Assembly (NCBI RefSeq): GCF_900324475.1
Contig: NZ_LT992502.1
Coordinates: 2,356,001 to 2,420,000, forward strand
Origin: Enterobacter bugandensis
Lineage (GTDB): Bacteria > Pseudomonadota > Gammaproteobacteria > Enterobacterales > Enterobacteriaceae
Direction of reading: 5' to 3'
Length of the DNA: 64,000 nucleotides
Part shown: positions 1 to 64,000 of the stretch, piece by piece
Position numbering within the stretch: the first letter of the stretch is position 1
Layout: the number at the start of each line of letters is the position of its first letter
Made by a program: the position numbers and the translations under genes
Notes under the pieces: generated by a model
The model's input: only the letters and a program-made list of their open reading frames with translations
What the model was told of the DNA's origin: nothing
Database searches by the model: none

Positions 1-533
1 TCGGCGATACTTTTGTCCTCGCTGTACGTGCCCGGATTAAGCGGGTACGCCGTGTCGTAATAGACCAGAGAGACTTTATTCGTGACAGTGTCACGTTTTA
101 ACGTAATGGCACCCTTCTCCAGCTCCGCCTCAAAGGTGTCTCCGAGAAACGGCAGCGTAAGCGGGCGCGACGCGTCGATATCGAAATAGCGGAAATAGCG
201 GCTCTGCTGGCCATATTCAATCACGTCCCGCCACCAGGCGTTTTCCAGCGAGGTGGACATATGGTTCGGGACAATATCCAGAATCAGCCCCATGCCAGCC
301 TGCCTGAGCGCCGCGGCCATGCGGTCAAACCCTGCCCGACCGCCAATCGCGGGGTCAATTTCATTCGGGTTGGTCACGTCATAGCCGTGGGTGGAACCCG
401 TTGTAGCGGTAAACACGGGCGAGGCGTAGAGGTGGCTGATGCCGAGGTCTTTCAGATACGGCACCAGCTCGACAGCGCGGTCAAACGTCATGCCGTTGCG
501 GAACTGAATACGGTACGTGGCGGAAGGGATCAT
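1..533 (-). CDS. treY: Malto-oligosyltrehalose synthase, N-terminal part (cut by window edge)
   Basis: Reading leftwards from ATG 533, 177 codons are visible before the window ends, beginning MIPSATYRIQF. The GH13 barrel start is clear: GSTHGYDVTNPNEIDP, then LGLILDIVPNHMSTS-like text (here MGLILDIVPNHMS), which carries the conserved region-I Asn-His. TreY converts the reducing-end alpha-1,4 bond of maltodextrins or glycogen ends into an alpha,alpha-1,1 bond in the cytoplasm; TreZ then releases trehalose. The start codon overlaps the treZ stop in an ATGA, so the two are translationally coupled. The family is usually about 700-850 residues, so most of the gene lies outside the window. Identification is firm; completeness cannot be judged. 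Confidence 0.93.
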   Translation of the reverse strand, partial: MIPSATYRIQFRNGMTFDRAVELVPYLKDLGISHLYASPVFTATTGSTHGYDVTNPNEIDPAIGGRAGFDRMAAALRQAGMGLILDIVPNHMSTSLENAWWRDVIEYGQQSRYFRYFDIDASRPLTLPFLGDTFEAELEKGAITLKRDTVTNKVSLVYYDTAYPLNPGTYSEDKSIA

Positions 534-2317
534 AACGATGCGTCTCCATCAGCAAAGCGAACGACAATACTGTTCGGCGGCAAAACGTCGTTTACCTCCG
601 GCCAGGCGAAGCGCGTCTCCCCTGCAAGCGCGGGCACGTCGACAGGCTTATGGCCGATATTGAGCGCCAGAGAGAGCGTCCCGGACGGGAAGCGCCAGCT
701 CACCGTCACCATGCCGGGCGCGGTCTCGATCGCCTTGCCTTCAACGATGCCACCCTGATGCAGAAGCGGAACGATATAGCGATGGCGCAACGTCAGCAGG
801 TGGCGGGTGAAGCGCAGCCACGTTTTCCCTTCGTCGGTAGCAATCTTATGCCAGTCGAGCTTTGAGCGAACGAAGGTGTTAACGTCGTTCGGATCCGGGA
901 CGGCTTCATCGTGCCCGGCGTGGCCGGTAAACTCTTTCGCGCGCCCTTCCCGCACCGCTTTTGCCAGGTCGCCGTGAAAATCGGTGAAGAACAGGAAAGG
1001 ATGCGTTTCACCGAACTCCTCGCCCATAAACAGCAGCGGGATATGGGGAGAGAGCAGCAGCGCGGCAAGCAGCACCCGCGTCCTGTCGGCCCCCGCGAGG
1101 GTGATGAGCCGCTCCCCCTGGGCGCGATTCCCGGTCTGATCGTGGTTTTGAATGAAATCGACGAAGAACTGCGGCGGCTGGGTACGGCACTCCACCCCGC
1201 GAGATTCTCCGGTTTGCAGCGAAATCTCGCCCTGGTAGACAAACCCTTCCGCCAGCGCACGGGCGAACTTTTTCTCCGGCTCACACGCAAAATCCTGGTA
1301 GTAGGCGTGCGTTTCGCCGGTGGCAAACACGTGGGCAGCATTGTGGAAGTCATCATTCCACTCGGCGGTGAACAGCGGCGTGTTGCCCTCTTCATCGCGC
1401 GGATGCAGGAAAATCACGTTGCGGCTGTCTTCCGTTGTCAGGTGAACGTGACGATGCGGGATCGCCTCGCGGATCTTCGCGGCAATCTCCTCCAGAATGT
1501 GCGTCCCGGAGCTGTCTTTAATCTGGTCGATGGCATCAAAGCGCAGGCCGTCCAGACGGTACTCCGTCAGCCAGTAGAGCGGTGCGTCGGTGATGTACTG
1601 CCTCACCGGCTCGCGCTCGTAAGCGATGCCGTTGCCCCACGGCGTCATTCGATCCGCATCAAAAAACGCGGGCGACAGCAGAGGGAGATAATTCCCCTCC
1701 GGGCCGAAGTGGTTGAGCACGATATCCAGCACCACGGAAAGCCCGAGCCCGTGCGCGGCGTCGATAAACGCGTGAAACTCCTCCGGCGTGCCGTAGGCCA
1801 CGTGCGGGGCATACAGCAGCACGCCGTCGTAGCCCCAGCCGCGGGTTCCTCCAAACTGGGAAACGGGCATCACTTCAAGCTGGGTGATACCGAGCTCCGC
1901 CAGATAGGGCAGCTTGTCGATGGCCGCCCGGAAGGTGCCCTCCGGGGTAAAGGTGCCGACGTGCAGCTCGTAAATGACCGTCTCTTCCCACGGCCGCCCT
2001 GCCCAGTCCCGGTTAACCGGCTGATAGCGTCGGGGATTGATAACAACCGATGGCCCGTTAACGTCGCCCTTTTGCGCGCGCGATGCCGGGTCGGGTACCG
2101 CCATGCCGTCCTGCAGGACAAACTGATACTCTGCACCGTGCGTGACGCCAGAAACGTCTGCCTGGAACCAGCCGTGCCCCACCGCCGTCATCGGCACGTC
2201 GGTGGCGGCCAGACGTAGCGTAAGTTCTTTCTGTCCTTCTGCCCAGACGCGAAAACGTACCACGTCATCGGAAATAAACTCAGCACCCCACTGCTTTTGA
2301 AATGTCCTGAATTCCAT
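530..2317 (-). CDS. treZ: Malto-oligosyltrehalose trehalohydrolase
   Basis: A 595-residue GH13 enzyme, normal for TreZ, that hydrolyses maltooligosyl-trehalose to free trehalose, an osmoprotectant. An N-terminal immunoglobulin-like module is followed by the barrel: GYDGVLLYAPHVAYG, LDIVLNHFGPEGNY, GLRFDAID with the nucleophile Asp about residue 261, LTTEDSRN with the acid/base Glu about 296, QNHDQTGNR, and LFMGEEFGE. The ATG at 2317 follows a GAGG Shine-Dalgarno. treZ is the first gene of the treZ-treY pair. No debranching enzyme (treX/glgX) lies in the window, so glycogen debranching would have to come from elsewhere. Confidence 0.95.
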   Translation of the reverse strand: MEFRTFQKQWGAEFISDDVVRFRVWAEGQKELTLRLAATDVPMTAVGHGWFQADVSGVTHGAEYQFVLQDGMAVPDPASRAQKGDVNGPSVVINPRRYQPVNRDWAGRPWEETVIYELHVGTFTPEGTFRAAIDKLPYLAELGITQLEVMPVSQFGGTRGWGYDGVLLYAPHVAYGTPEEFHAFIDAAHGLGLSVVLDIVLNHFGPEGNYLPLLSPAFFDADRMTPWGNGIAYEREPVRQYITDAPLYWLTEYRLDGLRFDAIDQIKDSSGTHILEEIAAKIREAIPHRHVHLTTEDSRNVIFLHPRDEEGNTPLFTAEWNDDFHNAAHVFATGETHAYYQDFACEPEKKFARALAEGFVYQGEISLQTGESRGVECRTQPPQFFVDFIQNHDQTGNRAQGERLITLAGADRTRVLLAALLLSPHIPLLFMGEEFGETHPFLFFTDFHGDLAKAVREGRAKEFTGHAGHDEAVPDPNDVNTFVRSKLDWHKIATDEGKTWLRFTRHLLTLRHRYIVPLLHQGGIVEGKAIETAPGMVTVSWRFPSGTLSLALNIGHKPVDVPALAGETRFAWPEVNDVLPPNSIVVRFADGDASL

Positions 2318-2449
2318 TCATTGTCCTCGAATGACCCACATTTTACGCGGAACGAAGTACAAGCTTAGTTCAGGATCACAAGTGCGTGAGCTCAGCGGAT
2401 TTAACCGCGTCGTCTATTCTTTATGAAATAACTCACTATCGGGAATACT

Positions 2450-2977
2450 ATGCAGATTCGAAAAGGATTAAATACGGACCTCGTCCGTCTTGAATGTTGT
2501 GACTTTTCTTTCACCATTAGCCACATTGCGCGAGAGCCCTTTATCCATTGTGATTTGCATATTGAAGCCGTCGCCGAGCCCTGGATAAAAACCTACGAAC
2601 TCGACATCCAAACGCTTGAAAACCATTGCGTTAATCCGGACGCCATATTTCTTGTTGCGGAAACCGATGACGGTGAATTAGCCGGATTTATTACCGCGTC
2701 AATCGGCTGGAATAAATTTATTTCAGTGGATTATATTGCCGTTGATCGCACCAGACGCAGAACCGGCGCCGCGCAAAAATTAATGGCTGCCGCGCACGTG
2801 TGGGCCCGCAGCGTAAACGCGCCGGGATTACGGCTTGAAACACAAAATGTGAACGTCTCTGCCTGTCTGTTTTACCGTAACTACGGGTTCACCCTGGGCG
2901 GGTACGATCGGTATCTCTACAACGCCTTACCGGAAAAAGACGAGGTTGCCCTGTTCTGGTATTACATGCTGGTGTAG
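2450..2977 (+). CDS. GNAT acetyltransferase resembling streptothricin acetyltransferase (SatA type)
   Basis: 175 residues, the usual length of streptothricin (nourseothricin) acetyltransferases. The acetyl-CoA loop is RTRRRTGAAQKLM (R-x-x-G-x-A pattern, about residues 100-112). The C-terminal half, GLRLETQNVNVSACLFYRN then YGFTLGGYDRYLYN and a terminal ALFWYYM, follows what I recall of Sat proteins (RLETQTNNVPACNLY, GFTLGG, MYWYW). That family acetylates the beta-lysine moiety of streptothricins in the cytoplasm. The gene stands alone, divergent from treZ, with no mobile-element debris around it, so it is probably a resident chromosomal gene. The family call is good; the substrate is inferred from similarity only. 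Confidence 0.75.
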   Translation: MQIRKGLNTDLVRLECCDFSFTISHIAREPFIHCDLHIEAVAEPWIKTYELDIQTLENHCVNPDAIFLVAETDDGELAGFITASIGWNKFISVDYIAVDRTRRRTGAAQKLMAAAHVWARSVNAPGLRLETQNVNVSACLFYRNYGFTLGGYDRYLYNALPEKDEVALFWYYMLV

Positions 2978-3054
2978 CGCCGCAGCCTTCATATTTCTGT
3001 CATTGAACTTCATTACGCTTTCGGGATTTTAACCACGGTGTTGAGGAAAGAAGT

Positions 3055-3807
3055 GTGAATTCAATGGCTAAGGCATTACTGCTGGCATTACCCGTTTTGA
3101 GTGCAGCGGCGACGGCCGCTGAGCGCGAGCTGTGTGAACCCAAAGCGTACGAAATGGCGCTGCGCTATCAGCAGAAATCGGCAGAGATTCTGGCCCTTCA
3201 GCTGCAGACGTATCGGTTTGCCACCGAGCGTTTCGACGAAAAATTAAAAGATCTAAAAACACCTGAAAATTACGCCGTGGTGATGGACCTGGATGAAACG
3301 GTGCTTGATAACACCCCTCTGCTGGTGCGCGACATGGCGCAGTGTCACGACTATACGAAATGGGATACCTGGAGCGACTGGGAAAAACAGGGAAAGCCCG
3401 GCTTAATCCCGGGAGCGAAGGCGTTTCTTGACCATGTGAATCAAAGCAAGGTCCGCATCTATTATGTTTCGGACCGTATGCAGGAAAACAAAGCCGACAC
3501 GCTGAAGACGTTAAACGCTCTCGGCCTGCCGCAGGTGTCTGACGAAAGCGTGCTGCTGGATACGGTCAGCAAGGAAGAGCGCCGTCAGAGCATCCTCAAA
3601 AAGCAGCAGATCGTGATGCTGTTCGGCGACAGCCTGCCGGACTTCGCCGTGCAGTTTAAAAACAAAAAGCCGAGCGAACAGCAGCGTGAACTGGTTGAGG
3701 CCAGCGCGGAACACTTCGGCAACGACTGGATTGTGCTCCCAAATGCCGCTTATGGTGCCTGGTCCAGGGCCACGCTGGATAGCTGGAACGCACCGCTGAA
3801 AAAATAA
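3055..3807 (+). CDS. Periplasmic HAD acid phosphatase / 5'-nucleotidase, e(P4)-like class C family
   Basis: A 250-residue HAD-superfamily phosphatase. The signature VVMDLDETVLDN (DxDxT, about residues 78-89) supplies the nucleophile and acid Asp; later motifs are YYVSDRM (motif II) and LFGDSLPDF (motif IV). A hydrophobic signal peptide ends near SAAATAA. Haemophilus e(P4) is a lipoprotein, but here the only early Cys (in ERELCEP) is not in a good lipobox, so a soluble periplasmic form is likelier. I favour GTG 3055, 7 bases after GAGGA; ATG 3064 is 16 bases away. The family dephosphorylates nucleotides and small phosphomonoesters. The gene is monocistronic. Confidence 0.85.
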   Translation: MNSMAKALLLALPVLSAAATAAERELCEPKAYEMALRYQQKSAEILALQLQTYRFATERFDEKLKDLKTPENYAVVMDLDETVLDNTPLLVRDMAQCHDYTKWDTWSDWEKQGKPGLIPGAKAFLDHVNQSKVRIYYVSDRMQENKADTLKTLNALGLPQVSDESVLLDTVSKEERRQSILKKQQIVMLFGDSLPDFAVQFKNKKPSEQQRELVEASAEHFGNDWIVLPNAAYGAWSRATLDSWNAPLKK

Positions 3808-3948
3808 CGCTTTACGGGCCGGGAAAGGCTTCACCACCACCCGGCTGTTGCGCTGTGCTATTTATCTCGTTTATAGGTCCTATCATTTCTGAGCAGGTTC
3901 TTATAATTTTACGGAGCAGTAAGATGAGCACTTTCAAAGGAGACTCGT

Positions 3949-4935
3949 ATGCTTACCGTGAAAAAACTTGCTCTTTCCACGCTGATTTCCAGTTCATTGC
4001 TGTTCTACCCTGCGCTGCAGGCCTCGGCAGAAACGCCGCAGCACGTCGTTAAACAACCGGCGGGCGGTTACAGCGTGCAGGTCGGTGACGTTCTGGTAAC
4101 GTCGTTTACGGACGGGACCGTTGCGCAGGATCTGCACAAGCTGCTGCGCCGGACAACGCCGCAAAACATTGATGCACTGCTCGCGAAAAACTTTCAGACC
4201 AACCCGGCGGAAGTGTCCATCAACGCGTTCCTGATTGCGATGCCCGGACACAAAATCCTGGTGGACACCGGTTCCGGTCAGCTCTTTGGCCCCGGCAACG
4301 GCGGACGTCTGATTGAGAGCCTCGCCACCCAGGGAATCAAACCCGAGGACATCACTGAAGTTCTCCTGACCCACGCCCACTCCGACCACGCGGGTGGCCT
4401 GGTGAAAGACGGCAAGGTGGTGTTCAGCAACGCGCGCGTTTTCGTTGGCAAACCGGACATCGACTTTTTCTTTAACGACGACAATCAGAAGAAAACCGGC
4501 TACGGCAAGAGCTACTTCGATGTCGCACAGAAGACCTTAAAACCCTATCTTGACGCGGGTAAAGTGGTGCCGTTTAGCGGCACATCGGAGATTATTCCGG
4601 GACTGACCGGCACGGTTCATCCCGGACACACGCCGGGTTCAGCCTTCTACACGCTGACAAGTAAAGGCGAGAAGATCACCTTTGTCGGCGACATCATTCA
4701 CGCAGCGGCGGTCCAGTTCCCGCAGCCTGCGGTGACCATCACCTACGATGAAGATGAGAACAAAGCGGCAAGCGTACGCGAGCATGCGTTCGCTGACTTT
4801 GTGAAAAATAAAGACCTTATTGCCGCGCCCCATCTGCCTTTCCCGGGCATCGGCTATGTGACGAAAGGTGAGAAAGGCGGCTATGCCTGGGTCCCTGTTA
4901 CCTATACCAACCGGGACGCCAGCGGCGCGAAGTAG
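3949..4935 (+). CDS. Exported metallo-beta-lactamase-fold hydrolase
   Basis: 328 residues with a clear signal peptide ending near LQASAETPQ, preceded by an AAAGGAG ribosome site. The complete metal motif LLTHAHSDHAGG lies at residues about 140-151 (His142, His144, Asp146, His147), followed by VHPGHTPGS, FVGDIIHA and APHLPFPG, which supply the remaining zinc ligands. It therefore looks catalytically competent, unlike the second MBL protein in this window (53292). The family includes lactonases and esterases; no substrate can be read from the sequence. The LysR gene begins four bases after its stop, so the two are probably co-transcribed. Confidence 0.82.
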   Translation: MLTVKKLALSTLISSSLLFYPALQASAETPQHVVKQPAGGYSVQVGDVLVTSFTDGTVAQDLHKLLRRTTPQNIDALLAKNFQTNPAEVSINAFLIAMPGHKILVDTGSGQLFGPGNGGRLIESLATQGIKPEDITEVLLTHAHSDHAGGLVKDGKVVFSNARVFVGKPDIDFFFNDDNQKKTGYGKSYFDVAQKTLKPYLDAGKVVPFSGTSEIIPGLTGTVHPGHTPGSAFYTLTSKGEKITFVGDIIHAAAVQFPQPAVTITYDEDENKAASVREHAFADFVKNKDLIAAPHLPFPGIGYVTKGEKGGYAWVPVTYTNRDASGAK

Positions 4936-4939
4936 AGTG

Positions 4940-5851
4940 ATGTCGCGTATATCTGACATGGACATCGACCTGCTCCTGGCGCTGGACGCCCTGCTTCAGG
5001 ACAGGAACATTACTCATGCGGCCACGCGGCTGGGCATCAGCCAGCCCGCGCTCTCTGCCCGTCTCGCGCGTCTGCGCACGCTGTTTGGCGAGCCGCTGTT
5101 TATTCCCTCCCCACATGGACGTGGGGTATTACCCACGCCGAGAGCGGAGGCGTTGAGGCCACAGGTTGAAAGCGTGCTACGCGGCATCCGCGCGATGTTT
5201 GCCCCCACCGCGTTTGAGGCGCACACCAGCAGCCGGACATTTGTTATCGCGCTACATGAAAACCCGGCGCTGATGCTCGGCACCGCGCTGCTTAACCAGG
5301 TGAGTACCGATGCCCCCGGCATCCGCCTGCGCTTCGCCCTGCCGGAGATGGTAGACCTGCCGCAGCAGTTGGAAAACGGTGATGTGGATATCTACATCGG
5401 CGTGAGCGCGGGCGCCCATGACGGATGGGTGAGGCGCAAACTTCTCGAAGACGCGTTTGCCACCGCCCAGCGCAAAGCTCATCCGCGTGGAACAGGTTCG
5501 TTAGATTTGGAAAGTTACTGCGCGCTTTCCCATCTGGTGGTGTCGTCGGCGGGAGATCCCTTTACCGGATTTATCGACCAAACCCTCGCCGGGCTGGGCT
5601 ATCAGCGACACGTTGCCATGTCCACCCAGAGCTACGCTATGGCGCCTGCGCTGGTTGCCGGTACCGACCTGGTATGTACCCTGCCGGAACGGATGCTGAA
5701 GCAGTTTGCCAGCACGCTGGATATTTTCCCACCGCCGCTGCCGCTCCAGCCGATAACCATCAACATGTACTGGCACCCGAAAAACAGCCAGGATCCGGCG
5801 AACGCCTGGCTGCGCGGGCAGCTGCTGCGGGCTGCCGGACGTCAGGTGTGA
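4940..5851 (+). CDS. LysR-family transcriptional regulator, downstream of the MBL gene
   Basis: About 303 residues from ATG 4940 (MSRISDMDIDLLLALDALL); a second candidate, ATG 4958, gives MDIDLLL, the common LysR opening. The winged helix-turn-helix reads THAATRLGISQPALSARLARL, followed by the periplasmic-binding-protein-like effector domain. Its start is four bases after the stop of the MBL hydrolase, so it is probably translated from the same message and may control that gene. The 3' end overlaps the convergent LysR gene by 10 bp. Confidence 0.82.
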   Translation: MSRISDMDIDLLLALDALLQDRNITHAATRLGISQPALSARLARLRTLFGEPLFIPSPHGRGVLPTPRAEALRPQVESVLRGIRAMFAPTAFEAHTSSRTFVIALHENPALMLGTALLNQVSTDAPGIRLRFALPEMVDLPQQLENGDVDIYIGVSAGAHDGWVRRKLLEDAFATAQRKAHPRGTGSLDLESYCALSHLVVSSAGDPFTGFIDQTLAGLGYQRHVAMSTQSYAMAPALVAGTDLVCTLPERMLKQFASTLDIFPPPLPLQPITINMYWHPKNSQDPANAWLRGQLLRAAGRQV

Positions 5852-6726
5852 TCGAGCGTGACCAGAAACTTTTTAAGCACTTCTGAACGAATAATCCGGT
5901 GGCAAACCAGGGTGAGTTCGCTCTCCCGCAACCGGTCGAGGATGTCCACGTAGACGACATTCTCAACGCTCACTGCCTTTGCCGACGCGGGCAGCAGCGC
6001 CAGCCCAAATCCGGCCGCAACAAGGCTTATCACCGTGGGCACGTCGGTCGCATTTTGCACCACGTCCGGCTGAAAGCCCGCCCCGCTGCAGGCGTCATAG
6101 AAGTACTGCTCCAGCCCCATTCCCTCCGGATCGCGCAGCGAGATCCATTTTTCGTCTTTCACCGACGAAAGCGTCAGCGCGGATGATCCGGCGAGCGGAT
6201 GCTGACGAGAGAGCGCCAGCACCGTTTTCTCCGAGGTGAACGGCCGGCTTTGCAGATCGTCAGGCAGCGACGGCAGCGGCGCGCGGATGATGGCCACGTC
6301 CAGCTGGTTGCTCTGCACGGCGGCGTAGAGCGTCTGCACATTTCCCGTCATCAGGGACATGGTAATGGCCGGCCAGCGGCTGTGCATCTGGCGCAGCGCG
6401 GCGGGTAGCCTGCCGTCAAACATCGCACTCGACACGCACCCCAGGTTTAACTCCCCCTGCTCGCCCCGTGCCGTTTGTCTGGCATCCAGCACCGCCTGCT
6501 CGGTCAACGAGATGGCAAGCCGGGCTTTGACCAGAAACGCTTCGCCCGCGGGCGTCAGGGTTAAGCGGCGGTTCGCACGGCTGAAAAGCGTGACGCCTAA
6601 ACGTTCTTCCAGCGCCTTTATCTGCTGGCTCAGCGCCGGTTGGGCGATGTTCAGACGCTCGGCGGCCCGGTGCATGTGGAGCTCTTCGGCTACGACAATG
6701 AAGTGGCGCATCTGACGAAACTGCAC
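5842..6726 (-). CDS. LysR-family regulator divergent from aroY
   Basis: 294 residues, standard LysR length, opening MQFRQMRHFIVVAEELHMHRA with the helix-turn-helix RAAERLNIAQPALSQQIKAL. The C-terminal effector domain resembles the BenM/CatM group of aromatic-compound regulators (GFGLALLPAS near the end). It is transcribed divergently from aroY across 113 bp that hold a 7+7 bp inverted repeat, the classic arrangement for a LysR activator of the facing gene. I infer that it senses protocatechuate or a related hydroxybenzoate. Confidence 0.85.
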   Translation of the reverse strand: MQFRQMRHFIVVAEELHMHRAAERLNIAQPALSQQIKALEERLGVTLFSRANRRLTLTPAGEAFLVKARLAISLTEQAVLDARQTARGEQGELNLGCVSSAMFDGRLPAALRQMHSRWPAITMSLMTGNVQTLYAAVQSNQLDVAIIRAPLPSLPDDLQSRPFTSEKTVLALSRQHPLAGSSALTLSSVKDEKWISLRDPEGMGLEQYFYDACSGAGFQPDVVQNATDVPTVISLVAAGFGLALLPASAKAVSVENVVYVDILDRLRESELTLVCHRIIRSEVLKKFLVTLDHT

Positions 6727-6741
6727 GAGACGTCTTCCTGT

Positions 6742-6765
6742 ATTGATATAAATTTACTTATCAAT
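6742..6765. promoter_or_regulatory. Candidate LysR operator between lysR and aroY
   Basis: ATTGATA, ten bases, then TATCAAT: perfect 7-bp arms. The inner T-N11-A spacing fits LysR-type recognition sites. It is the only strong dyad in the 113-bp divergent spacer. Confidence 0.55.
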
Positions 6766-6839
6766 TTAACAGAAATGATGAAATTGATGCTATTGGTCTT
6801 TGCCATAAAAATGGAGGTATTCAACCGAGGGAGAAAAAT

Positions 6840-8327
6840 ATGGAAAACCAAGTCAACGATCTCCGCAGCGCCATCGCCTTACTGCAGCGCCACGAAGGGC
6901 AGTATATTGAAACCGATCATCCGGTCGATCCCAACGCGGAACTTGCGGGTGTCTATCGCCATATCGGCGCAGGCGGCACGGTCAAACGTCCGACCCGCAC
7001 GGGTCCGGCCATGATGTTCAACAGCGTTAAGGGCTATCCGGGCTCCCGCATTCTGGTGGGCATGCACGCCAGCCGCGAGCGCGCGGCGCTGCTGTTAGGC
7101 TGCGAACCGTCTGAACTGGCAAAACACGTTGGCCATGCGGTGAAAAAGCCGGTCGCACCGGTTGTCATTCCGGCCTCGCAGGCCCCCTGCCAGGAACAGG
7201 TCTTCTACGCTGACGATCCTGACTTCGATCTTCGCAAATTGCTTCCGGCACCGACCAATACGCCAATTGATGCCGGTCCGTTTTTCTGCCTGGGACTGGT
7301 GCTGGCAAGCGATCCGGAAGACAGCTCGCTGACGGATGTCACCATTCACCGCCTCTGCGTGCAGGAGCGCGACGAGCTTTCCATGTTCCTTGCCGCCGGG
7401 CGACATATCGAAGTCTTCCGTAAAAAAGCGGAGGATGCCGGAAAACCGCTGCCGGTGACGATCAACATGGGTCTCGACCCGGCCATCTATATCGGCGCAT
7501 GCTTTGAGGCCCCTACCACGCCATTTGGCTACAACGAGCTGGGCGTCGCCGGGGCGCTGCGCCAGCAGCCGGTCGAGCTGGTGCAGGGCGTGGCGGTCAA
7601 AGAGAAAGCCATCGCACGGGCGGAAATCATCATCGAAGGCGAACTGCTTCCGGGCGTGCGCGTAAGAGAGGATCAGCATACCAACACTGGCCACGCGATG
7701 CCGGAGTTCCCGGGCTACTGCGGTGAGGCGAATCCCTCCCTGCCGGTGATCAAAGTGAAAGCCGTGACCATGCGCAACCACGCGATCCTGCAGACGCTGG
7801 TGGGACCGGGGGAAGAACATACCACGCTGGCCGGACTGCCGACCGAGGCCAGCATCCGTAATGCCGTTGAAGAGGCAATTCCGGGCTTCCTGCAAAACGT
7901 CTATGCCCATACCGCGGGCGGCGGTAAGTTCCTCGGCATATTGCAGGTGAAAAAACGCCAGCCGTCAGACGAAGGACGCCAGGGCCAGGCGGCGCTCATC
8001 GCCTTAGCCACCTATTCGGAGCTGAAAAACATTATTCTTGTCGACGAAGATGTGGATATTTTCGACAGCGACGACATCCTGTGGGCGATGACGACGCGCA
8101 TGCAGGGCGATGTGAGCATCACCAATATTCCGGGGATCCGCGGCCACCAGCTGGATCCGTCCCAGTCGCCGGATTACAGCACCTCGATTCGCGGCAACGG
8201 CATTTCCTGCAAGACGATCTTCGACTGCACGGTGCCGTGGGCGCTGAAGGACCGCTTCGAGCGCGCGCCGTTTATGGAAGTGGATCCACGTCCGTGGGCG
8301 CCGGAGCTGTTTGCCAATAAGAAATAA
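6840..8327 (+). CDS. aroY: UbiD-family 3,4-dihydroxybenzoate (protocatechuate) decarboxylase, AroY-like
   Basis: 495 residues after GAGGG. Long stretches follow what I recall of Klebsiella/Enterobacter AroY: ELAGVYRHIGAGGTVKRP near the start, then APTNTPIDAGPFFCLG, ELSMFLAAGRHIEVFR, LPGVRVREDQHTN and SIRGNGISCKTIFDCTV. The enzyme is a prenylated-FMN-dependent, non-oxidative decarboxylase that turns protocatechuate into catechol in the cytoplasm; prFMN comes from UbiX, which is not encoded nearby. No catechol ring-cleavage genes are in the window. The divergent LysR gene is its likely regulator. The UbiD family is certain; the substrate rests on close similarity to AroY. Confidence 0.87.
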   Translation: MENQVNDLRSAIALLQRHEGQYIETDHPVDPNAELAGVYRHIGAGGTVKRPTRTGPAMMFNSVKGYPGSRILVGMHASRERAALLLGCEPSELAKHVGHAVKKPVAPVVIPASQAPCQEQVFYADDPDFDLRKLLPAPTNTPIDAGPFFCLGLVLASDPEDSSLTDVTIHRLCVQERDELSMFLAAGRHIEVFRKKAEDAGKPLPVTINMGLDPAIYIGACFEAPTTPFGYNELGVAGALRQQPVELVQGVAVKEKAIARAEIIIEGELLPGVRVREDQHTNTGHAMPEFPGYCGEANPSLPVIKVKAVTMRNHAILQTLVGPGEEHTTLAGLPTEASIRNAVEEAIPGFLQNVYAHTAGGGKFLGILQVKKRQPSDEGRQGQAALIALATYSELKNIILVDEDVDIFDSDDILWAMTTRMQGDVSITNIPGIRGHQLDPSQSPDYSTSIRGNGISCKTIFDCTVPWALKDRFERAPFMEVDPRPWAPELFANKK

Positions 8328-8351
8328 AATCACGCGCGTATGGCCCGCAGA

Positions 8352-8777
8352 TCATACACGTATTTTCTTTCCAAGCGTGGCGATATTTTCACCCGCCACG
8401 CGTTCAACAGTGAAACGATCGACGCTCAGCAATATGAGCATCAGCCCCCTGCCGCTCTCCAGCAGCGGCGACATTTCGCAGAAACGGTCTCGCCGGGCGA
8501 TCTCAAGACGCTCCTGCGGGAACGCGTCACCCGCGTCGGTAAAAACAAGGCAGACGTCATTGCCGCGGATGGCGAACTGTACGCTAAAGACGCTCGAATT
8601 ATCCTCATGAAGCGCGTAGCGGATGATATTCGTTGCCACTTCACAAACGGCGAGATCGAAGGCGAAACGCCACTCGTCATCGACGGGAAGCGCGCTCAGC
8701 CTGTCTCTCAGCCAGTCGGACAGCGGCGTCAGGGACGCGATCGCCGCCGGAAATTCAGCATGCTCTGGCCTCTGCAT
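8352..8777 (-). CDS. RsbW/SpoIIAB-like HATPase (anti-sigma-type serine kinase)
   Basis: 141 residues, a stand-alone GHKL ATPase of the anti-sigma kinase type. N box: FDLAVCEVATNIIRYAL (Glu and Asn for Mg-ATP); G1: VFTDAGDAFP; G2: ESGRGLMLI. Such proteins phosphorylate a STAS-domain antagonist and, when free of it, bind a sigma factor or another target. The start codon directly abuts the STAS stop (TAG then ATG), giving tight coupling. It is the last gene of the five-gene minus operon starting with opgC. No sigma factor is linked to it in this operon, so the output may be an enzyme rather than a sigma factor. Confidence 0.82.
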   Translation of the reverse strand: MQRPEHAEFPAAIASLTPLSDWLRDRLSALPVDDEWRFAFDLAVCEVATNIIRYALHEDNSSVFSVQFAIRGNDVCLVFTDAGDAFPQERLEIARRDRFCEMSPLLESGRGLMLILLSVDRFTVERVAGENIATLGKKIRV

Positions 8778-9116
8778 CTACTGCCCCAGCTGTGCAAGCG
8801 CGCTATGTTTATCCGGATAGATACGGAAGATGCGATCCATTCGGGTCAGGGTGAACATGTTCATGATCCCGGGGTTCAGAGAGCACAGCGCCATGTCGCC
8901 TTTCCCGTTCATCAGCTTAAACAACGACACCAGCATCCCCAGCCCGCTGCTGTCGATGAAATCCACTTTGCTAAAGTCGACGATTAAGGCTTTATGATCG
9001 CTGCCGATTTCCTCCGTCACGGACGCTTTAAACGTCGCAGCAACGGAGGCGTCCAGCCGTCGGACCGCAGGCGTGAGAATGTTGGCATGCGGTAATCGTT
9101 CGGTGTTAATTATCAT
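8778..9116 (-). CDS. STAS-domain anti-sigma-factor antagonist
   Basis: 112 residues from ATG 9116 (MIINTERLPHANIL); the upstream in-frame extension lacks a good ribosome site. The STAS core holds VDFIDSSGLGML, with the probable phosphoserine at Ser56, matching the DSSG of SpoIIAA and RsbV. In a partner switch the HATPase phosphorylates this Ser and the PP2C phosphatase removes the phosphate. Its start overlaps the end of the PP2C gene by 11 bp, and the HATPase gene follows with no gap, so all three parts are encoded together in stoichiometric order. Confidence 0.85.
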   Translation of the reverse strand: MIINTERLPHANILTPAVRRLDASVAATFKASVTEEIGSDHKALIVDFSKVDFIDSSGLGMLVSLFKLMNGKGDMALCSLNPGIMNMFTLTRMDRIFRIYPDKHSALAQLGQ

Positions 9117-10320
9117 TCTGTTCTCCCTGACGCTCAATCACGAGCAGTGACACGTCATCGGTTAAGGCGATCGGTTCATCACGATTTGCATTGCGCCAGC
9201 CGGTCAGGTGGTCACCGAACCGTGGCAGGAGCTGGTCAACGGGGAGCCGGGCATGCTCATGAAGCCAGCGTTCGAGACGTTGCGTGCCAAACTGCTCGCC
9301 GCTGACGTTCTCACACTCGGTAATACCGTCACTGAATAAGCATAAGCGATCCCCCGGATGGAGGGTAAACGCGACGTCTTCCCAGCTCAGATCCGGGATT
9401 AGCCCGACCGGCGGTCCGCCATCACCCACGGACGTGACGGCGCTGTCCGCATTTACAATGAAGGGAGTAGGATGCCCGGCCTGGCACAGCCACCCTTCAC
9501 CAGTCTCTGGATCGATCACGCCGTAAATGAGCGTGAAATAACTGGTGATGTCGCTCTCTTCACTGCAAAAGCGGCTGTTCAACATCCTGACAACCTCCGC
9601 AGGTGACTGAATCCCCCCCTCTTCGGTAAACAGAAAGCGATCCACCACCCGGCCATGTAAAAACTGGCGAGCCACCGCGAGGGACATCATCGCGGCCCCC
9701 ACGCCGTGACCCGAGACATCAACGCAATAGAATCCCAGATGTGAATCCAGAGGGAAAATATTGAACACATCGCCCGAAACCCAGGCTGACGGCAGGAAAA
9801 GCCAGTCGGAGAAGTAGTCGCCATAGCGTAAGCGGCGTGAAGGCAGCACCGAGTGCTGAACGCGCGCAGCCAGTTCCAGATCTTTTTCAATCTGATGCAA
9901 CGCTTCACTCAGGCGCTTGTTGTGCGCCGCGAGGGTCGCCTCCAGCGTCAGAATACGGACCCCGGCATGGAGCCGCGCCCGCAGTTCAGCCTGCTCAACG
10001 GGCTTACTCAAAAAATCATCCGCTCCGGCATCAAACCCCTGCGTCACGTCCCCGGCATTCTCGCGGGCCGTCAACAGGATGATATACACGTAGCGGCCAA
10101 ACTGACGGTTGCGGATGGTCTGACACAGCGTCAGTCCGTCCATTTCCGGCATTTCCCAGTCGCTTATCACCATGCTGACCGGCTGGCTGGACAAGATTTC
10201 CAGCGCGTCGACACCATTTTCCGCCTCGCTCACGATATATCCCCACTGGGTGAGCATTCGGGAGAGTAACCGACGATAAATCAGCGAATCTTCAACGATT
10301 AACACGTGCAGCGCCGACAT
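9106..10320 (-). CDS. Response-regulator PP2C-type serine phosphatase (REC-linker-SpoIIE)
   Basis: 404 residues. The receiver domain (residues 1-125) has acidic residues Glu10/Asp11, phospho-acceptor Asp54 in MVISDWEMPEMDGL, and Lys in DDFLSKPVE. A coiled linker (LEATLAAHNKRLSEALHQ) leads to a PP2C/SpoIIE domain with GFYCVDVSGHGVGAAMMSL and DRLCLFSDGITE as metal-binding motifs. It resembles RsbU-type and Pseudomonas HsbR-type phosphatases: phosphorylation of the receiver would activate dephosphorylation of the STAS protein encoded next. AGGAGG lies 5 bases before the ATG. No histidine kinase is in the same operon; the soluble hybrid kinase of the divergent operon (19229) is the obvious candidate partner. 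Confidence 0.88.
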   Translation of the reverse strand: MSALHVLIVEDSLIYRRLLSRMLTQWGYIVSEAENGVDALEILSSQPVSMVISDWEMPEMDGLTLCQTIRNRQFGRYVYIILLTARENAGDVTQGFDAGADDFLSKPVEQAELRARLHAGVRILTLEATLAAHNKRLSEALHQIEKDLELAARVQHSVLPSRRLRYGDYFSDWLFLPSAWVSGDVFNIFPLDSHLGFYCVDVSGHGVGAAMMSLAVARQFLHGRVVDRFLFTEEGGIQSPAEVVRMLNSRFCSEESDITSYFTLIYGVIDPETGEGWLCQAGHPTPFIVNADSAVTSVGDGGPPVGLIPDLSWEDVAFTLHPGDRLCLFSDGITECENVSGEQFGTQRLERWLHEHARLPVDQLLPRFGDHLTGWRNANRDEPIALTDDVSLLVIERQGEQNDN

Positions 10321-10329
10321 ACATCCCTC

Positions 10330-11229
10330 CTAAAGCGGTAAGAACCAGATGAGGCTCACGGTCCCTTCCCTGAATTTTGCATTCCCGTTGCCGTGCCCCG
10401 GATAGCGCGTTCCCGCATAGTTCGCGTACTGGATGGAGAACGAACCCGGCGTATAGCCGGCATAACCGAAGCTGTAGCTGTAATCGCCGTTCCAGGGCTG
10501 CTGCTGGCTGCTGTCCGGGAACCAGAATGCCGTCGCGCGAACGAAGAAATGTTGTTTGAAGGTGTAGCCGCAGCCGCCGAGCATGACGTTTTTATTTTTG
10601 CGGATGTCATCGCTGCTGAGGTCGTAGTAGCGCGGTACCCAGCTGTACCCGACCTGGCAAATGATGGAATCCCCTTTATTAATCAGGAGCGTGTTTTCAA
10701 CCGGTTTCGGTAGTGAAAACTTATAGGCCAGCGTGAAGGCGCCCTGTTCGAAATAGGTGTGTCGTCGGCTGCCCGATGTCCAGAAATGGTTATCGCCGTA
10801 GTTGCTGTAAACCAGACTCACGGTGTTGGCGTGCCAGTCATCGTAGCCGAAGCTGTAGCGAAAATCGGCGGAATAGCGGCTGGTGTCTCTGACCGGCAGT
10901 CGGGACGTAATGTTGGCAAACCAGAAGCTGTAGGGGGAATACTGAAGGCTGAGATTCAGCGTCTGGTTAATCTTTTTCTTTTCCGTGGCGGTGTCTGAAC
11001 TGTTAGGAATGCTCATCCACTGCTCTTTCAGTCCCGAGCTAAAGCTCAGCGCACCTGAGAATTTCTTGTCGTTACCCGAGAACAGGCGCCCCCAACGGCT
11101 GGTAAAAACGCCTGCCTGAACGGGTTCACCGTTCTTATCGCGCAGGGTTTCTTTATCACTGCTTTGCGCCGCCTCCGCGGCGGGTATCGCGGCAAGCAGC
11201 ACGCCCGCCAGAAGCCATTTTTCGCGCAT
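10330..11229 (-). CDS. Outer-membrane beta-barrel protein of the polysaccharide locus
   Basis: 299 residues from ATG 11229, which has AAGGA eight bases upstream; ATG 11238 sits directly on the same Shine-Dalgarno and is less likely. A signal peptide (MREKWLLAGVLLAAIPAAEA) is followed by many alternating aromatic strands (SYSFGYAGYTPGSFSIQYAN, RYSFGYDDWHANTVSLVY) and ends GTVSLIWFLPL, a plausible outer-membrane assembly signal. I do not recognise a named family beyond a YaiO-like impression of size and location. Its place between the OpgC acyltransferase and the partner-switch genes suggests a pore or scaffold for polymer export. Confidence 0.7.
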   Translation of the reverse strand: MREKWLLAGVLLAAIPAAEAAQSSDKETLRDKNGEPVQAGVFTSRWGRLFSGNDKKFSGALSFSSGLKEQWMSIPNSSDTATEKKKINQTLNLSLQYSPYSFWFANITSRLPVRDTSRYSADFRYSFGYDDWHANTVSLVYSNYGDNHFWTSGSRRHTYFEQGAFTLAYKFSLPKPVENTLLINKGDSIICQVGYSWVPRYYDLSSDDIRKNKNVMLGGCGYTFKQHFFVRATAFWFPDSSQQQPWNGDYSYSFGYAGYTPGSFSIQYANYAGTRYPGHGNGNAKFREGTVSLIWFLPL

Positions 11230-11240
11230 AACCGCCATCC

Positions 11241-12458
11241 TTAGTTAGGTATCCAGCGTGCGCCGACGTCGTATTTTGCCATCAGCCACAAAATACCCAG
11301 TGCCGCCGCATGCACTAACGTGTTCTCTATCCAGGCGTGACGCCATAAATCGAAGGTGATGAACTGACTCACCAGCAGCACCACGTAAACATGCAAAATA
11401 AAGGTATAGAGCGAGTGCTGCCCTAGCGGGATGAGGAACCATCCCAGCAGGCGGTTGAGCGGCGTCCAGCAATACGTCAGCACCAGGTAGACGGTGACCA
11501 TCAGGGCGATATCGTTCAATACCCGCACCGGGCCCAGCCCATTCTTCGCCGCCCAGGTGTGATAAAACGAATTGAAGCTGTCAGGCGGGATGACGTGCAT
11601 CAGCAGCGCGGGCGGCATAAACGGGTTGGTATGGTTCTGGGCAACAAATCCCAGCACCAGTGACACCATGACCAGCGCCACCACCACCCCTTTGCCCGGG
11701 GGCGTCCGGGCGAACGAGAGCAGTTCGGCTTTATACCAGCCGCTGGCCATGCCCAGCACAAAGATGAACTGCCAGGCGAGCAGCGGGAAGGCAAATTCGA
11801 ATTCCGACGGCGTCAGCCGAAGCGGCCACCGCTGCCACAGGCTGTACACCAGCAGCGACATCCCTAACAGCCACCAGACTTTTCCTTTCTGCAGCATCCC
11901 TAAAAATAGCGGGCTGAGTAGCAGCAAAAAGATATACAGTCCGAGAATTTGCGTCTGGTGGGGGCCGATCTGCAAATAGAGAATAATGTTGAACCAGGTC
12001 TCTTTAATTTGCGGCGTCACAGGATAAAGCGACCAGCTTTGACCTGAAAATCGGTCGGTAAAATGGGTGACCTCGAAAACGTTAATATGTGGGATATAGG
12101 CCAGCAGAATAAACGACACTATGATAATGATATTTACGCGATATATTTTCCATGCCCTGAGATAAAGCCCCCAGGAAACCGTAAGCAAAACCACTTTTTG
12201 CAGACGCGCGCGATTCAGCATTCCCAGCATAAACCCGGAGAGAATGACAAAGCCTTCTGCACCTGTTGTTAACCCAAAACGCTCCCAGGAGAATATATTA
12301 AATATCGACATCACCTCCGTATGCGCCACGACCATCATGACGAGGGCAATGCCGCGCATAAAGTCAATTCTCAGGTCACGGGCACCTGCAACGGAATACC
12401 TCCATGTTATTGATTTAGCGTCATCTTCTTGCGCAATCGACGGCGCAACATGGCTCAT
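11241..12458 (-). CDS. OpgC-family membrane acyltransferase
   Basis: 405 residues with about ten transmembrane segments. The opening YSVAGARDLRIDFMRGIAL followed by VMMVVAHTEV and GAEGFVILSGFMLG is the signature of the OpgC_C family, which adds succinyl groups to osmoregulated periplasmic glucans. Because no opgG/opgH pair is here and a cellulose-synthase-like gene diverges from it, I infer that it acylates the polymer made by this locus. Start ATG 12458 has AAAGGACA upstream. It leads the operon opgC-like, beta-barrel, PP2C, STAS, HATPase, with a two-base gap to the barrel reading frame. Confidence 0.82.
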   Translation of the reverse strand: MSHVAPSIAQEDDAKSITWRYSVAGARDLRIDFMRGIALVMMVVAHTEVMSIFNIFSWERFGLTTGAEGFVILSGFMLGMLNRARLQKVVLLTVSWGLYLRAWKIYRVNIIIIVSFILLAYIPHINVFEVTHFTDRFSGQSWSLYPVTPQIKETWFNIILYLQIGPHQTQILGLYIFLLLLSPLFLGMLQKGKVWWLLGMSLLVYSLWQRWPLRLTPSEFEFAFPLLAWQFIFVLGMASGWYKAELLSFARTPPGKGVVVALVMVSLVLGFVAQNHTNPFMPPALLMHVIPPDSFNSFYHTWAAKNGLGPVRVLNDIALMVTVYLVLTYCWTPLNRLLGWFLIPLGQHSLYTFILHVYVVLLVSQFITFDLWRHAWIENTLVHAAALGILWLMAKYDVGARWIPN

Positions 12459-12609
12459 AGGGTGTCCTTTGCCTGAAAACGAAAATTAAGGTCTAAATAA
12501 AGTAGATAGTCTAAAGGAATAGTAACTGCAATTTATCACCGGCAGATGAAACATATTAAGCAGAATTAAATCCAAATTAATCACCACTTCATATTAATAA
12601 AAACGACGC

Positions 12610-12637
12610 TGGACACTTTTATTCGGCGTTCTACACT
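12610..12637 (+). promoter_or_regulatory. Candidate sigma-70 promoter for the glycosyltransferase operon
   Basis: TGGACA (12610-12615), 16 bases, TACACT (12632-12637) in the AT-rich 280-bp divergent spacer 12459-12738. Transcription would start near 12644, leaving about 95 untranslated bases before ATG 12739. Apart from this and AT-richness I see no strong dyad in the spacer. Confidence 0.35.
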
Positions 12638-12738
12638 TATCTTAAATCTTGTTTACTCGCTATTTTCTTTCGCTTTTGGGCAACTGTCTGCGCAGCAGAA
12701 TGGGTCTGCATTTTCACGGAATCAGGAACGCCGGAACT

Positions 12739-14556
12739 ATGGATTTTTATTTTTCCCGTTTTGAACATCGTCGTCCTCCGGAACCGTTAACAACACCGCG
12801 TTGGGTCATGATGACCTGGCAGGTATTAGCGGTCGCGGCGCTTATTCTGGGTGCAAATTATATTTACTGGCGCTGGACCGCCTCCCTGAATACTGACGCA
12901 CTATGGTATGCCATACCGCTGGTCCTCGCCGAAACGCTGGCGTGGATAGGGACCGTGCTGTTTACCATCAACTTATGGAAAGAACAGGATCCCCCCCAGT
13001 GTCCGCCCCCCGGCGAAATCAACGAATGCCTGTTTCCGGAAGAGGCCGTAGAACCTCGTCCTGTTAAAGTGGATTTGTTCATTGCCACCTACTCGGAAGA
13101 CACCGAGCTGGTCAGGCTGTCCATTCGCGACGCCCTGAAGATGGCCTACCCGTACCCGATTGACTACCGGATCCACGTGCTTGATGACGGCCGCCGCCCG
13201 GAGATGAAAGCCGTCTGCGACGAGGAAGGCGTTAACTATATCAGCCGCCAGACCAACATCGGCTTTAAGGCCGGCAACCTGCGCAACGGTCTTGAGCAAA
13301 CCGACGGTGATTTCATTGTTATCTGCGACGCCGATACCCGCGTATTTCCCACCCTGCTCAGCCATACGCTGGGCTATTTTCGCGATCCGGACGTGGCCTG
13401 GGTGCAGACGCCGCAGTGGTTCTTCGACCTTCCGGAAGGAGAAAATCTTTCACGCTGGGGCCAGCGAAAAGCCGGAAAAGTGGGCTACGGTCTGGGCTGG
13501 CTGATTCAAAAGTGTGTTGGCCCGGTGACCGTAGGCCGCGACCCGTTTTTTAACGATCCGCGCATGTTCTATGACGTGATCCTGCGGCGGCGCAACTGGG
13601 CGAACGCGGCTTTCTGCTGCGGCGCGGCCTCCATCCACCGGCGCGAGGCGGTCATGCAGGCCGCGCTGAGAAGCTACGTCTGGTCCGTCGAAGAGGAGAT
13701 CCATCGCCATACCCGCGACATCCGCGATGAAGAAACCCGCGAAGCGCTGCAGGAGGCGATGCGCCCGCACGTGGCGTTTGACACCGAGCTCACCCCCTAC
13801 AAATTTCACGTCTCCGAAGATATTTACACCTCGGTGCTGCTGCACGGTGACGCCGCGCGACGCTGGCGCTCGGTCATGCATCCGCGGGTGGAGTCGAAGA
13901 TGCTCTCTCCGCAGGATATGCTGACCTGGATGATCCAGCGCTTTAAATACGCCGCCGGCTCGCTGGATATTTTGTTCCATGACAATATCTTCAGCCGTCG
14001 CCGCTTCCGGCTTTCCCTCCCCCAGACGCTGATGTATGCCACCACCTTCTGGTCTTACATGGCCTGCGTGTGGAACACGGTATTTTTGATTTCGCCCATT
14101 ATCTATCTGTTCACCGGCATTCCGCCGGTATCCGCATGGTCGACGCCGTTCTATCTCCACTTTCTCCCCTTTTTTATCTTCTCTGAACTGGCGTTTATGT
14201 TCGGGACATGGGGGATCTCGGCCTGGGACGGCAGGGCCTCTTACCTCTCCTTCTTTTCCATGAACCTGCGCGCGCTCAATACCGTGCTGCGGGGCGAGCA
14301 GATCAAATTTCACGTCACGCCAAAAGAGCGGCAGACGGGCCGTTTTCTCTACCTGGTGAAGCCGCAGATTGCCATTGTGGTGCTGACCCTCGCAGGGCTT
14401 ATCTGGGGCGGTATTCAGGTGGCGCGTGGACAGGTGGACGACCCCTCCGGCTACGTCATCAATATTTTCTGGGGAGGGGTGAACATCGCCGCCATGCTGC
14501 CGCTGATTTTCGCGGCCATGTGGACGCCCGCCGAAGAGGATGAGGTCACCCAATGA
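12739..14556 (+). CDS. Cellulose-synthase-like family 2 glycosyltransferase
   Basis: 605 residues from ATG 12739 (AGGAA 10 bases upstream); an in-frame TTG at 12649 would begin right at the predicted transcript start. Two N-terminal membrane helices, a cytoplasmic GT2 domain with VLDDGRRP (Asp149/150), CDADTR (Asp197/199), TPQWF and VSEDIYT (Asp361 the likely base), then at least four C-terminal helices. The processive Q-x-x-R-W motif appears as QRFKY (400-404). There is no PilZ domain, so direct c-di-GMP control like BcsA is not expected. It probably makes and extrudes a beta-linked polymer. The downstream DUF3131 gene overlaps by ATGA. Confidence 0.88.
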   Translation: MDFYFSRFEHRRPPEPLTTPRWVMMTWQVLAVAALILGANYIYWRWTASLNTDALWYAIPLVLAETLAWIGTVLFTINLWKEQDPPQCPPPGEINECLFPEEAVEPRPVKVDLFIATYSEDTELVRLSIRDALKMAYPYPIDYRIHVLDDGRRPEMKAVCDEEGVNYISRQTNIGFKAGNLRNGLEQTDGDFIVICDADTRVFPTLLSHTLGYFRDPDVAWVQTPQWFFDLPEGENLSRWGQRKAGKVGYGLGWLIQKCVGPVTVGRDPFFNDPRMFYDVILRRRNWANAAFCCGAASIHRREAVMQAALRSYVWSVEEEIHRHTRDIRDEETREALQEAMRPHVAFDTELTPYKFHVSEDIYTSVLLHGDAARRWRSVMHPRVESKMLSPQDMLTWMIQRFKYAAGSLDILFHDNIFSRRRFRLSLPQTLMYATTFWSYMACVWNTVFLISPIIYLFTGIPPVSAWSTPFYLHFLPFFIFSELAFMFGTWGISAWDGRASYLSFFSMNLRALNTVLRGEQIKFHVTPKERQTGRFLYLVKPQIAIVVLTLAGLIWGGIQVARGQVDDPSGYVINIFWGGVNIAAMLPLIFAAMWTPAEEDEVTQ

Positions 14557-15872
14557 GGATACGTGATGCCCTGCTGCCCGCGCGCAGCTACCTCACCATT
14601 TTGCTCGGGTTCCTGCTCGGCTTTGCCATTGTGGTCTGGGTGGAGAAACAGCTGCCCACGCGCGTGGAAAGCAGCGGCGGCATCGCGCTCAGCAAAGACT
14701 TCCCGCCGCTGCCTGCGAAACGCGCCCTGACCTATGACGAAGCCATCTGGGCGCGGGTCGCCTGGCAATACTACGTGAATAATACCCAGCCAAACGGGCT
14801 GGCGAATGCCAGCGACGGTGAACCCTGGCTGAGCCTATGGAGCGTGGGAAGCTACCTGTTGGCGACCGCTGCCGCAGAGCAGCTCAACATTATTTCCGCC
14901 GATGAGTTCGACGAGAGGATCGGTACGGCCCTGTTCGCGCTGGGGCAGCTGCCGCTCAACGAGCGAGGCCTCCCAGCCGCGTATTACCATGCCGACACCC
15001 TGAAAATCCTCGGCAAACCCGACGCCTCGGCAATTGGGCTGAGCCGCCTGCTGACGGCGCTTCAGACCCTCCTGTGGCGCTATCCTCAGCACGCGGCGGC
15101 TATCCACGATCTCTTCAGCCTCTGGAACACCGGCGCTCTGATTGAACATAACGTCCAAAGCCAGGCGGCCGTGCCGCTCCATCATTGGACGCTGACCGAT
15201 GACGAACAGCGAGACAGCTTTGGCTACCGTCTCTATGCCAGCCATACGCTGCGCCTGATTGACAGCGCTGCAGGCCTCGCGGTGACCAACCCGCCTGAAG
15301 GGCAAAAGATGATCGATCTGGACGGCGTGATGGTGCCGGATGAAGGGCTACGCACGCCCTGGGGCAAGCAAACCTCCCTGATCAGTCTCCCCTACCTGTT
15401 AACCGGCCTTGAGCTGGGCTTTGACGCGCAGAGCGCTGAGATTGCGTGGCGGATTATGCAGATCCAGCAGCGGCGTCATAGCCTGCGCAGCCCAAAACAG
15501 CCTGTCAGCACGGATTACGCCGAACCGGCGCCGGATTACGTCAACGATCTGCCGAACAGGCAGCCGGTACAGGCGCGCAACCTGCGCGACGAGGTGCCGG
15601 AGAAAGTGGCAATTACCTCCACCCGCACCGCGTTTGCCTGGTATGCCCTGTTCCGCAACAGCTGGAGCGAAGCGCTGCGCCAGCAGGTTCTGCCGCTTCA
15701 GGTACCGGGTAAAGGCTGGCAGCGCGGATTAAATCTTAACAACAGCGTCAATGCCGTCGTGGACGCCGATACCAATGCCATTGTGCTGGAAAGTCTGTCT
15801 TACATCGCGCATGGTCAGATGCTCTGTCTGGCCTGCCTCTACACTTCCCCCTCAGCAGGAGCAACGCCATGA
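14553..15872 (+). CDS. DUF3131 protein 1, membrane-anchored and divergent
   Basis: 439 residues with one N-terminal membrane anchor (SYLTILLGFLLGFAIVVWV) and a large periplasmic part. It carries the family opening WARVAWQYYVNNTQPNGLAN and PYLLTGLELGF, but the FQLWGF motif of the two downstream paralogues is absent; FGYRLYASHTLRL stands in its place. The middle contains a Pro-rich insert (near EPAPDYVNDLPNRQP). Function unknown; DUF3131 domains look like alpha-helical barrels often linked to polysaccharide genes, which is my inference from Trp/Tyr-rich repeats. It overlaps its neighbours by four bases at both ends, so translation is coupled. Confidence 0.8.
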   Translation: MRIRDALLPARSYLTILLGFLLGFAIVVWVEKQLPTRVESSGGIALSKDFPPLPAKRALTYDEAIWARVAWQYYVNNTQPNGLANASDGEPWLSLWSVGSYLLATAAAEQLNIISADEFDERIGTALFALGQLPLNERGLPAAYYHADTLKILGKPDASAIGLSRLLTALQTLLWRYPQHAAAIHDLFSLWNTGALIEHNVQSQAAVPLHHWTLTDDEQRDSFGYRLYASHTLRLIDSAAGLAVTNPPEGQKMIDLDGVMVPDEGLRTPWGKQTSLISLPYLLTGLELGFDAQSAEIAWRIMQIQQRRHSLRSPKQPVSTDYAEPAPDYVNDLPNRQPVQARNLRDEVPEKVAITSTRTAFAWYALFRNSWSEALRQQVLPLQVPGKGWQRGLNLNNSVNAVVDADTNAIVLESLSYIAHGQMLCLACLYTSPSAGATP

Positions 15873-17416
15873 AGCCACGATCCCCGATCCTTTTCCACCT
15901 GCTCACGGGAATAACGATCTGCTGGCTGGCGTTATCGACCGTGCGTGCGGACACCGAGCTTCCTGCATCAGGTTACTCCCCGCGCAGCGGCGAGCTGACG
16001 GTCCGAGAGATGACCATCGCGAAAAACGCCTGGCAGTATTTCGTCACCAACTATCAGCCCACGACGGGCCTGGTGAATGCGGTCAACAAATTTCCCTCCA
16101 CCACCATGTGGGACAGCGCCTCCTATCTGGCCGCCCTGACGGCGGCGCGCGAGCTCGGGATCATTGATAAAGCGGAATTTGACCGCCGGATGCTGAAATT
16201 TCTCGCCACGTTAAACACCCTGGTACTGTTCCGCAACGAGCTACCCAACAAGGCCTATAACACCATCAGCGCCCAGAAGGTGGACTACACCAACAAGCCC
16301 GGCGAAATTGGCTTCTCGGCGCTGGATATCGGGCGAATGCTGGTCTGGCTGAAAATCGTCAAAGAGCGCTATCCGGAATACGGCAACAGCATTGATAACG
16401 TGGTGCTCGGCTGGGATTTCAGCCACGCGATCGACCCCTGCGGCACGCTGTACGGGGCCTATCTCGAGAACGGCCAGCCGAAGTACGTTCAGGAAGGTCG
16501 GCTGGGCTATGAAGAGTACGGCGCGGCCGGGTTCCAGCTTTGGGGGTTTAATACCTGTAAAGCCAGCCGTCCGCAGCCTTATGAGCTGGCCGAAATCTAC
16601 TGCGTGCTGGTCCCGTACGATACGCGCGACCCGCGCAACACGTCGCAGCATAACTACGTGGTGACGGAATCCTACCTGCTCTACGGGCTGGAGTTCGGCT
16701 TTGATAAACCGACCGACCGGGATAACGCCCCGCGCGACTACTCCCTGACGTGGATGAAAAACTTTGCTGACCGCGTTTATCAGGCTCAGGAGAACCGCTA
16801 TACCATTACCGGCGTCCTCACCGCGCGCTCCGAGCACCAGCTCGATAAGGCTCCTTACTTCGTCTATGACACCGTCTTCAGCGACGGATACAACTGGAAC
16901 ACCATTACCGATAAAGGCCAGTTCGTCCCCAACGCTGCCGCGATATCGCTGAAGGCGGCGCTGGGCATGTGGGTGTTGTGGAACTCCCCCTATACCGACC
17001 GCCTGCTGAATACGATTGAGAATGCCAACGAAGAGGGAAAAGGCTACTACGAAGGGCTGTATGAAAACGGTGACGGCCCGATCAAAGAGTTCACCGCGAA
17101 TAATAACGGCATCATGCTGGAAGCCCTGCTGTTCAAGAAAGAGGGAAAACTGCTGGCCTTCAACACCGACAACCCAAAGAGCAAGGATTTTGCCCCGTCG
17201 CTGTGGGATCGCAAGCTGCTCGATCAGTTTGAAGAGAACAACGCGCTGCGCAGCCGTCCGTTCCTTAGCAGCACACCGGCCGTAAAAAGCTGGTGCGACC
17301 GGACCGGCGTCACGCAGCGTACCAAACCCGCCTGTCAGGCCTGTCAGTGCGCGTCATGCAGCGTGGACGAGCCCGTTAAACTGCCTCCGGTGACTGCGCA
17401 ATGCTTAAAACCTTAG
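15869..17416 (+). CDS. DUF3131 protein 2, exported, with Cys-rich tail
   Basis: 515 residues with a signal peptide ending near LSTVRAD. Full set of family motifs: NAWQYFVTNYQPTTGLVNAV, TTMWDSASYLAAL, EYGAAGFQLWGF, LLYGLEFGFDKP, GYNWNT and an acidic YYEGLYENGDGP near the end. The last ~40 residues hold six cysteines, four of them in CQACQCASC, unlike the paralogues. This could be a disulphide-locked tail, a metal site or an attachment point. It is encoded between two paralogues with ATGA coupling upstream and a 16-bp overlap downstream. Enzymatic activity on the polymer is possible but unproven. Confidence 0.82.
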   Translation: MKPRSPILFHLLTGITICWLALSTVRADTELPASGYSPRSGELTVREMTIAKNAWQYFVTNYQPTTGLVNAVNKFPSTTMWDSASYLAALTAARELGIIDKAEFDRRMLKFLATLNTLVLFRNELPNKAYNTISAQKVDYTNKPGEIGFSALDIGRMLVWLKIVKERYPEYGNSIDNVVLGWDFSHAIDPCGTLYGAYLENGQPKYVQEGRLGYEEYGAAGFQLWGFNTCKASRPQPYELAEIYCVLVPYDTRDPRNTSQHNYVVTESYLLYGLEFGFDKPTDRDNAPRDYSLTWMKNFADRVYQAQENRYTITGVLTARSEHQLDKAPYFVYDTVFSDGYNWNTITDKGQFVPNAAAISLKAALGMWVLWNSPYTDRLLNTIENANEEGKGYYEGLYENGDGPIKEFTANNNGIMLEALLFKKEGKLLAFNTDNPKSKDFAPSLWDRKLLDQFEENNALRSRPFLSSTPAVKSWCDRTGVTQRTKPACQACQCASCSVDEPVKLPPVTAQCLKP

Positions 17417-18795
17417 CCAGAGGGCTCGCGGGAATACTCCTTGCAGGCGGGGTCATCTATGCCCTGTTTGGCCATCAGGGAGCAGGCTGGCGCTGGCTAA
17501 TCCACGGCGGCTGGCACTCCAGCGCGCGTATCGCCGCCCTGACGCCGGAAGAGCAGACGTGGGCGACGATCGCCTGGCGCTATTTCGTCAATAATACCCA
17601 GCCGCAAACGGGCCTGGTCAACGGGAGCGACAAACAGCCTCGCGTCACGCTCTGGCAAATGGGCGATACGCTTATCGCCCTGCTGGCGGCAAAAGAGCTG
17701 GGGCTGATTGAGGACGCCGAGTATGACGCTCGCTTAACCCGTCTCATGGGCACTCTAAACCGCCTGATGCTGACCGATGCCCGAACGCCGGGTCGACTCT
17801 ATTCCAGCCAGACGGCGACGCCAGTCGACTTTAGCGGCAAGCCCAGCAAAAACGGCTGGTCCGCGCGCGACATGGCGCGTCTGATGCTCGCCCTGCGCCT
17901 TACCGCACAGCGGGAGCCGCAGTACAGCGAATACCTGGATAAAATTATCCTGCGCTGGAATTTCTGCCCGGTCATCGATAGCGAAGGCGAACTGTGGTCC
18001 TCTTCCCTGCAAAACGGTCAGCCGGTCGTGCGGGAGGAACTGCGGCTGGGCGAAAGTGAATATGCCGCGACGGCGTTTCAGCTGTGGGGATTTTCCCCGG
18101 ATAAAGCGTTTACGCCCCCGGCGCACCACGTCATCATCGCCCAGCGGCGTCTGGCCGTCGATGCCCGCGATCCGCGCACCACGTGGCAGCCCTCTCTGAT
18201 TACCACCCTTCCCTATATGCTGCCGGGCCTGGAGTTTGGCTGGGAACCAGAAGGCGTTGCGGCCGATCTGCAACAGCGTCTGCGCAAGCAGGCCGAAAAC
18301 GTCTGGCTGAGCCAGAAGACCCGCTGGGAGACCGACAAAATCCTGACGGCCAGGGCAGATTTCACGCTCTCTCAGGCGCCCTGGCATATCCAGGATACCG
18401 TCTGGGGAAATGGCTATGCCTGGAACTCTGTCGGAGACGATGGCCGGGACTACACCCGTTTCGCGCAGGTATCGACCAAAGCGGTTTTTGCCCTGTGGGC
18501 CCTGTGGGACACCCCGTACACCGACGTGCTGATGACGGTCACCAAACACCTTAACGATCCGCAGAAAGGCTGGTATGAAGGCCGTCAGGAAGCCACGGGC
18601 GATACCAACGCTGCCTTAACCCTCTCGACCAACGCCACGGTGCTGGAAGCCCTCTTCTTTAAACACAACGCCGGGCCTCTGTTTGACGTGCGTCGGTCGA
18701 AGAAAGAGAGCTACTTCTCACGCCGTCTGGCAGAGCAATACACGCCCATCGGGCACTGTCTGCCGGGCGAAAGCACCATAAGGAGGACGCCGTGA
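17401..18795 (+). CDS. DUF3131 protein 3, membrane-anchored
   Basis: 464 residues with an N-terminal hydrophobic segment (GLAGILLAGGVIYALFG) acting as anchor or uncleaved signal. Family motifs: IAWRYFVNNTQPQTGLVNGS, EYAATAFQLWGFS, LPGLEFGWEPEG, GYAWNSVGDDGRD and GWYEGRQEATGD. It is closer to protein 2 than to protein 1, so the three arose by duplication followed by specialisation. Start ATG 17401 lies 16 bases inside the previous gene. The next gene starts at GTG 18792 inside its stop (GTGA). Confidence 0.82.
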   Translation: MLKTLARGLAGILLAGGVIYALFGHQGAGWRWLIHGGWHSSARIAALTPEEQTWATIAWRYFVNNTQPQTGLVNGSDKQPRVTLWQMGDTLIALLAAKELGLIEDAEYDARLTRLMGTLNRLMLTDARTPGRLYSSQTATPVDFSGKPSKNGWSARDMARLMLALRLTAQREPQYSEYLDKIILRWNFCPVIDSEGELWSSSLQNGQPVVREELRLGESEYAATAFQLWGFSPDKAFTPPAHHVIIAQRRLAVDARDPRTTWQPSLITTLPYMLPGLEFGWEPEGVAADLQQRLRKQAENVWLSQKTRWETDKILTARADFTLSQAPWHIQDTVWGNGYAWNSVGDDGRDYTRFAQVSTKAVFALWALWDTPYTDVLMTVTKHLNDPQKGWYEGRQEATGDTNAALTLSTNATVLEALFFKHNAGPLFDVRRSKKESYFSRRLAEQYTPIGHCLPGESTIRRTP

Positions 18796-19217
18796 AGTTC
18801 TATCGCGATCTGTTTGAATCCAGTCTGAACCGCGTCTTTCCGAATAATGAAAAAACCGCGTTTTTTCAGACGTTCTATGACGCCTTCGTCCATATGTCAC
18901 CCGAAACCGAGGCACATTTTTCTCGTCTGCCGGATCGGGAGGGCCAGCAGACCCTGTTTAAAAGCTTCTTCGCCATGCTTGCGGTCGACGGCGCCCTGAT
19001 CGTCCCTGATTTTCTCGAGCGCCTGGCGCGTGAGCAAAGCGACGACGGCCTCCACCTTCCCCCGCGGTTTTTTGCCCTTTGGCGCGAAGCGATGTTGAAC
19101 GCGGTGAGCCTGCGCGATCCGCAGTGCGACGATGAGATCCTCACCGCCTGGGCCATGGCGATCGCGCCCGGGCTGGAATACCTTCGCCGACAGGCAGAAC
19201 TGCACTACCGCGCGTAG
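18792..19217 (+). CDS. Globin-like protein, probably without haem
   Basis: 141 residues from GTG 18792, preceded by AGGAGG five bases upstream. The helical pattern fits a bacterial sensor-type globin: [20 protein letters not shown] (B/C region), LFKSFFAML (E region), then [17 protein letters not shown], which matches the G-x-x-PPxxxxLW segment that follows helix F in such globins. At the position I would expect the proximal His (before S-D-D-G) stands Gln82. RsbR stressosome proteins have a similar haem-free globin domain. Placed immediately before a soluble hybrid kinase, it may be that kinase's sensory or docking partner. Family call moderate; haem loss is inferred from a hand alignment. 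Confidence 0.55.
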
Positions 19218-19228
19218 GGGGAATCACG

Positions 19229-21895
19229 ATGAGTTCATTCACGTACGATCTTAACGCGCTGCCGGCCGCCGTCATGATTTATGACCGCGAGGAACGCCTT
19301 CAGGCCTGGAATCACAACGTGGCCCTGTTTTATCCGGTCATTACCCCGTGGCTGACGGTGGGAACGACTCTTGAAGCGCTGGCGGAACGCTTTATCGACG
19401 CCGTTTACAACGTCGACCCCGGCCTGCGGCAGACGCTGCGCGAGTCGATCGTGCGCAACTGTCGGCAGGATAAACACTGCGAGGTGCGCCAGGCGGGCCA
19501 GCGGCGGATCTTCGTCCAGCATCAGCGGCTTGCGGACGGCGGTATTGTCAGCCTGCACAGCGATGTTACAGAGCTGGATGAAGCGCAGCGCGCGCGCCAC
19601 CAGCTGCATGACGACTTTCTGCTGACGGCGGAATCCATTCATATCGGGATTTGGGACTGGCAGGTTTCCGGCGACACACTCCAGGTCAACGATACCCTGC
19701 TTGCCATGCTGGGCCAGTCGCGCACACAGTGGCGATATCCGGTGCGTTTTCTCCTCAATCAGGTCCACGAGGACGATCGCGCAGCGCTACGCAAGGCGCT
19801 GCACGCTTCGAAGCAGGATCATCGTCCGGTCTTTGAATGTGAAATTCGCGTGCATCACCCTACCGAAGGACTGCGCTGGATGCTGCTGTCCGGCCAGGTG
19901 GTTACGCTCTCCATTGAGGGGAACGCCGAGCGCGTCATTGGTACGCTGCAGGATATAACGCGGCGCAAAGAGGCTGAAATTCAGGCTTTCGCCTCGGCCA
20001 TTGAGGCACAAAAAGCCAATGAGGCAAAAAGCGCGTTCCTGGCGAATATGAGCCATGAAATTCGTACCCCGATGAACGGCATTATTGGCATGACCCAGCT
20101 GTGCCTGGATACGTCTCTGAGTGCCGATCAGCGTGACTATCTGACCCTGGTGATGAGCTCCGCCCAGTCGCTTCTGCATATCATCAACGATATTCTCGAC
20201 TTTTCCCGAATTGAAGCCGGAAAAGTGGAGCTGGAGTCGGAACCCGTACCTGTCCGCCCCTTTATTCAGTCGCTCATTCGCCCGCACATGCCGGGGGCGA
20301 GCGAAAAAGGCATCGAGCTGCTGGTTGATATTGCGCCCGACGTTCCCGACGTGCTGCTGGTTGACGGCGCGCGGCTGCGCCAAATCCTGACCAATCTGCT
20401 GGGCAACGCGCTGAAATTTACCCATCAGGGAGAAGTTATCCTGGTGGTTGAGCCCGGCGATAGCGCGGGCAGATGGCGTTTTCGCGTGCGCGACAGCGGC
20501 ATTGGCATACCGGCAGATAAGCAGAAGGCCATTTTTGAAGCCTTCAGCCAGGCGGACAACTCAACCACCCGCCGCTACGGCGGTACGGGGCTCGGGCTAA
20601 CCATCTCGGCAAGACTGGTTGCGGCCATGGGGGGCGAATTAACGGTCTCCAGCGAGCCGGGAAAAGGAAGCGAATTTTCGTTCTCGCTGCCGCTGGCAGC
20701 GCAGACCCTTGCGTCCGGAGAGCGCCCACATAGCCAGCGCTTTAACGGTGAATCCGTACTGGTGGTTGATGATAACGCGACCAACCTGCGGCTGCTGTCC
20801 GCGATGCTCAGCCAGATGGGACTGAAACCCACCTGCGTTAACAACGCCAGCGAGGCCATTGATCGGGTTAGAACGGGAACAGCGTGGCCCCTGATCCTGC
20901 TGGACGCGCAGATGCCGGATATGGACGGCGTGTCTCTGGCCCTTGAGCTTTCGGTTCTGCCGCAGGTTGCTGAAAGTCATATCATCATGCTGAGCTCCAT
21001 GAGCCGACATTTTGATATCAATATGCTGAAGCGGATCGGAATCAAGAACTATCTGCATAAGCCTATCGCCCAGGATGAATTACATCAGGCGATTGCCGCC
21101 GCGTTTGAACGTTCGCCAGCACCCGTGGGTGAAAGCACGCCCGCGCCTGTCGCCTCGCCTGCAGCCACGGGCCTGCGGATCCTGCTGGCTGAAGATAATC
21201 TGGTCAACCAGAAGGTCGCCGCGCGCCTGCTCGAGCGGCTCGGTCATAGCTGTCAGATCGTCGACAATGGCGTCGCGCTGCTTGAACGCTGGCGCGCGGA
21301 TACGTGGGACGTTTTACTGATCGACCTTCAGATGCCAGAGATGGACGGTGAGACCGCCATTCGCCTGCTTCGTGAAGAAGAGCAGTCTCGGCCCGGACCG
21401 CCTCAACCCACCGTCGCCATGACCGCACACGCCATGCAGGGGGATAAAGAGCGCTGCCTGAACATGGGGTTCGACGGCTACATTGCCAAACCCATCAGCC
21501 AGGAGCGTCTCGCTGAAGAGATTGCCCGCGTGCTCCAGCACCACGAAGACGCCTCCGGTTTTCCGGATGAAGCACGCCTGCTGAAGCAGTGCGCTGACGA
21601 TCCCGCCCTGGTGCAGGAGCTGCTGGCCCTGTTTGGCGAAGGGCTAAATGAAGCAATCAAGACCATTACCCAGGCGATCGACAGCAACGACCGCGAGGCG
21701 CTGCGACGCGCGGCCCACAAGCTGCGCGGAGAAGCCGTCACCCTGGACTTCAGCACGCTCGCACAGCAGCTGCAGGTGCTGGAAAGCGACGCGCATGCGC
21801 TGGATGGGCACCAGCTTGCGGCCCTGAATGAACATCTTCGCCAGGAATCGCTGCGCCTGATGGCGTGGCTCAACGCGCGGGGGGTAAACGAATGA
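19229..21895 (+). CDS. Cytoplasmic hybrid histidine kinase (PAS-PAS-HisKA-HATPase-REC-REC-HPt)
   Basis: 888 residues and no membrane segment. A divergent PAS domain (about 5-120) and a second PAS (about 130-250, ending [14 protein letters not shown]) precede the HisKA box [15 protein letters not shown] with His276. The ATPase has [19 protein letters not shown] and [13 protein letters not shown]. Receiver 1 has Asp559 ([11 protein letters not shown]), receiver 2 Asp699 ([11 protein letters not shown]), and the HPt domain His830 (AAHKLRGEA). This is a full BarA-like phosphorelay. The HPt can pass phosphate to a separate receiver, and the REC-PP2C protein of the divergent operon is the nearest candidate. 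Shine-Dalgarno GGGGGAA; ATGA overlap with the GH2 gene. Confidence 0.9.
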
Positions 21896-24066
21896 ACGCT
21901 CGCAACTGCACCCTGCTCGTTGCCCTGTTGACCACCCACGCGGTGGCGAACTCTGCGCCGGTCAGCTGGTCTCTGGCCGGAGAATGGCAGGTACAGGATG
22001 CCAATGACAGCGCACATCCTGCCGCATCAGGTTGGCACCCGCTTCAGGTTCCTGCCAACTGGTACAGCGCCGGGTACGATCATCAGGGCGCGCTGTGGTA
22101 CAAGCACGCGTTTTCCCTGCCCGTGCAGGCCCCCGACGTGATGAGTACCCTGGTGTTTGACGGCGTCGATTACTTGGCAGAGGTGACCCTGAACGGCCAG
22201 CCGCTGGGCAAGCATGAGGGCTACTTTCAGCGCTTTTCGCTGGACGCCAGCCCGGCGTTACAACGTCACAATAGGCTCGTCGTCAGGGTAGACAGCCCCT
22301 ACGAAGATCCGCACAAGATCTGGCCTTTGCATAAAACGGTCATGAAGGGGGTTCTGAATCAGCATGACACGCGTCCCGGTGGCGCCTGGTCGCCGGAAGG
22401 ACAGGATGCTAACTCGGGCGGCATCTGGGCCCCGGTCCGGCTGCACCTTAGCCGGGGCGCCACCCTTGATGAGACCATCCTGCGGCCCGACTGGTCGCAG
22501 GGGCTGACTCGCCCGACGCTAAAAGCGGATATTCGCTATCGCGCGCTCGATCAGGGCCCGGCGACCGTGCGGCTCACCGCCACGCCCGCCAACTTCAGCG
22601 GCAGGCCCTATCAGGCTGACTTTCCGGTTACTCTCGAAAGCGGTGCCCATTCCGTGCAGGTGACGCTGCCCATGCCGAAGGCAAAGCTGTGGTGGCCGAT
22701 CGGCACGGGGAAACCCCACCTGTATACCGTTCGCGTGGCGTTGCGAGATGCAAACGGCTTAATGGACACGGCGGTAACCCGCACCGGGCTGCGCAAAATA
22801 GTCGAGCAGCCCGACAATAAGGGCTGGCTCATAAACGACAGGCGCCTTTTTATTAAGGGCAGCAATTACATCGGTTCCCCCTGGCTCGGCACCATGACGC
22901 GGAAAAAATACCGACGCGACCTTCGTCTGGTGGAAGCCATGAACGCCAACGCCATACGCGTGCACGGACACGTTGCCGGACGTGCGTTGTATGACGTGGC
23001 CGATGAGATGGGCATGATGATCTGGCAGGATGTTCCGCTGCAGTGGGGCTACAATAACAGTGCGGCTTTCACGGAAAATGCGGTTCGACAGACGCGGGAG
23101 ATGATCGAACAGTTTGGCAATTCCCCCGCCATCATCGTCTGGGGCGGGCATAACGAACCGCCGTGGAATTCGCCGTGGATGGAAAAACGCTTCCCGGACT
23201 GGAATAAAGATCTGAATCGCGAGCTCACGCAAAAGGTGGCGGATACGCTTGCCGAAGATACCTCCCGCATCGTGCACCGCTTCTCCGCCGTTGAGGAGCA
23301 TTACTGGGCGGGCTGGTACTTCGGTACCGTGCGCGACCTGCTGGCCCCAGCCAAAACGGGGATCATCACCGAGTTCGGCGCGCAGGCGCTTCCCCGCCTG
23401 TCAACGCTAAAAACCATCATCCCGGCGGCGTCGCTCTGGCCAAAAACGACCGCCGCCGACGATCCCGGCTGGACCGTCTGGAAATACCATAATTTTCAGC
23501 CCTTCCAGACCTTTAAGTTCGCCGGTATTTCGCGCGGAAAGAATATTCAGACGATGATACGCAATACCCAGGCGTACCAGTCTCAGCTGGTGGCCACGGC
23601 GGCCGAAAGCTATCGCCGACAGCGATACCAGCCGGTGACGGCCCTGTTCCACTTTATGTTTGTGGAAACCTGGCCCTCCATCAACTGGGGCGTAGTGGAC
23701 TACCTTCGTAAACCTAAAGCCGGGTTTTACGCACTCCAGCGCGCGTACCAGCCTGTTTTGCCGTCCATCGAACCGGTCACCGCGCAGTGGCAATCCGGCG
23801 CGGCGGCGACCGTGCGCCTCTGGGCCATCAACGACACCTGGAAACCGTGCAGCGAATGCCGCCTGACCTGGCGTATCACGCAGCGCGACAAGGTGCTGGC
23901 TAAAGGCACGACGACGATGATGATCGCAGCAGACTCGGGAACGATGGTCAAAACGCTGACGGCTACGCCCGTGGGCCAGGACGACGTGTCGATTCGGTTT
24001 ACGATTGAAAACAGCGCGGGAAAAATTGTCGGTGAAAATCAGCGCACGGAGTCCGTCATAAAGTGA
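21892..24066 (+). CDS. Exported glycoside hydrolase family 2 (beta-mannosidase / exo-glucosaminidase type)
   Basis: 724 residues from ATG 21892, overlapping the kinase stop by ATGA; the in-frame GTG 21865 is less likely. A signal peptide ending near AVANSA is followed by a jelly-roll sugar-binding domain, immunoglobulin-like domain and TIM barrel. [10 protein letters not shown] carries the acid/base Glu422 and [10 protein letters not shown] the nucleophile Glu494. The N-E-P variant is typical of the mannosidase/glucosaminidase side of GH2 rather than LacZ. Periplasmic location and operon position suggest trimming or recycling of the polymer made by this locus, as BcsZ does for cellulose. Confidence 0.85.
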
Positions 24067-24160
24067 GCGAGGGGAAAAGGAAAATTGCCGCTTCCCCTGC
24101 TTTCTTGTACCCTTTCAGCGTTTAACCCAATCCCCAAAAAATCGAGACATCCGGACGCCT

Positions 24161-24448
24161 ATGACTGCACACATTTCCAAAGATCCTTTACATGGCGTAA
24201 CGCTGGAGATGATGGTCAACGCCCTGGTGGCGAAGTATGGCTGGAGCGAATTGGGCGACCGCATCAAAATTAACTGTTTCAGAAAAGATCCCAGCGTTAA
24301 ATCGAGCCTGAAATTCCTGCGCCGCACCCCGTGGGCGCGCGCGGAAGTTGAAGCCCTGTATCTGGATTCCCTCAACGATGAGGAAAGCGCAGAACAGGCG
24401 GCGCCCGCCTTTAATCCCTGGGCTAACAGTCGGATTATCAAGAGCTAA
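24161..24448 (+). CDS. VF530 (DUF2132) family small protein
   Basis: 95 residues with the family core [20 protein letters not shown] and [26 protein letters not shown]530 proteins are small, basic and have a DNA-binding-like fold; their role is not established. It lies eight bases before digH in the same direction and is probably co-transcribed with it. Confidence 0.85.
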
Positions 24449-24455
24449 TACGCAA

Positions 24456-25748
24456 ATGACGCGACACGTAAAACGGATCGGTGCGCTGGCTGCCTGCGCG
24501 CTTTTACTTGTAAGCTGCTCCTCAAAACCACCTAAATCACTGGTTACCCCTCTTCCCACCGCCAGCAAACCGACGCAGCAGGCAAACGAGCCGATGCGCG
24601 GGGTCTGGCTGGCGACCGTCTCTCGTCTCGACTGGCCGCCGGTGGCCTCGGTGAACGGCCGCAGCGCCGACCAGCGTATCACCATGCAAAAGCAGGCGCT
24701 GATCGGCAAGCTCGACAACCTTAAGCGCCTCGGGATTAACACCGTATTTTTCCAGGTGAAGCCGGACAGCACCGCGCTCTGGTCATCAAAAATTCTACCG
24801 TGGTCAGATATGCTGACGGGCAACATCGGCGAATACCCGGGTTACGACCCGCTGCAGTTTATGCTGGATGAAGCGCACAAGCGCGGCATGAAGGTTCATG
24901 CCTGGTTCAACCCTTACCGCGTGTCGACCAATACTAAGCCCTCAACCATCGCCGCCCTGAACCGGACTTCATATCTGACCCCGTCCAGCGTCTATGTTCA
25001 GCACCCGGAATGGGTACGCGTCTCCGGCGATCGTTTTGTTCTCGACCCGGGCATTCCCGAAGTGCGCGACTGGATAACCAAAGTGGTGACCGAAGTGGTG
25101 GCAAACTACCCGGTAGACGGCGTGCAGTTTGATGATTACTTTTACGCTGAATCCCCGGGATCCGCGCTCAACGACGCGCAAACCTGGCGGCAGTACGGCC
25201 AGGGATTTGCCTCAAAAGCCGACTGGCGCAGACACAATACGCAGCAGCTGATCGTGCAGGTGTCCCGCGCGATCAAGCAGACCAGGCCCAACGTGGAGTT
25301 TGGCGTCAGCCCGGCGGGCGTGTGGCGGAACCGCTCCTTTGACCCGGCGGGTTCGGACACGCGCGGCGCCGCGGCCTACGATGAATCCTACGCCGATACG
25401 CGTCAGTGGGTGCAGCAGGGCCTGCTGGACTACATTGCCCCGCAGATATACTGGCCCTTCGCCCGTGATGCCGCGCGCTACGACGTGCTGACCAAATGGT
25501 GGGCCGACGTCGTCAAGCCGACCCACACCCGCCTGTATATCGGCATTGCGTTCTACAAGGTGGGCGAACCGTCGAAGAATGAGCCGGACTGGACGGTACA
25601 GGGCGGCGTGCCGGAGCTGAAAAAGCAGCTCGATCTCAACGATTCGCTGCCCAACGTGAACGGCACCATCCTGTTCCGGGAAGATTACCTGAACCAGCCG
25701 CAGACCCAGCAGGCGGTGAACTACCTCAAAGGACGCTGGGGTAGCTAA
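24456..25748 (+). CDS. digH: Divisome-localised glycoside hydrolase lipoprotein DigH (YddW)
   Basis: 430 residues from ATG 24456. A lipoprotein signal with lipobox LLVSC is followed by MRGVWLATVSRLDWPPVAS, and long stretches match E. coli DigH as I recall it (LGINTVFFQVKPDSTALW, DPGIPEVRDWITK, YPVDGVQFDDYFY, LDYIAPQIYWPF). DigH is an outer-membrane lipoprotein that cleaves denuded glycan strands at the septum (GHL10 TIM barrel). Upstream in-frame Met codons overlap VF530 and lack a lipoprotein signal. The gene ends in a strong hairpin shared with dsbG. Confidence 0.93.
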   Translation: MTRHVKRIGALAACALLLVSCSSKPPKSLVTPLPTASKPTQQANEPMRGVWLATVSRLDWPPVASVNGRSADQRITMQKQALIGKLDNLKRLGINTVFFQVKPDSTALWSSKILPWSDMLTGNIGEYPGYDPLQFMLDEAHKRGMKVHAWFNPYRVSTNTKPSTIAALNRTSYLTPSSVYVQHPEWVRVSGDRFVLDPGIPEVRDWITKVVTEVVANYPVDGVQFDDYFYAESPGSALNDAQTWRQYGQGFASKADWRRHNTQQLIVQVSRAIKQTRPNVEFGVSPAGVWRNRSFDPAGSDTRGAAAYDESYADTRQWVQQGLLDYIAPQIYWPFARDAARYDVLTKWWADVVKPTHTRLYIGIAFYKVGEPSKNEPDWTVQGGVPELKKQLDLNDSLPNVNGTILFREDYLNQPQTQQAVNYLKGRWGS

Positions 25749-25754
25749 GTGACT

Positions 25755-25790
25755 ATCAGGCAGAAACACCCCGTTTCTGCCTGATTTCTT
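25755..25790. terminator. Bidirectional-type terminator between digH and dsbG
   Basis: A perfect 13-bp stem (25755-25767 with 25773-25785), loop ACCCC, followed on the plus strand by TTTCTT. It lies between two convergent genes, so it probably ends both transcripts; the T-run favours digH. Confidence 0.75.
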
Positions 25791-26547
25791 ACGGCTTCGG
25801 CCCGAACATTGCCTCAAGCTGCTGCGCGTCCGGCATACCGACCACCTGCTGCAGCTCGTTTTCCGCATTCAGATAGTAAATGGCTGGCGTGGCGTTTGCG
25901 CCCAGGCTGTCCATCAGCGCCTGGTGTTTCTGCAGGATCGCTACCGTTTCGCGGGATGCGTCCCCTTCAGGTTTTGGCAATTTTTTCCCACCGGAAAGCT
26001 CGTATTCGCGCCAGGCCGAAACCGGATCTTTCGCATTCAGGATCGCAGAGGCGTTGCGCCCGCTGTTGGGGTTAAGAAACGCCACCAGCAGCGTGTTGAG
26101 CTGAACCTTGCCCGCCTTCACCCACGGCTGCGCTTCGGCCCAGAACTGCTTGCAGTACGGGCAGAACGGATCGGCGAAGACGAAGACCTTACGCGGGGCG
26201 TTATCTGCCCCTTCCTTCAGGGGATGCGCCGCGTTGAGATTCTTCCACATCTCGCGTCCCATCGGAGCGTAGATCTCTTTCTGGAAATAGCCTTCGCTGA
26301 GGTTATTTCCTTTGTCATCGTACAGATAGCCCGAGATGACGTGCTTGCCGTCCGGCGTTAAAAACAGCGTCACGCCCATGTCCTGATATTGCCCCAGCCA
26401 GGCCGGTGCGCCGCCGGGGGCATCCAGTTTCTTAATGATTTTGATCTGCTGCTGCTCGCTGAACTGCTTCACCACATCCGGTATGGCATCAGCGGCCTGG
26501 GCCAGCCCTGAGGTCGCCAGCGCCGAAAGTAACAGTAATTTTTTCAT
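25789..26547 (-). CDS. dsbG: Thiol:disulfide isomerase/reductase DsbG-like
   Basis: 252 residues with signal peptide (ATSGLAQAADA). The N-terminal dimerisation domain is followed by a thioredoxin fold with FVFADPFCPYCKQFW (CPYC active site, as in DsbG) and the cis-Pro region NATPAIYYLN. DsbG protects single reduced cysteines of periplasmic proteins from over-oxidation. Here it is the last gene of the scs cluster; ScsB, a DsbD-like electron donor, is encoded upstream and probably keeps it reduced. GAGAGGG precedes the ATG. Confidence 0.9.
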   Translation of the reverse strand: MKKLLLLSALATSGLAQAADAIPDVVKQFSEQQQIKIIKKLDAPGGAPAWLGQYQDMGVTLFLTPDGKHVISGYLYDDKGNNLSEGYFQKEIYAPMGREMWKNLNAAHPLKEGADNAPRKVFVFADPFCPYCKQFWAEAQPWVKAGKVQLNTLLVAFLNPNSGRNASAILNAKDPVSAWREYELSGGKKLPKPEGDASRETVAILQKHQALMDSLGANATPAIYYLNAENELQQVVGMPDAQQLEAMFGPKP

Positions 26548-26565
26548 TTCCCTCTCCGGTTTGTC

Positions 26566-26582
26566 GGGGGCATTCCGCCCCC
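26566..26582. other. Intercistronic hairpin between scsC and dsbG
   Basis: GGGGGC and GCCCCC form a 6-bp GC stem with loop ATTCC. There is no T-run on the minus strand, so it looks like an RNA-stability or partial-termination element rather than a full terminator. Confidence 0.45.
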
Positions 26583-26588
26583 TTCAGG

Positions 26589-27200
26589 TTAGCGGTTTTT
26601 CAGTGCGTCACTGACCATTTCGTCGAACTGTTCAAAAGGAACCCAGCCGGGCAGCAGCCCTTCGCCGATAAGCGTGGCGGGCGTGCCCTGAATTCCCATT
26701 TTTTCCGCGACGATCAGGCTGCGTTTGATCGACACCATGCTCTCATCATCAGGCGCGGTGACGCTCACCCCCGCGCGCTTTTGCGCCTCCTAAATGCTGG
26801 CGTCATCGTGGTATCCCTTTTTGGCCATCAGGGTATGGTTAAATTTCATAAACTGCTCGGGATGCGCGCGCCAGACGGTTAACGCGTCGCGCGCGGCGGT
26901 CAATGAACTTTCCGAGCGGAAAGGTAAAAACTTAAAGACCACCGCCACATCAGGGTGTTTTTCGACGATCTTCTCCAGGTAAGGATCGAATTTCTTACAG
27001 TACGGGCAGTTATAGTCGGTAAACACCACCAGGGTAAGCTTTGGATTTTTCGCGCCAATACGCGGCGAATCCGGATCGTTAAACAGGAAATCAGCGATCA
27101 TCTTCTGCGCGCGCTGCTCCTGGTCCGGCGTCAGCTGCTGGGCTGCCATCACCTGAGTCGAGGCCAGCAGGAGCATAAGCGTAATAAGGAATTTTTTCAT
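26589..27200 (-). pseudogene. scsC: scsC (DsbA/DsbC-like thioredoxin) interrupted by an amber codon
   Basis: The frame runs 204 codons from ATG 27200 to TAA 26589 but contains TAG at 26790-26792 (codon 137). Before it: signal peptide (STQVMAAQQL), TDYNCPYCKKF active site. After it the same frame continues with good coding sequence including GIQGTPATLIGEG, the cis-Pro loop needed for thioredoxin function. ScsC is a periplasmic thiol protein of copper tolerance, reduced by ScsB. The likely ancestral codon is CAG (Gln), a single C-to-T change. Without suppression the product lacks the cis-Pro loop and the C-terminal helices. A sequencing error cannot be excluded. Confidence 0.85.
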
Positions 27201-27206
27201 AATGCA

Positions 27207-29231
27207 TTAGCCTTTTGCGTTATTCAGGGTGGTGACCAGGGTGCGCTTGTCCAGCAGCGGCGAGAGGATTTCGCCATCAGGCGTGCCGGGGCCATAGACC
27301 TCATTAAACGGAATGGCGTAGCGGTTTCGCTTCGCGAGAAACTCCGCGATAAGCGCGGAGGGCTGGCTCCAGTCTCCGCGCAGGGCCACCACGTCCGGCT
27401 GACTCAGCGCGGCAATAACGTCCGGCTGACGCAGTACCCGGTGCTCGTTAACTTTGCAGGTCACGCACCAGTCCGCCGAGATATCCACAAACACCCGTTT
27501 CCCCTGCGCCAGCGCCTGCTCAATGGCCTCCTCGCTGAGCGGCTGCCACGGGATGGTCTGTGCGACGCTTTGCGTGGTGGCGTCAGACGGTGAGTTGAGC
27601 AACCCGCGCAGCTGATACCCGCCGAACACCGACAGCGCGATGACCACGACCCAGAATAACGGCGAGGAGGTTTGCCCCTTCTTCGCGAACAGCGCCAGCC
27701 CGATAGCGATCAGCACCAGCATCACGATCTGGCTGACCGCCTCGCCGAGATGCAGGCTCAGCAGCGTGACCAGCCAGAGGCTGGAGGCCAGCATCATCAG
27801 GCCCAGGATCGTTTTGAGCGTGTTCATCCAGCGGCCGGGTTTTGGCAGCAGCATGGCCGTTTTCGGCACCAGGGCCACAAACAGCCACGGCAGGCTCATG
27901 CCCACGCCCAGCATCAGGAAGATAAGCCACAGGGCGTGCAGCGGCGCGCCAAGGGCAAAGGCAACCGCCGTGCCGAGGAACGGCGCGGAGCACGGCGTGG
28001 CAAGCAGCGTGGCGAACATCCCTTCGCAGAAGCTGCCGCCAAGCCCTGTGCCCCCTGCCATTGCCAGCCGCCCGGCGGCAGCAGAAGGGAGCAGCATCTC
28101 AAACGCCCCAAACAGGTTCAGCGCAAAGAGGAAGGTGACGGCGACCATCAGGCCGATAAACCACGGGTTCTGGAACTGAATGCCCCACCCCAGCGACGCT
28201 CCGGTCAGCTTAAGCGCGGTCACCATCGCGGCCAGCAGCGCAAAGGAGGTGAGGATCCCGGCGCTGGTGGCCAGGAAGCGCAGCCTGATGGCGCGCCTGT
28301 CCGATCCCGCCTGCAGGATGCTGTTAAGCTTCATGCCCATTACCGGCAGCACGCAGGGCATCAGGTTCAGGATCAATCCGCCAAGCAGGGCAAAAAGCAC
28401 CATTTTACCCGTTCCTTCAGGCGCGGAAGGCTCTGCGGGAGTTGCCCCAACGGTCATGGTGGTTTGCTGCGCGTTACCGCCATTGGTCAGCACAAACGAC
28501 AGCCTCTTGCCTTCCAGCGAGGCGGGTTTATCGCCCCATTCGTCGGTCACGGGTACCGTCACCCGAAGCCTGTTGCCGTCGTGCTTAATGGCCGGCTCGC
28601 CGGGGAGAATGTCACCCTCCAGCGGGTCAAAGTAGATCCCCGGATTGTCCCACTTCCCGTCCGTCGTGCCGGTAATCACCAGCTTGTCGCCAGCGAGCCA
28701 TGCGGAGAGATCCGTGGATACGCCAGACGTGCCCGGAACGGCGCGCATCGCTTGCTCGAAGGCGGCCTGGAAGCCGTCATCCACCGGCTGGGTAAAATTG
28801 AGATGCAGCGGGTAGTCCGTCAGCAGGCAGACGTTGCTGCAGGTGGAGAGCGTGAGCGTTCCATTGAGCGCGTCGCTCTTCACCCCGTCGAGAACGATCG
28901 GAATCGTGACCTTATCGTGATACCCCTGCGTGGTCATGCCGGAGATATCGAAGCGCGAAGGAACCGGCCAGGACCAGCTATCCGTTACGCCTTCCGGCCA
29001 GCTGATTTTTGGCGCGACGCCGCCCTCGCCCGGAGATCGCCAGTAGGTTTTCCAGCCGGGCTTTAGCTCAACGGTGAGCAGGCCTTTAATGTGCGTTTGT
29101 TCCCTTTCCGCCTGAAAGCGGATGCGGGCGTGATCGTTTTGAGGGGAGACCAGCCAGCCGGTGTCTGCCGCATGGGCAACGCCGATGCAGGACAGCCACA
29201 GGAAGACGAATCCCCTGAAGAGATTAACCAT
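27207..29231 (-). CDS. scsB: ScsB, DsbD-like transmembrane thiol electron transporter
   Basis: 674 residues: signal peptide (GVAHAAD), large periplasmic alpha domain with STCSNVCLLTDYP (paired Cys), an eight-helix membrane domain with NLMPCVLPVMGMK and LATPCSAPFLGT supplying the two redox cysteines, and a C-terminal thioredoxin domain with SADWCVTCKVNE. It moves electrons from cytoplasmic thioredoxin to periplasmic partners, chiefly ScsC. All six cysteines are intact although scsC, six bases downstream, is broken; DsbG may be the remaining client. Confidence 0.93.
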   Translation of the reverse strand: MVNLFRGFVFLWLSCIGVAHAADTGWLVSPQNDHARIRFQAEREQTHIKGLLTVELKPGWKTYWRSPGEGGVAPKISWPEGVTDSWSWPVPSRFDISGMTTQGYHDKVTIPIVLDGVKSDALNGTLTLSTCSNVCLLTDYPLHLNFTQPVDDGFQAAFEQAMRAVPGTSGVSTDLSAWLAGDKLVITGTTDGKWDNPGIYFDPLEGDILPGEPAIKHDGNRLRVTVPVTDEWGDKPASLEGKRLSFVLTNGGNAQQTTMTVGATPAEPSAPEGTGKMVLFALLGGLILNLMPCVLPVMGMKLNSILQAGSDRRAIRLRFLATSAGILTSFALLAAMVTALKLTGASLGWGIQFQNPWFIGLMVAVTFLFALNLFGAFEMLLPSAAAGRLAMAGGTGLGGSFCEGMFATLLATPCSAPFLGTAVAFALGAPLHALWLIFLMLGVGMSLPWLFVALVPKTAMLLPKPGRWMNTLKTILGLMMLASSLWLVTLLSLHLGEAVSQIVMLVLIAIGLALFAKKGQTSSPLFWVVVIALSVFGGYQLRGLLNSPSDATTQSVAQTIPWQPLSEEAIEQALAQGKRVFVDISADWCVTCKVNEHRVLRQPDVIAALSQPDVVALRGDWSQPSALIAEFLAKRNRYAIPFNEVYGPGTPDGEILSPLLDKRTLVTTLNNAKG

Positions 29232-29279
29232 GTATTACTCCGTGAACAGTGAAAAATTATCGTGTGGTGACGATGATTT

Positions 29280-29648
29280 TCATTCACGGAAAACGCAGTT
29301 TTTAAGGTGTATTCGGGGAGGCGGTGCCTGAACCGGCTGTTCCGCGGGAGCGAATGCCCGCCCTTGCGTCAGCAGCTGTAACAGCGCGAAGAAGATAATG
29401 ATAGCCGGCAGCGCGCCGTCGAAGAACAGAGGCTGGGCACAAAGAAGCGACTGGGCGCCCAGCTGGCAGGGCGATGGCCCGGACTGCTCGGTGCTGCTTT
29501 GGGTTGGGGCATCTGCACTCAGTGAAATCTGCGGATCCAGTCCCTGTAAAAAATGGTTGAGCATCACCGCACGCTGCACGAGGCAAATCGCCATCGCGAG
29601 ACAGGTGATGATCAGAAGCCATTTTCCGAGGAGCTGACGGTTGCGCAT
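29280..29648 (-). CDS. scsA: ScsA-like small copper-tolerance membrane protein
   Basis: 122 residues from ATG 29648; an in-frame TTG at 29666 is possible but weaker. It begins with a hydrophobic segment (KWLLIITCLAMAICLVQRAV), has two Cys in the periplasmic loop (PSPCQLGAQSLLCAQP), a second hydrophobic segment (LPAIIIFFALLQLL) and ends RIHLKNCVFRE, the ending I associate with ScsA/DUF2946 proteins. Its function in suppressing copper sensitivity is not known in detail. It lies directly upstream of scsB, same strand, as in Salmonella. Confidence 0.62.
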   Translation of the reverse strand: MRNRQLLGKWLLIITCLAMAICLVQRAVMLNHFLQGLDPQISLSADAPTQSSTEQSGPSPCQLGAQSLLCAQPLFFDGALPAIIIFFALLQLLTQGRAFAPAEQPVQAPPPRIHLKNCVFRE

Positions 29649-29735
29649 AATATTCCAGAGTAACAAGACGCCCCGATCATAAACGATAGTGATGAATCTA
29701 CAAGTGCCGGAAGTGTAAGGTTTTGTCTGTCGCCG

Positions 29736-30305
29736 CTATTCCCCCGTCAGCGCGTCGTAAATATCCCGCAGCCGCGTGCGCAGAAACAGCACCGCCTTGT
29801 GCTTGCGGGATAGAAGCGCCTGCTCGCTGGCCCCCGTCTCCTCTGCCAGCATTTTAATGCTGTACCCGTGCAGCTCGGTCTTTTCAAACACTTCGCGCTG
29901 CGGTGGCGACAGTTCAGACAGCGCCTGCCCCAGCTCTTCCCACAGCAGCGTTTTGAGATACTCCTCCTCCGGCGTTTGCGGTACGCCGAACAGGGTTTCG
30001 GCCAGCTCGTCCTCGGGAAAACCCTCTTCGTCTTCGCCCGTAAAATAGCCGGAGAGCGGCACCTCGCGCTTTTTACGCGCCCGGTCTGTCATCTCGTTAC
30101 GCGCCGCGCGGAACAGCCAGGCCGCGACGTTTTCGACCGGCTGCTCCACTTTCATCAGCTGATACGTGACTTCCTGCAAAATGTCGTCGGCATCATCGCG
30201 AACGGACGTCCGTCCGCGAATGAAGGCTTTCAGCCGGGCGCGGCAGGCGTTGAGCGCCGATATCAGCATGGATCCGCCCGCCTCCCCGGCTTTCATTTCG
30301 CTCAC
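29736..30305 (-). CDS. ECF-type RNA polymerase sigma factor
   Basis: 189 residues. Region 2: DDADDILQEVTYQLMK and AAWLFRAARNEMTDRARKKR; region 4: LSPPQREVFEKTELHGYSIK, LAEETGASEQALLSRKHKAV. This is a small group IV sigma factor. Its start overlaps the stop of the upstream His-rich membrane protein by ATGA, a layout typical of a sigma factor with its sensor or anti-sigma partner. The target promoters are unknown; the scs copper cluster is just downstream on the same strand. Confidence 0.85.
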   Translation of the reverse strand: MSEMKAGEAGGSMLISALNACRARLKAFIRGRTSVRDDADDILQEVTYQLMKVEQPVENVAAWLFRAARNEMTDRARKKREVPLSGYFTGEDEEGFPEDELAETLFGVPQTPEEEYLKTLLWEELGQALSELSPPQREVFEKTELHGYSIKMLAEETGASEQALLSRKHKAVLFLRTRLRDIYDALTGE

Positions 30306-30721
30306 TCTGCTTCCGGCGTTTTGGGCGCGGCGTCATCGCGCTTATCGTCACGATGACCGTGCCAGCCGCAGTGACCGCGACCGTGACGACCAAAGCCTTC
30401 GCGACGTTGCTGAATAAACGCCTCGCGCTGCTCGGGCGTCATTTTCATCCAGCGCTCGTGCATCCGCCGGTGCGCGCCAAACATCCCCGGGCGGAAACCT
30501 AACCCGCCAAACAGAATGCGGCTCAGCACCAGAATCCCCAGCGCCTGCCAGAAACCAATGGCCTTCACGCCGAGGATCGCCGGGAGCAAGGCGTTCCACA
30601 GGGACATCACCAGCAGACCGAGCACGATGAAAATCACCGCGCCGATGACTAAGCCCTTGCCCATACGGTGGCGCCCGAATCCGCGCCCGTGACCTCTGCC
30701 GTGCATTTCAAAATCTCTCAT
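30302..30721 (-). CDS. His/Arg/Gly-rich inner-membrane protein paired with the sigma factor
   Basis: 139 residues. The N-terminus MHGRGHGRGFGRHRMG is basic and His-rich, followed by one long or two short hydrophobic segments (LVIGAVIFIVLGLLVMSLW; IGFWQALGILVLSRILF), then KMTPEQREAFIQQRREG and a His-rich tail (RHGRGHCGWHGHRD). The MTPEQRE-type helix recalls the Spy/ZraP/CpxP metal-stress group, but the topology differs. It has no zinc-finger anti-sigma motif. I infer a membrane sensor or anti-sigma factor for the ECF factor, possibly metal-responsive. Confidence 0.6.
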   Translation of the reverse strand: MRDFEMHGRGHGRGFGRHRMGKGLVIGAVIFIVLGLLVMSLWNALLPAILGVKAIGFWQALGILVLSRILFGGLGFRPGMFGAHRRMHERWMKMTPEQREAFIQQRREGFGRHGRGHCGWHGHRDDKRDDAAPKTPEAE

Positions 30722-30838
30722 GGTGTTTACCTCGTTTACCGTAACTGATTATGGCTTGTGATGAGGTAGACGGATGAGGAAGGGAAATATTGCTGGGGTG
30801 AATGAAATAATTACTCTGGCCGCACATTCGCGGTTATT

Positions 30839-30908
30839 GCCCGGTGGCGCTGACGCTTGCACGGGCCTGCAGGTTTCGTAGGCCGGGTAAGCGTCAGCGC
30901 CACCCGGC
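30839..30908. repeat. REP/BIME-type inverted repeat pair
   Basis: Two inverted copies of a GCCGGGTGGCGCTGACGC-type unit flank a short centre containing GTAGGCCGGGT, typical of enterobacterial repetitive extragenic palindromes. It sits just after the end of the chemoreceptor gene and upstream of the sigma-factor unit. Such elements stabilise upstream mRNA or bind gyrase/IHF. Confidence 0.75.
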
Positions 30909-30921
30909 ACGTGTCAAAGAC

Positions 30922-32472
30922 TTACGCCTGCACCGGCAACCTAAAACTCGCAATACTCCGCGAAAGCTGCTGCGCCTGCTCTTCCAGCGAGGCAGCTGCC
31001 GCCGCGGACTGCTGCACCAGCGCGGCGTTCTGCTGGGTCACACCATCCATCTCGGTTACCGCCTGCCCGACCTGGCCGATCCCGCGGCTCTGCTCTTCGG
31101 AGGCGACGGAGATTTGCTCCATCAGCGTATTCACCTTATTCACCGACGAAATAATCGAATCAATCACCTCGCCCGAGCGGCTCACCAGCTCCGCACCGTT
31201 TTTGACGCTGGAGACCGACTGCGCAATCAGGCTCTCGATGTCTTTAGCCGCCACCGCGCTTTTCTGCGCGAGAGTACGCACTTCGCTGGCCACCACTGCA
31301 AAGCCGCGGCCCTGCGTACCGGCGCGCGCCGCTTCAACCGCCGCGTTAAGTGCCAGAATGTTGGTCTGGAAGGCGATGCTGTTGATCACGCTGGTGATGT
31401 CTTCAATGCGCTTCGAGTTCGCCGCGATGGTGTTCATCGTGTCGATGACTTCGCGGGTCACCGCTTCCCCGGTGTGGGCATTGTTCACCGCGTCCTGCAC
31501 CAGTTTTCCGGCCTGATAGACATTATCGGTATTGTTCGCCACCGTCGCGCTCAGCTCCTCCATGCTCGCCGCCGTCTGGGTCAACGCGGAAGCCTGCTGC
31601 TCGGTACGCGAAGCCAGATCGATATTCCCGGCGGCAATCTCCTGCGCCGCGTGCGTCACGGTATGGCTCGCATCGCGCACCTGGGCGATGGTCGCCAGCA
31701 GCGCCTGACGCATCTGCTCCATCGAGCCCATCAGGTGGTCGATTTCGTTGCTTGAACTCCCCTTCACCGGCACCGGAACATCCAGCTTGCCCGCCGCAAT
31801 CTGGCTGCAGTGCTCGCGCGCCAGGTTGACCGGGGCAAAGACAAAGCGCTTCATGAAGATGCTGACTGCAACGATCACCACCACAAACAGGCAGGCAATA
31901 ACGGCAATCATCACCAGGCCGGAGACGAAATTGCTGCTCGCATCCTCGTTCAGGCTTTTGGCGTATTTCTGGTGGACCGAAAGCACCTGGTCGAGAATGA
32001 TTTCGTACTGACGATCGAGACGGGAAACTTCCGGGATCAGCGCGTCAAACTTGGCGACATCGTGCGCCGCTGCGGCATCGATCAGCGGCGCCAGTCCCTG
32101 GTTGCGGTAGTTTTGCCAGGCGTCCTGATAGGCACTCACCATCGGTGCTTCATCCGTCAGACGCGGCGAAGCCATAAACGCCGCAAAGGCATTGTCCGCT
32201 TTGGTCAGCGCCTCTTTCACTGCGGCAAGCTTTGCAGACTCGTCCGCCGCGTTGCCCGCTTCCACCATCTTCACGTACTCCATCACCCGCACGCGCAGCG
32301 TACGGCTGTGGTTGATGGGGTCAATAATCGACAGCACCACCTGGATCTCTTTGTTGACGTTATCCAGCGAGTTATTACTTTTAATGATGAGGCCAACGCT
32401 CGTCACGGTGCTGACGATAAAGAACAAAAGCAGCGAGAACAGGACAATCAGGGACGACTTTTTCAACGACAT
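30922..32472 (-). CDS. Methyl-accepting chemotaxis protein
   Basis: 516 residues from ATG 32472 ([12 protein letters not shown]); an in-frame TTG 15 bases upstream is possible. Domain order: membrane helix 1, periplasmic four-helix Tar-type ligand domain (about 35-185), membrane helix 2 ([20 protein letters not shown]), HAMP, then a long signalling coiled coil with the hairpin tip [20 protein letters not shown] and [20 protein letters not shown]. The C-terminus (SFRLPVQA) lacks the NWETF pentapeptide that tethers CheR/CheB, so it is a low-abundance-type receptor. No other chemotaxis gene is nearby; the ligand is unknown. Confidence 0.92.
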
Positions 32473-32561
32473 AAACCAATACCTCAAGGAGAATTATTCC
32501 TTATGGTTATCGGCGCTTCCAAAACTTAAATTAATTAAAGTTATTGATGTATCGCCTGGGG

Positions 32562-33578
32562 CTATACCGCTGACTTATAGCGCCGCTGCAGGGTGGCATC
32601 CAGCTTGCGCTGCAATGGCTGCGGCGTCTCCCCTTCGATCAATTTGCCAATCAGATCAAAGCAGTGCCACGCCAGCTGGCGGTTGTCCTGACGAATGGTA
32701 TCCACCGGGATCGTCAGTGAATCGTAGAGATAGTGATCGTCAAAGCTGGCTAATCTGATATCGCTTTGCAACAGGTTATGCTGGCCCATATAGCGCAGCA
32801 CCCCTTCCAGCAGCCCGCAGGCGGCGGTGAAAAGCGCTTTTGGCGGACGCCCCAGGCGGGCGCAGAGTTCGGCAAACATCTCGTATCCGGAGCTCGGGTG
32901 ATAGTTACCGTGAATGATCCACTCGGGGCGAAGCTCCACGCCGGCCTCTCGCAGACCTTGCTTAAAACCGTCCAGACGGTCGCGCGTCGGAGACAGGCGC
33001 GGCTGGCCGCCGAGGAAGTAGAATTCATTCGGATGCTGGCGCGCAATGTCCGCTACCAGCGCCGCTGTCGGGGAAATGGAGTCGGTGATCACCAGCGGCA
33101 GTGCGCTGTCGTTCATGTGCCGGTCAAAAAGCACCACGGGCAGCTGCTCGCTGAGCTTCAGGTAGTCCGCATCGTTCAGCATGCTGGAGGCCACAATCAG
33201 CCCGTCCACCTGACGCGCCACCATATTGTTCACCACCACCGTCTCCTGCCCCGGATTTTCATCGCTGCAGGAGATAAGCAGCTGAACGCCGGCCTCGCGG
33301 CACAGCGTTTCCAGCTCGTGAGAAAAGACGGCGAAACCGTAGTTGGTAATCTCAGGAACGACAAGTCCAATGGTGTGGCTGCGGTTATCGCGCAGCGAGC
33401 GGGCGTGAATGCTGGGCTGATAGTGGTGCTCTTTTGCAATCGCCAGCACGCGCTCGCGCGTCTCTTCCGCCACGCGAAGCTCTTTGCTGCGCCCGTTCAG
33501 GACCAGGCTGGCGGTGGCTTTTGACACACCCGCCAGCTCCGCGATGTCTTTTATGGTGACGCGTTTTGTTTTTCTCAC
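32562..33578 (-). CDS. scrR: LacI-family sucrose operon repressor
   Basis: 338 residues, opening with [25 protein letters not shown] (helix-turn-helix and hinge) followed by a periplasmic-binding-protein-like core ([34 protein letters not shown]). It closely resembles Klebsiella/pUR400 ScrR, which represses scrK and scrYAB and is released by fructose or fructose-1-phosphate. The gene follows scrB by 28 bp, the usual order. Matching palindromes occur before scrY and scrK. Confidence 0.94.
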
Positions 33579-33606
33579 AACGACTTAGATCCGGCTGCCA
33601 AAACCC

Positions 33607-35013
33607 TCATTCTATCATGCAGGCGCGCAGCGACCAGTAGCGTAATGTGATGTCGGACGCACCTTCGAATCGCACCCGGGCCGGATGGTCAGGAAAATAG
33701 CGGCTGCTCATCACCCCTTCACCGTGGTTGATGAAAATTTCAACGCTTGAGCAGTCGCACAGAACGCGTAAATGACGAACCTCACTCTGCCAGTAGCGGG
33801 TCAACGTTTCACCGGTTTTCAGGCTCGCGCGTTCAAGGCGTAAACCCTGCTCATCGACCGTGAGGCGCAGCGCGCCTGCGAAATCGACATTCACCTGCGA
33901 TGCGCCCAGCTCAAACTCCAGGCGCGTCGCGTCCAGTTCCGGCGCCTCGCTGGCGCGCCCCTGCCAGTGCTGCTCATCTTCACGCAGCGCCGCCAGCTCG
34001 CGCGCCGGGGTCTGCCAGAGCCTGCCGTCACGATAGCGTAATTCACGCGGGCAGGTCATCTGGTGCATCCAGCCGTGCGTCCGCGTCGGCTGAAGCATCT
34101 CTTCCCCGTCCGGTACGCCCATCCAGCCGATCAGAATGCGGCGTCCGTCTTCCGCCAGCGTGGTTTGCGGGGCGTAGAACTCAAAGCCCGCGTCCAGCTC
34201 GTGAAGCTCGCCGTGATCGAATGCGGCGCTGGCATAGTCAAACGCCCCGCTCATCCAGGTGGCCGGATAGGTATTGAGGTAGCGATGCGGCTCGCGCGCC
34301 AGCCCCTGCGGGCAGCAGATCAGGACGTGCGTTCCGTCGAGGGCGAACAGGTCCGGGCACTCCCACATATACCCCGCTTCCGTCAGGCCGTTGACGCCGT
34401 GACCAGCGATCTCCCCGCAGGACGTCCAGGCATGCAAATCGGCTGATTTAAACAGCAGCACTTTGCCGCGCTTTTGCACATCCTGCGCACCCAGCACCAT
34501 GTACCACTCCCCGCCGTGCTGCCATACCTTCGGGTCACGCACGTGGCCGGTGTAGCCTTCCGGCAGCGCCAGCACCGGCCCCAGCTTCGTAAAGGTTCCG
34601 TCCGGCTGCTCCACGGCGAGGCACTGCCAGGCGGTGCGGCTACCGTCATCAAACTTAACGTTGCCGGTGTAGCACAGCGTGAGAACGCCGTGGTTGTCCA
34701 CGGCGCTACCGGAGTAGCAGCCGTTGCGGTCATACTCTTCGTCGGGCATCAGCGCCAGCGGCTCATGCTGCCAGTGTACCAGGTCTGCAGAGCTCCAGTG
34801 CCCCCAGCATTTAAAGCGATGCTCGCAGGCCAGCGGGTTCCACTGATAAAACAGATGGTAGCGTCCTGCAAACCAGATAAACCCGTTCGGGTCGTTCATC
34901 AGCCCCGTCACCGGCGCGGGGTGCCACTGCGGATAATGGCTGTCTGCCAGCGCCCGCGGCTGCCCTTTCATAACGGCCTGCAGGATCGCAGGCCAGCGGG
35001 AAAGTTGCGTCAT
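33607..35013 (-). CDS. scrB: Sucrose-6-phosphate hydrolase (invertase)
   Basis: 468 residues of GH32: APVTGLMNDPNGFIWF carries the nucleophile Asp, GHVRDPKVW the transition-state Asp and MWECPDLF the acid/base Glu; a C-terminal beta-sandwich follows. It splits imported sucrose-6-phosphate to glucose-6-phosphate and fructose in the cytoplasm. The start overlaps the scrA stop by one base (TAATG), so the two are coupled. Confidence 0.96.
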   Translation of the reverse strand: MTQLSRWPAILQAVMKGQPRALADSHYPQWHPAPVTGLMNDPNGFIWFAGRYHLFYQWNPLACEHRFKCWGHWSSADLVHWQHEPLALMPDEEYDRNGCYSGSAVDNHGVLTLCYTGNVKFDDGSRTAWQCLAVEQPDGTFTKLGPVLALPEGYTGHVRDPKVWQHGGEWYMVLGAQDVQKRGKVLLFKSADLHAWTSCGEIAGHGVNGLTEAGYMWECPDLFALDGTHVLICCPQGLAREPHRYLNTYPATWMSGAFDYASAAFDHGELHELDAGFEFYAPQTTLAEDGRRILIGWMGVPDGEEMLQPTRTHGWMHQMTCPRELRYRDGRLWQTPARELAALREDEQHWQGRASEAPELDATRLEFELGASQVNVDFAGALRLTVDEQGLRLERASLKTGETLTRYWQSEVRHLRVLCDCSSVEIFINHGEGVMSSRYFPDHPARVRFEGASDITLRYWSLRACMIE

Positions 35014-36383
35014 TATTCAGAGTCCGTTTTATATTTCAGCAGCAGCGAGACGGTAAACGCCACGCCGAAGGCAATCACCATGCCGATAATATAGTTAAGG
35101 AGCGAGCTCGCCTGAACGATAGCCATGCCCGGAATAGCGGTCAGCCCGACGGCGGTCATGTAGACATGCACTGACACCACCCAGGCTCCGCCCGCCGCGC
35201 CGCCGATCAGCGCCGCGATAAACGGCTTCACGAAGCGCAGGTTGATACCAAAAATGGCCGCTTCGGTAATGCCCAGCATCGCAGAAAACGCCGACGGTAA
35301 GGTAATGGCTTTGATTTTCGCGTCTTTGGTTTTAAACCACACCGCCAGACAGGCGCCGCCCTGCGCCACGTTCGCCATGGCCCAGATCGGCAGCAGGAAG
35401 TTTACGCCAATCGACGGGTTACCCAGCAGCCCGGCTTCAATCGCGTGGAAGCTGTGGTGAATACCGGTGATCACAATCACCGAGTACAGCCCGCCGAACA
35501 GCAGCCCGGCCAGCCAGCCCGCGTGTTCAATCAGCGTGCTCAGAATAAAGGAGATGCCGTCGCCCAGCGCGCGCCCTGCCGGGCCGATAACCAGCAAGGC
35601 GATGAAGCCAGAGATAACGACGGTAAGGAACGGCGTCAAAATCAGATCCAGCGCGTCCGGGATCGCGCGGCGCAGGTTTTTCTCGACGATGCTCATAAAC
35701 CAGACGGCCAGCAGCACCGGGAATACCGTGCCCTGGTAGCCAATCATCGCGATCTCAAGGCCGAAGAAGTTCATGGTGTGGAAGCCGGAGGCCACGCCCC
35801 AGGCGTTGGTCAGTGCCGGGTGGGTCAGAATGCCGCCCAGCGTCGCGCCCAGATACGGGTTCCCGCCAAATTCCCGCGCCGCGGTAAAGCCGATCAGGAT
35901 TGGCAGAATGATAAACGCCGCTGAGCTGCACATGTCCAGCATGATGTAGAGGGCGTTATCCGCATTGACCCAGCCATAGGTTTTCACCATGCCGAGCAGG
36001 CCCATCAGCAGGCCGGACGCCACAATGGCGGGAATGATCGGGACAAAGATATTGGAAAGCAAACGCGCAATGCGCTGGAACGGGTTCAGCTTGCGCGCCG
36101 CGATATCCGCCGCTTCAGACTTGCTGGACTCGCTAATCCCCGCCGCCTGAATAAACGCGGCGTAGACCTTATTCACCACGCCCGTGCCGAAAATGACCTG
36201 CATCTGCCCGGCGTTATGAAAACAGCCCTTCACGCCCTCGACCTTGCCAATCGCCTGCCGATCGGCAAGCGCGTCGTCGACCAGCACCAGACGAAGACGC
36301 GTAGCGCAGTGCGCAGCGCTGGCGATATTTTCCTTGCCGCCCAGCAGCGGAATAAGCTCGCGGGCGATTTGATTAACATCCAT
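35013..36383 (-). CDS. scrA: Sucrose PTS permease, EIIBC
   Basis: 456 residues. The IIB domain comes first with the phosphocysteine in ASAAHCATRLRLVL; the IIC domain follows with about ten helices (IPAIVASGLLMGLLGM; GIHHSFHAIEAGL; FGINLRFVKPFIAAL). It imports and phosphorylates sucrose to sucrose-6-phosphate, taking phosphate from the glucose-type EIIA (Crr), since no IIA domain is present. GAGG precedes ATG 36383. A stable hairpin separates it from scrY. Confidence 0.95.
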   Translation of the reverse strand: MDVNQIARELIPLLGGKENIASAAHCATRLRLVLVDDALADRQAIGKVEGVKGCFHNAGQMQVIFGTGVVNKVYAAFIQAAGISESSKSEAADIAARKLNPFQRIARLLSNIFVPIIPAIVASGLLMGLLGMVKTYGWVNADNALYIMLDMCSSAAFIILPILIGFTAAREFGGNPYLGATLGGILTHPALTNAWGVASGFHTMNFFGLEIAMIGYQGTVFPVLLAVWFMSIVEKNLRRAIPDALDLILTPFLTVVISGFIALLVIGPAGRALGDGISFILSTLIEHAGWLAGLLFGGLYSVIVITGIHHSFHAIEAGLLGNPSIGVNFLLPIWAMANVAQGGACLAVWFKTKDAKIKAITLPSAFSAMLGITEAAIFGINLRFVKPFIAALIGGAAGGAWVVSVHVYMTAVGLTAIPGMAIVQASSLLNYIIGMVIAFGVAFTVSLLLKYKTDSE

Positions 36384-36420
36384 AGATACCTCTGCCTGAC
36401 TTCTTTTTATGATGTGCGAA

Positions 36421-36443
36421 ACGCTCCCGCCGGGCGGGAGCGT
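36421..36443. other. Intercistronic hairpin between scrY and scrA
   Basis: A perfect 10-bp stem (ACGCTCCCGC with its complement) and a CGG loop, seven bases after the scrY stop. There is no T-run on the minus strand. It could stabilise scrY mRNA and lower scrA/scrB expression relative to the porin. Confidence 0.6.
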
Positions 36444-36449
36444 GATGGG

Positions 36450-37979
<1,530 letters not shown>

Positions 37980-38009
37980 CTAAAAGTATTAATCGAACGT
38001 GCTAAATTG

Positions 38010-38023
38010 CTAAACCGGTTTAG
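38010..38023. promoter_or_regulatory. ScrR operator upstream of scrY, site 1
   Basis: CTAAACCGGTTTAG is a perfect 14-bp palindrome 43 bp upstream of the scrY start, matching the LacI-family sucrose operator pattern. Confidence 0.75.
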
Positions 38024-38069
38024 GCTGCTGATACTAAACCCGGGAATTTTGGATCGGCAATCTTTTTTG

Positions 38070-38083
38070 CTAAACCGATTTAG
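38070..38083. promoter_or_regulatory. ScrR operator upstream of scrY, site 2
   Basis: CTAAACCGATTTAG differs from site 1 at one base and lies 60 bp (centre to centre) farther upstream, about six helical turns, which would allow looping by a tetramer or two dimers. Confidence 0.7.
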
Positions 38084-38087
38084 TAAG

Positions 38088-38103
38088 TGTGATCGAGGCG
38101 ACA
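38088..38103. promoter_or_regulatory. Possible CRP site upstream of scrY
   Basis: TGTGA, six bases, CGACA: one good and one poor half-site of the CRP consensus, next to operator 2. Catabolite control of scr is known in relatives; this particular site is a weak match. Confidence 0.3.
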
Positions 38104-38139
38104 ATTCAGGCCGCCGGACGGCGGCCAGTGGAGGAAGGA

Positions 38140-39030
38140 TTACAGGTCGTGCTGCCAGGGCAACGCGGTCATCGCCCCCTTTGCCGTGGTGGCTAACGCG
38201 CCGCAGCGCTGGGCTAAGGCGATTGCCGGGACCAGCTCCTGACCGGCGGCCAGCCCGTAGAGCAGCCCGGCGACAAAGGCATCGCCCGCGCCAGTGGTAT
38301 CGACACATTGCACAGGAGTAGCCGGATAGTGTTTCACCGCGCCCTGATCCCAGGCGATAACGCCCTCTTTTCCCTGGGTGACCAGCACCAGGCGCGCCGG
38401 GCAGCGCTGCATCAGCGTGTTCAGACCTTCTCTTACATCCGCATCGCCGGTTAAAAATGCCAGTTCCTCAATGGAGAGCTTGACCACGTCGGCGCTTTGC
38501 AGGGCCTGTTCCAGGCAGCGACGCAGCGCGTTCTCATCCGGCCAGAGATCCGGGCGAATATTGGGGTCAAAGCTGACGTAGCCTCCCGCCTTCCGGATGG
38601 CGTCCATCGCCTGAAAAGTCGCCGTGCAGCTCGGCTCTGCGCTTAGCGCGATGGAACAGACGTGCAGCCACTCGCCCGCGCTGAAGGTCGGCAGGTCGGC
38701 GGGTTCCAGAAACAGATCGGCGCTCGGGCGCACCATGAAGGTAAACGAGCGTTCGCCGTGGTCATCCAGATCCACCACTACCGTAGAGGTACGGTGGGCC
38801 GGGTCAAGGCGCATATGCTTCACGTCGACCCGCTCGTCAGCGAGCGTTTTCGCCATAAAGCGCCCGAAAGGATCGTCGCCAACCCTGCCGATAAACGCGC
38901 TTTTGCCCCCCAGCCGGGCAATGCCCACCGCGACGTTTGCCGGTGCGCCACCGGGGCACTGCAGTAATTTCCCTTCGCCATCGGGCAATAAATCCACCAC
39001 CGCATCGCCAAGTACCCAGATTTTTTCCAT
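38140..39030 (-). CDS. scrK: Fructokinase
   Basis: 296 residues of the PfkB/ribokinase family. The sugar-binding N-terminus LLPDGEGKLLQCPGGAPANVAVG and the C-terminal signature VDTTGAGDAFVAGLLYGL (anion hole and catalytic Asp) are intact. It phosphorylates the fructose released by ScrB to fructose-6-phosphate. It precedes scrY by 172 bp and has its own operator-like sequence, so it is likely a separate unit within the scr regulon. Confidence 0.94.
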   Translation of the reverse strand: MEKIWVLGDAVVDLLPDGEGKLLQCPGGAPANVAVGIARLGGKSAFIGRVGDDPFGRFMAKTLADERVDVKHMRLDPAHRTSTVVVDLDDHGERSFTFMVRPSADLFLEPADLPTFSAGEWLHVCSIALSAEPSCTATFQAMDAIRKAGGYVSFDPNIRPDLWPDENALRRCLEQALQSADVVKLSIEELAFLTGDADVREGLNTLMQRCPARLVLVTQGKEGVIAWDQGAVKHYPATPVQCVDTTGAGDAFVAGLLYGLAAGQELVPAIALAQRCGALATTAKGAMTALPWQHDL

Positions 39031-39043
39031 GTGATCCTCTTAG

Positions 39044-39067
39044 CTAAACTATGTTAACCCGTTTTAG
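39044..39067. promoter_or_regulatory. Operator-like sequences upstream of scrK
   Basis: TTAACCCGTTTTAG (39054-39067) matches the scrY site 1 palindrome at 11 of 14 positions, and CTAAACTATGTTAA (39044-39057) overlaps it with 9 of 14. They lie 14-37 bp before the scrK ATG. Probably a weaker ScrR site. Confidence 0.5.
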
Positions 39068-39118
39068 CTATTTAAGCACAGGCAGGGAAAAGGGGAAATA
39101 ACGCGGGAGGAAAATTGC

Positions 39119-40330
39119 CTAACGCTTCAGATGCGGCCAGCGAATATCGCCAACACCGTTTAGCTGCGGACGGGCAAACAGGAAGCCCTGGAAGCGGCGG
39201 ATCCCGGCAGATTCTAACCAGCACCACTCCTCTATTTTCTCGATCCCTTCGGCCACCAGGGTAATTTCAAGATCGGAGCAGCAGCTGATGATGGAGCGCA
39301 CAATCGCCTGCTTCGGGCCGCTGAGATGGATATCGCTAATGATTTCGCGGTCGATTTTGATTTTATCCGGCTGGAAGCGGGTCAACAGCGAAAGACCGGC
39401 ATAGCCCGAGCCAAAATCATCGATCGCCAGGCCAACCCCCTCACCACGAAGCCGCTTGATGGCGCTGTTAAACTGGTTGAACCCGGAGATCATCTCGTTT
39501 TCAGTGACTTCAATGACCACCTGCTCCGGCTGAAGGCCATGTTTTTTAATCTCATCGACCAGAAATTCCACCGCGCCAGGGACATTCACCAGCGACATGG
39601 GCAGCAGGTTTACCGCGATTTTATGGCTACCAATGCCCAGCTTTTCCGCCAGCGCGAAGGCATACGCTTTCGTCTGGAGATCGACTTCATAGATTTTCGC
39701 CGGGTCCAGGGAGCTGAAGAAATGTTCCGGGCTGCCGCCGTCATTGCTACGGATAAGCGCCTCAAGGGAGCTGATTTTCCCTTCCGAGGGCTCGACAATT
39801 GGCTGCAGCGCAAACTGGCAGGTTTGCCCGGCAATCAGGCCCAGATGTTCGCCAAAGGGTAGCGCTTCGGTCGAGAGCGTCCATTTGTCCGAGGTGTAAC
39901 GCGTCCCCGACGGGGCCGGACGTTTACCGGTTATAAAGGTCTGAATAAATTTGAACACCCGGTCATCAGATGTCAGATAGCTGTCCAGCTTGCTGTAGCG
40001 CAGCACCGACTGCAGCACCTCTTTCGGCGACTGCGTTTGCAGGTCGAACAGCAGCATACCGACGTTTTCGAAGCGTCTGCGCGGACCATAGTCCCGCAGC
40101 AGTTCAACCACCCCACTGTGACGCTTGTCCTCACGGATGGTGTGGAACAGTTTGACCACACTCTCTTCCGACCCTTCGAGGATCTGCAGAACGTCATTCC
40201 CTTTTGCCAGGAGGACGCCGGTAATATCCAGTTTTGTGTTGCGGCCCCTGGCGCGCTCCACCAGCTCCCGCAGTTCTGTGGACGGGCGGGATAAATTCAA
40301 TTGGCTTCGGTAGATCAGCGTCGTCAGCAC
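39119..40330 (-). CDS. BLUF-EAL blue-light-regulated c-di-GMP phosphodiesterase, BlrP1-like
   Basis: 403 residues from GTG 40330 (VLTTLIYRSQLN, GGAA nine bases upstream), which matches the N-terminus of BlrP1/BluF; an upstream TTG would add five residues. The BLUF domain (1-95) has the flavin-contacting Tyr of LIYRS and the Gln in LQILEG. The EAL domain keeps EALIR, VNLLP, EVTENE, DDFGSGYAG and AEGIE, so it should be an active phosphodiesterase like Klebsiella BlrP1, unlike degenerate E. coli BluF. It binds FAD and hydrolyses c-di-GMP faster in blue light. Monocistronic. Confidence 0.88.
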   Translation of the reverse strand: MLTTLIYRSQLNLSRPSTELRELVERARGRNTKLDITGVLLAKGNDVLQILEGSEESVVKLFHTIREDKRHSGVVELLRDYGPRRRFENVGMLLFDLQTQSPKEVLQSVLRYSKLDSYLTSDDRVFKFIQTFITGKRPAPSGTRYTSDKWTLSTEALPFGEHLGLIAGQTCQFALQPIVEPSEGKISSLEALIRSNDGGSPEHFFSSLDPAKIYEVDLQTKAYAFALAEKLGIGSHKIAVNLLPMSLVNVPGAVEFLVDEIKKHGLQPEQVVIEVTENEMISGFNQFNSAIKRLRGEGVGLAIDDFGSGYAGLSLLTRFQPDKIKIDREIISDIHLSGPKQAIVRSIISCCSDLEITLVAEGIEKIEEWCWLESAGIRRFQGFLFARPQLNGVGDIRWPHLKR

Positions 40331-40425
40331 AAAAAGGGGTTCCAATGATGATGAGAGGTGCCTTGAAGCTACTATGTAACATACTTAATCAATGCGACCT
40401 AACATATTCACGCCACAAGGGAACA

Positions 40426-41907
40426 TTACTTTTCCCCATCGCCAATCCTGCTGTCGATCCTCTCCTGCATATAGTCGTAAAACGGGTTCGAGGTGACCCG
40501 CATCAGCGCCTCTTTTCCGACGCTCAACACGGACGTTTCTCCCCACAGCGCAATTGTCCCCAGGCTTATCCCGTAGCGGTTTTTCACCCCAGGCTCACGG
40601 CCATAGAGATCGTCATCCGGCGGGAACGGCACGGCGATATGCGACAAGGAATAGACATCCTGCGGCCAGGTCTGCACAAGCGGCACAACCGTCTCCCGCG
40701 TGCTGCCTGCTGGCGTTGTTTTCGCCACCGTCGAGAAGCTGTGTGCGTCCGCATTGGTAATAATCGTGACACCGTAACGCCTCTGCGCAACCGGCAGCAG
40801 CGCCGAGGTTGCCGTCCACGACGACGGCTTGAACAGCGGGCGGAAGCTCGCCGCCTGGTTGATGTCAAACACCACGAGCTCGCTGCCGTTTGCCGGAAGC
40901 TGGTCAAACAGGCCGGTCACCACCGCGCGGGTGCTGACCGTAGAATCCATCACCGACTGGAACGCCAGGATCGGCGGCAAATTCGCCAGCCTGTTCTCCC
41001 GCGCCTCGCGGCCAATCTGCTCCTGCAGGGCCTTCGTCAGCAGCCACGACTGGCGGGCGGCGTTCACCGGGAACGAGTTGTATTTATACGGGTTATATTC
41101 CGGAGAGATATTCAACCACGCCGCTTTGGCAAACGCCGGCAGCAGCGCGGGTAGCCCTGCAAAACCGGCAAAGCGCGCAAAGGCCGTCACGCCGATCATC
41201 GGTGAGAGCAGGATTACCTGCTGCGGCCGACGAAGCGCAGAGGAATCCAGCGCATCGAGAGCATATTTCATCGCCAGCGCCCCGCCGTTAGAGTACCCCA
41301 CCAGATGCAGCGGCACGTTATCCCCCGTCAGGCGCGTGGCTTCCCGCACGGCAAGACGCGTCGCCGCGAGCCACATCTCCCAGTCAACGTCCGTCAGCGC
41401 GCCGGGCGCGGTGCCGTGTCCGGGCAGGCGCGGAACCACGGCCACGAAGCCATGCTGTTGATAATTTTCGGCAAGGTGCCTGACGCTGTAAGGCGAGTCC
41501 GTCAGTCCGTGCAGCAATACCACCGCGCCACGGGGTTTTCCTGCTGGCATCAGCACAAACGAACGGTTGGCATCGGGCGTGAACTGTCCCGGCCAAACCA
41601 GGCTCTGGCGATAATAGCGGTTTAGCGGCGTTTGTTCCTCGCCCGCTGTTTTCGCCGTCACCGCCCTACCAAGCTCGGCGAAAATGGCGTTTTCCCGGGC
41701 AACATACCCGGCAAAGTTGGTGTTATCGAGTTCACGGACGGACATCTCGTCCGCCCGCCAGGTGTGCCAGAGGTGCAGGTCCGGCCCCTGCTGCGAGAGA
41801 TAGACCCGCACCGCCAGCAGGACGACCAGGACGATCCCCACGACCATCCCTGTTTTCTTTGCCAGCGCCGCCAGGCGCACGCTGATTCGCCAGGGCAAAT
41901 TCGCCAT
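40426..41907 (-). CDS. Membrane-anchored periplasmic alpha/beta hydrolase
   Basis: 493 residues. One N-terminal helix (MVVGIVLVVLLAVRVYL) anchors a periplasmic alpha/beta hydrolase domain: VVLLHGLTDSPYS forms the oxyanion hole, HLVGYSNGGALAM carries the nucleophile Ser, and SLSHIAVPFPPDD is the probable catalytic His region. The C-terminal 100 residues extend beyond the usual fold (long linker near AKTTPAGSTRE). It resembles monoacylglycerol-lipase-type carboxylesterases. No operon partner; AAGGGATC precedes the ATG. The substrate cannot be read. Confidence 0.8.
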   Translation of the reverse strand: MANLPWRISVRLAALAKKTGMVVGIVLVVLLAVRVYLSQQGPDLHLWHTWRADEMSVRELDNTNFAGYVARENAIFAELGRAVTAKTAGEEQTPLNRYYRQSLVWPGQFTPDANRSFVLMPAGKPRGAVVLLHGLTDSPYSVRHLAENYQQHGFVAVVPRLPGHGTAPGALTDVDWEMWLAATRLAVREATRLTGDNVPLHLVGYSNGGALAMKYALDALDSSALRRPQQVILLSPMIGVTAFARFAGFAGLPALLPAFAKAAWLNISPEYNPYKYNSFPVNAARQSWLLTKALQEQIGREARENRLANLPPILAFQSVMDSTVSTRAVVTGLFDQLPANGSELVVFDINQAASFRPLFKPSSWTATSALLPVAQRRYGVTIITNADAHSFSTVAKTTPAGSTRETVVPLVQTWPQDVYSLSHIAVPFPPDDDLYGREPGVKNRYGISLGTIALWGETSVLSVGKEALMRVTSNPFYDYMQERIDSRIGDGEK

Positions 41908-42043
41908 GCCGGGATCCCTTTTATGTTCACTGTCCTTTTATCTTATCAAAAATGTGAACGGACTGACGTATTCATCAAATTCATACCTGCCGCGTCAGCC
42001 GCTGCACCAAAAGTGAACTACGCTGCACAAATGTTGATCATTG

Positions 42044-42162
42044 GTTAACTAAATATTGCGTGAAATTAACAGCACGGCGGGTTTTTACCTCACCGTGAAC
42101 ATGGCACGCGTCGTGCATTGTTAACCCGGTAACACAAATCCAGCTTTTGACAGCCAGTTAAC
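42044..42162. promoter_or_regulatory. Three GTTAAC repeats upstream of the rpiR-ddp operon
   Basis: The hexamer GTTAAC occurs at 42044, 42120 and 42157 in the 266-bp spacer before the RpiR gene, with a further ATTAAC at 42065. A 5-bp inverted repeat (GCACG, CGT, CGTGC) lies at 42104-42116. These are candidate autoregulatory sites; no firm promoter is recognised. Confidence 0.3.
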
Positions 42163-42173
42163 AGCGAGGCGGT

Positions 42174-43028
42174 ATGACGACGAAACCCGAGATGTTGAGC
42201 CGTATCGAAGCGACGTTCAGCCAGCTCACTCCCAGCGAAAAGCGGGTCGGGAGCTGGCTGCTGGCGCACGCCGCACAAATCCCGTTTGAAACCGCTGAGA
42301 GCGTCGGTCTGGCGAGCGGGACCAGCGGGATCACCGTCGGACGCTTCCTGCGCAAGCTGGGGTATCGCAACCTGGAAGATGTCAAAAAGAGCCTGCGCGA
42401 TCCGTATCAGCCCTGGGGCATGAACGAGCGGCTGGACTCCTGGCAGCAGCAGCGTCCCCTCCCCAACCGCCTTCAGCATGCCCTCTCGCTGGAGGTGGAC
42501 GCCATTACGCAGGTGTATCAGCTGGCGCAAACGGATGCCTTCCGTCAGGTGGTGCACAACCTGGCTCACGCCGACGCGGTGTTTGTGCTGGGGATCCAGT
42601 CCACGCGCGGGATCGCCAACGCCTTCTTCAGCCACCTCGAGTACCTTCGCCCGCGCGTGAGCTATTCCGAAGGCGCGTCCGGCAGCTGGGTGGAATCACT
42701 CAACTCCGGGTTTTCGCACCCTTACGTTGTGCTGACCGATACGCGCACCTACTCCACGATGGCCCGCCAGTACTGCCGCGTGGCGAGCGAAAAAGGGATC
42801 CCGCTGGCCTTAATCACCGACATCTGGTGCCCGTGGGCACGGGATTACCCGATGGATTTACTGCAGGTGAAAACCGATACCGGTCATTTCTGGGATTCGC
42901 TTGCCCCCGTGAGCTGTCTGTTCAACCTGCTGCTGTCGGGCGTAGTGGAAGCGCTGGGTGATGCGCTCCCGGCGCGTCTGGCGGAAAACCGACAATTACA
43001 ACAAGAGTTTGGTCAATTCGAACGCTAA
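42174..43028 (+). CDS. RpiR/MurR-family regulator (HTH-SIS)
   Basis: 284 residues: an N-terminal HTH_6 domain (LTPSEKRVGSWLLAHAAQIPF, then GTSGITVGRFLRKLGY) and a SIS sugar-phosphate-binding domain (FVLGIQSTRGIANAFFSHL, VVLTDTRTYSTMARQYC). These regulators sense phospho-sugars, often peptidoglycan-derived ones. It is 12 bp from ddpX and first in the operon, so it very likely controls ddpXABCDF. I know of no equivalent gene in the E. coli ddp operon. Confidence 0.85.
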   Translation: MTTKPEMLSRIEATFSQLTPSEKRVGSWLLAHAAQIPFETAESVGLASGTSGITVGRFLRKLGYRNLEDVKKSLRDPYQPWGMNERLDSWQQQRPLPNRLQHALSLEVDAITQVYQLAQTDAFRQVVHNLAHADAVFVLGIQSTRGIANAFFSHLEYLRPRVSYSEGASGSWVESLNSGFSHPYVVLTDTRTYSTMARQYCRVASEKGIPLALITDIWCPWARDYPMDLLQVKTDTGHFWDSLAPVSCLFNLLLSGVVEALGDALPARLAENRQLQQEFGQFER

Positions 43029-43040
43029 AGGAGCGGAGCT

Positions 43041-43616
43041 ATGCCCGATGAGAGTGAACTGATTAACGTGGCGAAGACGTTTCCCTCGCTGCATATCGAT
43101 CTGAAGTACGCCACCGCCGACAACATCACCGGCAGGCCGATCTATCAGGAGGCGCTGTGCCTGCTGCATACCGACGCCGCCACCGCGCTGGCAAAAGCCA
43201 TCAGCATTGCCGCCCTGGCCGGGCTGAAGCTGGTGGTGTATGACGCCTACCGGCCGCAGCAGGCGCAGGCCCAGCTGTGGGACGCCTGCCCGAACCCGGA
43301 GTATGTGGTCGATGTGGCAATTGGCTCCAATCACAGCCGCGGTACGGCCATCGACGTCACCCTGATGGACGAGCATAACAGCGTGCTGGATATGGGCGCC
43401 GGCTTTGACGAAATGCATGACCGTTCGCATCCCTATCACCCTTCCGTACCCCCGCACGCCCAGCGCAACCGTCTGCTGCTGAATGCCATCATGTTCGGCG
43501 GCGGTTTTGTGGGGATTAGCAGCGAATGGTGGCACTTCGAACTGCCGAACGCCGCCAGCTACCCGCTGCTTGAAGACCGTTTTGCCTGTTTTCCCCTGAC
43601 GCACACCTCTCTTTAA
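43041..43616 (+). CDS. ddpX: D-alanyl-D-alanine dipeptidase (VanX family)
   Basis: 191 residues, normal for DdpX. Zinc and catalytic motifs: SNHSRGTAIDVTLMD (S-x-H-x(6)-D), SSEWWHFE (catalytic Glu, ligand His), with YDAYRPQQAQ for substrate anchoring. The absence of a signal peptide places it in the cytoplasm, where it splits imported D-Ala-D-Ala to D-alanine for use as carbon and energy. AAGGAG precedes the ATG; the transporter genes follow directly. Confidence 0.95.
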   Translation: MPDESELINVAKTFPSLHIDLKYATADNITGRPIYQEALCLLHTDAATALAKAISIAALAGLKLVVYDAYRPQQAQAQLWDACPNPEYVVDVAIGSNHSRGTAIDVTLMDEHNSVLDMGAGFDEMHDRSHPYHPSVPPHAQRNRLLLNAIMFGGGFVGISSEWWHFELPNAASYPLLEDRFACFPLTHTSL

Positions 43617-43630
43617 CCTGGAGCACTGCC

Positions 43631-45163
43631 ATGAAAACATCGCTTCTCACGACTCTGATTGCCGCCACGCTGGCGTTGAGCGCCCCGCTGGCGCTGGCCG
43701 CCGTCCCGAAAGACATGCTGGCGATCGGTAAAGCCGCCGACCCGCAAACGCTCGACCCTGCCATCACCATCGATAACAACGACTGGACCGTCACCTATCC
43801 GTCCTACCAGCGTCTGGTCAAGTACAAGCCCGGCTCTACCGAGGTGGAGGGCGATCTGTCGACGGGCTGGAAGGCGTCCGACGACCAGAAAGAGTGGACC
43901 TTTACCCTGACGGATAACGCCAAATTCTCCGACGGCACGCCGGTCACCGCCGAAGCGGTCAAACTCTCCTTTGAGCGCCTGCTGAAGCTCGGCCAGGGGC
44001 CGTCTGAAGCCTTCCCGAAAGATCTGAAAATTGATGCCGTCGATGACCACACGGTGAAATTCACCCTCAGCCAGCCGTTCGCGCCTTTCCTCTACACGCT
44101 GGCAAACGACGGGGCGTCCATCATTAACCCGGCGGTGCTGAAGGCCAATGCCTCGGACGACGCGCGCGGTTTTCTGGCGCAAAATACCGCCGGTTCCGGG
44201 CCGTTTATGCTGAAGAGCTGGCAGAAAGGCCAGCAGCTGATCCTGGTGCCGAACCCTCACTGGCCGGGCGACAAGCCGCACTTTAAGCGCGTCTCGGTGA
44301 AAATTATCGGTGAAAGCGCCTCGCGCCGACTGCAGCTTTCCCGCGGCGATCTGGACATTGCCGACTCCCTGCCGGTCGATCAGCTTGCGGCCCTGAAGCA
44401 GGAAGGCAAAGTCGCCGTCGCGGAATACCCCTCCCTGCGCGTGACCTATCTCTATCTCAACAACAGCAAACCGCCGCTCAATCAGGTGGATTTACGCCGG
44501 GCCATCTCCTGGGCGACAGACTATCAGGGAATGGTAAAAGGCATTCTGAGCGGCAACGGCAAGCAGATGCGCGGCCCGATCCCGGAAGGCATGTGGGGCT
44601 TTGACGCCGCGGCAATGCAGTACAGCTTCGACGAGGCCAAAGCCAAAGCGGCGCTGGAGAAGGTCAAAGACAAGCCCGCCAGCCTGACCTTCCTATACTC
44701 GGACAACGATCCGAACTGGGAGCCTATCGCCCTCTCCACTCAGGCGAGCCTTGGCAAGATCGGCATTAACGTCAAGCTGGAAAAACTGGCCAATGCCACC
44801 ATGCGCGACCGCGTCGGCAAAGGCGATTACGACATTGCCATCGGCAACTGGAGCCCGGACTTTGCCGACCCGTACATGTTCATGAACTACTGGTTCGAAT
44901 CGGACAAAAAAGGGCTGCCGGGCAACCGCTCGTTCTATGAGAACAAAGAGGTGGATTCGCTGCTGCAGGCCGCGCTGAAAACCACCGACCAGGCGGAACG
45001 CACCAAAGATTACCAGCAGGCGCAAAAGGTGGTGATTGACGAAGCGGCCTACGTCTATCTGTTCCAGAAGAACTACCAGCTGGCGATGAACAAAGAGGTC
45101 AAAGGCTTCACTTTTAATCCGATGCTCGAGCAGGTGTTCAACATCGCCACCATGAGTAAATAA
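43631..45163 (+). CDS. ddpA: D,D-dipeptide ABC transporter, periplasmic binding protein
   Basis: 510 residues of the SBP_bac_5 family with signal peptide (SAPLALAAVPKDM). Typical motifs: KAADPQTLDPAITI, NAKFSDGTPVTAEAVKLSFE, and KVVIDEAAYVYLFQ near the end. It captures D-Ala-D-Ala in the periplasm and delivers it to DdpBC. Shine-Dalgarno GGAG, 14 bp after ddpX. Confidence 0.93.
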   Translation: MKTSLLTTLIAATLALSAPLALAAVPKDMLAIGKAADPQTLDPAITIDNNDWTVTYPSYQRLVKYKPGSTEVEGDLSTGWKASDDQKEWTFTLTDNAKFSDGTPVTAEAVKLSFERLLKLGQGPSEAFPKDLKIDAVDDHTVKFTLSQPFAPFLYTLANDGASIINPAVLKANASDDARGFLAQNTAGSGPFMLKSWQKGQQLILVPNPHWPGDKPHFKRVSVKIIGESASRRLQLSRGDLDIADSLPVDQLAALKQEGKVAVAEYPSLRVTYLYLNNSKPPLNQVDLRRAISWATDYQGMVKGILSGNGKQMRGPIPEGMWGFDAAAMQYSFDEAKAKAALEKVKDKPASLTFLYSDNDPNWEPIALSTQASLGKIGINVKLEKLANATMRDRVGKGDYDIAIGNWSPDFADPYMFMNYWFESDKKGLPGNRSFYENKEVDSLLQAALKTTDQAERTKDYQQAQKVVIDEAAYVYLFQKNYQLAMNKEVKGFTFNPMLEQVFNIATMSK

Positions 45164-45186
45164 CGGTTCTCGTCGGGGGAAAGCGT

Positions 45187-46209
45187 ATGACGTTCTGGAG
45201 CATCGTGCGCCAGCGCTGCTGGGGGTTACTCCTGGTGGTGGCCGGTGTCTGTATTATTACCTTTATTATTTCACACATGATCCCCGGCGACCCGGCGCGT
45301 TTGCTGGCGGGCGATCGCGCCAGCGACGAAATCGTGCAGAACATTCGCCAGCAGCTGGGGCTGGATCGGCCGCTGTATGTGCAGTTTGGCCGCTACGTGG
45401 ACGCCCTGGCCCACGGTGATTTAGGCACATCCATCCGTACCGGACGCCCGGTTGCGGAAGACCTGAAGGCCTTTTTCCCCGCCACGCTGGAGCTGGCCTT
45501 TTGTTCTTTGCTGCTGGCGCTGGTTATCGGCGTGCCGCTGGGGATTTTGTCGGCGGTGTACCGCAACCGCTGGCTGGATCACCTGGTGCGTTTAATGGCG
45601 ATGACCGGGATTTCCACGCCTGCATTCTGGCTTGGGCTGGGCGTGATTGTCCTGTTCTACGGGCATCTGCAGATTCTGCCGGGCGGCGGCAGGCTGGACG
45701 ACTGGCTCGATCCGCCGACGCACGTCACCGGGTTTTATCTGCTGGACGCCCTGCTGGAAGGCAACGGTGAAGTCTTTTTCAACGCGCTGCAGCACCTGAT
45801 TTTACCCTCGCTGACGCTGGCGTTTGTTCACCTGGGCATCGTGGCGCGCCAGGTGCGCTCGGCGATGCTGGAGCAGCTTAGCGAGGACTACATCCGCACC
45901 GCACGCGCCAGCGGGCTGCCCGGCTGGTACATCGTCCTGCGCTACGCCCTGCCAAATGCGATGATCCCGTCCATTACCGTGCTCGGGCTGGCGCTGGGTG
46001 ACCTGCTTTACGGCGCCGTCCTGACAGAAACCGTCTTTGCCTGGCCGGGTATGGGCGCCTGGGTGGTGACGTCCATTCAGGCGCTGGACTTCCCGGCGGT
46101 GATGGGCTTTGCCGTCGTCGTTTCGCTGGCCTACGTGCTGGTTAATCTGGTGGTCGATCTGCTTTACCTGTGGATTGACCCGCGAATCGGGCGCGGAGGT
46201 GCCGAATGA
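45187..46209 (+). CDS. ddpB: D,D-dipeptide ABC transporter permease 1
   Basis: 340 residues, six helices, N-terminal IIRQ-like segment VRQRCWGLLLVVAGVCIITFI and the ATPase-coupling EAA loop DYIRTARASGLPGWYIVLRYALPNA. It follows ddpA by 23 bp; GGGGGAA is its ribosome site. Forms the inner-membrane channel with DdpC. Confidence 0.93.
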   Translation: MTFWSIVRQRCWGLLLVVAGVCIITFIISHMIPGDPARLLAGDRASDEIVQNIRQQLGLDRPLYVQFGRYVDALAHGDLGTSIRTGRPVAEDLKAFFPATLELAFCSLLLALVIGVPLGILSAVYRNRWLDHLVRLMAMTGISTPAFWLGLGVIVLFYGHLQILPGGGRLDDWLDPPTHVTGFYLLDALLEGNGEVFFNALQHLILPSLTLAFVHLGIVARQVRSAMLEQLSEDYIRTARASGLPGWYIVLRYALPNAMIPSITVLGLALGDLLYGAVLTETVFAWPGMGAWVVTSIQALDFPAVMGFAVVVSLAYVLVNLVVDLLYLWIDPRIGRGGAE

Positions 46210-47099
46210 TGTTAACGCAGGAAACACCCGTCCCGGTGAAAACCACCAGACAACGCATCAACTGGGCAAAGCTGTTCTGGATGCTGCGCCAAAGCCCGCT
46301 CACGATCGTCGGCGGCGTCATTATGATCGCGATGCTTTTGCTGATGGTGACCTCGCCGTGGATAGTGCCGCATGACCCGAACGCGCTGGATCTCACCGCC
46401 CGCCTGCAGGCACCCTCTGCGCAACACTGGTTTGGCACCGATGAGGTGGGACGCGACCTGTTCAGCCGCGTGCTGACGGGCAGCCAGCAGTCGATTACCG
46501 CCGGGCTGGCGGTGGTGGTGATTGCGGGCGGCATTGGCTCGCTGCTGGGCTGTTTGTCCGGCGTCCTGGGCGGGCGCGGCGACGCCGTCATCATGCGGGT
46601 GATGGACATTATGCTCTCCATTCCTTCTCTGGTGCTGACCATGGCGCTGGCCGCCGCGCTCGGTCCGAGCCTGTTTAACGCCATGCTGGCGATTGCGATT
46701 GTCCGCATACCGTTCTACGTGCGGCTGGCGCGCGGGCAAACCCTGGTGGTGCGACAGTTCACCTACGTTCAGGCCGCCCGCACCTTTGGCGCCTCCCGCT
46801 GGCATTTGATCCGCTGGCATATCCTGCGCAACGCCCTGCCGCCGCTGATCGTGCAGGCGTCGCTGGATATCGGCAGCGCCATTCTGATGGCCGCCACGCT
46901 GGGGTTTATTGGCCTGGGGGCGCAGCAGCCCACCGCCGAATGGGGCGCGATGGTGGCCGTGGGCCGTAACTACGTCCTGGACCAGTGGTGGTACTGCGCC
47001 TTTCCCGGTGCGGCGATTTTGATTACCGCCGTGGGCTTTAATCTGTTTGGCGACGGTATCCGCGATCTGCTGGATCCGAAGTCAGGAGGCAAACAGTAA
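46206..47099 (+). CDS. ddpC: D,D-dipeptide ABC transporter permease 2
   Basis: 297 residues. An N-terminal cytoplasmic stretch, then helices beginning SPLTIVGGVIMIAMLLLMV; typical HWFGTDEVGRDLFSRVLTGS and EAA loop YVQAARTFGASRWHLIRWHI. Start ATG 46206 overlaps the ddpB stop by four bases. Partner of DdpB. Confidence 0.93.
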   Translation: MMLTQETPVPVKTTRQRINWAKLFWMLRQSPLTIVGGVIMIAMLLLMVTSPWIVPHDPNALDLTARLQAPSAQHWFGTDEVGRDLFSRVLTGSQQSITAGLAVVVIAGGIGSLLGCLSGVLGGRGDAVIMRVMDIMLSIPSLVLTMALAAALGPSLFNAMLAIAIVRIPFYVRLARGQTLVVRQFTYVQAARTFGASRWHLIRWHILRNALPPLIVQASLDIGSAILMAATLGFIGLGAQQPTAEWGAMVAVGRNYVLDQWWYCAFPGAAILITAVGFNLFGDGIRDLLDPKSGGKQ

Positions 47100-48085
47100 T
47101 GACCGAACCGGTACTCAATATTGAAGACCTGCATCTGAGCTTCCCGGTTTTTCGCGGGGAGGTTCATGCGCTGAACCACGTTTCGCTTGAGATCGGCAGG
47201 GGCGAAATTGTCGGCGTGGTGGGCGAATCAGGGTCGGGCAAATCCGTTACCGCCATGCTCGCCATGCGCCTGCTGCCGGAGGGCAGCTACCGTATTCATC
47301 ACGGTCAGGTGAGATTACTCGGTGAAAACGTCCTGACGGCGTCCGAGAAACAGCTTCGCCAGTGGCGCGGTGCTAAAGTGGCGATGATTTTTCAGGAGCC
47401 CATGACCGCCCTCAACCCGACGCGGCGGATTGGCAAACAGATGGTGGAGGTGATCCGCCAGCATCAGCCGCTTTCCCGGCGCGAGGCGCAGCAGAAGGCG
47501 ATCGCCCTGCTGGAAGAGATGCAAATTCCGGACGCGAAGCAGGTCATGGCGCGTTATCCGTTTGAACTCTCCGGCGGCATGCGCCAGCGGGTGATGATCG
47601 CCCTTGCCTTTTCCTGCGAGCCGGAGCTGATCATCGCCGACGAGCCAACCACCGCGCTGGACGTTACCGTCCAGCTCCAGGTGCTGCGTTTACTGAAGCA
47701 TAAGGCGAAGGCCAGCGGCACCTCGGTGCTGTTTATCAGCCATGATATGGCCGTGGTATCCCAGCTCTGCGACAGAATGTACGTAATGTATGCGGGCAGC
47801 GTGATAGAGAGCGGTGCCACGCAAACGCTGATCCACCACCCTGTGCATCCCTATTCTATCGGCCTGCTGCGGTGCGCGCCGGAAAACGGCCAGCCGCGCG
47901 ACCTGCTTCCCGCCATCCCCGGCACTGTGCCCAACCTCAGCCAGCTTCCGCAGGGGTGCGCGTTCCGCGAGCGCTGCTTTGCCGCGGGGGCGAAATGCAG
48001 CGAAACGCCGCGCCTGCAGCCCCAAGGCGCAGAGGGCCAACAGGCTGCCTGCTGGTATCCACAACGGGAGAAACACCATGTCTGA
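47099..48085 (+). CDS. ddpD: D,D-dipeptide ABC transporter ATPase 1
   Basis: 328 residues. Walker A GESGSGKSVT, signature ELSGGMRQRVMIAL, Walker B LIIADEPTTALDV, switch His in FISHDMAVV, and the oligopeptide-type C-terminal Cys cluster (GCAFRERCFAAGAKC) that binds an Fe-S cluster in some relatives. TAATG one-base overlap with ddpC. Confidence 0.93.
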   Translation: MTEPVLNIEDLHLSFPVFRGEVHALNHVSLEIGRGEIVGVVGESGSGKSVTAMLAMRLLPEGSYRIHHGQVRLLGENVLTASEKQLRQWRGAKVAMIFQEPMTALNPTRRIGKQMVEVIRQHQPLSRREAQQKAIALLEEMQIPDAKQVMARYPFELSGGMRQRVMIALAFSCEPELIIADEPTTALDVTVQLQVLRLLKHKAKASGTSVLFISHDMAVVSQLCDRMYVMYAGSVIESGATQTLIHHPVHPYSIGLLRCAPENGQPRDLLPAIPGTVPNLSQLPQGCAFRERCFAAGAKCSETPRLQPQGAEGQQAACWYPQREKHHV

Positions 48086-49007
48086 TGTACTGCTGGAACT
48101 GGATAGCGTGCACGTGAACTTTGCGTCGCGCAAAAACTGGCTGGGCCGCGTGACTGAACGGGTCCATGCGCTCAACGGGCTGGATCTCCAGATCCGTCGG
48201 GGCGAAACGCTGGGCGTTGTCGGGGAATCCGGCTGTGGGAAAAGCACGCTGGCGCAGCTGCTGATGGGGATGCTTAAACCCAGCACCGGCGCATGCCAGC
48301 GTGCCCACCACGCCGGTGGCATGCAGATGGTGTTTCAGGATCCGCTCTCCTCGCTCGACCCGCGATTGCCGGTCTGGCGCATCATTACCGAGCCGGTGTG
48401 GGTGCAAAAACGCAGCAGCGAGCGCGAGCGCCGCCAGCTGGCGGCGGATCTGGCGCTGCAGGTGGGCATTCGCCCGGAATATCTCGACCGCCTTCCACAC
48501 GCCTTCTCCGGCGGGCAGCGCCAGCGCATTGCCATCGCCCGGGCGCTTTCGTCCGACCCGGATATCATCGTGCTCGATGAACCCACCAGCGCGCTGGATA
48601 TCTCCGTGCAGGCGCAAATCCTCAACCTGCTGGTGACGCTACAGCAGCAGCGTAATCTGACCTACGTACTGATCTCGCATAACGTCTCGGTGGTCAGACA
48701 CATGAGCGACCGCGTGGCGGTGATGTATCTCGGACAGATTGTGGAGCTGGGCAGCGCCGCGCAGGTACTTGGCGAGCCGCGCCACCCCTATACCCGCCTG
48801 CTGCTCGATTCGGTTCCCCGCACCGGAGAGCCGCTGGATGAAACGCTGGCGTTACGCAAAACGGAGCTGCCCGGCAACCGTCATCTGCCCGAAGGCTGTT
48901 TTTTCCGCGACCGCTGCCCGATGGCCGCGCAGGGGTGCGAACGTCCTCAGCCGCTACAGCCCTCTCGCGAGGGCCGTCACGTTCGCTGCTGGCGCAGCCT
49001 GGATTAA
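48078..49007 (+). CDS. ddpF: D,D-dipeptide ABC transporter ATPase 2
   Basis: 309 residues from ATG 48078, overlapping ddpD by eight bases. Walker A GESGCGKSTLAQ, signature FSGGQRQRIAIARAL, Walker B IIVLDEPTSALDI, and a C-terminal Cys cluster GCFFRDRCPMAAQGC. It heterodimerises with DdpD. It is the last gene of the operon; its stop overlaps the convergent SDR gene by four bases. Confidence 0.93.
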   Translation: MSDVLLELDSVHVNFASRKNWLGRVTERVHALNGLDLQIRRGETLGVVGESGCGKSTLAQLLMGMLKPSTGACQRAHHAGGMQMVFQDPLSSLDPRLPVWRIITEPVWVQKRSSERERRQLAADLALQVGIRPEYLDRLPHAFSGGQRQRIAIARALSSDPDIIVLDEPTSALDISVQAQILNLLVTLQQQRNLTYVLISHNVSVVRHMSDRVAVMYLGQIVELGSAAQVLGEPRHPYTRLLLDSVPRTGEPLDETLALRKTELPGNRHLPEGCFFRDRCPMAAQGCERPQPLQPSREGRHVRCWRSLD

Positions 49008-49753
49008 ATTTGCGCCATCCCGCCGTCCACAAACAGCTCGGTGGCGTTGATAAAGCTGGCCGCGTCGGAGGCCAGAAACGCCACCGCTTTACCCACCTCG
49101 CCCGGCGCGCCTAAACGTCCGAGCGGCACCTGCGCGGCCAGCGCGTCGTACAGCCCCTGGCGATGTTCTTCCGGCACCAGATCCCCTAAACCTGGCGTTT
49201 TGATCGGGCCCGGGCTTACGACATTGACGCGGATCCCACGGCCCTGCAAATCCAGCGCCCAGGAGCGGGCAAAGTTACGCACCGCGGCCTTACTGGCGCT
49301 GTAGACGCTGAAATTGGCCGTCCCCTTAATCGACACCGTCGAGCCGGTCAGAATGATCGACGAGCCGGTTGATAACAGCGGCAGCGCCTTCTGCACCGTG
49401 AACAGCACCCCGCGAACGTTGGTGCCAAAAATCCGGTCAAACTGTTCTTCGGTGATCGCGCCCAGCGGCAGCATATCGCCGCCACCCGCATTGGCGAACA
49501 GAATATCAAGACGGCCTTCTTCTTTTGCTATCCGGGCATAAACCGCATCCAGATCGGCAAGCTTAGAGACGTCCGCGCGAATGCCCACTGCGTCAGAAGC
49601 AATCTCTGCTACCGCGGCGTCAAGTTCGGCCTGACGACGCCCGGTGATGTACACCTTCGCGCCCTGTGCCGCCAGCTCCTGCGCCGTGGCAAGACCAATA
49701 CCGGTGCTGCCGCCGGTGACCAGTGCAATTTTTCCTGAGAGAGTCGTATTCAT
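49004..49753 (-). CDS. Short-chain dehydrogenase/reductase
   Basis: 249 residues from ATG 49753 (MNTTLSGKIALVTGGS); the upstream in-frame Met has no ribosome site. Classical SDR: TGGSTGIG cofactor loop, NAGGGDM, catalytic Ser in LTGSTVSIKG, Tyr/Lys in YSASKAAVRNF, PG motif NVVSPGPIKTPG. TGRRQ after beta-2 suggests NADP(H). It is divergent from a LysR gene over 112 bp, a common arrangement for an inducible oxidoreductase and its regulator. Substrate unknown. Confidence 0.9.
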   Translation of the reverse strand: MNTTLSGKIALVTGGSTGIGLATAQELAAQGAKVYITGRRQAELDAAVAEIASDAVGIRADVSKLADLDAVYARIAKEEGRLDILFANAGGGDMLPLGAITEEQFDRIFGTNVRGVLFTVQKALPLLSTGSSIILTGSTVSIKGTANFSVYSASKAAVRNFARSWALDLQGRGIRVNVVSPGPIKTPGLGDLVPEEHRQGLYDALAAQVPLGRLGAPGEVGKAVAFLASDAASFINATELFVDGGMAQI

Positions 49754-49865
49754 GTCATTTACCTTTTTGTGTTTGCGTTGGACAGACTTTATCCCTTGCG
49801 GCATTTATGAAAAATGGGCAAAAATGAAAATGACTATTCACCTATGGAAATAATCAGAGGTCATC

Positions 49866-50771
49866 ATGGATCAGCTAATGGCGATGCGCGCCTTCACGCG
49901 GGTGGTGGAATCCGGCAGTTTTACCCGCGCGGCGGACTCGCTGAATATGCCGATCGCCACGCTGAGCAAACTGGTTAAATCCCTTGAGGCGCACCTGGCG
50001 ATACGTCTCCTTCACCGGACGACTCGTCGGGTGGTCACGACGCCTGAAGGGCTGGAATACTATGAAAAAGCGCGCCGGGTGCTGATTGATATCGAAGATA
50101 TCGACACCTCGTTTCGCGTTTCCCGCGCGACGCCCAAGGGACATTTGCGGGTTGACGTGGGCGGTTCCACCGCACGGGACGTGCTCATCCCCCTGCTGCC
50201 GGATTTTATGCAGCGCTACCCGGATATCCGTATCGATCTTGGCGTGGCCGATCGTCCGGTCGATCTTATCAGCGGTAACGTAGACTGCGTGATCCGCGGC
50301 GGCCCGCTGAACGATTCAACGCTTATCGCCCGTCATCTCGGTGACGCTCAGATGGTCACCTGCGCGACGCCGGGTTACCTTAAAAACCACGGCGTTCCGG
50401 CTTATCCGCAGGAGCTGCGCAACGGCCACAAGCTTGTTAGTTATCTCTCTCCCGTCACCGGGCGGCCGTTTCCGTTTCGCTTCCGGCAGAACGGCGAGGC
50501 GCTGGAAATCACTCTTCCGCACTATCTCGGCGTCAATGAAAGTAACGCTCATCTGGCGGCTGCCGCGGCGGGTCTGGGGATCGTTCAAACCTTTGAGTAT
50601 TCAGCAAAGACCTATTTGCAGACGGGAGCGCTGGTGGCGATTCTGGGTGACTGGCAGCCTGCCGCGTACCCGTTTCACGTGGTCTACCCGCAGAACCGGC
50701 ATTTAACGCACAGACTGAAGGTGTTTATCGCCTGGCTGGCGGAGGTGTTCCCCGCCGCGCTGAAGGGATAG
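49866..50771 (+). CDS. LysR-family regulator divergent from the SDR gene
   Basis: 301 residues opening MDQLMAMRAFTRVVESGSF with helix-turn-helix RAADSLNMPIATLSKLVKSL, and a C-terminal PBP-like domain of the DmlR-like group (GLGIVQTFEYSAKTYL). Probable regulator of the divergent SDR gene. Confidence 0.88.
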   Translation: MDQLMAMRAFTRVVESGSFTRAADSLNMPIATLSKLVKSLEAHLAIRLLHRTTRRVVTTPEGLEYYEKARRVLIDIEDIDTSFRVSRATPKGHLRVDVGGSTARDVLIPLLPDFMQRYPDIRIDLGVADRPVDLISGNVDCVIRGGPLNDSTLIARHLGDAQMVTCATPGYLKNHGVPAYPQELRNGHKLVSYLSPVTGRPFPFRFRQNGEALEITLPHYLGVNESNAHLAAAAAGLGIVQTFEYSAKTYLQTGALVAILGDWQPAAYPFHVVYPQNRHLTHRLKVFIAWLAEVFPAALKG

Positions 50772-50794
50772 CCGGGCACAAACCCGGCTGTGAT

Positions 50795-51223
50795 TTAGTT
50801 AAGCTTATAGTCCAGGGTAATTTCGGCCTTGAGCAACTGCGACACCGGGCAGCCCGCTTTGGCTTTCTGAATAATGCCGTCAAACTGCTGTGGCGCAATG
50901 CCCGGTACGGTGACCTTACTTTGCAGCGCAACCTTAGTGATGGCAAAGCCGCCGTCGGTTTTATCCAGAGAGACGTCCGCGGTCGTATCAATCGAATCAG
51001 CGGTATAGCCCGCTTCACCCAGCATCAGCGACAGCGCCATGGAAAAACAAGCCGCATGTGCCGCGCCGATCAGCTCTTCCGGGTTGGTCCCCTTTTCACC
51101 CTCAAAGCGGGTGTTAAAGCCGTAAGGCTGTTGGTTGAGAACGCCGCTCTCGGTGGAAACCGTTCCTTTCCCGCGCTTAATGTCGCCAGACCAGTGTGCC
51201 GAACCGTGCTTATGAATCGTCAT
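50795..51223 (-). CDS. osmC: Osmotically inducible peroxiredoxin OsmC
   Basis: 142 residues, nearly identical to E. coli OsmC as I recall it. Redox cysteines: Cys59 in AHAACFSMALSL and the second in KAKAGCPVSQLL. The dimer reduces organic hydroperoxides in the cytoplasm. In E. coli it lies between ddpF and bdm in this same relative orientation; here extra genes are inserted on both sides. GGAGAG precedes the ATG. Confidence 0.96.
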   Translation of the reverse strand: MTIHKHGSAHWSGDIKRGKGTVSTESGVLNQQPYGFNTRFEGEKGTNPEELIGAAHAACFSMALSLMLGEAGYTADSIDTTADVSLDKTDGGFAITKVALQSKVTVPGIAPQQFDGIIQKAKAGCPVSQLLKAEITLDYKLN

Positions 51224-51338
51224 TCTTGCTCTCCTTTTGGCTTACAAAGGGTTAAGTATAGACTACGCATCTGACACGCCCTGGAACACAGACGATTCCG
51301 TGTCTTTCACCTGCTGTACCGACAACAAGGATAATGAT

Positions 51339-52298
51339 ATGACGCTAAAAATCAGGATGGCCGTCGCGGTAGCCACGCTGGCTCTCTCTCTTTCTTCACT
51401 GGCCAAAACGCCGGAAAACTTTATCTATACCAGCTCAGGCGATCTCGACGCGGCGCTCCCGCTGGTTGCGCGTGGCGACATCGGCGGCGTGCAGATCGTG
51501 TACAACTGGCGCCAGCTTGAACCCGAGAAGGACAGCTATGACTTCTCGCGGATTGAGCAGGATCTGGCGCGTCTTAAGGCCGCCCGGAAAAAACTCTTTA
51601 TTCAGATCCAGGATCGTTTCTTTGAGCGGGACGCCCGCTACGTTCCGGACTATCTGATGCACGATAAGCAATACAGCGGCGGGATTGCGCCGCAGTTTGA
51701 TAACCCCGGCGAGGGCAAGCCTGTCGGCGCGGGATGGGTAGCGCGTCAGTGGGACCCCACGGTGCGCCAGCGCTACCAGGCACTGCTGGCAGCGCTCGCA
51801 AAACGCTTTGATGGCGAGGTGTATGGCGTAAACCTGCCTGAAACCGCGATTGATATTGACGAGAAAAATCCGCCAGCGGGCTTCACCTGCGACAGCTATT
51901 TCGCGGGTGAGATGGAAAATCTGGCCTTTGCGCGCAAGGTTTTTCAGAAATCACATGTGGTGCAGTACGTGAACTTCTGGCCGTGCGAGTGGGATAACGA
52001 CCACAACTATATGGGGCGTCTTTTTGCGTATGCCAGCGCCAACAATATCGGCCTGGGCGGGCCGGACATTGTGCCCAACCGCAAGGCGCACATGAAGAAT
52101 GCCTATCCCTTCTTCCATAAAAATAAACAGGCGCTGCCGCTCATTGCCATGGCGGTTCAGGAGCCGACTCTGACCTATAAGGATCCTCAGACCGGAAAAC
52201 CGTTCACCAAAGCCGAGTTTGTCCGCTTCGGCGAAAATTATCTCGGGGCCGATATTATTTTCTGGAGCACGGCCTCTCCCTGGCTAAAGGCAAAATAA
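51339..52298 (+). CDS. Secreted TIM-barrel-like protein of unknown function
   Basis: 319 residues from ATG 51339 (AGG eight bases upstream). Signal peptide MTLKIRMAVAVATLALSLSSLA. The text IGGVQIVYNWRQLEPEKDSY, RKKLFIQIQDRFF, YGVNLPETAID and HVVQYVNFWPCEWDNDH resembles a glycoside-hydrolase-like (beta/alpha)8 barrel: Trp-Arg-x-Leu-Glu-Pro is common at the end of strand 2 in such folds, and the Glu in NLPETAID could be the acid/base. I do not recognise a named family. No operon partner is evident; the LysR gene downstream faces it. Confidence 0.7.
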   Translation: MTLKIRMAVAVATLALSLSSLAKTPENFIYTSSGDLDAALPLVARGDIGGVQIVYNWRQLEPEKDSYDFSRIEQDLARLKAARKKLFIQIQDRFFERDARYVPDYLMHDKQYSGGIAPQFDNPGEGKPVGAGWVARQWDPTVRQRYQALLAALAKRFDGEVYGVNLPETAIDIDEKNPPAGFTCDSYFAGEMENLAFARKVFQKSHVVQYVNFWPCEWDNDHNYMGRLFAYASANNIGLGGPDIVPNRKAHMKNAYPFFHKNKQALPLIAMAVQEPTLTYKDPQTGKPFTKAEFVRFGENYLGADIIFWSTASPWLKAK

Positions 52299-52305
52299 TC
52301 GCCCC

Positions 52306-53181
52306 TCAGGCAAGGTGGCGGGACAGTTCGTCAAGAAACACGCGCAGCGCGGCAGGCTGGTATTCCCGTGACTGATAAATGCCGTGGATGGCAAGCGGTT
52401 TCGGCTCCAGCGACGCCAGTACCGGCACCAGTAATCCCTGCTCCAGCGCGGCGCGCGCTTCGCGCTCCGGCAGCATGGCGATGCCGCAGTGCTCGATCGC
52501 CGCGTTCATGAGCAGTGAAGAGATACTGGCGCTCAGGTTGCCGCTGACGGCCACGCTCAGGCTTTCGCCTTCCGGCGTCAGGAAGTGCCAGGACTGCCCG
52601 GCGAAAAAGCTGTAGTGCAGGCAGTTATGCTGCGCCAGTTCTTCGGGGCTGACGGGCGTGCCATGCTGTGCCAGATACGCTGGCGAGGCGCAGAGCACCG
52701 ATCGACACTCCCCCAGCCTGCGGGCGATCATGCCGGGCTCCGGGTTATCGGTAATGCGCACCGCGACATCAATGCGCTCTCCCACCAGGCTGACCGGATG
52801 GTTGTTCACGTCCAGCTCAATGCGCAGCTGCGGATAGCGCGAGAGCAGGCCGGGCAGGACCGGCGCAATCAGGTGCATGGCGGTAAAGTGCGCGCAGGCT
52901 ACCCGCAGCGTGCCGGACGGCAGATCTTTTTCCGACTGACCTTCGATTTCCTGCGAGATCTGCGAGAGCGTCCGCGTTTTTTGCAGCACCTTTTCCCCTG
53001 CCGCCGTCAGCGTCAACTTGCGCGTGGAGCGGTTTACCAGCCGCGTCCCCGCCCACTTCTCCATTTGTTCAAGGTAACGGCTCACCATCGGCCGGGAAAT
53101 GCCCAGCGCGCGGGCCGCCGCGCTCAGGCTTCCCAGCTCGCATATCCGGTTATAGACCTGAGCGGCAATAACGCGATCCAT
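52306..53181 (-). CDS. LysR-family regulator divergent from the second MBL gene
   Basis: 291 residues from ATG 53181 (MDRVIAAQVYNRICELGSLS); longer in-frame starts run into the divergent promoter. Helix-turn-helix AAARALGISRPMVSRYLEQM; DmlR-like effector domain (RIDVAVRITDNPEPGMIARRL). It faces the MBL gene across 110 bp that hold 9-bp inverted arms TTCAGGAAT (53225-53233) and ATTCCTGAA (53268-53276). Confidence 0.86.
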   Translation of the reverse strand: MDRVIAAQVYNRICELGSLSAAARALGISRPMVSRYLEQMEKWAGTRLVNRSTRKLTLTAAGEKVLQKTRTLSQISQEIEGQSEKDLPSGTLRVACAHFTAMHLIAPVLPGLLSRYPQLRIELDVNNHPVSLVGERIDVAVRITDNPEPGMIARRLGECRSVLCASPAYLAQHGTPVSPEELAQHNCLHYSFFAGQSWHFLTPEGESLSVAVSGNLSASISSLLMNAAIEHCGIAMLPEREARAALEQGLLVPVLASLEPKPLAIHGIYQSREYQPAALRVFLDELSRHLA

Positions 53182-53291
53182 ATAAGCTCCATCTGCTCGA
53201 TTTATGAAACTAAGCATGTCTTGTTTCAGGAATTCTGGCAAATGAGAATATCCGTACAATAGAGGCATTCCTGAACAACAGAGACAACAGC

Positions 53292-54143
53292 ATGAAACTC
53301 ACTCATATTGCCCTGCTTTCCACCCTTTTCGCTCCGGCCGTTTTTGCCGCGCCGTTGACGATTGATACCTATAACCCGCAGGAAAAAGGCATTTTCGCGG
53401 TCTCCTCCACGCTCGTTTCCGGCCCGAAAGAGGCGGTGCTGTTTGACGCCCAGTTCAGCGTGAAGGATGGCGAAGCGCTGGTAGAGAAAATTCGCCGCAG
53501 CGGTAAAACGCTGAATAAGATTGTGATCACCTCCGGCGATCCGGATTTCTATTTTGGCCTGCAGCCGCTGGTGAAAGCCTTCCCGAATGCCAAAGTGGTG
53601 GCCACGCAGCAGGTGGTTGACCATATTAAGGCCACCAAAGACGCCAAGCTCGCCTTCTGGGGCCCGCAGATGAAAGACGGCGCGCCAACGGAACTGGTGG
53701 TGCCGCAGGTGCTCGCCTCCACCACCTTTATGATTGACGGGGAAAAGGTCGATATCGAGCAGCCGGACAGCTACGCGGCCTACGTGTGGATCCCGTCCGT
53801 GAAAACCATCCTCGGCGGCACCGGGGTCTCCTGGGGGATTCACGTCTGGACGGCTGATACCCAGACGCCGGCTCGGCGTCAACAGTGGCAGCAGACCCTG
53901 GACAACATGGCCGCGCACAAGCCGGAACGCGTGATCCCAGGCCACTATCTGGGCACACCACCGTCCGGAACCGGGGCTATTGATTTTACCCGTGGCTATC
54001 TGCAGCATTTTGAACAGGCGTTGTCGGCACATAAAAACTCTGCGGGCGTCATCGGTGCACTGAAAAAACAGTATCCGGATCTGGCAGAAGAGAGTTCTCT
54101 GGAATTAAGCGCCAAAGTGAATACCGGCGAAATGAAGTGGTAA
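53292..54143 (+). CDS. Exported metallo-beta-lactamase-fold protein with depleted metal motif
   Basis: 283 residues, signal peptide ending PAVFAAP. The fold is clear (VLFDAQFSVKDGEALVEKIR, PNAKVVATQQVVDHIK, VIPGHYLGTPPSG), but the H-x-H-x-D-H motif is replaced by ITSGDPDFYFG: Ser81, Asp83, Asp85, Phe86. Only the Asp of the motif and the later PGH His remain. It may bind one metal through different ligands or have lost hydrolase activity. TACAAT at 53255-53260 is a plausible -10 element. Divergent LysR gene is the likely regulator. Confidence 0.8.
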   Translation: MKLTHIALLSTLFAPAVFAAPLTIDTYNPQEKGIFAVSSTLVSGPKEAVLFDAQFSVKDGEALVEKIRRSGKTLNKIVITSGDPDFYFGLQPLVKAFPNAKVVATQQVVDHIKATKDAKLAFWGPQMKDGAPTELVVPQVLASTTFMIDGEKVDIEQPDSYAAYVWIPSVKTILGGTGVSWGIHVWTADTQTPARRQQWQQTLDNMAAHKPERVIPGHYLGTPPSGTGAIDFTRGYLQHFEQALSAHKNSAGVIGALKKQYPDLAEESSLELSAKVNTGEMKW

Positions 54144-54153
54144 TTTAAAAACG

Positions 54154-54184
54154 GCTCCTGCTATATTCCCGCGATAGCAGGAGC
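54154..54184. other. Hairpin after the MBL gene
   Basis: A perfect 11-bp stem GCTCCTGCTAT with its complement and a nine-base loop, ten bases after the stop. It lacks a T-run on the plus strand, so termination there would be inefficient or Rho-assisted. Confidence 0.5.
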
Positions 54185-54272
54185 ACCGCCATAATATCCG
54201 CACTGCCTCACGCCAATATATCCCTCCGTTTTAAAAGCACATAAAAGCATGTACTTATGTCATTTTTATTTC

Positions 54273-54286
54273 TAAGATGAATCTGA
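54273..54286. promoter_or_regulatory. Possible RcsB-type box upstream of bdm
   Basis: TAAGATGAATCTGA matches the RcsAB consensus TAAGAATATTCCTA at 9 of 14 positions. RcsB activates bdm in E. coli; this match is suggestive only. The rest of 54185-54374 is AT-rich without other clear signals. Confidence 0.3.
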
Positions 54287-54374
54287 GACACAACCGGGGA
54301 AATATTTGCCATTCTGTTTGTGAATTAAATTTTTGCGAGCCGTACCATTAAACAGACAACGACACGGAGGCAGC

Positions 54375-54590
54375 ATGTTTACTTATTACCCGGCTAATAC
54401 CGCAGCAGCACAACCTGAACTCGTTAACGCGATTGCACAGGGACTTCACGCCGAGCACGGTGCTGTGACTGAAGATGACATTTTGATGGAACTGACCAAG
54501 TGGGTGGAATCCACGGATAATGACATCCTCAGTGACATCTACCAGCAGACCATTAACTACGTCGTCAGCGGACAAAACGCACCCTTGTAA
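54375..54590 (+). CDS. bdm: Biofilm-dependent modulation protein Bdm
   Basis: 71 residues from ATG 54375 after CGGAGG. MFTYYPANTAAAQPELVNAI and VTEDDILMELTKWVES, DIYQQTINYVVSGQ match E. coli Bdm almost throughout. Bdm promotes flagellar and osmotic-stress gene expression; its mRNA is cut by RNase III in E. coli. It is followed by sra at 95 bp in the E. coli order. Confidence 0.94.
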   Translation: MFTYYPANTAAAQPELVNAIAQGLHAEHGAVTEDDILMELTKWVESTDNDILSDIYQQTINYVVSGQNAPL

Positions 54591-54685
54591 AAACCTGCTA
54601 AGCTGGATCTGCAACCTAAGGGGTTACATTTCGTTTGCGTAAGCAAACTGGTCCTTAAAACTATCAACAGGATTGAGGAGTTAAT

Positions 54686-54823
54686 ATGAAATCGAACCGT
54701 CAGGCACGCCATATTCTGGGACTGAACTACAAGCTTTCAAATCAGCGCAAAGTGGTGATTGAAGGCGACCATGAAACACAAGTCACTCACGCCACCGGCA
54801 GAAAACGCCACGCAGGCAAGTAA
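54686..54823 (+). CDS. sra: Stationary-phase ribosome-associated protein Sra (S22)
   Basis: 45 residues, very basic: begins [20 protein letters not shown] and ends TGRKRHAGK, matching E. coli Sra/RpsV. It binds the 30S subunit in stationary phase. GAGGAG lies nine bases before ATG 54686. A strong terminator follows. Confidence 0.93.
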
Positions 54824-54842
54824 GTTCCAGACTGAGATCCAG

Positions 54843-54875
54843 AACACCATCGGTAATCCCGATGGTGTTTTTATT
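54843..54875 (+). terminator. Rho-independent terminator of bdm-sra
   Basis: An 11-bp perfect stem (54843-54853 with 54859-54869), loop TAATC, followed by TTTATTTAT. Confidence 0.85.
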
Positions 54876-54999
54876 TATGTGTTGCGGTAATTCATATTTA
54901 GCTCCTTTATAATACCGCCGGACCGCACCCCATCGCACAGGCCAGAAAGATGACAAACAGCAGTGTCAGGGACGGATCTTCATAAAAAGAGTGAGTGAC

Positions 55000-56697
55000 A
55001 TGGACAACAAACTGAAAAAACATCGTTCCTTATACATCCCATACGCCGGACCGGTTTTACTCGAATTCCCCCTGCTCAACAAAGGCAGCGCCTTCAGCAT
55101 GGAAGAGCGCAGCAGCTTTAACCTGCTTGGCCTGCTGCCGGAAGTGGTTGAAACCATTGAAGAGCAGGCAGAGCGCGCGTGGATCCAGTATCAGGGCTTC
55201 AAAACCGAGATCGACAAACACATCTACCTGCGCAACATCCAGGACACCAACGAAACCCTCTTCTATCGCCTGGTGCAAAACCATCTCGAAGAGATGATGC
55301 CGGTGATCTACACCCCAACGGTGGGTGCGGCGTGCGAACGCTTCTCTGAGATCTACCGTCGCTCACGCGGCGTCTTTATCTCTTATCAGAATCGTCACAA
55401 CATGGACGACATTCTGCAGAACGTGCCGAACCACAATATTAAAGTGATTGTGGTGACAGACGGGGAACGTATTCTTGGCCTCGGCGACCAGGGCATTGGC
55501 GGGATGGGGATCCCAATCGGTAAACTCTCTCTCTACACCGCCTGCGGCGGCATCAGCCCGGCGTACACCCTGCCGGTGGTGCTGGATGTCGGCACCAACA
55601 ACCAGCAACTGTTGAACGATCCGCTGTACATGGGCTGGCGTCATCCGCGCATTACCGACGACGAGTACTATCAGTTTGTCGACGATTTCATTCAGGCCGT
55701 GAAGCACCGCTGGCCGGACGTTCTGCTGCAGTTTGAAGACTTTGCGCAGAAAAACGCGATGCCGCTGCTGAACCGCTATCGTGATGAGATCTGCTCCTTT
55801 AACGACGACATCCAGGGCACCGCAGCGGTGACCGTGGGCACGCTTATCGCCGCCAGCCGCGCAGCCGGCAGCCAGCTGAGCTACCAGAAAATCGTCTTCC
55901 TGGGCGCAGGCTCTGCGGGCTGCGGCATCGCCGAGCAGATTATTGCCCAGACGCAGCGCGAAGGCTTAAGCGAAGAGCTGGCCCGCTCCCGCGTCTTTAT
56001 GGTTGACCGTTTCGGCCTGCTGACCGACGGTATGCCGAACCTGCTGCCGTTCCAGACCAAGCTGGTGCAGAAGCGCGAGAACCTGAAGAACTGGGACACC
56101 GACAACGAAGTGCTCTCCCTGCTGGACGTGGTGCGCAACGTGAAGCCGGATATTCTGATCGGCGTTTCCGGGCAAACCGGTCTCTTCACCGAAGAGATTA
56201 TTCGCGAGATGCACAAGCACTGCGAGCGCCCTATCGTGATGCCGCTGTCTAACCCAACCTCCCGCGTGGAAGCGACGCCGCAGGACATCATCGCCTGGAC
56301 CGAAGGTAACGCGCTGGTTGCCACCGGCAGCCCGTTCGATCCGGTGGTGTGGAAGGATAAAACCTATCCGATCGCCCAGTGCAACAACTCCTATATCTTC
56401 CCGGGCATTGGTCTGGGCGTGATCGCCTCCGGCGCATCCCGCATTACCGATGAAATGCTGATGTCGGCGAGCGAAACCCTTGCGGGCTATTCGCCGCTGG
56501 TCAACAACGGCGAAGGGCTGGTGCTGCCGGAACTGAAGGACATTCACAAGGTGTCGCGCGCTATCGCGTTTGCGGTGGGTAAAATGGCGCAGCAGCAGGG
56601 CGTGGCGGTGAAAACCTCTGCCGACGCGCTGCAGCAGGCTATTGATGATAACTTCTGGATGCCTGAATACCGCAGCTATCGCCGTACCTCGATTTAA
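55000..56697 (+). CDS. maeA: NAD-dependent malic enzyme
   Basis: 565 residues from ATG 55000, the exact length of E. coli MaeA; GTG 54991 in frame is possible. Motifs: [20 protein letters not shown] (catalytic Tyr), [35 protein letters not shown] (metal Asp), [17 protein letters not shown] (NAD fold). It converts malate to pyruvate, CO2 and NADH in the cytoplasm, feeding gluconeogenic and acetyl-CoA supply. Monocistronic between sra and the ABC-F gene. Confidence 0.96.
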
Positions 56698-56715
56698 TTC
56701 TGCGCCCGAACCGTT

Positions 56716-56738
56716 CCCTCTCCTCATTGGGGAGAGGG
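56716..56738. repeat. Dispersed hairpin element after maeA
   Basis: CCCTCTCC, seven bases, GGAGAGGG, followed by TTACGATGAGGGG. This resembles the short GC-rich hairpin found after many genes in Enterobacter genomes and may serve as the maeA terminator, although no T-run follows. Confidence 0.5.
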
Positions 56739-56849
56739 TTACGATGAGGGGCAACAGACCGCACCATCGAATACCCACTAGCCAAACCCCCTTTCCCCCG
56801 CTACACTCCTTTCATCCATTAACCCACTGAATATATAAGGAGGCCAATT

Positions 56850-56933
56850 ATGCTGTATCGTGAAATTTTCAATGTTTCACATACATTTGGTGATCGCACC
56901 AGCTCAAGCGTTATCGGTATCGTGCTGCGATAA
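56850..56933 (+). CDS. Leader peptide upstream of the ABC-F gene
   Basis: 27 codons with a very strong ribosome site (AAGGAGG five bases before ATG): starts MLYREIFNVSHTFGD and ends SSSVIGIVLR. The last third of the ORF (from 56902) is inside an RNA stem, so ribosome position would decide which hairpin forms. I do not recognise it as a known leader. ABC-F ribosome-protection genes are often controlled by such peptides through drug-stalled ribosomes, which is the model I favour. The peptide could also be a small functional protein. Confidence 0.6.
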   Translation: MLYREIFNVSHTFGDRTSSSVIGIVLR

Positions 56934-57027
56934 CTTCTGCTTGAGCGAAGACACCAACCCCTGAAATCCCTTCTCTCGGGCTTACTGAGTTATCGTCAGC
57001 GATGTTTGACGAGGCATAAACATGCCT
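56902..57027 (+). promoter_or_regulatory. Candidate attenuator with alternative RNA stems before the ABC-F gene
   Basis: GCTCAAGC-GTTATCG (56902-56916) pairs with CGATAAC (56928-56934) and GCTTGAGC (56939-56946), 15 pairs with a four-base bulge. A second exact GTTATCG at 56989-56995 can pair with the same CGATAAC instead, giving two exclusive folds. A further AGGCAT/ATGCCT hairpin (57012-57027) lies 22 bases before ATG 57049. None has a long T-run, so control may be at translation or by Rho. Confidence 0.55.
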
Positions 57028-57048
57028 TTAACTCTTGGGTAAGCAACA

Positions 57049-58761
57049 ATGAGCACTTTACTCACTGCACAATCTTTACGCGTTGATACGGCGTTTGGCA
57101 CGCTCTTCGACTCACTCTCCTTTACGCTGAAAAAAGGCGACCGCATCGGCCTGCTGGGCGACAACGGCTGCGGCAAAAGTACGCTTTTAAAGGTGCTGGA
57201 CGGAACAGATATCCCAGCCGCCGGAACGGTAGCGCTGGCCGGGCACTGCCTGATGGCGCGCGTGGAGCAACATCTCCCGGACGCCATTTTCCCGCTGACC
57301 ATGCTGGATGCCGTACTCGCGCAACTGCCTTTAGCTGAGCACGACAGTCTGCGCTGGAAAGCTGAAACGCTGCTGGCGAGCATGGGCTTCACGCCGCAGG
57401 ATATGACGCTGCAATCCGCCACCCTGAGTGGCGGACAGCACACCCGCCTGCTGCTGGCGCGGGCGTTGATTCACGAGCCGGATCTGCTCCTGCTGGATGA
57501 ACCCAGCAACCACCTGGATCTGCCGACCATGCTCTGGCTGGAACACTTTTTACAGAACTGGTCAGGCAGCTTCGTGCTGGTTTCGCACGACAGACAGCTG
57601 CTGGATGCCGTCACAAACGGCAGCTGGATCCTGCGTGATAAGACGCTGCACTACTTTGCCCTTCCCTGCACGGCCGCCCGTAAAGCGCTTGCAGCAAAAG
57701 ACGAAAGCGATGCGCAGCGCCACAAGGCGGAGCAAAAGGAGATCGACCGCGTGACCGCCAGCGCAAAGCGGCTGGCGACCTGGGGTAAGGTTTACGACAA
57801 CGAAGACCTGGCCCGCAAAGCCAAGCAGATGGAAAAACAGGTCGAACGACTCAAAGAGAGCCAGACTGCGCTCACGGCGGGCAGTCCATGGACGCTAACC
57901 CTGCGCGGCGACGCGCTGCGGGCGGACCGTCTGCTGGAGATGGAAAACCTCAGCGTCCCGCCTGCGCCCGGGCTACCGCCGCTGTTTAACATCGAAACGG
58001 CGCGGCTGAAAAGCGGCGATCGCGTGGCAATTGTCGGTCGTAACGGCTGCGGTAAATCGTCGCTGATGAAGCTTATCTGGCGACATTTTGTGGATGAACC
58101 GACGGACAGCGGGCTGAAAATCCATCCGCGCGTCTCGCCGGGCTACTACGACCAGACGCTGCATCAGCTGCCGGATGAGGCCACGCTGCTCGACGCGCTG
58201 GAACCTTTCGCCCCCGATCCGCAGCACAGGAAGATGGCGCTCATCAGCGCCGGGTTCCCGTGGGCGAGACACGGGCAAAAAGTCAGCACGCTCAGCGGCG
58301 GCGAGCGCTCTCGCCTGCTGTTCGTCGGGCTGACGCTTGCCCGCTACAGCCTGCTGATGCTGGATGAGCCCACCAACCATCTCGACATGGAAGGCAAAGA
58401 GGCACTGGCGGAAACGCTGCAACAGTTCGAAGGCGGCGTGCTGCTGGTCAGCCACGATCGCCAGTTAATTAGCCAAAGCTGTAACCGCTTCTGGCTGATT
58501 GAGGACGGCTGGCTGAGCGAGTGGCACGATGCTGAAGCCGTGTTTGAGCGGCTGCGTGAAAGCGTGGGGCTCGGGACATCCGGCGCGCCCGTTGTCAGTG
58601 CTGGGGAAGTTCACCCCTCGCCGTACGATGATCTGCTTGAGCGGCTGATCGCGCTGGAAACGCTGCTGGAAGACGATCTGGCGCGTAAGCCGAAACATCA
58701 GAAGCCGCAGCTGCAGGCGCAATGGCGTAGAGAAATTGAGGAGATTGAAGCCCAGCTGTAA
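57049..58761 (+). CDS. ABC-F family ATPase (ribosome-associated type)
   Basis: 570 residues, two ABC domains without membrane segments. Walker A: GDNGCGKST (about 38) and GRNGCGKSS (about 331); signatures ATLSGGQHTRLLLARAL and STLSGGERSRLLFVGL; Walker B-Glu in LLLLDEPSNHLD and LLMLDEPTNHLD. The ~80-residue charged linker (KDESDAQRHKAEQKEIDRV onward) is the P-site-tRNA interaction arm, and the C-terminus is a charged coiled coil. Such proteins act on stalled ribosomes or protect them from antibiotics. It is not one of the E. coli EttA/Uup/YbiT/YheS orthologues by motif spacing. An upstream leader peptide supports inducible control. No drug specificity can be read. Confidence 0.88.
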   Translation: MSTLLTAQSLRVDTAFGTLFDSLSFTLKKGDRIGLLGDNGCGKSTLLKVLDGTDIPAAGTVALAGHCLMARVEQHLPDAIFPLTMLDAVLAQLPLAEHDSLRWKAETLLASMGFTPQDMTLQSATLSGGQHTRLLLARALIHEPDLLLLDEPSNHLDLPTMLWLEHFLQNWSGSFVLVSHDRQLLDAVTNGSWILRDKTLHYFALPCTAARKALAAKDESDAQRHKAEQKEIDRVTASAKRLATWGKVYDNEDLARKAKQMEKQVERLKESQTALTAGSPWTLTLRGDALRADRLLEMENLSVPPAPGLPPLFNIETARLKSGDRVAIVGRNGCGKSSLMKLIWRHFVDEPTDSGLKIHPRVSPGYYDQTLHQLPDEATLLDALEPFAPDPQHRKMALISAGFPWARHGQKVSTLSGGERSRLLFVGLTLARYSLLMLDEPTNHLDMEGKEALAETLQQFEGGVLLVSHDRQLISQSCNRFWLIEDGWLSEWHDAEAVFERLRESVGLGTSGAPVVSAGEVHPSPYDDLLERLIALETLLEDDLARKPKHQKPQLQAQWRREIEEIEAQL

Positions 58762-58767
58762 ATCTGC

Positions 58768-58799
58768 GCCCGGCGAGCACCTCGCCGGGCCAGCATTTT
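58768..58799 (+). terminator. Terminator after the ABC-F gene
   Basis: Perfect 10-bp stem GCCCGGCGAG / CTCGCCGGGC with a CAC loop, then CAGCATTTT. GC-rich stem seven bases after the stop; short T-run. Confidence 0.7.
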
Positions 58800-58957
58800 C
58801 CCCCTTAATTATTAGAGGATCGCCGTATTCTTAATCCGAAATCGAATCAAATGATGACATTATGTTGCCGCAGCCTTGCATTACCAGGCTAATGTATTAA
58901 TCCTTAAGGGGTACTACACCTGCTATGCAGATTCTTATTATGAACAAGGAGATACAC

Positions 58958-59968
58958 ATGAAGGCTGCTGTTGTTACTCAGGATCATCAGGTCAATGTCA
59001 CTGAAAAAACCTTACGCCCGCTTAAGCATGGGGAAGCCCTGCTGAAAATGGAGTGCTGTGGTGTATGCCATACCGACCTCCACGTGAAGAACGGTGATTT
59101 TGGCGATAAAACCGGGGTAATCCTGGGCCATGAAGGTATTGGTATCGTGAAAGAAGTCGGCCCTGGCGTGACGTCGCTGAAAGTCGGCGACCGCGCAAGC
59201 GTGGCCTGGTTCTTTGAAGGATGCGGTCACTGCGAATACTGTAATACCGGTAACGAAACCCTGTGCCGTGACGTGAAAAACGCCGGTTACTCCGTTGACG
59301 GCGGCATGGCGGAAGAGTGCATCGTCACCGCGGATTACGCGGTAAAAGTGCCGGATGGTCTGGATTCGGCGGCGGCCAGCAGCATCACTTGCGCCGGTGT
59401 CACCACCTACAAAGCGGTGAAAATCTCCGGTATAAAACCGGGCCAGTGGATCGCGATTTACGGTCTGGGCGGGCTGGGCAACCTCGCGCTGCAGTACGCC
59501 AAAAACGTGTTTAATGCCAAAGTCATCGCTCTGGACGTTAACGATGAACAACTGAAGCTGGCGGCAAGCATGGGTGCGGATTTAACCATCAACTCACGCA
59601 GCGAAGATGCCGCTAAGATTGTTCAGGAAAAAACCGGCGGCGCGCATGCCGCAGTCGTCACCGCCGTCGCAAAAGCGGCCTTCAACTCGGCGGTGGATGC
59701 CGTGCGTGCCGGTGGCCGCGTGGTCGCCGTTGGCCTGCCGCCGGAAGCGATGAGCCTGGACATTCCGCGCCTGGTGCTGGACGGTATTCAGGTGGTAGGT
59801 TCGCTGGTTGGCACCCGTCAGGATCTGCAGGAAGCCTTCCAGTTTGCGGCCGAGGGCAAAGTGGTGCCGAAAGTAACAATGCGTCCTATCGAGGACATCA
59901 ACGCCATTTTTAAAGAGATGGAACAGGGCCAGATCCGTGGCCGTATGGTGATCGACTTACGCTCGTAA
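58958..59968 (+). CDS. adhP: Alcohol dehydrogenase, propanol-preferring, zinc-dependent
   Basis: 336 residues from ATG 58958 (GGAGAT upstream), the length of E. coli AdhP. Catalytic zinc: [10 protein letters not shown] and GHEGIG; structural zinc: [19 protein letters not shown] fold: [14 protein letters not shown]. It oxidises ethanol/propanol or reduces the aldehydes with NAD. The 196-bp upstream spacer from 58762 is AT-rich after the ABC-F terminator; I see no definite promoter in it. The earlier in-frame ATG 58925 lacks a ribosome site. Confidence 0.96.
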
Positions 59969-59977
59969 ACACCTTTT

Positions 59978-60005
59978 GCCGGGTAGTGGCTACGCCTTAC
60001 CCGGC
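59978..60005. repeat. REP-like hairpin between adhP and the Rrf2 gene
   Basis: GCCGGGTA, twelve bases, TACCCGGC: a short palindromic unit of REP type lying between convergent genes, probably acting as shared 3' end structure. Confidence 0.6.
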
Positions 60006-60011
60006 TCATTG

Positions 60012-60518
60012 CTACGACGAACGACGAACTGAAATCCACTCCTGAACCTCAATCTGGAAGGTGTCCGGCGCTTTTCGGTACATTTTACGCGCCAGGTCGA
60101 GAATAGTATGACGCGCGAGCTCCTCTTCCATCCGCTGCTGGGCGCTATCCATGACTGAACGTACTCCGCACGGGCCGTCGCAGACCCAGGCAGGCGGAGC
60201 TTCATCAAACACGGCCAGCCGCTGGCGCACTTCACGACATTCGAACATGTTTTTCTCGCCGTCAATGGCATGCGCCACATCCAGCACGCTGATCAGCTCC
60301 GCCGGACGCGCCAGCTTAAAGCCCCCGCCCTTACCTTCCGTACTGATGACCAGCCCGGCACGTGACAGGCGTGTGAAGATTTTGCCGAGGTAGTCATACG
60401 GCACGCCCTGCAAGGCAGCCATCTCCCGGACGCTCATCTCACGCTCGTTGCCCTTCGCATCCACCATACACATCAGGCTGTGAATGCCGTATTCCACACC
60501 GGAACTGTAAAACGCCAT
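60012..60518 (-). CDS. Rrf2-family transcriptional regulator, probably Fe-S
   Basis: 168 residues, opening MAFYSSGVEYGIHSLMCMVD with winged helix VREMAALQGVPYDYLGKIFT and wing STEGKGGGFKLARP. Three cysteines, Cys94, Cys113 and Cys117 (MFECRE, WVCDGPCG), match the Fe-S ligand pattern of Rrf2 proteins such as NsrR, IscR and RsrR, so it likely senses NO, redox state or cluster supply. It diverges from an NDH-2-like oxidoreductase gene across a perfect palindrome that would block the latter's promoter. Confidence 0.87.
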   Translation of the reverse strand: MAFYSSGVEYGIHSLMCMVDAKGNEREMSVREMAALQGVPYDYLGKIFTRLSRAGLVISTEGKGGGFKLARPAELISVLDVAHAIDGEKNMFECREVRQRLAVFDEAPPAWVCDGPCGVRSVMDSAQQRMEEELARHTILDLARKMYRKAPDTFQIEVQEWISVRRSS

Positions 60519-60574
60519 GGTTAACTCCGAATTAGTGTTCGGAGCATTATAACGATTTTTAACTCAGAAAGAAG

Positions 60575-60603
60575 TTGTCGGAGTTAACTCCGACAAGTAT
60601 AGT
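60575..60603 (+). promoter_or_regulatory. Promoter of the oxidoreductase gene with embedded Rrf2-type operator
   Basis: TTGTCG (60575-60580), 17 bases, TATAGT (60598-60603) form a good sigma-70 promoter. A perfect 22-bp palindrome (60575-60596, centre GTTAAC, arms TTGTCGGA) covers the -35 and the spacer, so a bound repressor would block polymerase. A related half-site, GTTAACTCCGA (60520-60530), overlaps the Rrf2 gene's own start region, suggesting autoregulation. Confidence 0.75.
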
Positions 60604-60648
60604 GGCAGTTATGTCAGGCATGAAGCCTGGCGGGAGAAAGGATCGAAT

Positions 60649-61851
60649 ATGAAAAAGCAGATTTTAATCGTAGGCAGTGGTTTTGCGGGTATGTGGGCAG
60701 CCGTGAGCGCGGCACGTCTCTCTGAGCAGCAGGGTAATAACAGTCTGGAAATTGCGGTTCTGGCCCCCTTACCCGAACTGCGCGTTCGGCCACGCTTCTA
60801 TGAGGAGAAGGTGTCAACGCTGGTTGCCCCGTTGACTGACCTGTTTGCCGAGCTTGATATCACATTCATTGCCGGACACGCGGAACAAATTGATACCACG
60901 GCGAAAACCGTTTTATACCGGATGTCCAATGGCGCGCATGCTACGGCTTCCTACGATAGGCTGATCCTCGCTACGGGCAGCCAGACCAAACGCCCAGCGA
61001 TTGCTGGCCTGGCTGACTGCGCCTTTGATATCGACCAGCTGGAATCCGCACAGGTATTTGAGCGTCACCTTGATTCACTGGCGTTACGTCCCTCCACGCC
61101 CGAGCGCAACACCGTGGTAGTCTGCGGAGGCGGCTTTACCGGCATCGAGCTGGCAACGGAGCTACCTGCCCGACTGCGTGCCCGTTTTGGTGACAATACG
61201 GAGATTAAAATAGTCGTAGTTGAGAGAGGGCCAGTCATTGGCGGCCGTTATAGCGACGCATTGCGTAAAACAATTGCAGAGGCGAGTGAGGCGCTGGGCG
61301 TTGAATGGCGGCTGAAGAGTGAAGTTGAAGCCATTGATGCTCACGGCGTCACGCTGAAAAACGGTGAACGTATTGCTGCTGCGACCGTCGTCTGGACCGC
61401 AGGCGTCGAGGCAAATCCCCTCAGCCTGCAGATAGACGGTGAACGCGATAGCCAGGGCCGCCTGGTTGTGACAGAGACGTTGCAGGTCCCCGCACATCCT
61501 GACGTCTATGCCACCGGCGATATGGCTCACGCCAAAACAGACGATGCGGGCAACACGGCGCTGATGACCTGCCAGCATGCGATCCAGCTAGGGAAATTTG
61601 CCGGTCATAACGCTGCCGCCAGCCTGCTGAACGTTGCTCCTTACCCTTATCGTCAGGTGAACTATGTTACCTGCCTGGATTTAGGCGCGTGGGGCGCGGT
61701 CTATACCGAGGGCTGGGAACAGGCCGTCAAATCCGTCCGCGACGAGGCGAAGAAGATCAAAATCGCCATCACGAATGAGCTGATCTATCCGCCATTAGCA
61801 GACAAAACGGTCGCCTTTGCCGCCGCCGACCCGCTGGCGAAATTCGTTTAG
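60649..61851 (+). CDS. NDH-2-like NAD(P)/FAD-dependent oxidoreductase
   Basis: 400 residues. FAD motif ILIVGSGFAGMWAA, NAD motif VVVCGGGFTGIELA, and the second FAD-contact VYATGDMAHAK are intact. It belongs to the pyridine nucleotide-disulfide/NDH-2 group, which lacks redox cysteines and passes electrons to quinones or other acceptors. No C-terminal membrane anchor is obvious. Control by an Fe-S Rrf2 regulator suggests a redox or nitrosative/oxidative stress role. AGAAAGGA precedes the ATG; a terminator follows. Confidence 0.85.
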   Translation: MKKQILIVGSGFAGMWAAVSAARLSEQQGNNSLEIAVLAPLPELRVRPRFYEEKVSTLVAPLTDLFAELDITFIAGHAEQIDTTAKTVLYRMSNGAHATASYDRLILATGSQTKRPAIAGLADCAFDIDQLESAQVFERHLDSLALRPSTPERNTVVVCGGGFTGIELATELPARLRARFGDNTEIKIVVVERGPVIGGRYSDALRKTIAEASEALGVEWRLKSEVEAIDAHGVTLKNGERIAAATVVWTAGVEANPLSLQIDGERDSQGRLVVTETLQVPAHPDVYATGDMAHAKTDDAGNTALMTCQHAIQLGKFAGHNAAASLLNVAPYPYRQVNYVTCLDLGAWGAVYTEGWEQAVKSVRDEAKKIKIAITNELIYPPLADKTVAFAAADPLAKFV

Positions 61852-61862
61852 GTCCCCGCCAT

Positions 61863-61885
61863 CGCCCCGCTAACGGGGCGTTTTT
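61863..61885 (+). terminator. Rho-independent terminator of the oxidoreductase gene
   Basis: CGCCCCG, loop CTAA, CGGGGCG, then TTTTT, 11 bases after the stop. Confidence 0.88.
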
Positions 61886-61991
61886 ATTTTCAGTTTCCGG
61901 CAATCCTTATCTTAATTCCTTTGTTCCCTTGTTTTCCCCCGCGCCCGATGATGAATCCGACTCTAACAAGAAGATAACAAAGGAATTCACC

Positions 61992-63611
61992 ATGCAAACC
62001 CCATTTCGTCTGCCGCTGCTGACGGCGCTGATTCTGACGACAACTGCAGCCTGGTCCGCCGATGCGCCGGTCAAAGGCGGCACGCTGATTTATCTTGAAC
62101 AACAGGCGCACACCAACCTCTATCCGCCTGCCGGCGGCTTCTACCCGAACGGCGGCATCCTGAACCAGATCACCGACAAACTGACGTGGCAAAATCCAAA
62201 GACGCTGCAGGTCGAACCGTGGGTGGCCGAAAGCTGGACCACCAACGCTGATAAAACTGAATACACCTTTAAACTGCGTCCCGGTATTACCTTCTCCGAC
62301 GGCACGCCGCTGGACGCCAACGCCGTAGCAAAAAACTTTGATACCTACGGTTTGGGCAATAAGGCGCAGCGCCTGCCGGTGTCAGAAGTGATCAATAACT
62401 ACGATCGCAGCGAAGTGATCGACCCGCTGACCGTGAAGTTTTACTTCAAAAAACCGTCGCCGGGGTTCCTGCAGGGCACCGCCACGATTGGCTCGGGTCT
62501 GGTCTCGCTCAGCACGCTGAAGCGCAACTTTGAAGAGCTGGGGGATGCCCGGCATATCATTGGCTCCGGCCCGTTTGTGGTGAAGGACGAGAAGCTGGGC
62601 CGCGAAGTGACGCTCGAAGCCCGTAAGGACTACCAGTGGGGGCCCAAAAGCCTGACGCAACAGGGTCCAGCCAATCTGGATGGCATCAAGTTTATCGTCA
62701 CCCAGGAAGACAGCGTGCGCGTCGGTGCCCTTCTGGCCGGTCAGGCTGACTTTATTCGCCAGGTGCAGGCGTATGACGAAAAGCAGGCGACAGACCAGGG
62801 CTATAAAATCTACGCTGCCCCAACGCGCGGGGTGAACGACAGCATTAGCTTCCGCCCGGATAACCCGCTGGTCTCCGATATTCGCGTGCGCCAGGCGCTG
62901 CTGCATGCCACGAATGCAAAGCAGGTGGTCGAGACCCTCTTCTCGGCCAACTATCCGCAGGCGAAGTCGGTGATTGCCGATTCCGCCGCAGGCTTTGTCG
63001 ATCTCAGCGACAAATTGACCTTTGATCCGGCAAAAGCCAACCAGCTGCTGGACGAGGCGGGCTGGAAAGCGGGCAGCGACGGGATCCGCGCCAAAGACGG
63101 CCAGCGGCTGGCGCTGACGGTATATGAATCCCTGCCGCAGCCGCAAAATAAAGAGGTGCTGCAGCTGGTTGCCCAGCAGTGGCGTCAGGTGGGCGTAGTG
63201 CTGAACGTAAAAGCCGGTGACGCTGGCAGCCGCACGCTGGATAACCTTGATCCACAGAAAACCCCGTTAACCGTCTCCGAAGTGGGCCGCGCCGATCCGG
63301 ACGTGGTGAAAAGCATGTTCTACCCGGCTAACCGCGACGCGCTGCTGCAAAAAGGCGGCTCCAGCGACAAGGTCAAAAACTTCCGTGACGACAAGCTGAA
63401 TGCGCTGCTGGTAAATATCTCCTCAGAGGTCGATCCGCAAAAACGCCTGCAGCTGACCGGCGATGCCCAGCGCTACCTGCTGGATAACGCCTACGTCATT
63501 CCGATTTTCGAGGAGCCGCAGGTCTTTGCTGGTGCGCCGTGGCTGAAAGGCGTCAATTTTGAAGCGGTCGGCCGCCCGTCGTTCTACGGCGCGTGGATTG
63601 AGAAACACTAA
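61992..63611 (+). CDS. Peptide/nickel-type ABC transporter substrate-binding protein
   Basis: 539 residues from ATG 61992 (AAAGGAATTCACC upstream); longer in-frame starts lack a signal. Signal peptide ends near TTAAWSADAP. SBP_bac_5 motifs: KGGTLIYLEQQAHTNLYPPA, GITFSDGTPLDANAVAKNF, LRPG before it. It resembles the Klebsiella KPN_01854-type binding proteins (TIGR04028 as I recall). The ligand is unknown. It starts an operon with permease genes running past the window edge. Confidence 0.87.
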   Translation: MQTPFRLPLLTALILTTTAAWSADAPVKGGTLIYLEQQAHTNLYPPAGGFYPNGGILNQITDKLTWQNPKTLQVEPWVAESWTTNADKTEYTFKLRPGITFSDGTPLDANAVAKNFDTYGLGNKAQRLPVSEVINNYDRSEVIDPLTVKFYFKKPSPGFLQGTATIGSGLVSLSTLKRNFEELGDARHIIGSGPFVVKDEKLGREVTLEARKDYQWGPKSLTQQGPANLDGIKFIVTQEDSVRVGALLAGQADFIRQVQAYDEKQATDQGYKIYAAPTRGVNDSISFRPDNPLVSDIRVRQALLHATNAKQVVETLFSANYPQAKSVIADSAAGFVDLSDKLTFDPAKANQLLDEAGWKAGSDGIRAKDGQRLALTVYESLPQPQNKEVLQLVAQQWRQVGVVLNVKAGDAGSRTLDNLDPQKTPLTVSEVGRADPDVVKSMFYPANRDALLQKGGSSDKVKNFRDDKLNALLVNISSEVDPQKRLQLTGDAQRYLLDNAYVIPIFEEPQVFAGAPWLKGVNFEAVGRPSFYGAWIEKH

Positions 63612-63621
63612 GGAGCTGACG

Positions 63622-64000
63622 ATGCGCCACGCACTTCTTCAACGTCTTGGGCACGGGCTGCTGGTGCTGTGGGCCGCCTTTACCCTCTCGTTCGTGTTGC
63701 TCCAGGTGCTGCCTGGCGACGCGGTGCTGATTAAATTTCAGAACCCGGACCTGGGCCTAAGCCCGGCGCAAATCGAGGAGATGCGCGTGGCCTACGGCGC
63801 GGACAGCCCGCTGTGGCAGCAATACGGCCACACGCTGCTGGCGATGCTGCGCGGAGATTTCGGCTATTCATTACAGGCAGGGGTGCCGGTCAGCGAGCTG
63901 ATTGCCAGCAATCTGCCGGATACCCTGAGCCTCGCCCTGCCCGCTTTTTTACTCGCGGTCCTGCTGGCGTTTGCGCTGGCCTTTGCGTCGCGTCTGCCGG
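63622..64000 (+). CDS. ABC transporter permease, N-terminal part (cut by window edge)
   Basis: 126 codons visible from ATG 63622 (AAGGAG upstream), ten bases after the binding-protein stop. The N-terminus MRHALLQRLGHGLLVLWAAF and SFVLLQVLPGDAVL is that of a DppB/OppB-type permease, followed by the usual cytoplasmic/periplasmic loop and start of helix 2 (LSLALPAFLLAVLLAFALAF). Membrane channel for the preceding binding protein. Confidence 0.9.
   Translation, partial: MRHALLQRLGHGLLVLWAAFTLSFVLLQVLPGDAVLIKFQNPDLGLSPAQIEEMRVAYGADSPLWQQYGHTLLAMLRGDFGYSLQAGVPVSELIASNLPDTLSLALPAFLLAVLLAFALAFASRLP

Follow-up and report, generated by a model that had tools for sequence, protein, structure and literature searches.

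Twelve open reading frames (ORFs) at positions 8352-24066 of the window, the whole 64,000-nucleotide stretch of Enterobacter bugandensis DNA that was analyzed, probably encode an envelope system with a split β-glucan synthase, a reading held with moderate confidence. In the proposed mechanism, a CelA-like GT2 would polymerize glucose from UDP-glucose and feed the chain into the periplasm. There, the second of three DUF3131 proteins (D2), free-standing and related to the GH189 domain of cyclic β-1,2-glucan synthase, would work with the anchored proteins D1 and D3 as partners. By a retaining mechanism with E322 as the nucleophile and E215 as the acid/base, D2 may cut and rejoin the chain and thereby set its length or close it into rings. 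An OpgC protein would add acyl, probably succinyl, groups, a 12-stranded barrel would let the oligosaccharides out, and a GH2 enzyme would trim or recycle them. Control would begin with a hybrid kinase, from whose Hpt domain phosphate would move on to the receiver of a PP2C phosphatase; this phosphatase and an opposing HATPase kinase would set the phosphorylation of a STAS protein, which in turn may act on a target.

The ORFs form two divergent, closely packed groups. OpgC, the barrel protein, REC-PP2C, STAS and HATPase lie on the minus strand, and GT2, D1, D2, D3, a globin-like protein, the hybrid kinase and GH2 on the plus strand. The A+T-rich spacer between them (12459..12738, no strand; 37.9% G+C) measures exactly 280 bp provided that GT2 starts at ATG 12739, a start that corresponds to the one annotated in a Salmonella plasmid copy. 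One sigma-70-like site is found in the spacer with a score not above that of shuffled sequences. Overlaps of 4 bp join GT2/D1, D1/D2, D3/globin and kinase/GH2 (GH2 starting at ATG 21892), D2/D3 overlap by 16 bp, and, if the called start of STAS is taken, STAS/PP2C overlap by 32 bp; the remaining junctions are gaps of 0, 9, 2 and 11 bp. The ORF list agrees with the initial annotation, which had described a twelve-gene divergent locus with a 280-bp spacer, and the families named there were recovered as OpgC_C, REC-SpoIIE, STAS, HATPase_c_2, CelA-like GT2, three DUF3131, hybrid kinase and GH2.

A D2 search of genome records yielded 27 loci, of which 24 are enterobacterial, and three plasmid loci were added to give a gene-content set of 27 enterobacterial loci (L001-L026 and L029, the last being full of frame breaks). 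All 12 families are present in 14 of the 27. GT2, D1, D2, D3, GH2 and a hybrid kinase (a different one, 33-34% identical, in L021-L024) each occur in 27/27, OpgC in 22/27 and the globin in 16/27. The PP2C count of 27/27 includes L016, which is cut by a contig end and has no separate PP2C, so that the hit there must be the receiver of the kinase; L006 is without HATPase where its contig begins. Since the block recurs over 27 loci at 26-99% protein identity, it is not a chance assembly, and the anticipated co-occurrence of the DUF3131 trio with GT2 and the regulators takes the form of one co-conserved block. The globin is missing from the Pantoea piersonii, Ca. Pantoea deserta, Erwinia and Siccibacter loci. 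Three Yersinia loci and that of Budvicia have a different gene order, and in the stretch compared they lack both OpgC and globin. The locus resides both on plasmids (Salmonella, Pantoea, Chimaeribacter) and on chromosomes. Flanks in common with the window are found at the loci of E. sichuanensis and E. vonholyi, whose proteins are 92-99% identical, except for HATPase at 80-81%; this places the window in an Enterobacter of their kind.

On a broader scale, 15 of 198 genomes sampled from the family of G001, the nearest relative with the locus, had a match, and 12 of the 198 contain full-length DUF3131 genes, exactly three each. From the order, 295 genomes were sampled and 12 matched (two with three copies, eight with four and two with one weak copy). 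Within the phylum, 36 of 398 sampled genomes have a DUF3131 match. It falls in full or partial DUF3131 genes in 20 of them, in nothing but synthase-sized proteins in 15 and, weakly, in a 572-aa frame in one. A GT2 of this kind adjoins DUF3131 in 13 of those 20, as judged from flanks of differing length. Among all 7996 scored candidates, 2328 pass E 0.001 for D2.

The DUF3131 proteins carry most of the argument for the proposed mechanism. D1 (14553..15872, plus strand; PF11329 E 4.3e-64) has an N-terminal membrane anchor, with residues 12-30 as its hydrophobic segment, and has lost the putative catalytic set in this form. D2 (15869..17416, plus strand) is predicted to be secreted and retains a complete putative set (E215, E267, E322). 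D3 (17401..18795, plus strand; PF11329 E 9.1e-95) has an N-terminal hydrophobic segment and an altered set (S, L, D). D2 is modelled with an (α/α)6 fold like that of the TiCGS cyclization domain and the SGLs. Compared with the PDB, the 15 best rows for the model (Z 29.7 to 20.9, the next being 20.5 and 18.5) are GH189 (8wy1), whole cyclic-glucan synthases (8rf9, 8rfe, 8rf0), the β-1,2-glucanases 5gzh, 5gzk, 8xul, 5z06, 8xuj, 8xuk, 6imu and 6imw, and three 'putative glucoamylases' (4qt9, 4gl3, 3eu8); the best 20 rows from Foldseek are the same GH189/synthase/glucanase group. Profile A1 searched against the PDB at E <=1 gave three matches, all cyclic β-1,2-glucan synthases (E 6.5e-5, 0.0059 and 0.006), and profile-profile comparison with the middle domain of cyclic β-1,2-glucan synthase gave P 6.5e-15 over residues 40-180. 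C-terminal halves alone gave no significant profile-profile match to the synthase domain. In addition, one 2827-aa protein scores above the Pfam cut-off for DUF3131 and also has GH94 and PF10091. By these profile comparisons, D2 is homologous to the CGS middle domain over its N-terminal half only. DUF3131 would be a family of its own. The initial annotation had the family right and missed the glucan-enzyme nature to which the fold and profile matches of D2 point. In a tree rooted at its midpoint, the copies of D1 and those of D2 group in one clade each, with D3 unseparated from D2 (one D2 copy, from L010, is labelled D3 through the choice of hit). At the distant locus L065, the first DUF3131 gene lies closest to D1 copies, the second to D2 copies and the third to D3 copies, a pairing that suggests the three-gene arrangement is old.

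In TiCGS, E1442 is described as the nucleophile and E1356 as the acid/base, with E1400 and H1536/H1537 nearby (PMC10834661). With a numbering offset of 1003, the corresponding motifs in the alignment are SEAR (E1356), FEY (E1400), ISES (E1442) and AHHQG. When the synthase insertion is removed, full-length hhalign places SEH of D2 (E322) on the GH189 nucleophile and TANNNG (N411/N412) on the two His of AHHQG in 3/3 settings; if the insertion stays, the C-terminal part is aligned to another place. By eye, GYEEY (E215 or E216) lies opposite SEAR and TES (E267) opposite FEY. Residue conservation was followed in alignments of 25 of the 29 loci L001-L029 (L012, L027, L028 and L029 omitted), and all three Glu are present in 25/25 D2 copies. 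Across 71 sequences kept by an 80% identity filter from 232 (pieces <300 aa or with stops omitted), 48 have all three of E215, E267 and E322, 14 have none and nine are mixed, with pairwise Fisher p of 8e-10, 6e-9 and 9e-13 that shared ancestry inflates. Co-retention supports treating these residues as one putative catalytic set. Under the same inflation by shared ancestry, E216 is linked in the filtered set to E215 (p 8e-4) and not to E267 or E322 (p 0.16 and 0.13), and in the unfiltered 232 sequences it is linked to E267/E322 (p about 1e-5). D1 has lost the set in 21/25 copies and kept it in the four Yersinia/Budvicia copies; in the window, D1 has R-L-L-T at the places of D2 215/216/267/322. 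Most D3 copies have S, L/T/M and D at the three places.

The polymerase is predicted to be a processive, CelA-like GT2 (12739..14556, plus strand). CelA/BcsA is its best NCBIfam model (TIGR03030 CelA, E 4e-57, far under the cut-off of that model), and only cellulose synthases match it in the PDB at E 0.001. Its motifs are DDG, DAD, SED and QRFKY; their residues are shared by 24 or all of 25 relatives, and where the count is 24 the other relative is unaligned. These matches speak for a reading near that of the initial annotation, in which GT2 would make and secrete a cellulose-like (β-1,4 or mixed-linkage) exopolysaccharide, BcsZ-like DUF3131 hydrolases would release or trim it and OpgC would acylate it. 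BcsZ and GH8 enzymes have the (α/α)6 fold too and occur in the Foldseek list for D2, and a supply of UDP-glucose would fit it too; we consider this reading rather unlikely. The Bcs system is alike in its GT2 core. However, cellulose synthases carry QxxRW where the locus has QRFKY, neither PilZ nor BcsB is found among the 12 proteins at E 0.001, and no NCBIfam BcsC model matched, as judged for the kinase from the best 25 of 157 families and for PP2C from the best 25 of 95. The locus is distinct from bcs, as had been claimed, and also from opgGH: MdoG was not found among the 12 proteins at E 0.001, and the same NCBIfam search, within the same best 25 families for the kinase and PP2C, returned no OpgH model. 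MdoG/OpgG and BcsB are each encoded elsewhere in 15/16 relatives' genomes with the locus, with no BcsB match in G001, the nearest of the 16, and no MdoG match in G568.

The presence of MdoG elsewhere in most hosts, OpgC within the locus and the resemblance of DUF3131 to enzymes acting on the OPG backbone would suit a role in remodelling ordinary OpgGH glucans, whereby GT2 or DUF3131 would branch, cyclize or re-cut periplasmic glucans from another source, to be succinylated by OpgC. This role appears improbable, since GT2 keeps its catalytic motifs, G568 has the locus in the face of its missing MdoG match, and the Yersinia/Budvicia loci have their own genes for glucose-1-phosphate and UDP-glucose supply. 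An α-glucan phosphorylase gene and a nucleotidyltransferase gene occur in 4/4 of these loci (tblastn), the former preceding the barrel gene (and overlapping it in L021) and the latter between STAS and HATPase in all four. Their families were tested on L021, where the phosphorylase scores 1078 bits with TIGR02093 (cut-off 553) and the closest solved relative of the nucleotidyltransferase is a UTP-glucose-1-phosphate uridylyltransferase (8x7s, E 1.4e-135). A relative of the uridylyltransferase-like protein is also found in L065, L072 and L073. The simplest reading of these supply genes, which the initial annotation missed, is a route from glycogen through glucose-1-phosphate and UDP-glucose to the polymer, and it strongly implies that the product is a glucan. 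By the same token, a heteropolymer, for example one containing mannose, with a linkage of its own for GH2 to act on and DUF3131 active on that glycan, seems very improbable. It would account for β-mannosidases as the best solved matches of GH2 and for a sub-threshold mannose-1-phosphate guanylyltransferase as the best NCBIfam model of the nucleotidyltransferase, yet the L021 protein is far closer to the solved uridylyltransferase (E 1.4e-135 vs 9e-30), the phosphorylase is in the same operon and the locus has a single GT.

Within the preferred β-glucan synthase reading, acylation would fall to the predicted OpgC-family acyl (succinyl) transferase (11241..12458, minus strand; PF10129 E 1.9e-51). 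OpgC is known for succinylating OPGs (PMC4726272), which in E. coli are linear β-1,2-glucans (PMC11842490). The proposed β-1,2 linkage is an analogy, drawn from the β-1,2-glucans in whose context both OpgC and the relatives of DUF3131 are known. The 302-aa protein encoded at 10330..11238 (minus strand) is modelled as an outer-membrane-type 12-stranded barrel of KdgM/NanC-like shape with an N-terminal helix resembling a signal peptide, in line with the outer-membrane barrel first proposed. The nearest structures are NanC, KdgM and Tsx, by a small margin over other barrels, and KdgM has been solved with oligogalacturonate. NanC/KdgM-type pores pass oligosaccharides, so short or cyclic products would fit better than a bulky exopolysaccharide. 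Together with the resemblance of DUF3131 to β-1,2-glucan cutting and rejoining enzymes, the barrel makes a short or cyclic envelope glucan fit at least as well as an exopolysaccharide. What stands of the exopolysaccharide system originally proposed is one co-conserved block for synthesis, modification, export and trimming with its own phosphorelay and partner switch; an exopolysaccharide is a candidate product. Weak barrel matches were also seen in the C-terminal part of 521-700-aa proteins of L078, L079 and L080.

The GH2 enzyme (21892..24066, plus strand, start ATG 21892) carries the motifs NEP and TEFG, and its N-terminus is signal-like. The best solved match of GH2 is a β-mannosidase (5n6u E 1.3e-35), a homology that does not tell its substrate. 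The globin-like protein (18792..19217, plus strand) bears out its earlier description by matching PA3967 (1tu9, E 3.7e-9). It is without the usual proximal His: Q82 is found in 14/14 copies at the place where PA3967 has His.

The closest counterpart among known enzymes is cyclic β-1,2-glucan synthase (CGS/NdvB; GT2-GH189-GH94), which likewise combines a GT2-type polymerase with a GH189-type (α/α)6 domain to make a glucan from UDP-glucose, and whose product can be succinylated (PMC11842490). Here, by contrast, the parts are separate ORFs, the GH189-like part comes in three copies, secreted or anchored, and the GH94 family is absent from the 12 proteins; GH2, OpgC, the barrel and the partner switch are additional. 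To the GH189 / SGL clan as a whole (GH144, GH162, GH192-194), D2 is alike in predicted fold and a collinear N-terminal half. One Glu aligns to the GH189 nucleophile when the synthase insertion is removed. D2 differs in that its C-terminal half alone has no detectable profile match. A 2025 review notes that the creation of a clan for GH189 awaits another family of similar structure and retaining mechanism (PMC11842490), and DUF3131 is a candidate for it. Tentatively, and with less confidence than in the general reading, DUF3131 could be that second retaining family beside GH189, acting in trans in a dissociated cyclic-glucan synthase made up of a CelA-like polymerase and separate periplasmic transglycosylases. 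Its product might be an acylated, probably β-1,2, cyclic or size-set glucan, fed by glycogen in some hosts through the phosphorylase and UDP-glucose pyrophosphorylase and switched by serine phosphorylation.

The control genes retain the residues expected of a partner switch. The predicted RsbW/SpoIIAB-like HATPase_c_2 serine kinase (8352..8777, minus strand; PF13581 E 7.1e-15) has N50, D81, G83, G109 and G111 conserved in 22/22 aligned relatives. The RsbV/SpoIIAA-like STAS protein (8778..9137, minus strand, start uncertain; PF01740 E 4.9e-17) keeps D62-S63-S64 in 23/24, the 24th being unaligned there. In the predicted receiver-PP2C (SpoIIE) phosphatase (9106..10320, minus strand; PF00072 and PF07228), D54 is present in 25/25 relatives and D184, D201, D331, D388 and D389 in 24/25, the 25th being unaligned. 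Judged by the alignments, what we take to be the metal-binding Asp, the STAS phosphosite and the ATP site are thus intact. In the window, the hybrid kinase (19229..21895, plus strand; PAS-PAS-HisKA-HATPase-REC-REC-Hpt) carries the motifs for its His, both receiver Asp and the His of Hpt (SHEIRTP, DAQMP, DLQMP, HKLRG), with no membrane segment predicted. Of the distant loci with GT2 and DUF3131, L065, L069, L072, L078 and L079 each have one or more of the three partner-switch genes. In L073 and L080, the examined stretch showed no PP2C, STAS or HATPase, which indicates that the link between regulators and synthesis genes is not strict.

SypA/SypE are linked to polysaccharide. In their partner switch, which controls biofilm, and in SpoIIAA/RsbV, STAS phosphorylation is likewise set by a serine kinase and a phosphatase (PMC10120452). 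The present circuit differs in having kinase and phosphatase on separate proteins, the receiver on the phosphatase and no sigma factor family among the 12 proteins. The OPG system (opgGH, opgC) is alike in OpgC and an envelope glucan, with no OpgG or OpgH found here. The gene set itself has been listed before. Salmonella SGI3 (PMC3401170) and Klebsiella pneumoniae block 3b (PMC12974863) both include OpgC, a cellulose-synthesis protein, a hybrid kinase and anti-sigma-type regulators, SGI3 also a β-galactosidase and a serine phosphatase, and block 3b three DUF3131. A role in plant interaction was suggested for the SGI3 set, and the relevant portions of the two descriptions give no enzyme mechanism or DUF3131 identity. 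The label 'undescribed' thus holds for function and not for the gene set. In the literature searched, DUF3131 occurs in three papers, with no account of its function in the passages concerned, and PF11329 in none; PMC12102758, the paper on the SGL clan, has neither 'DUF' nor 'PF11329' in its main text. Searches on OpgC with cellulose synthase and STAS and on the GH189 clan, judged at the level of search results, returned no paper on such a locus.

If the β-glucan synthase reading is true, Enterobacter, Klebsiella, Pantoea and Salmonella would possess a further glucan system beside cellulose and OPGs, both chromosomal and plasmid-borne, with an unusual control circuit, and a large family of 'unknown function' would gain a testable enzyme class. 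DUF3131 also occurs outside this context, for instance in a contig of Bathyarchaeota and in fusions next to other GT2 or deacetylase proteins.

In the Yersinia/Budvicia form of the locus, the operon includes α-glucan phosphorylase and UDP-glucose-pyrophosphorylase-like genes (relative L021, 13-2307 and 5008-6171), as it likewise does in L022, L023 and L024. The window is without these two genes of the Yersinia/Budvicia operon.

Within the window, the globin-like protein (18792-19217) carries a glutamine at the place of the proximal histidine of PA3967. It is conceivable that this protein is a non-heme sensor akin to the N-terminal part of RsbR. D2, the second DUF3131 protein (15869-17416, + strand), bears a C-terminal C-x2-C-x-C-x2-C cluster at residues 489-497, with an exact match in 44 of 93 homologues; the cluster may be a disulfide or a metal site.

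DUF3131 genes also occur in other settings. In L066 (8279-12165), from the same genome as the distant GT2-DUF3131 trio of L065, a hybrid kinase adjoins a fourth DUF3131 gene, near which lie genes for an RTX-repeat protein and an ABC/HlyD exporter. In L077 (4096-10094), a deacetylase-GT2 fusion adjoins a DUF3131 protein with an N-terminal extension of 470-490 amino acids; its row in the residue comparison (L048) has A-H instead of E-E at the acid place and keeps E267 and E322. DUF3131 relatives of at most 26% identity are found on a Bathyarchaeota contig (L030, 10001-12555).

In Pantoea stewartii DC283, IS66 genes separate the HATPase and PP2C genes (L100, 1496-4060), and in a second P. stewartii record the OpgC match is split into two pieces (L006, 2327-3723).

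Just downstream of the window locus are GHL10 glycosidase-like (24348-25748), DsbC-like (25789-26547) and DsbD-like (27207-29231) genes, the first two of which also adjoin the locus in L004 and L015. Further along, GH32, PTS EIIBC and LamB-type porin genes (33607-37967) perhaps form a sucrose or fructoside uptake cluster.
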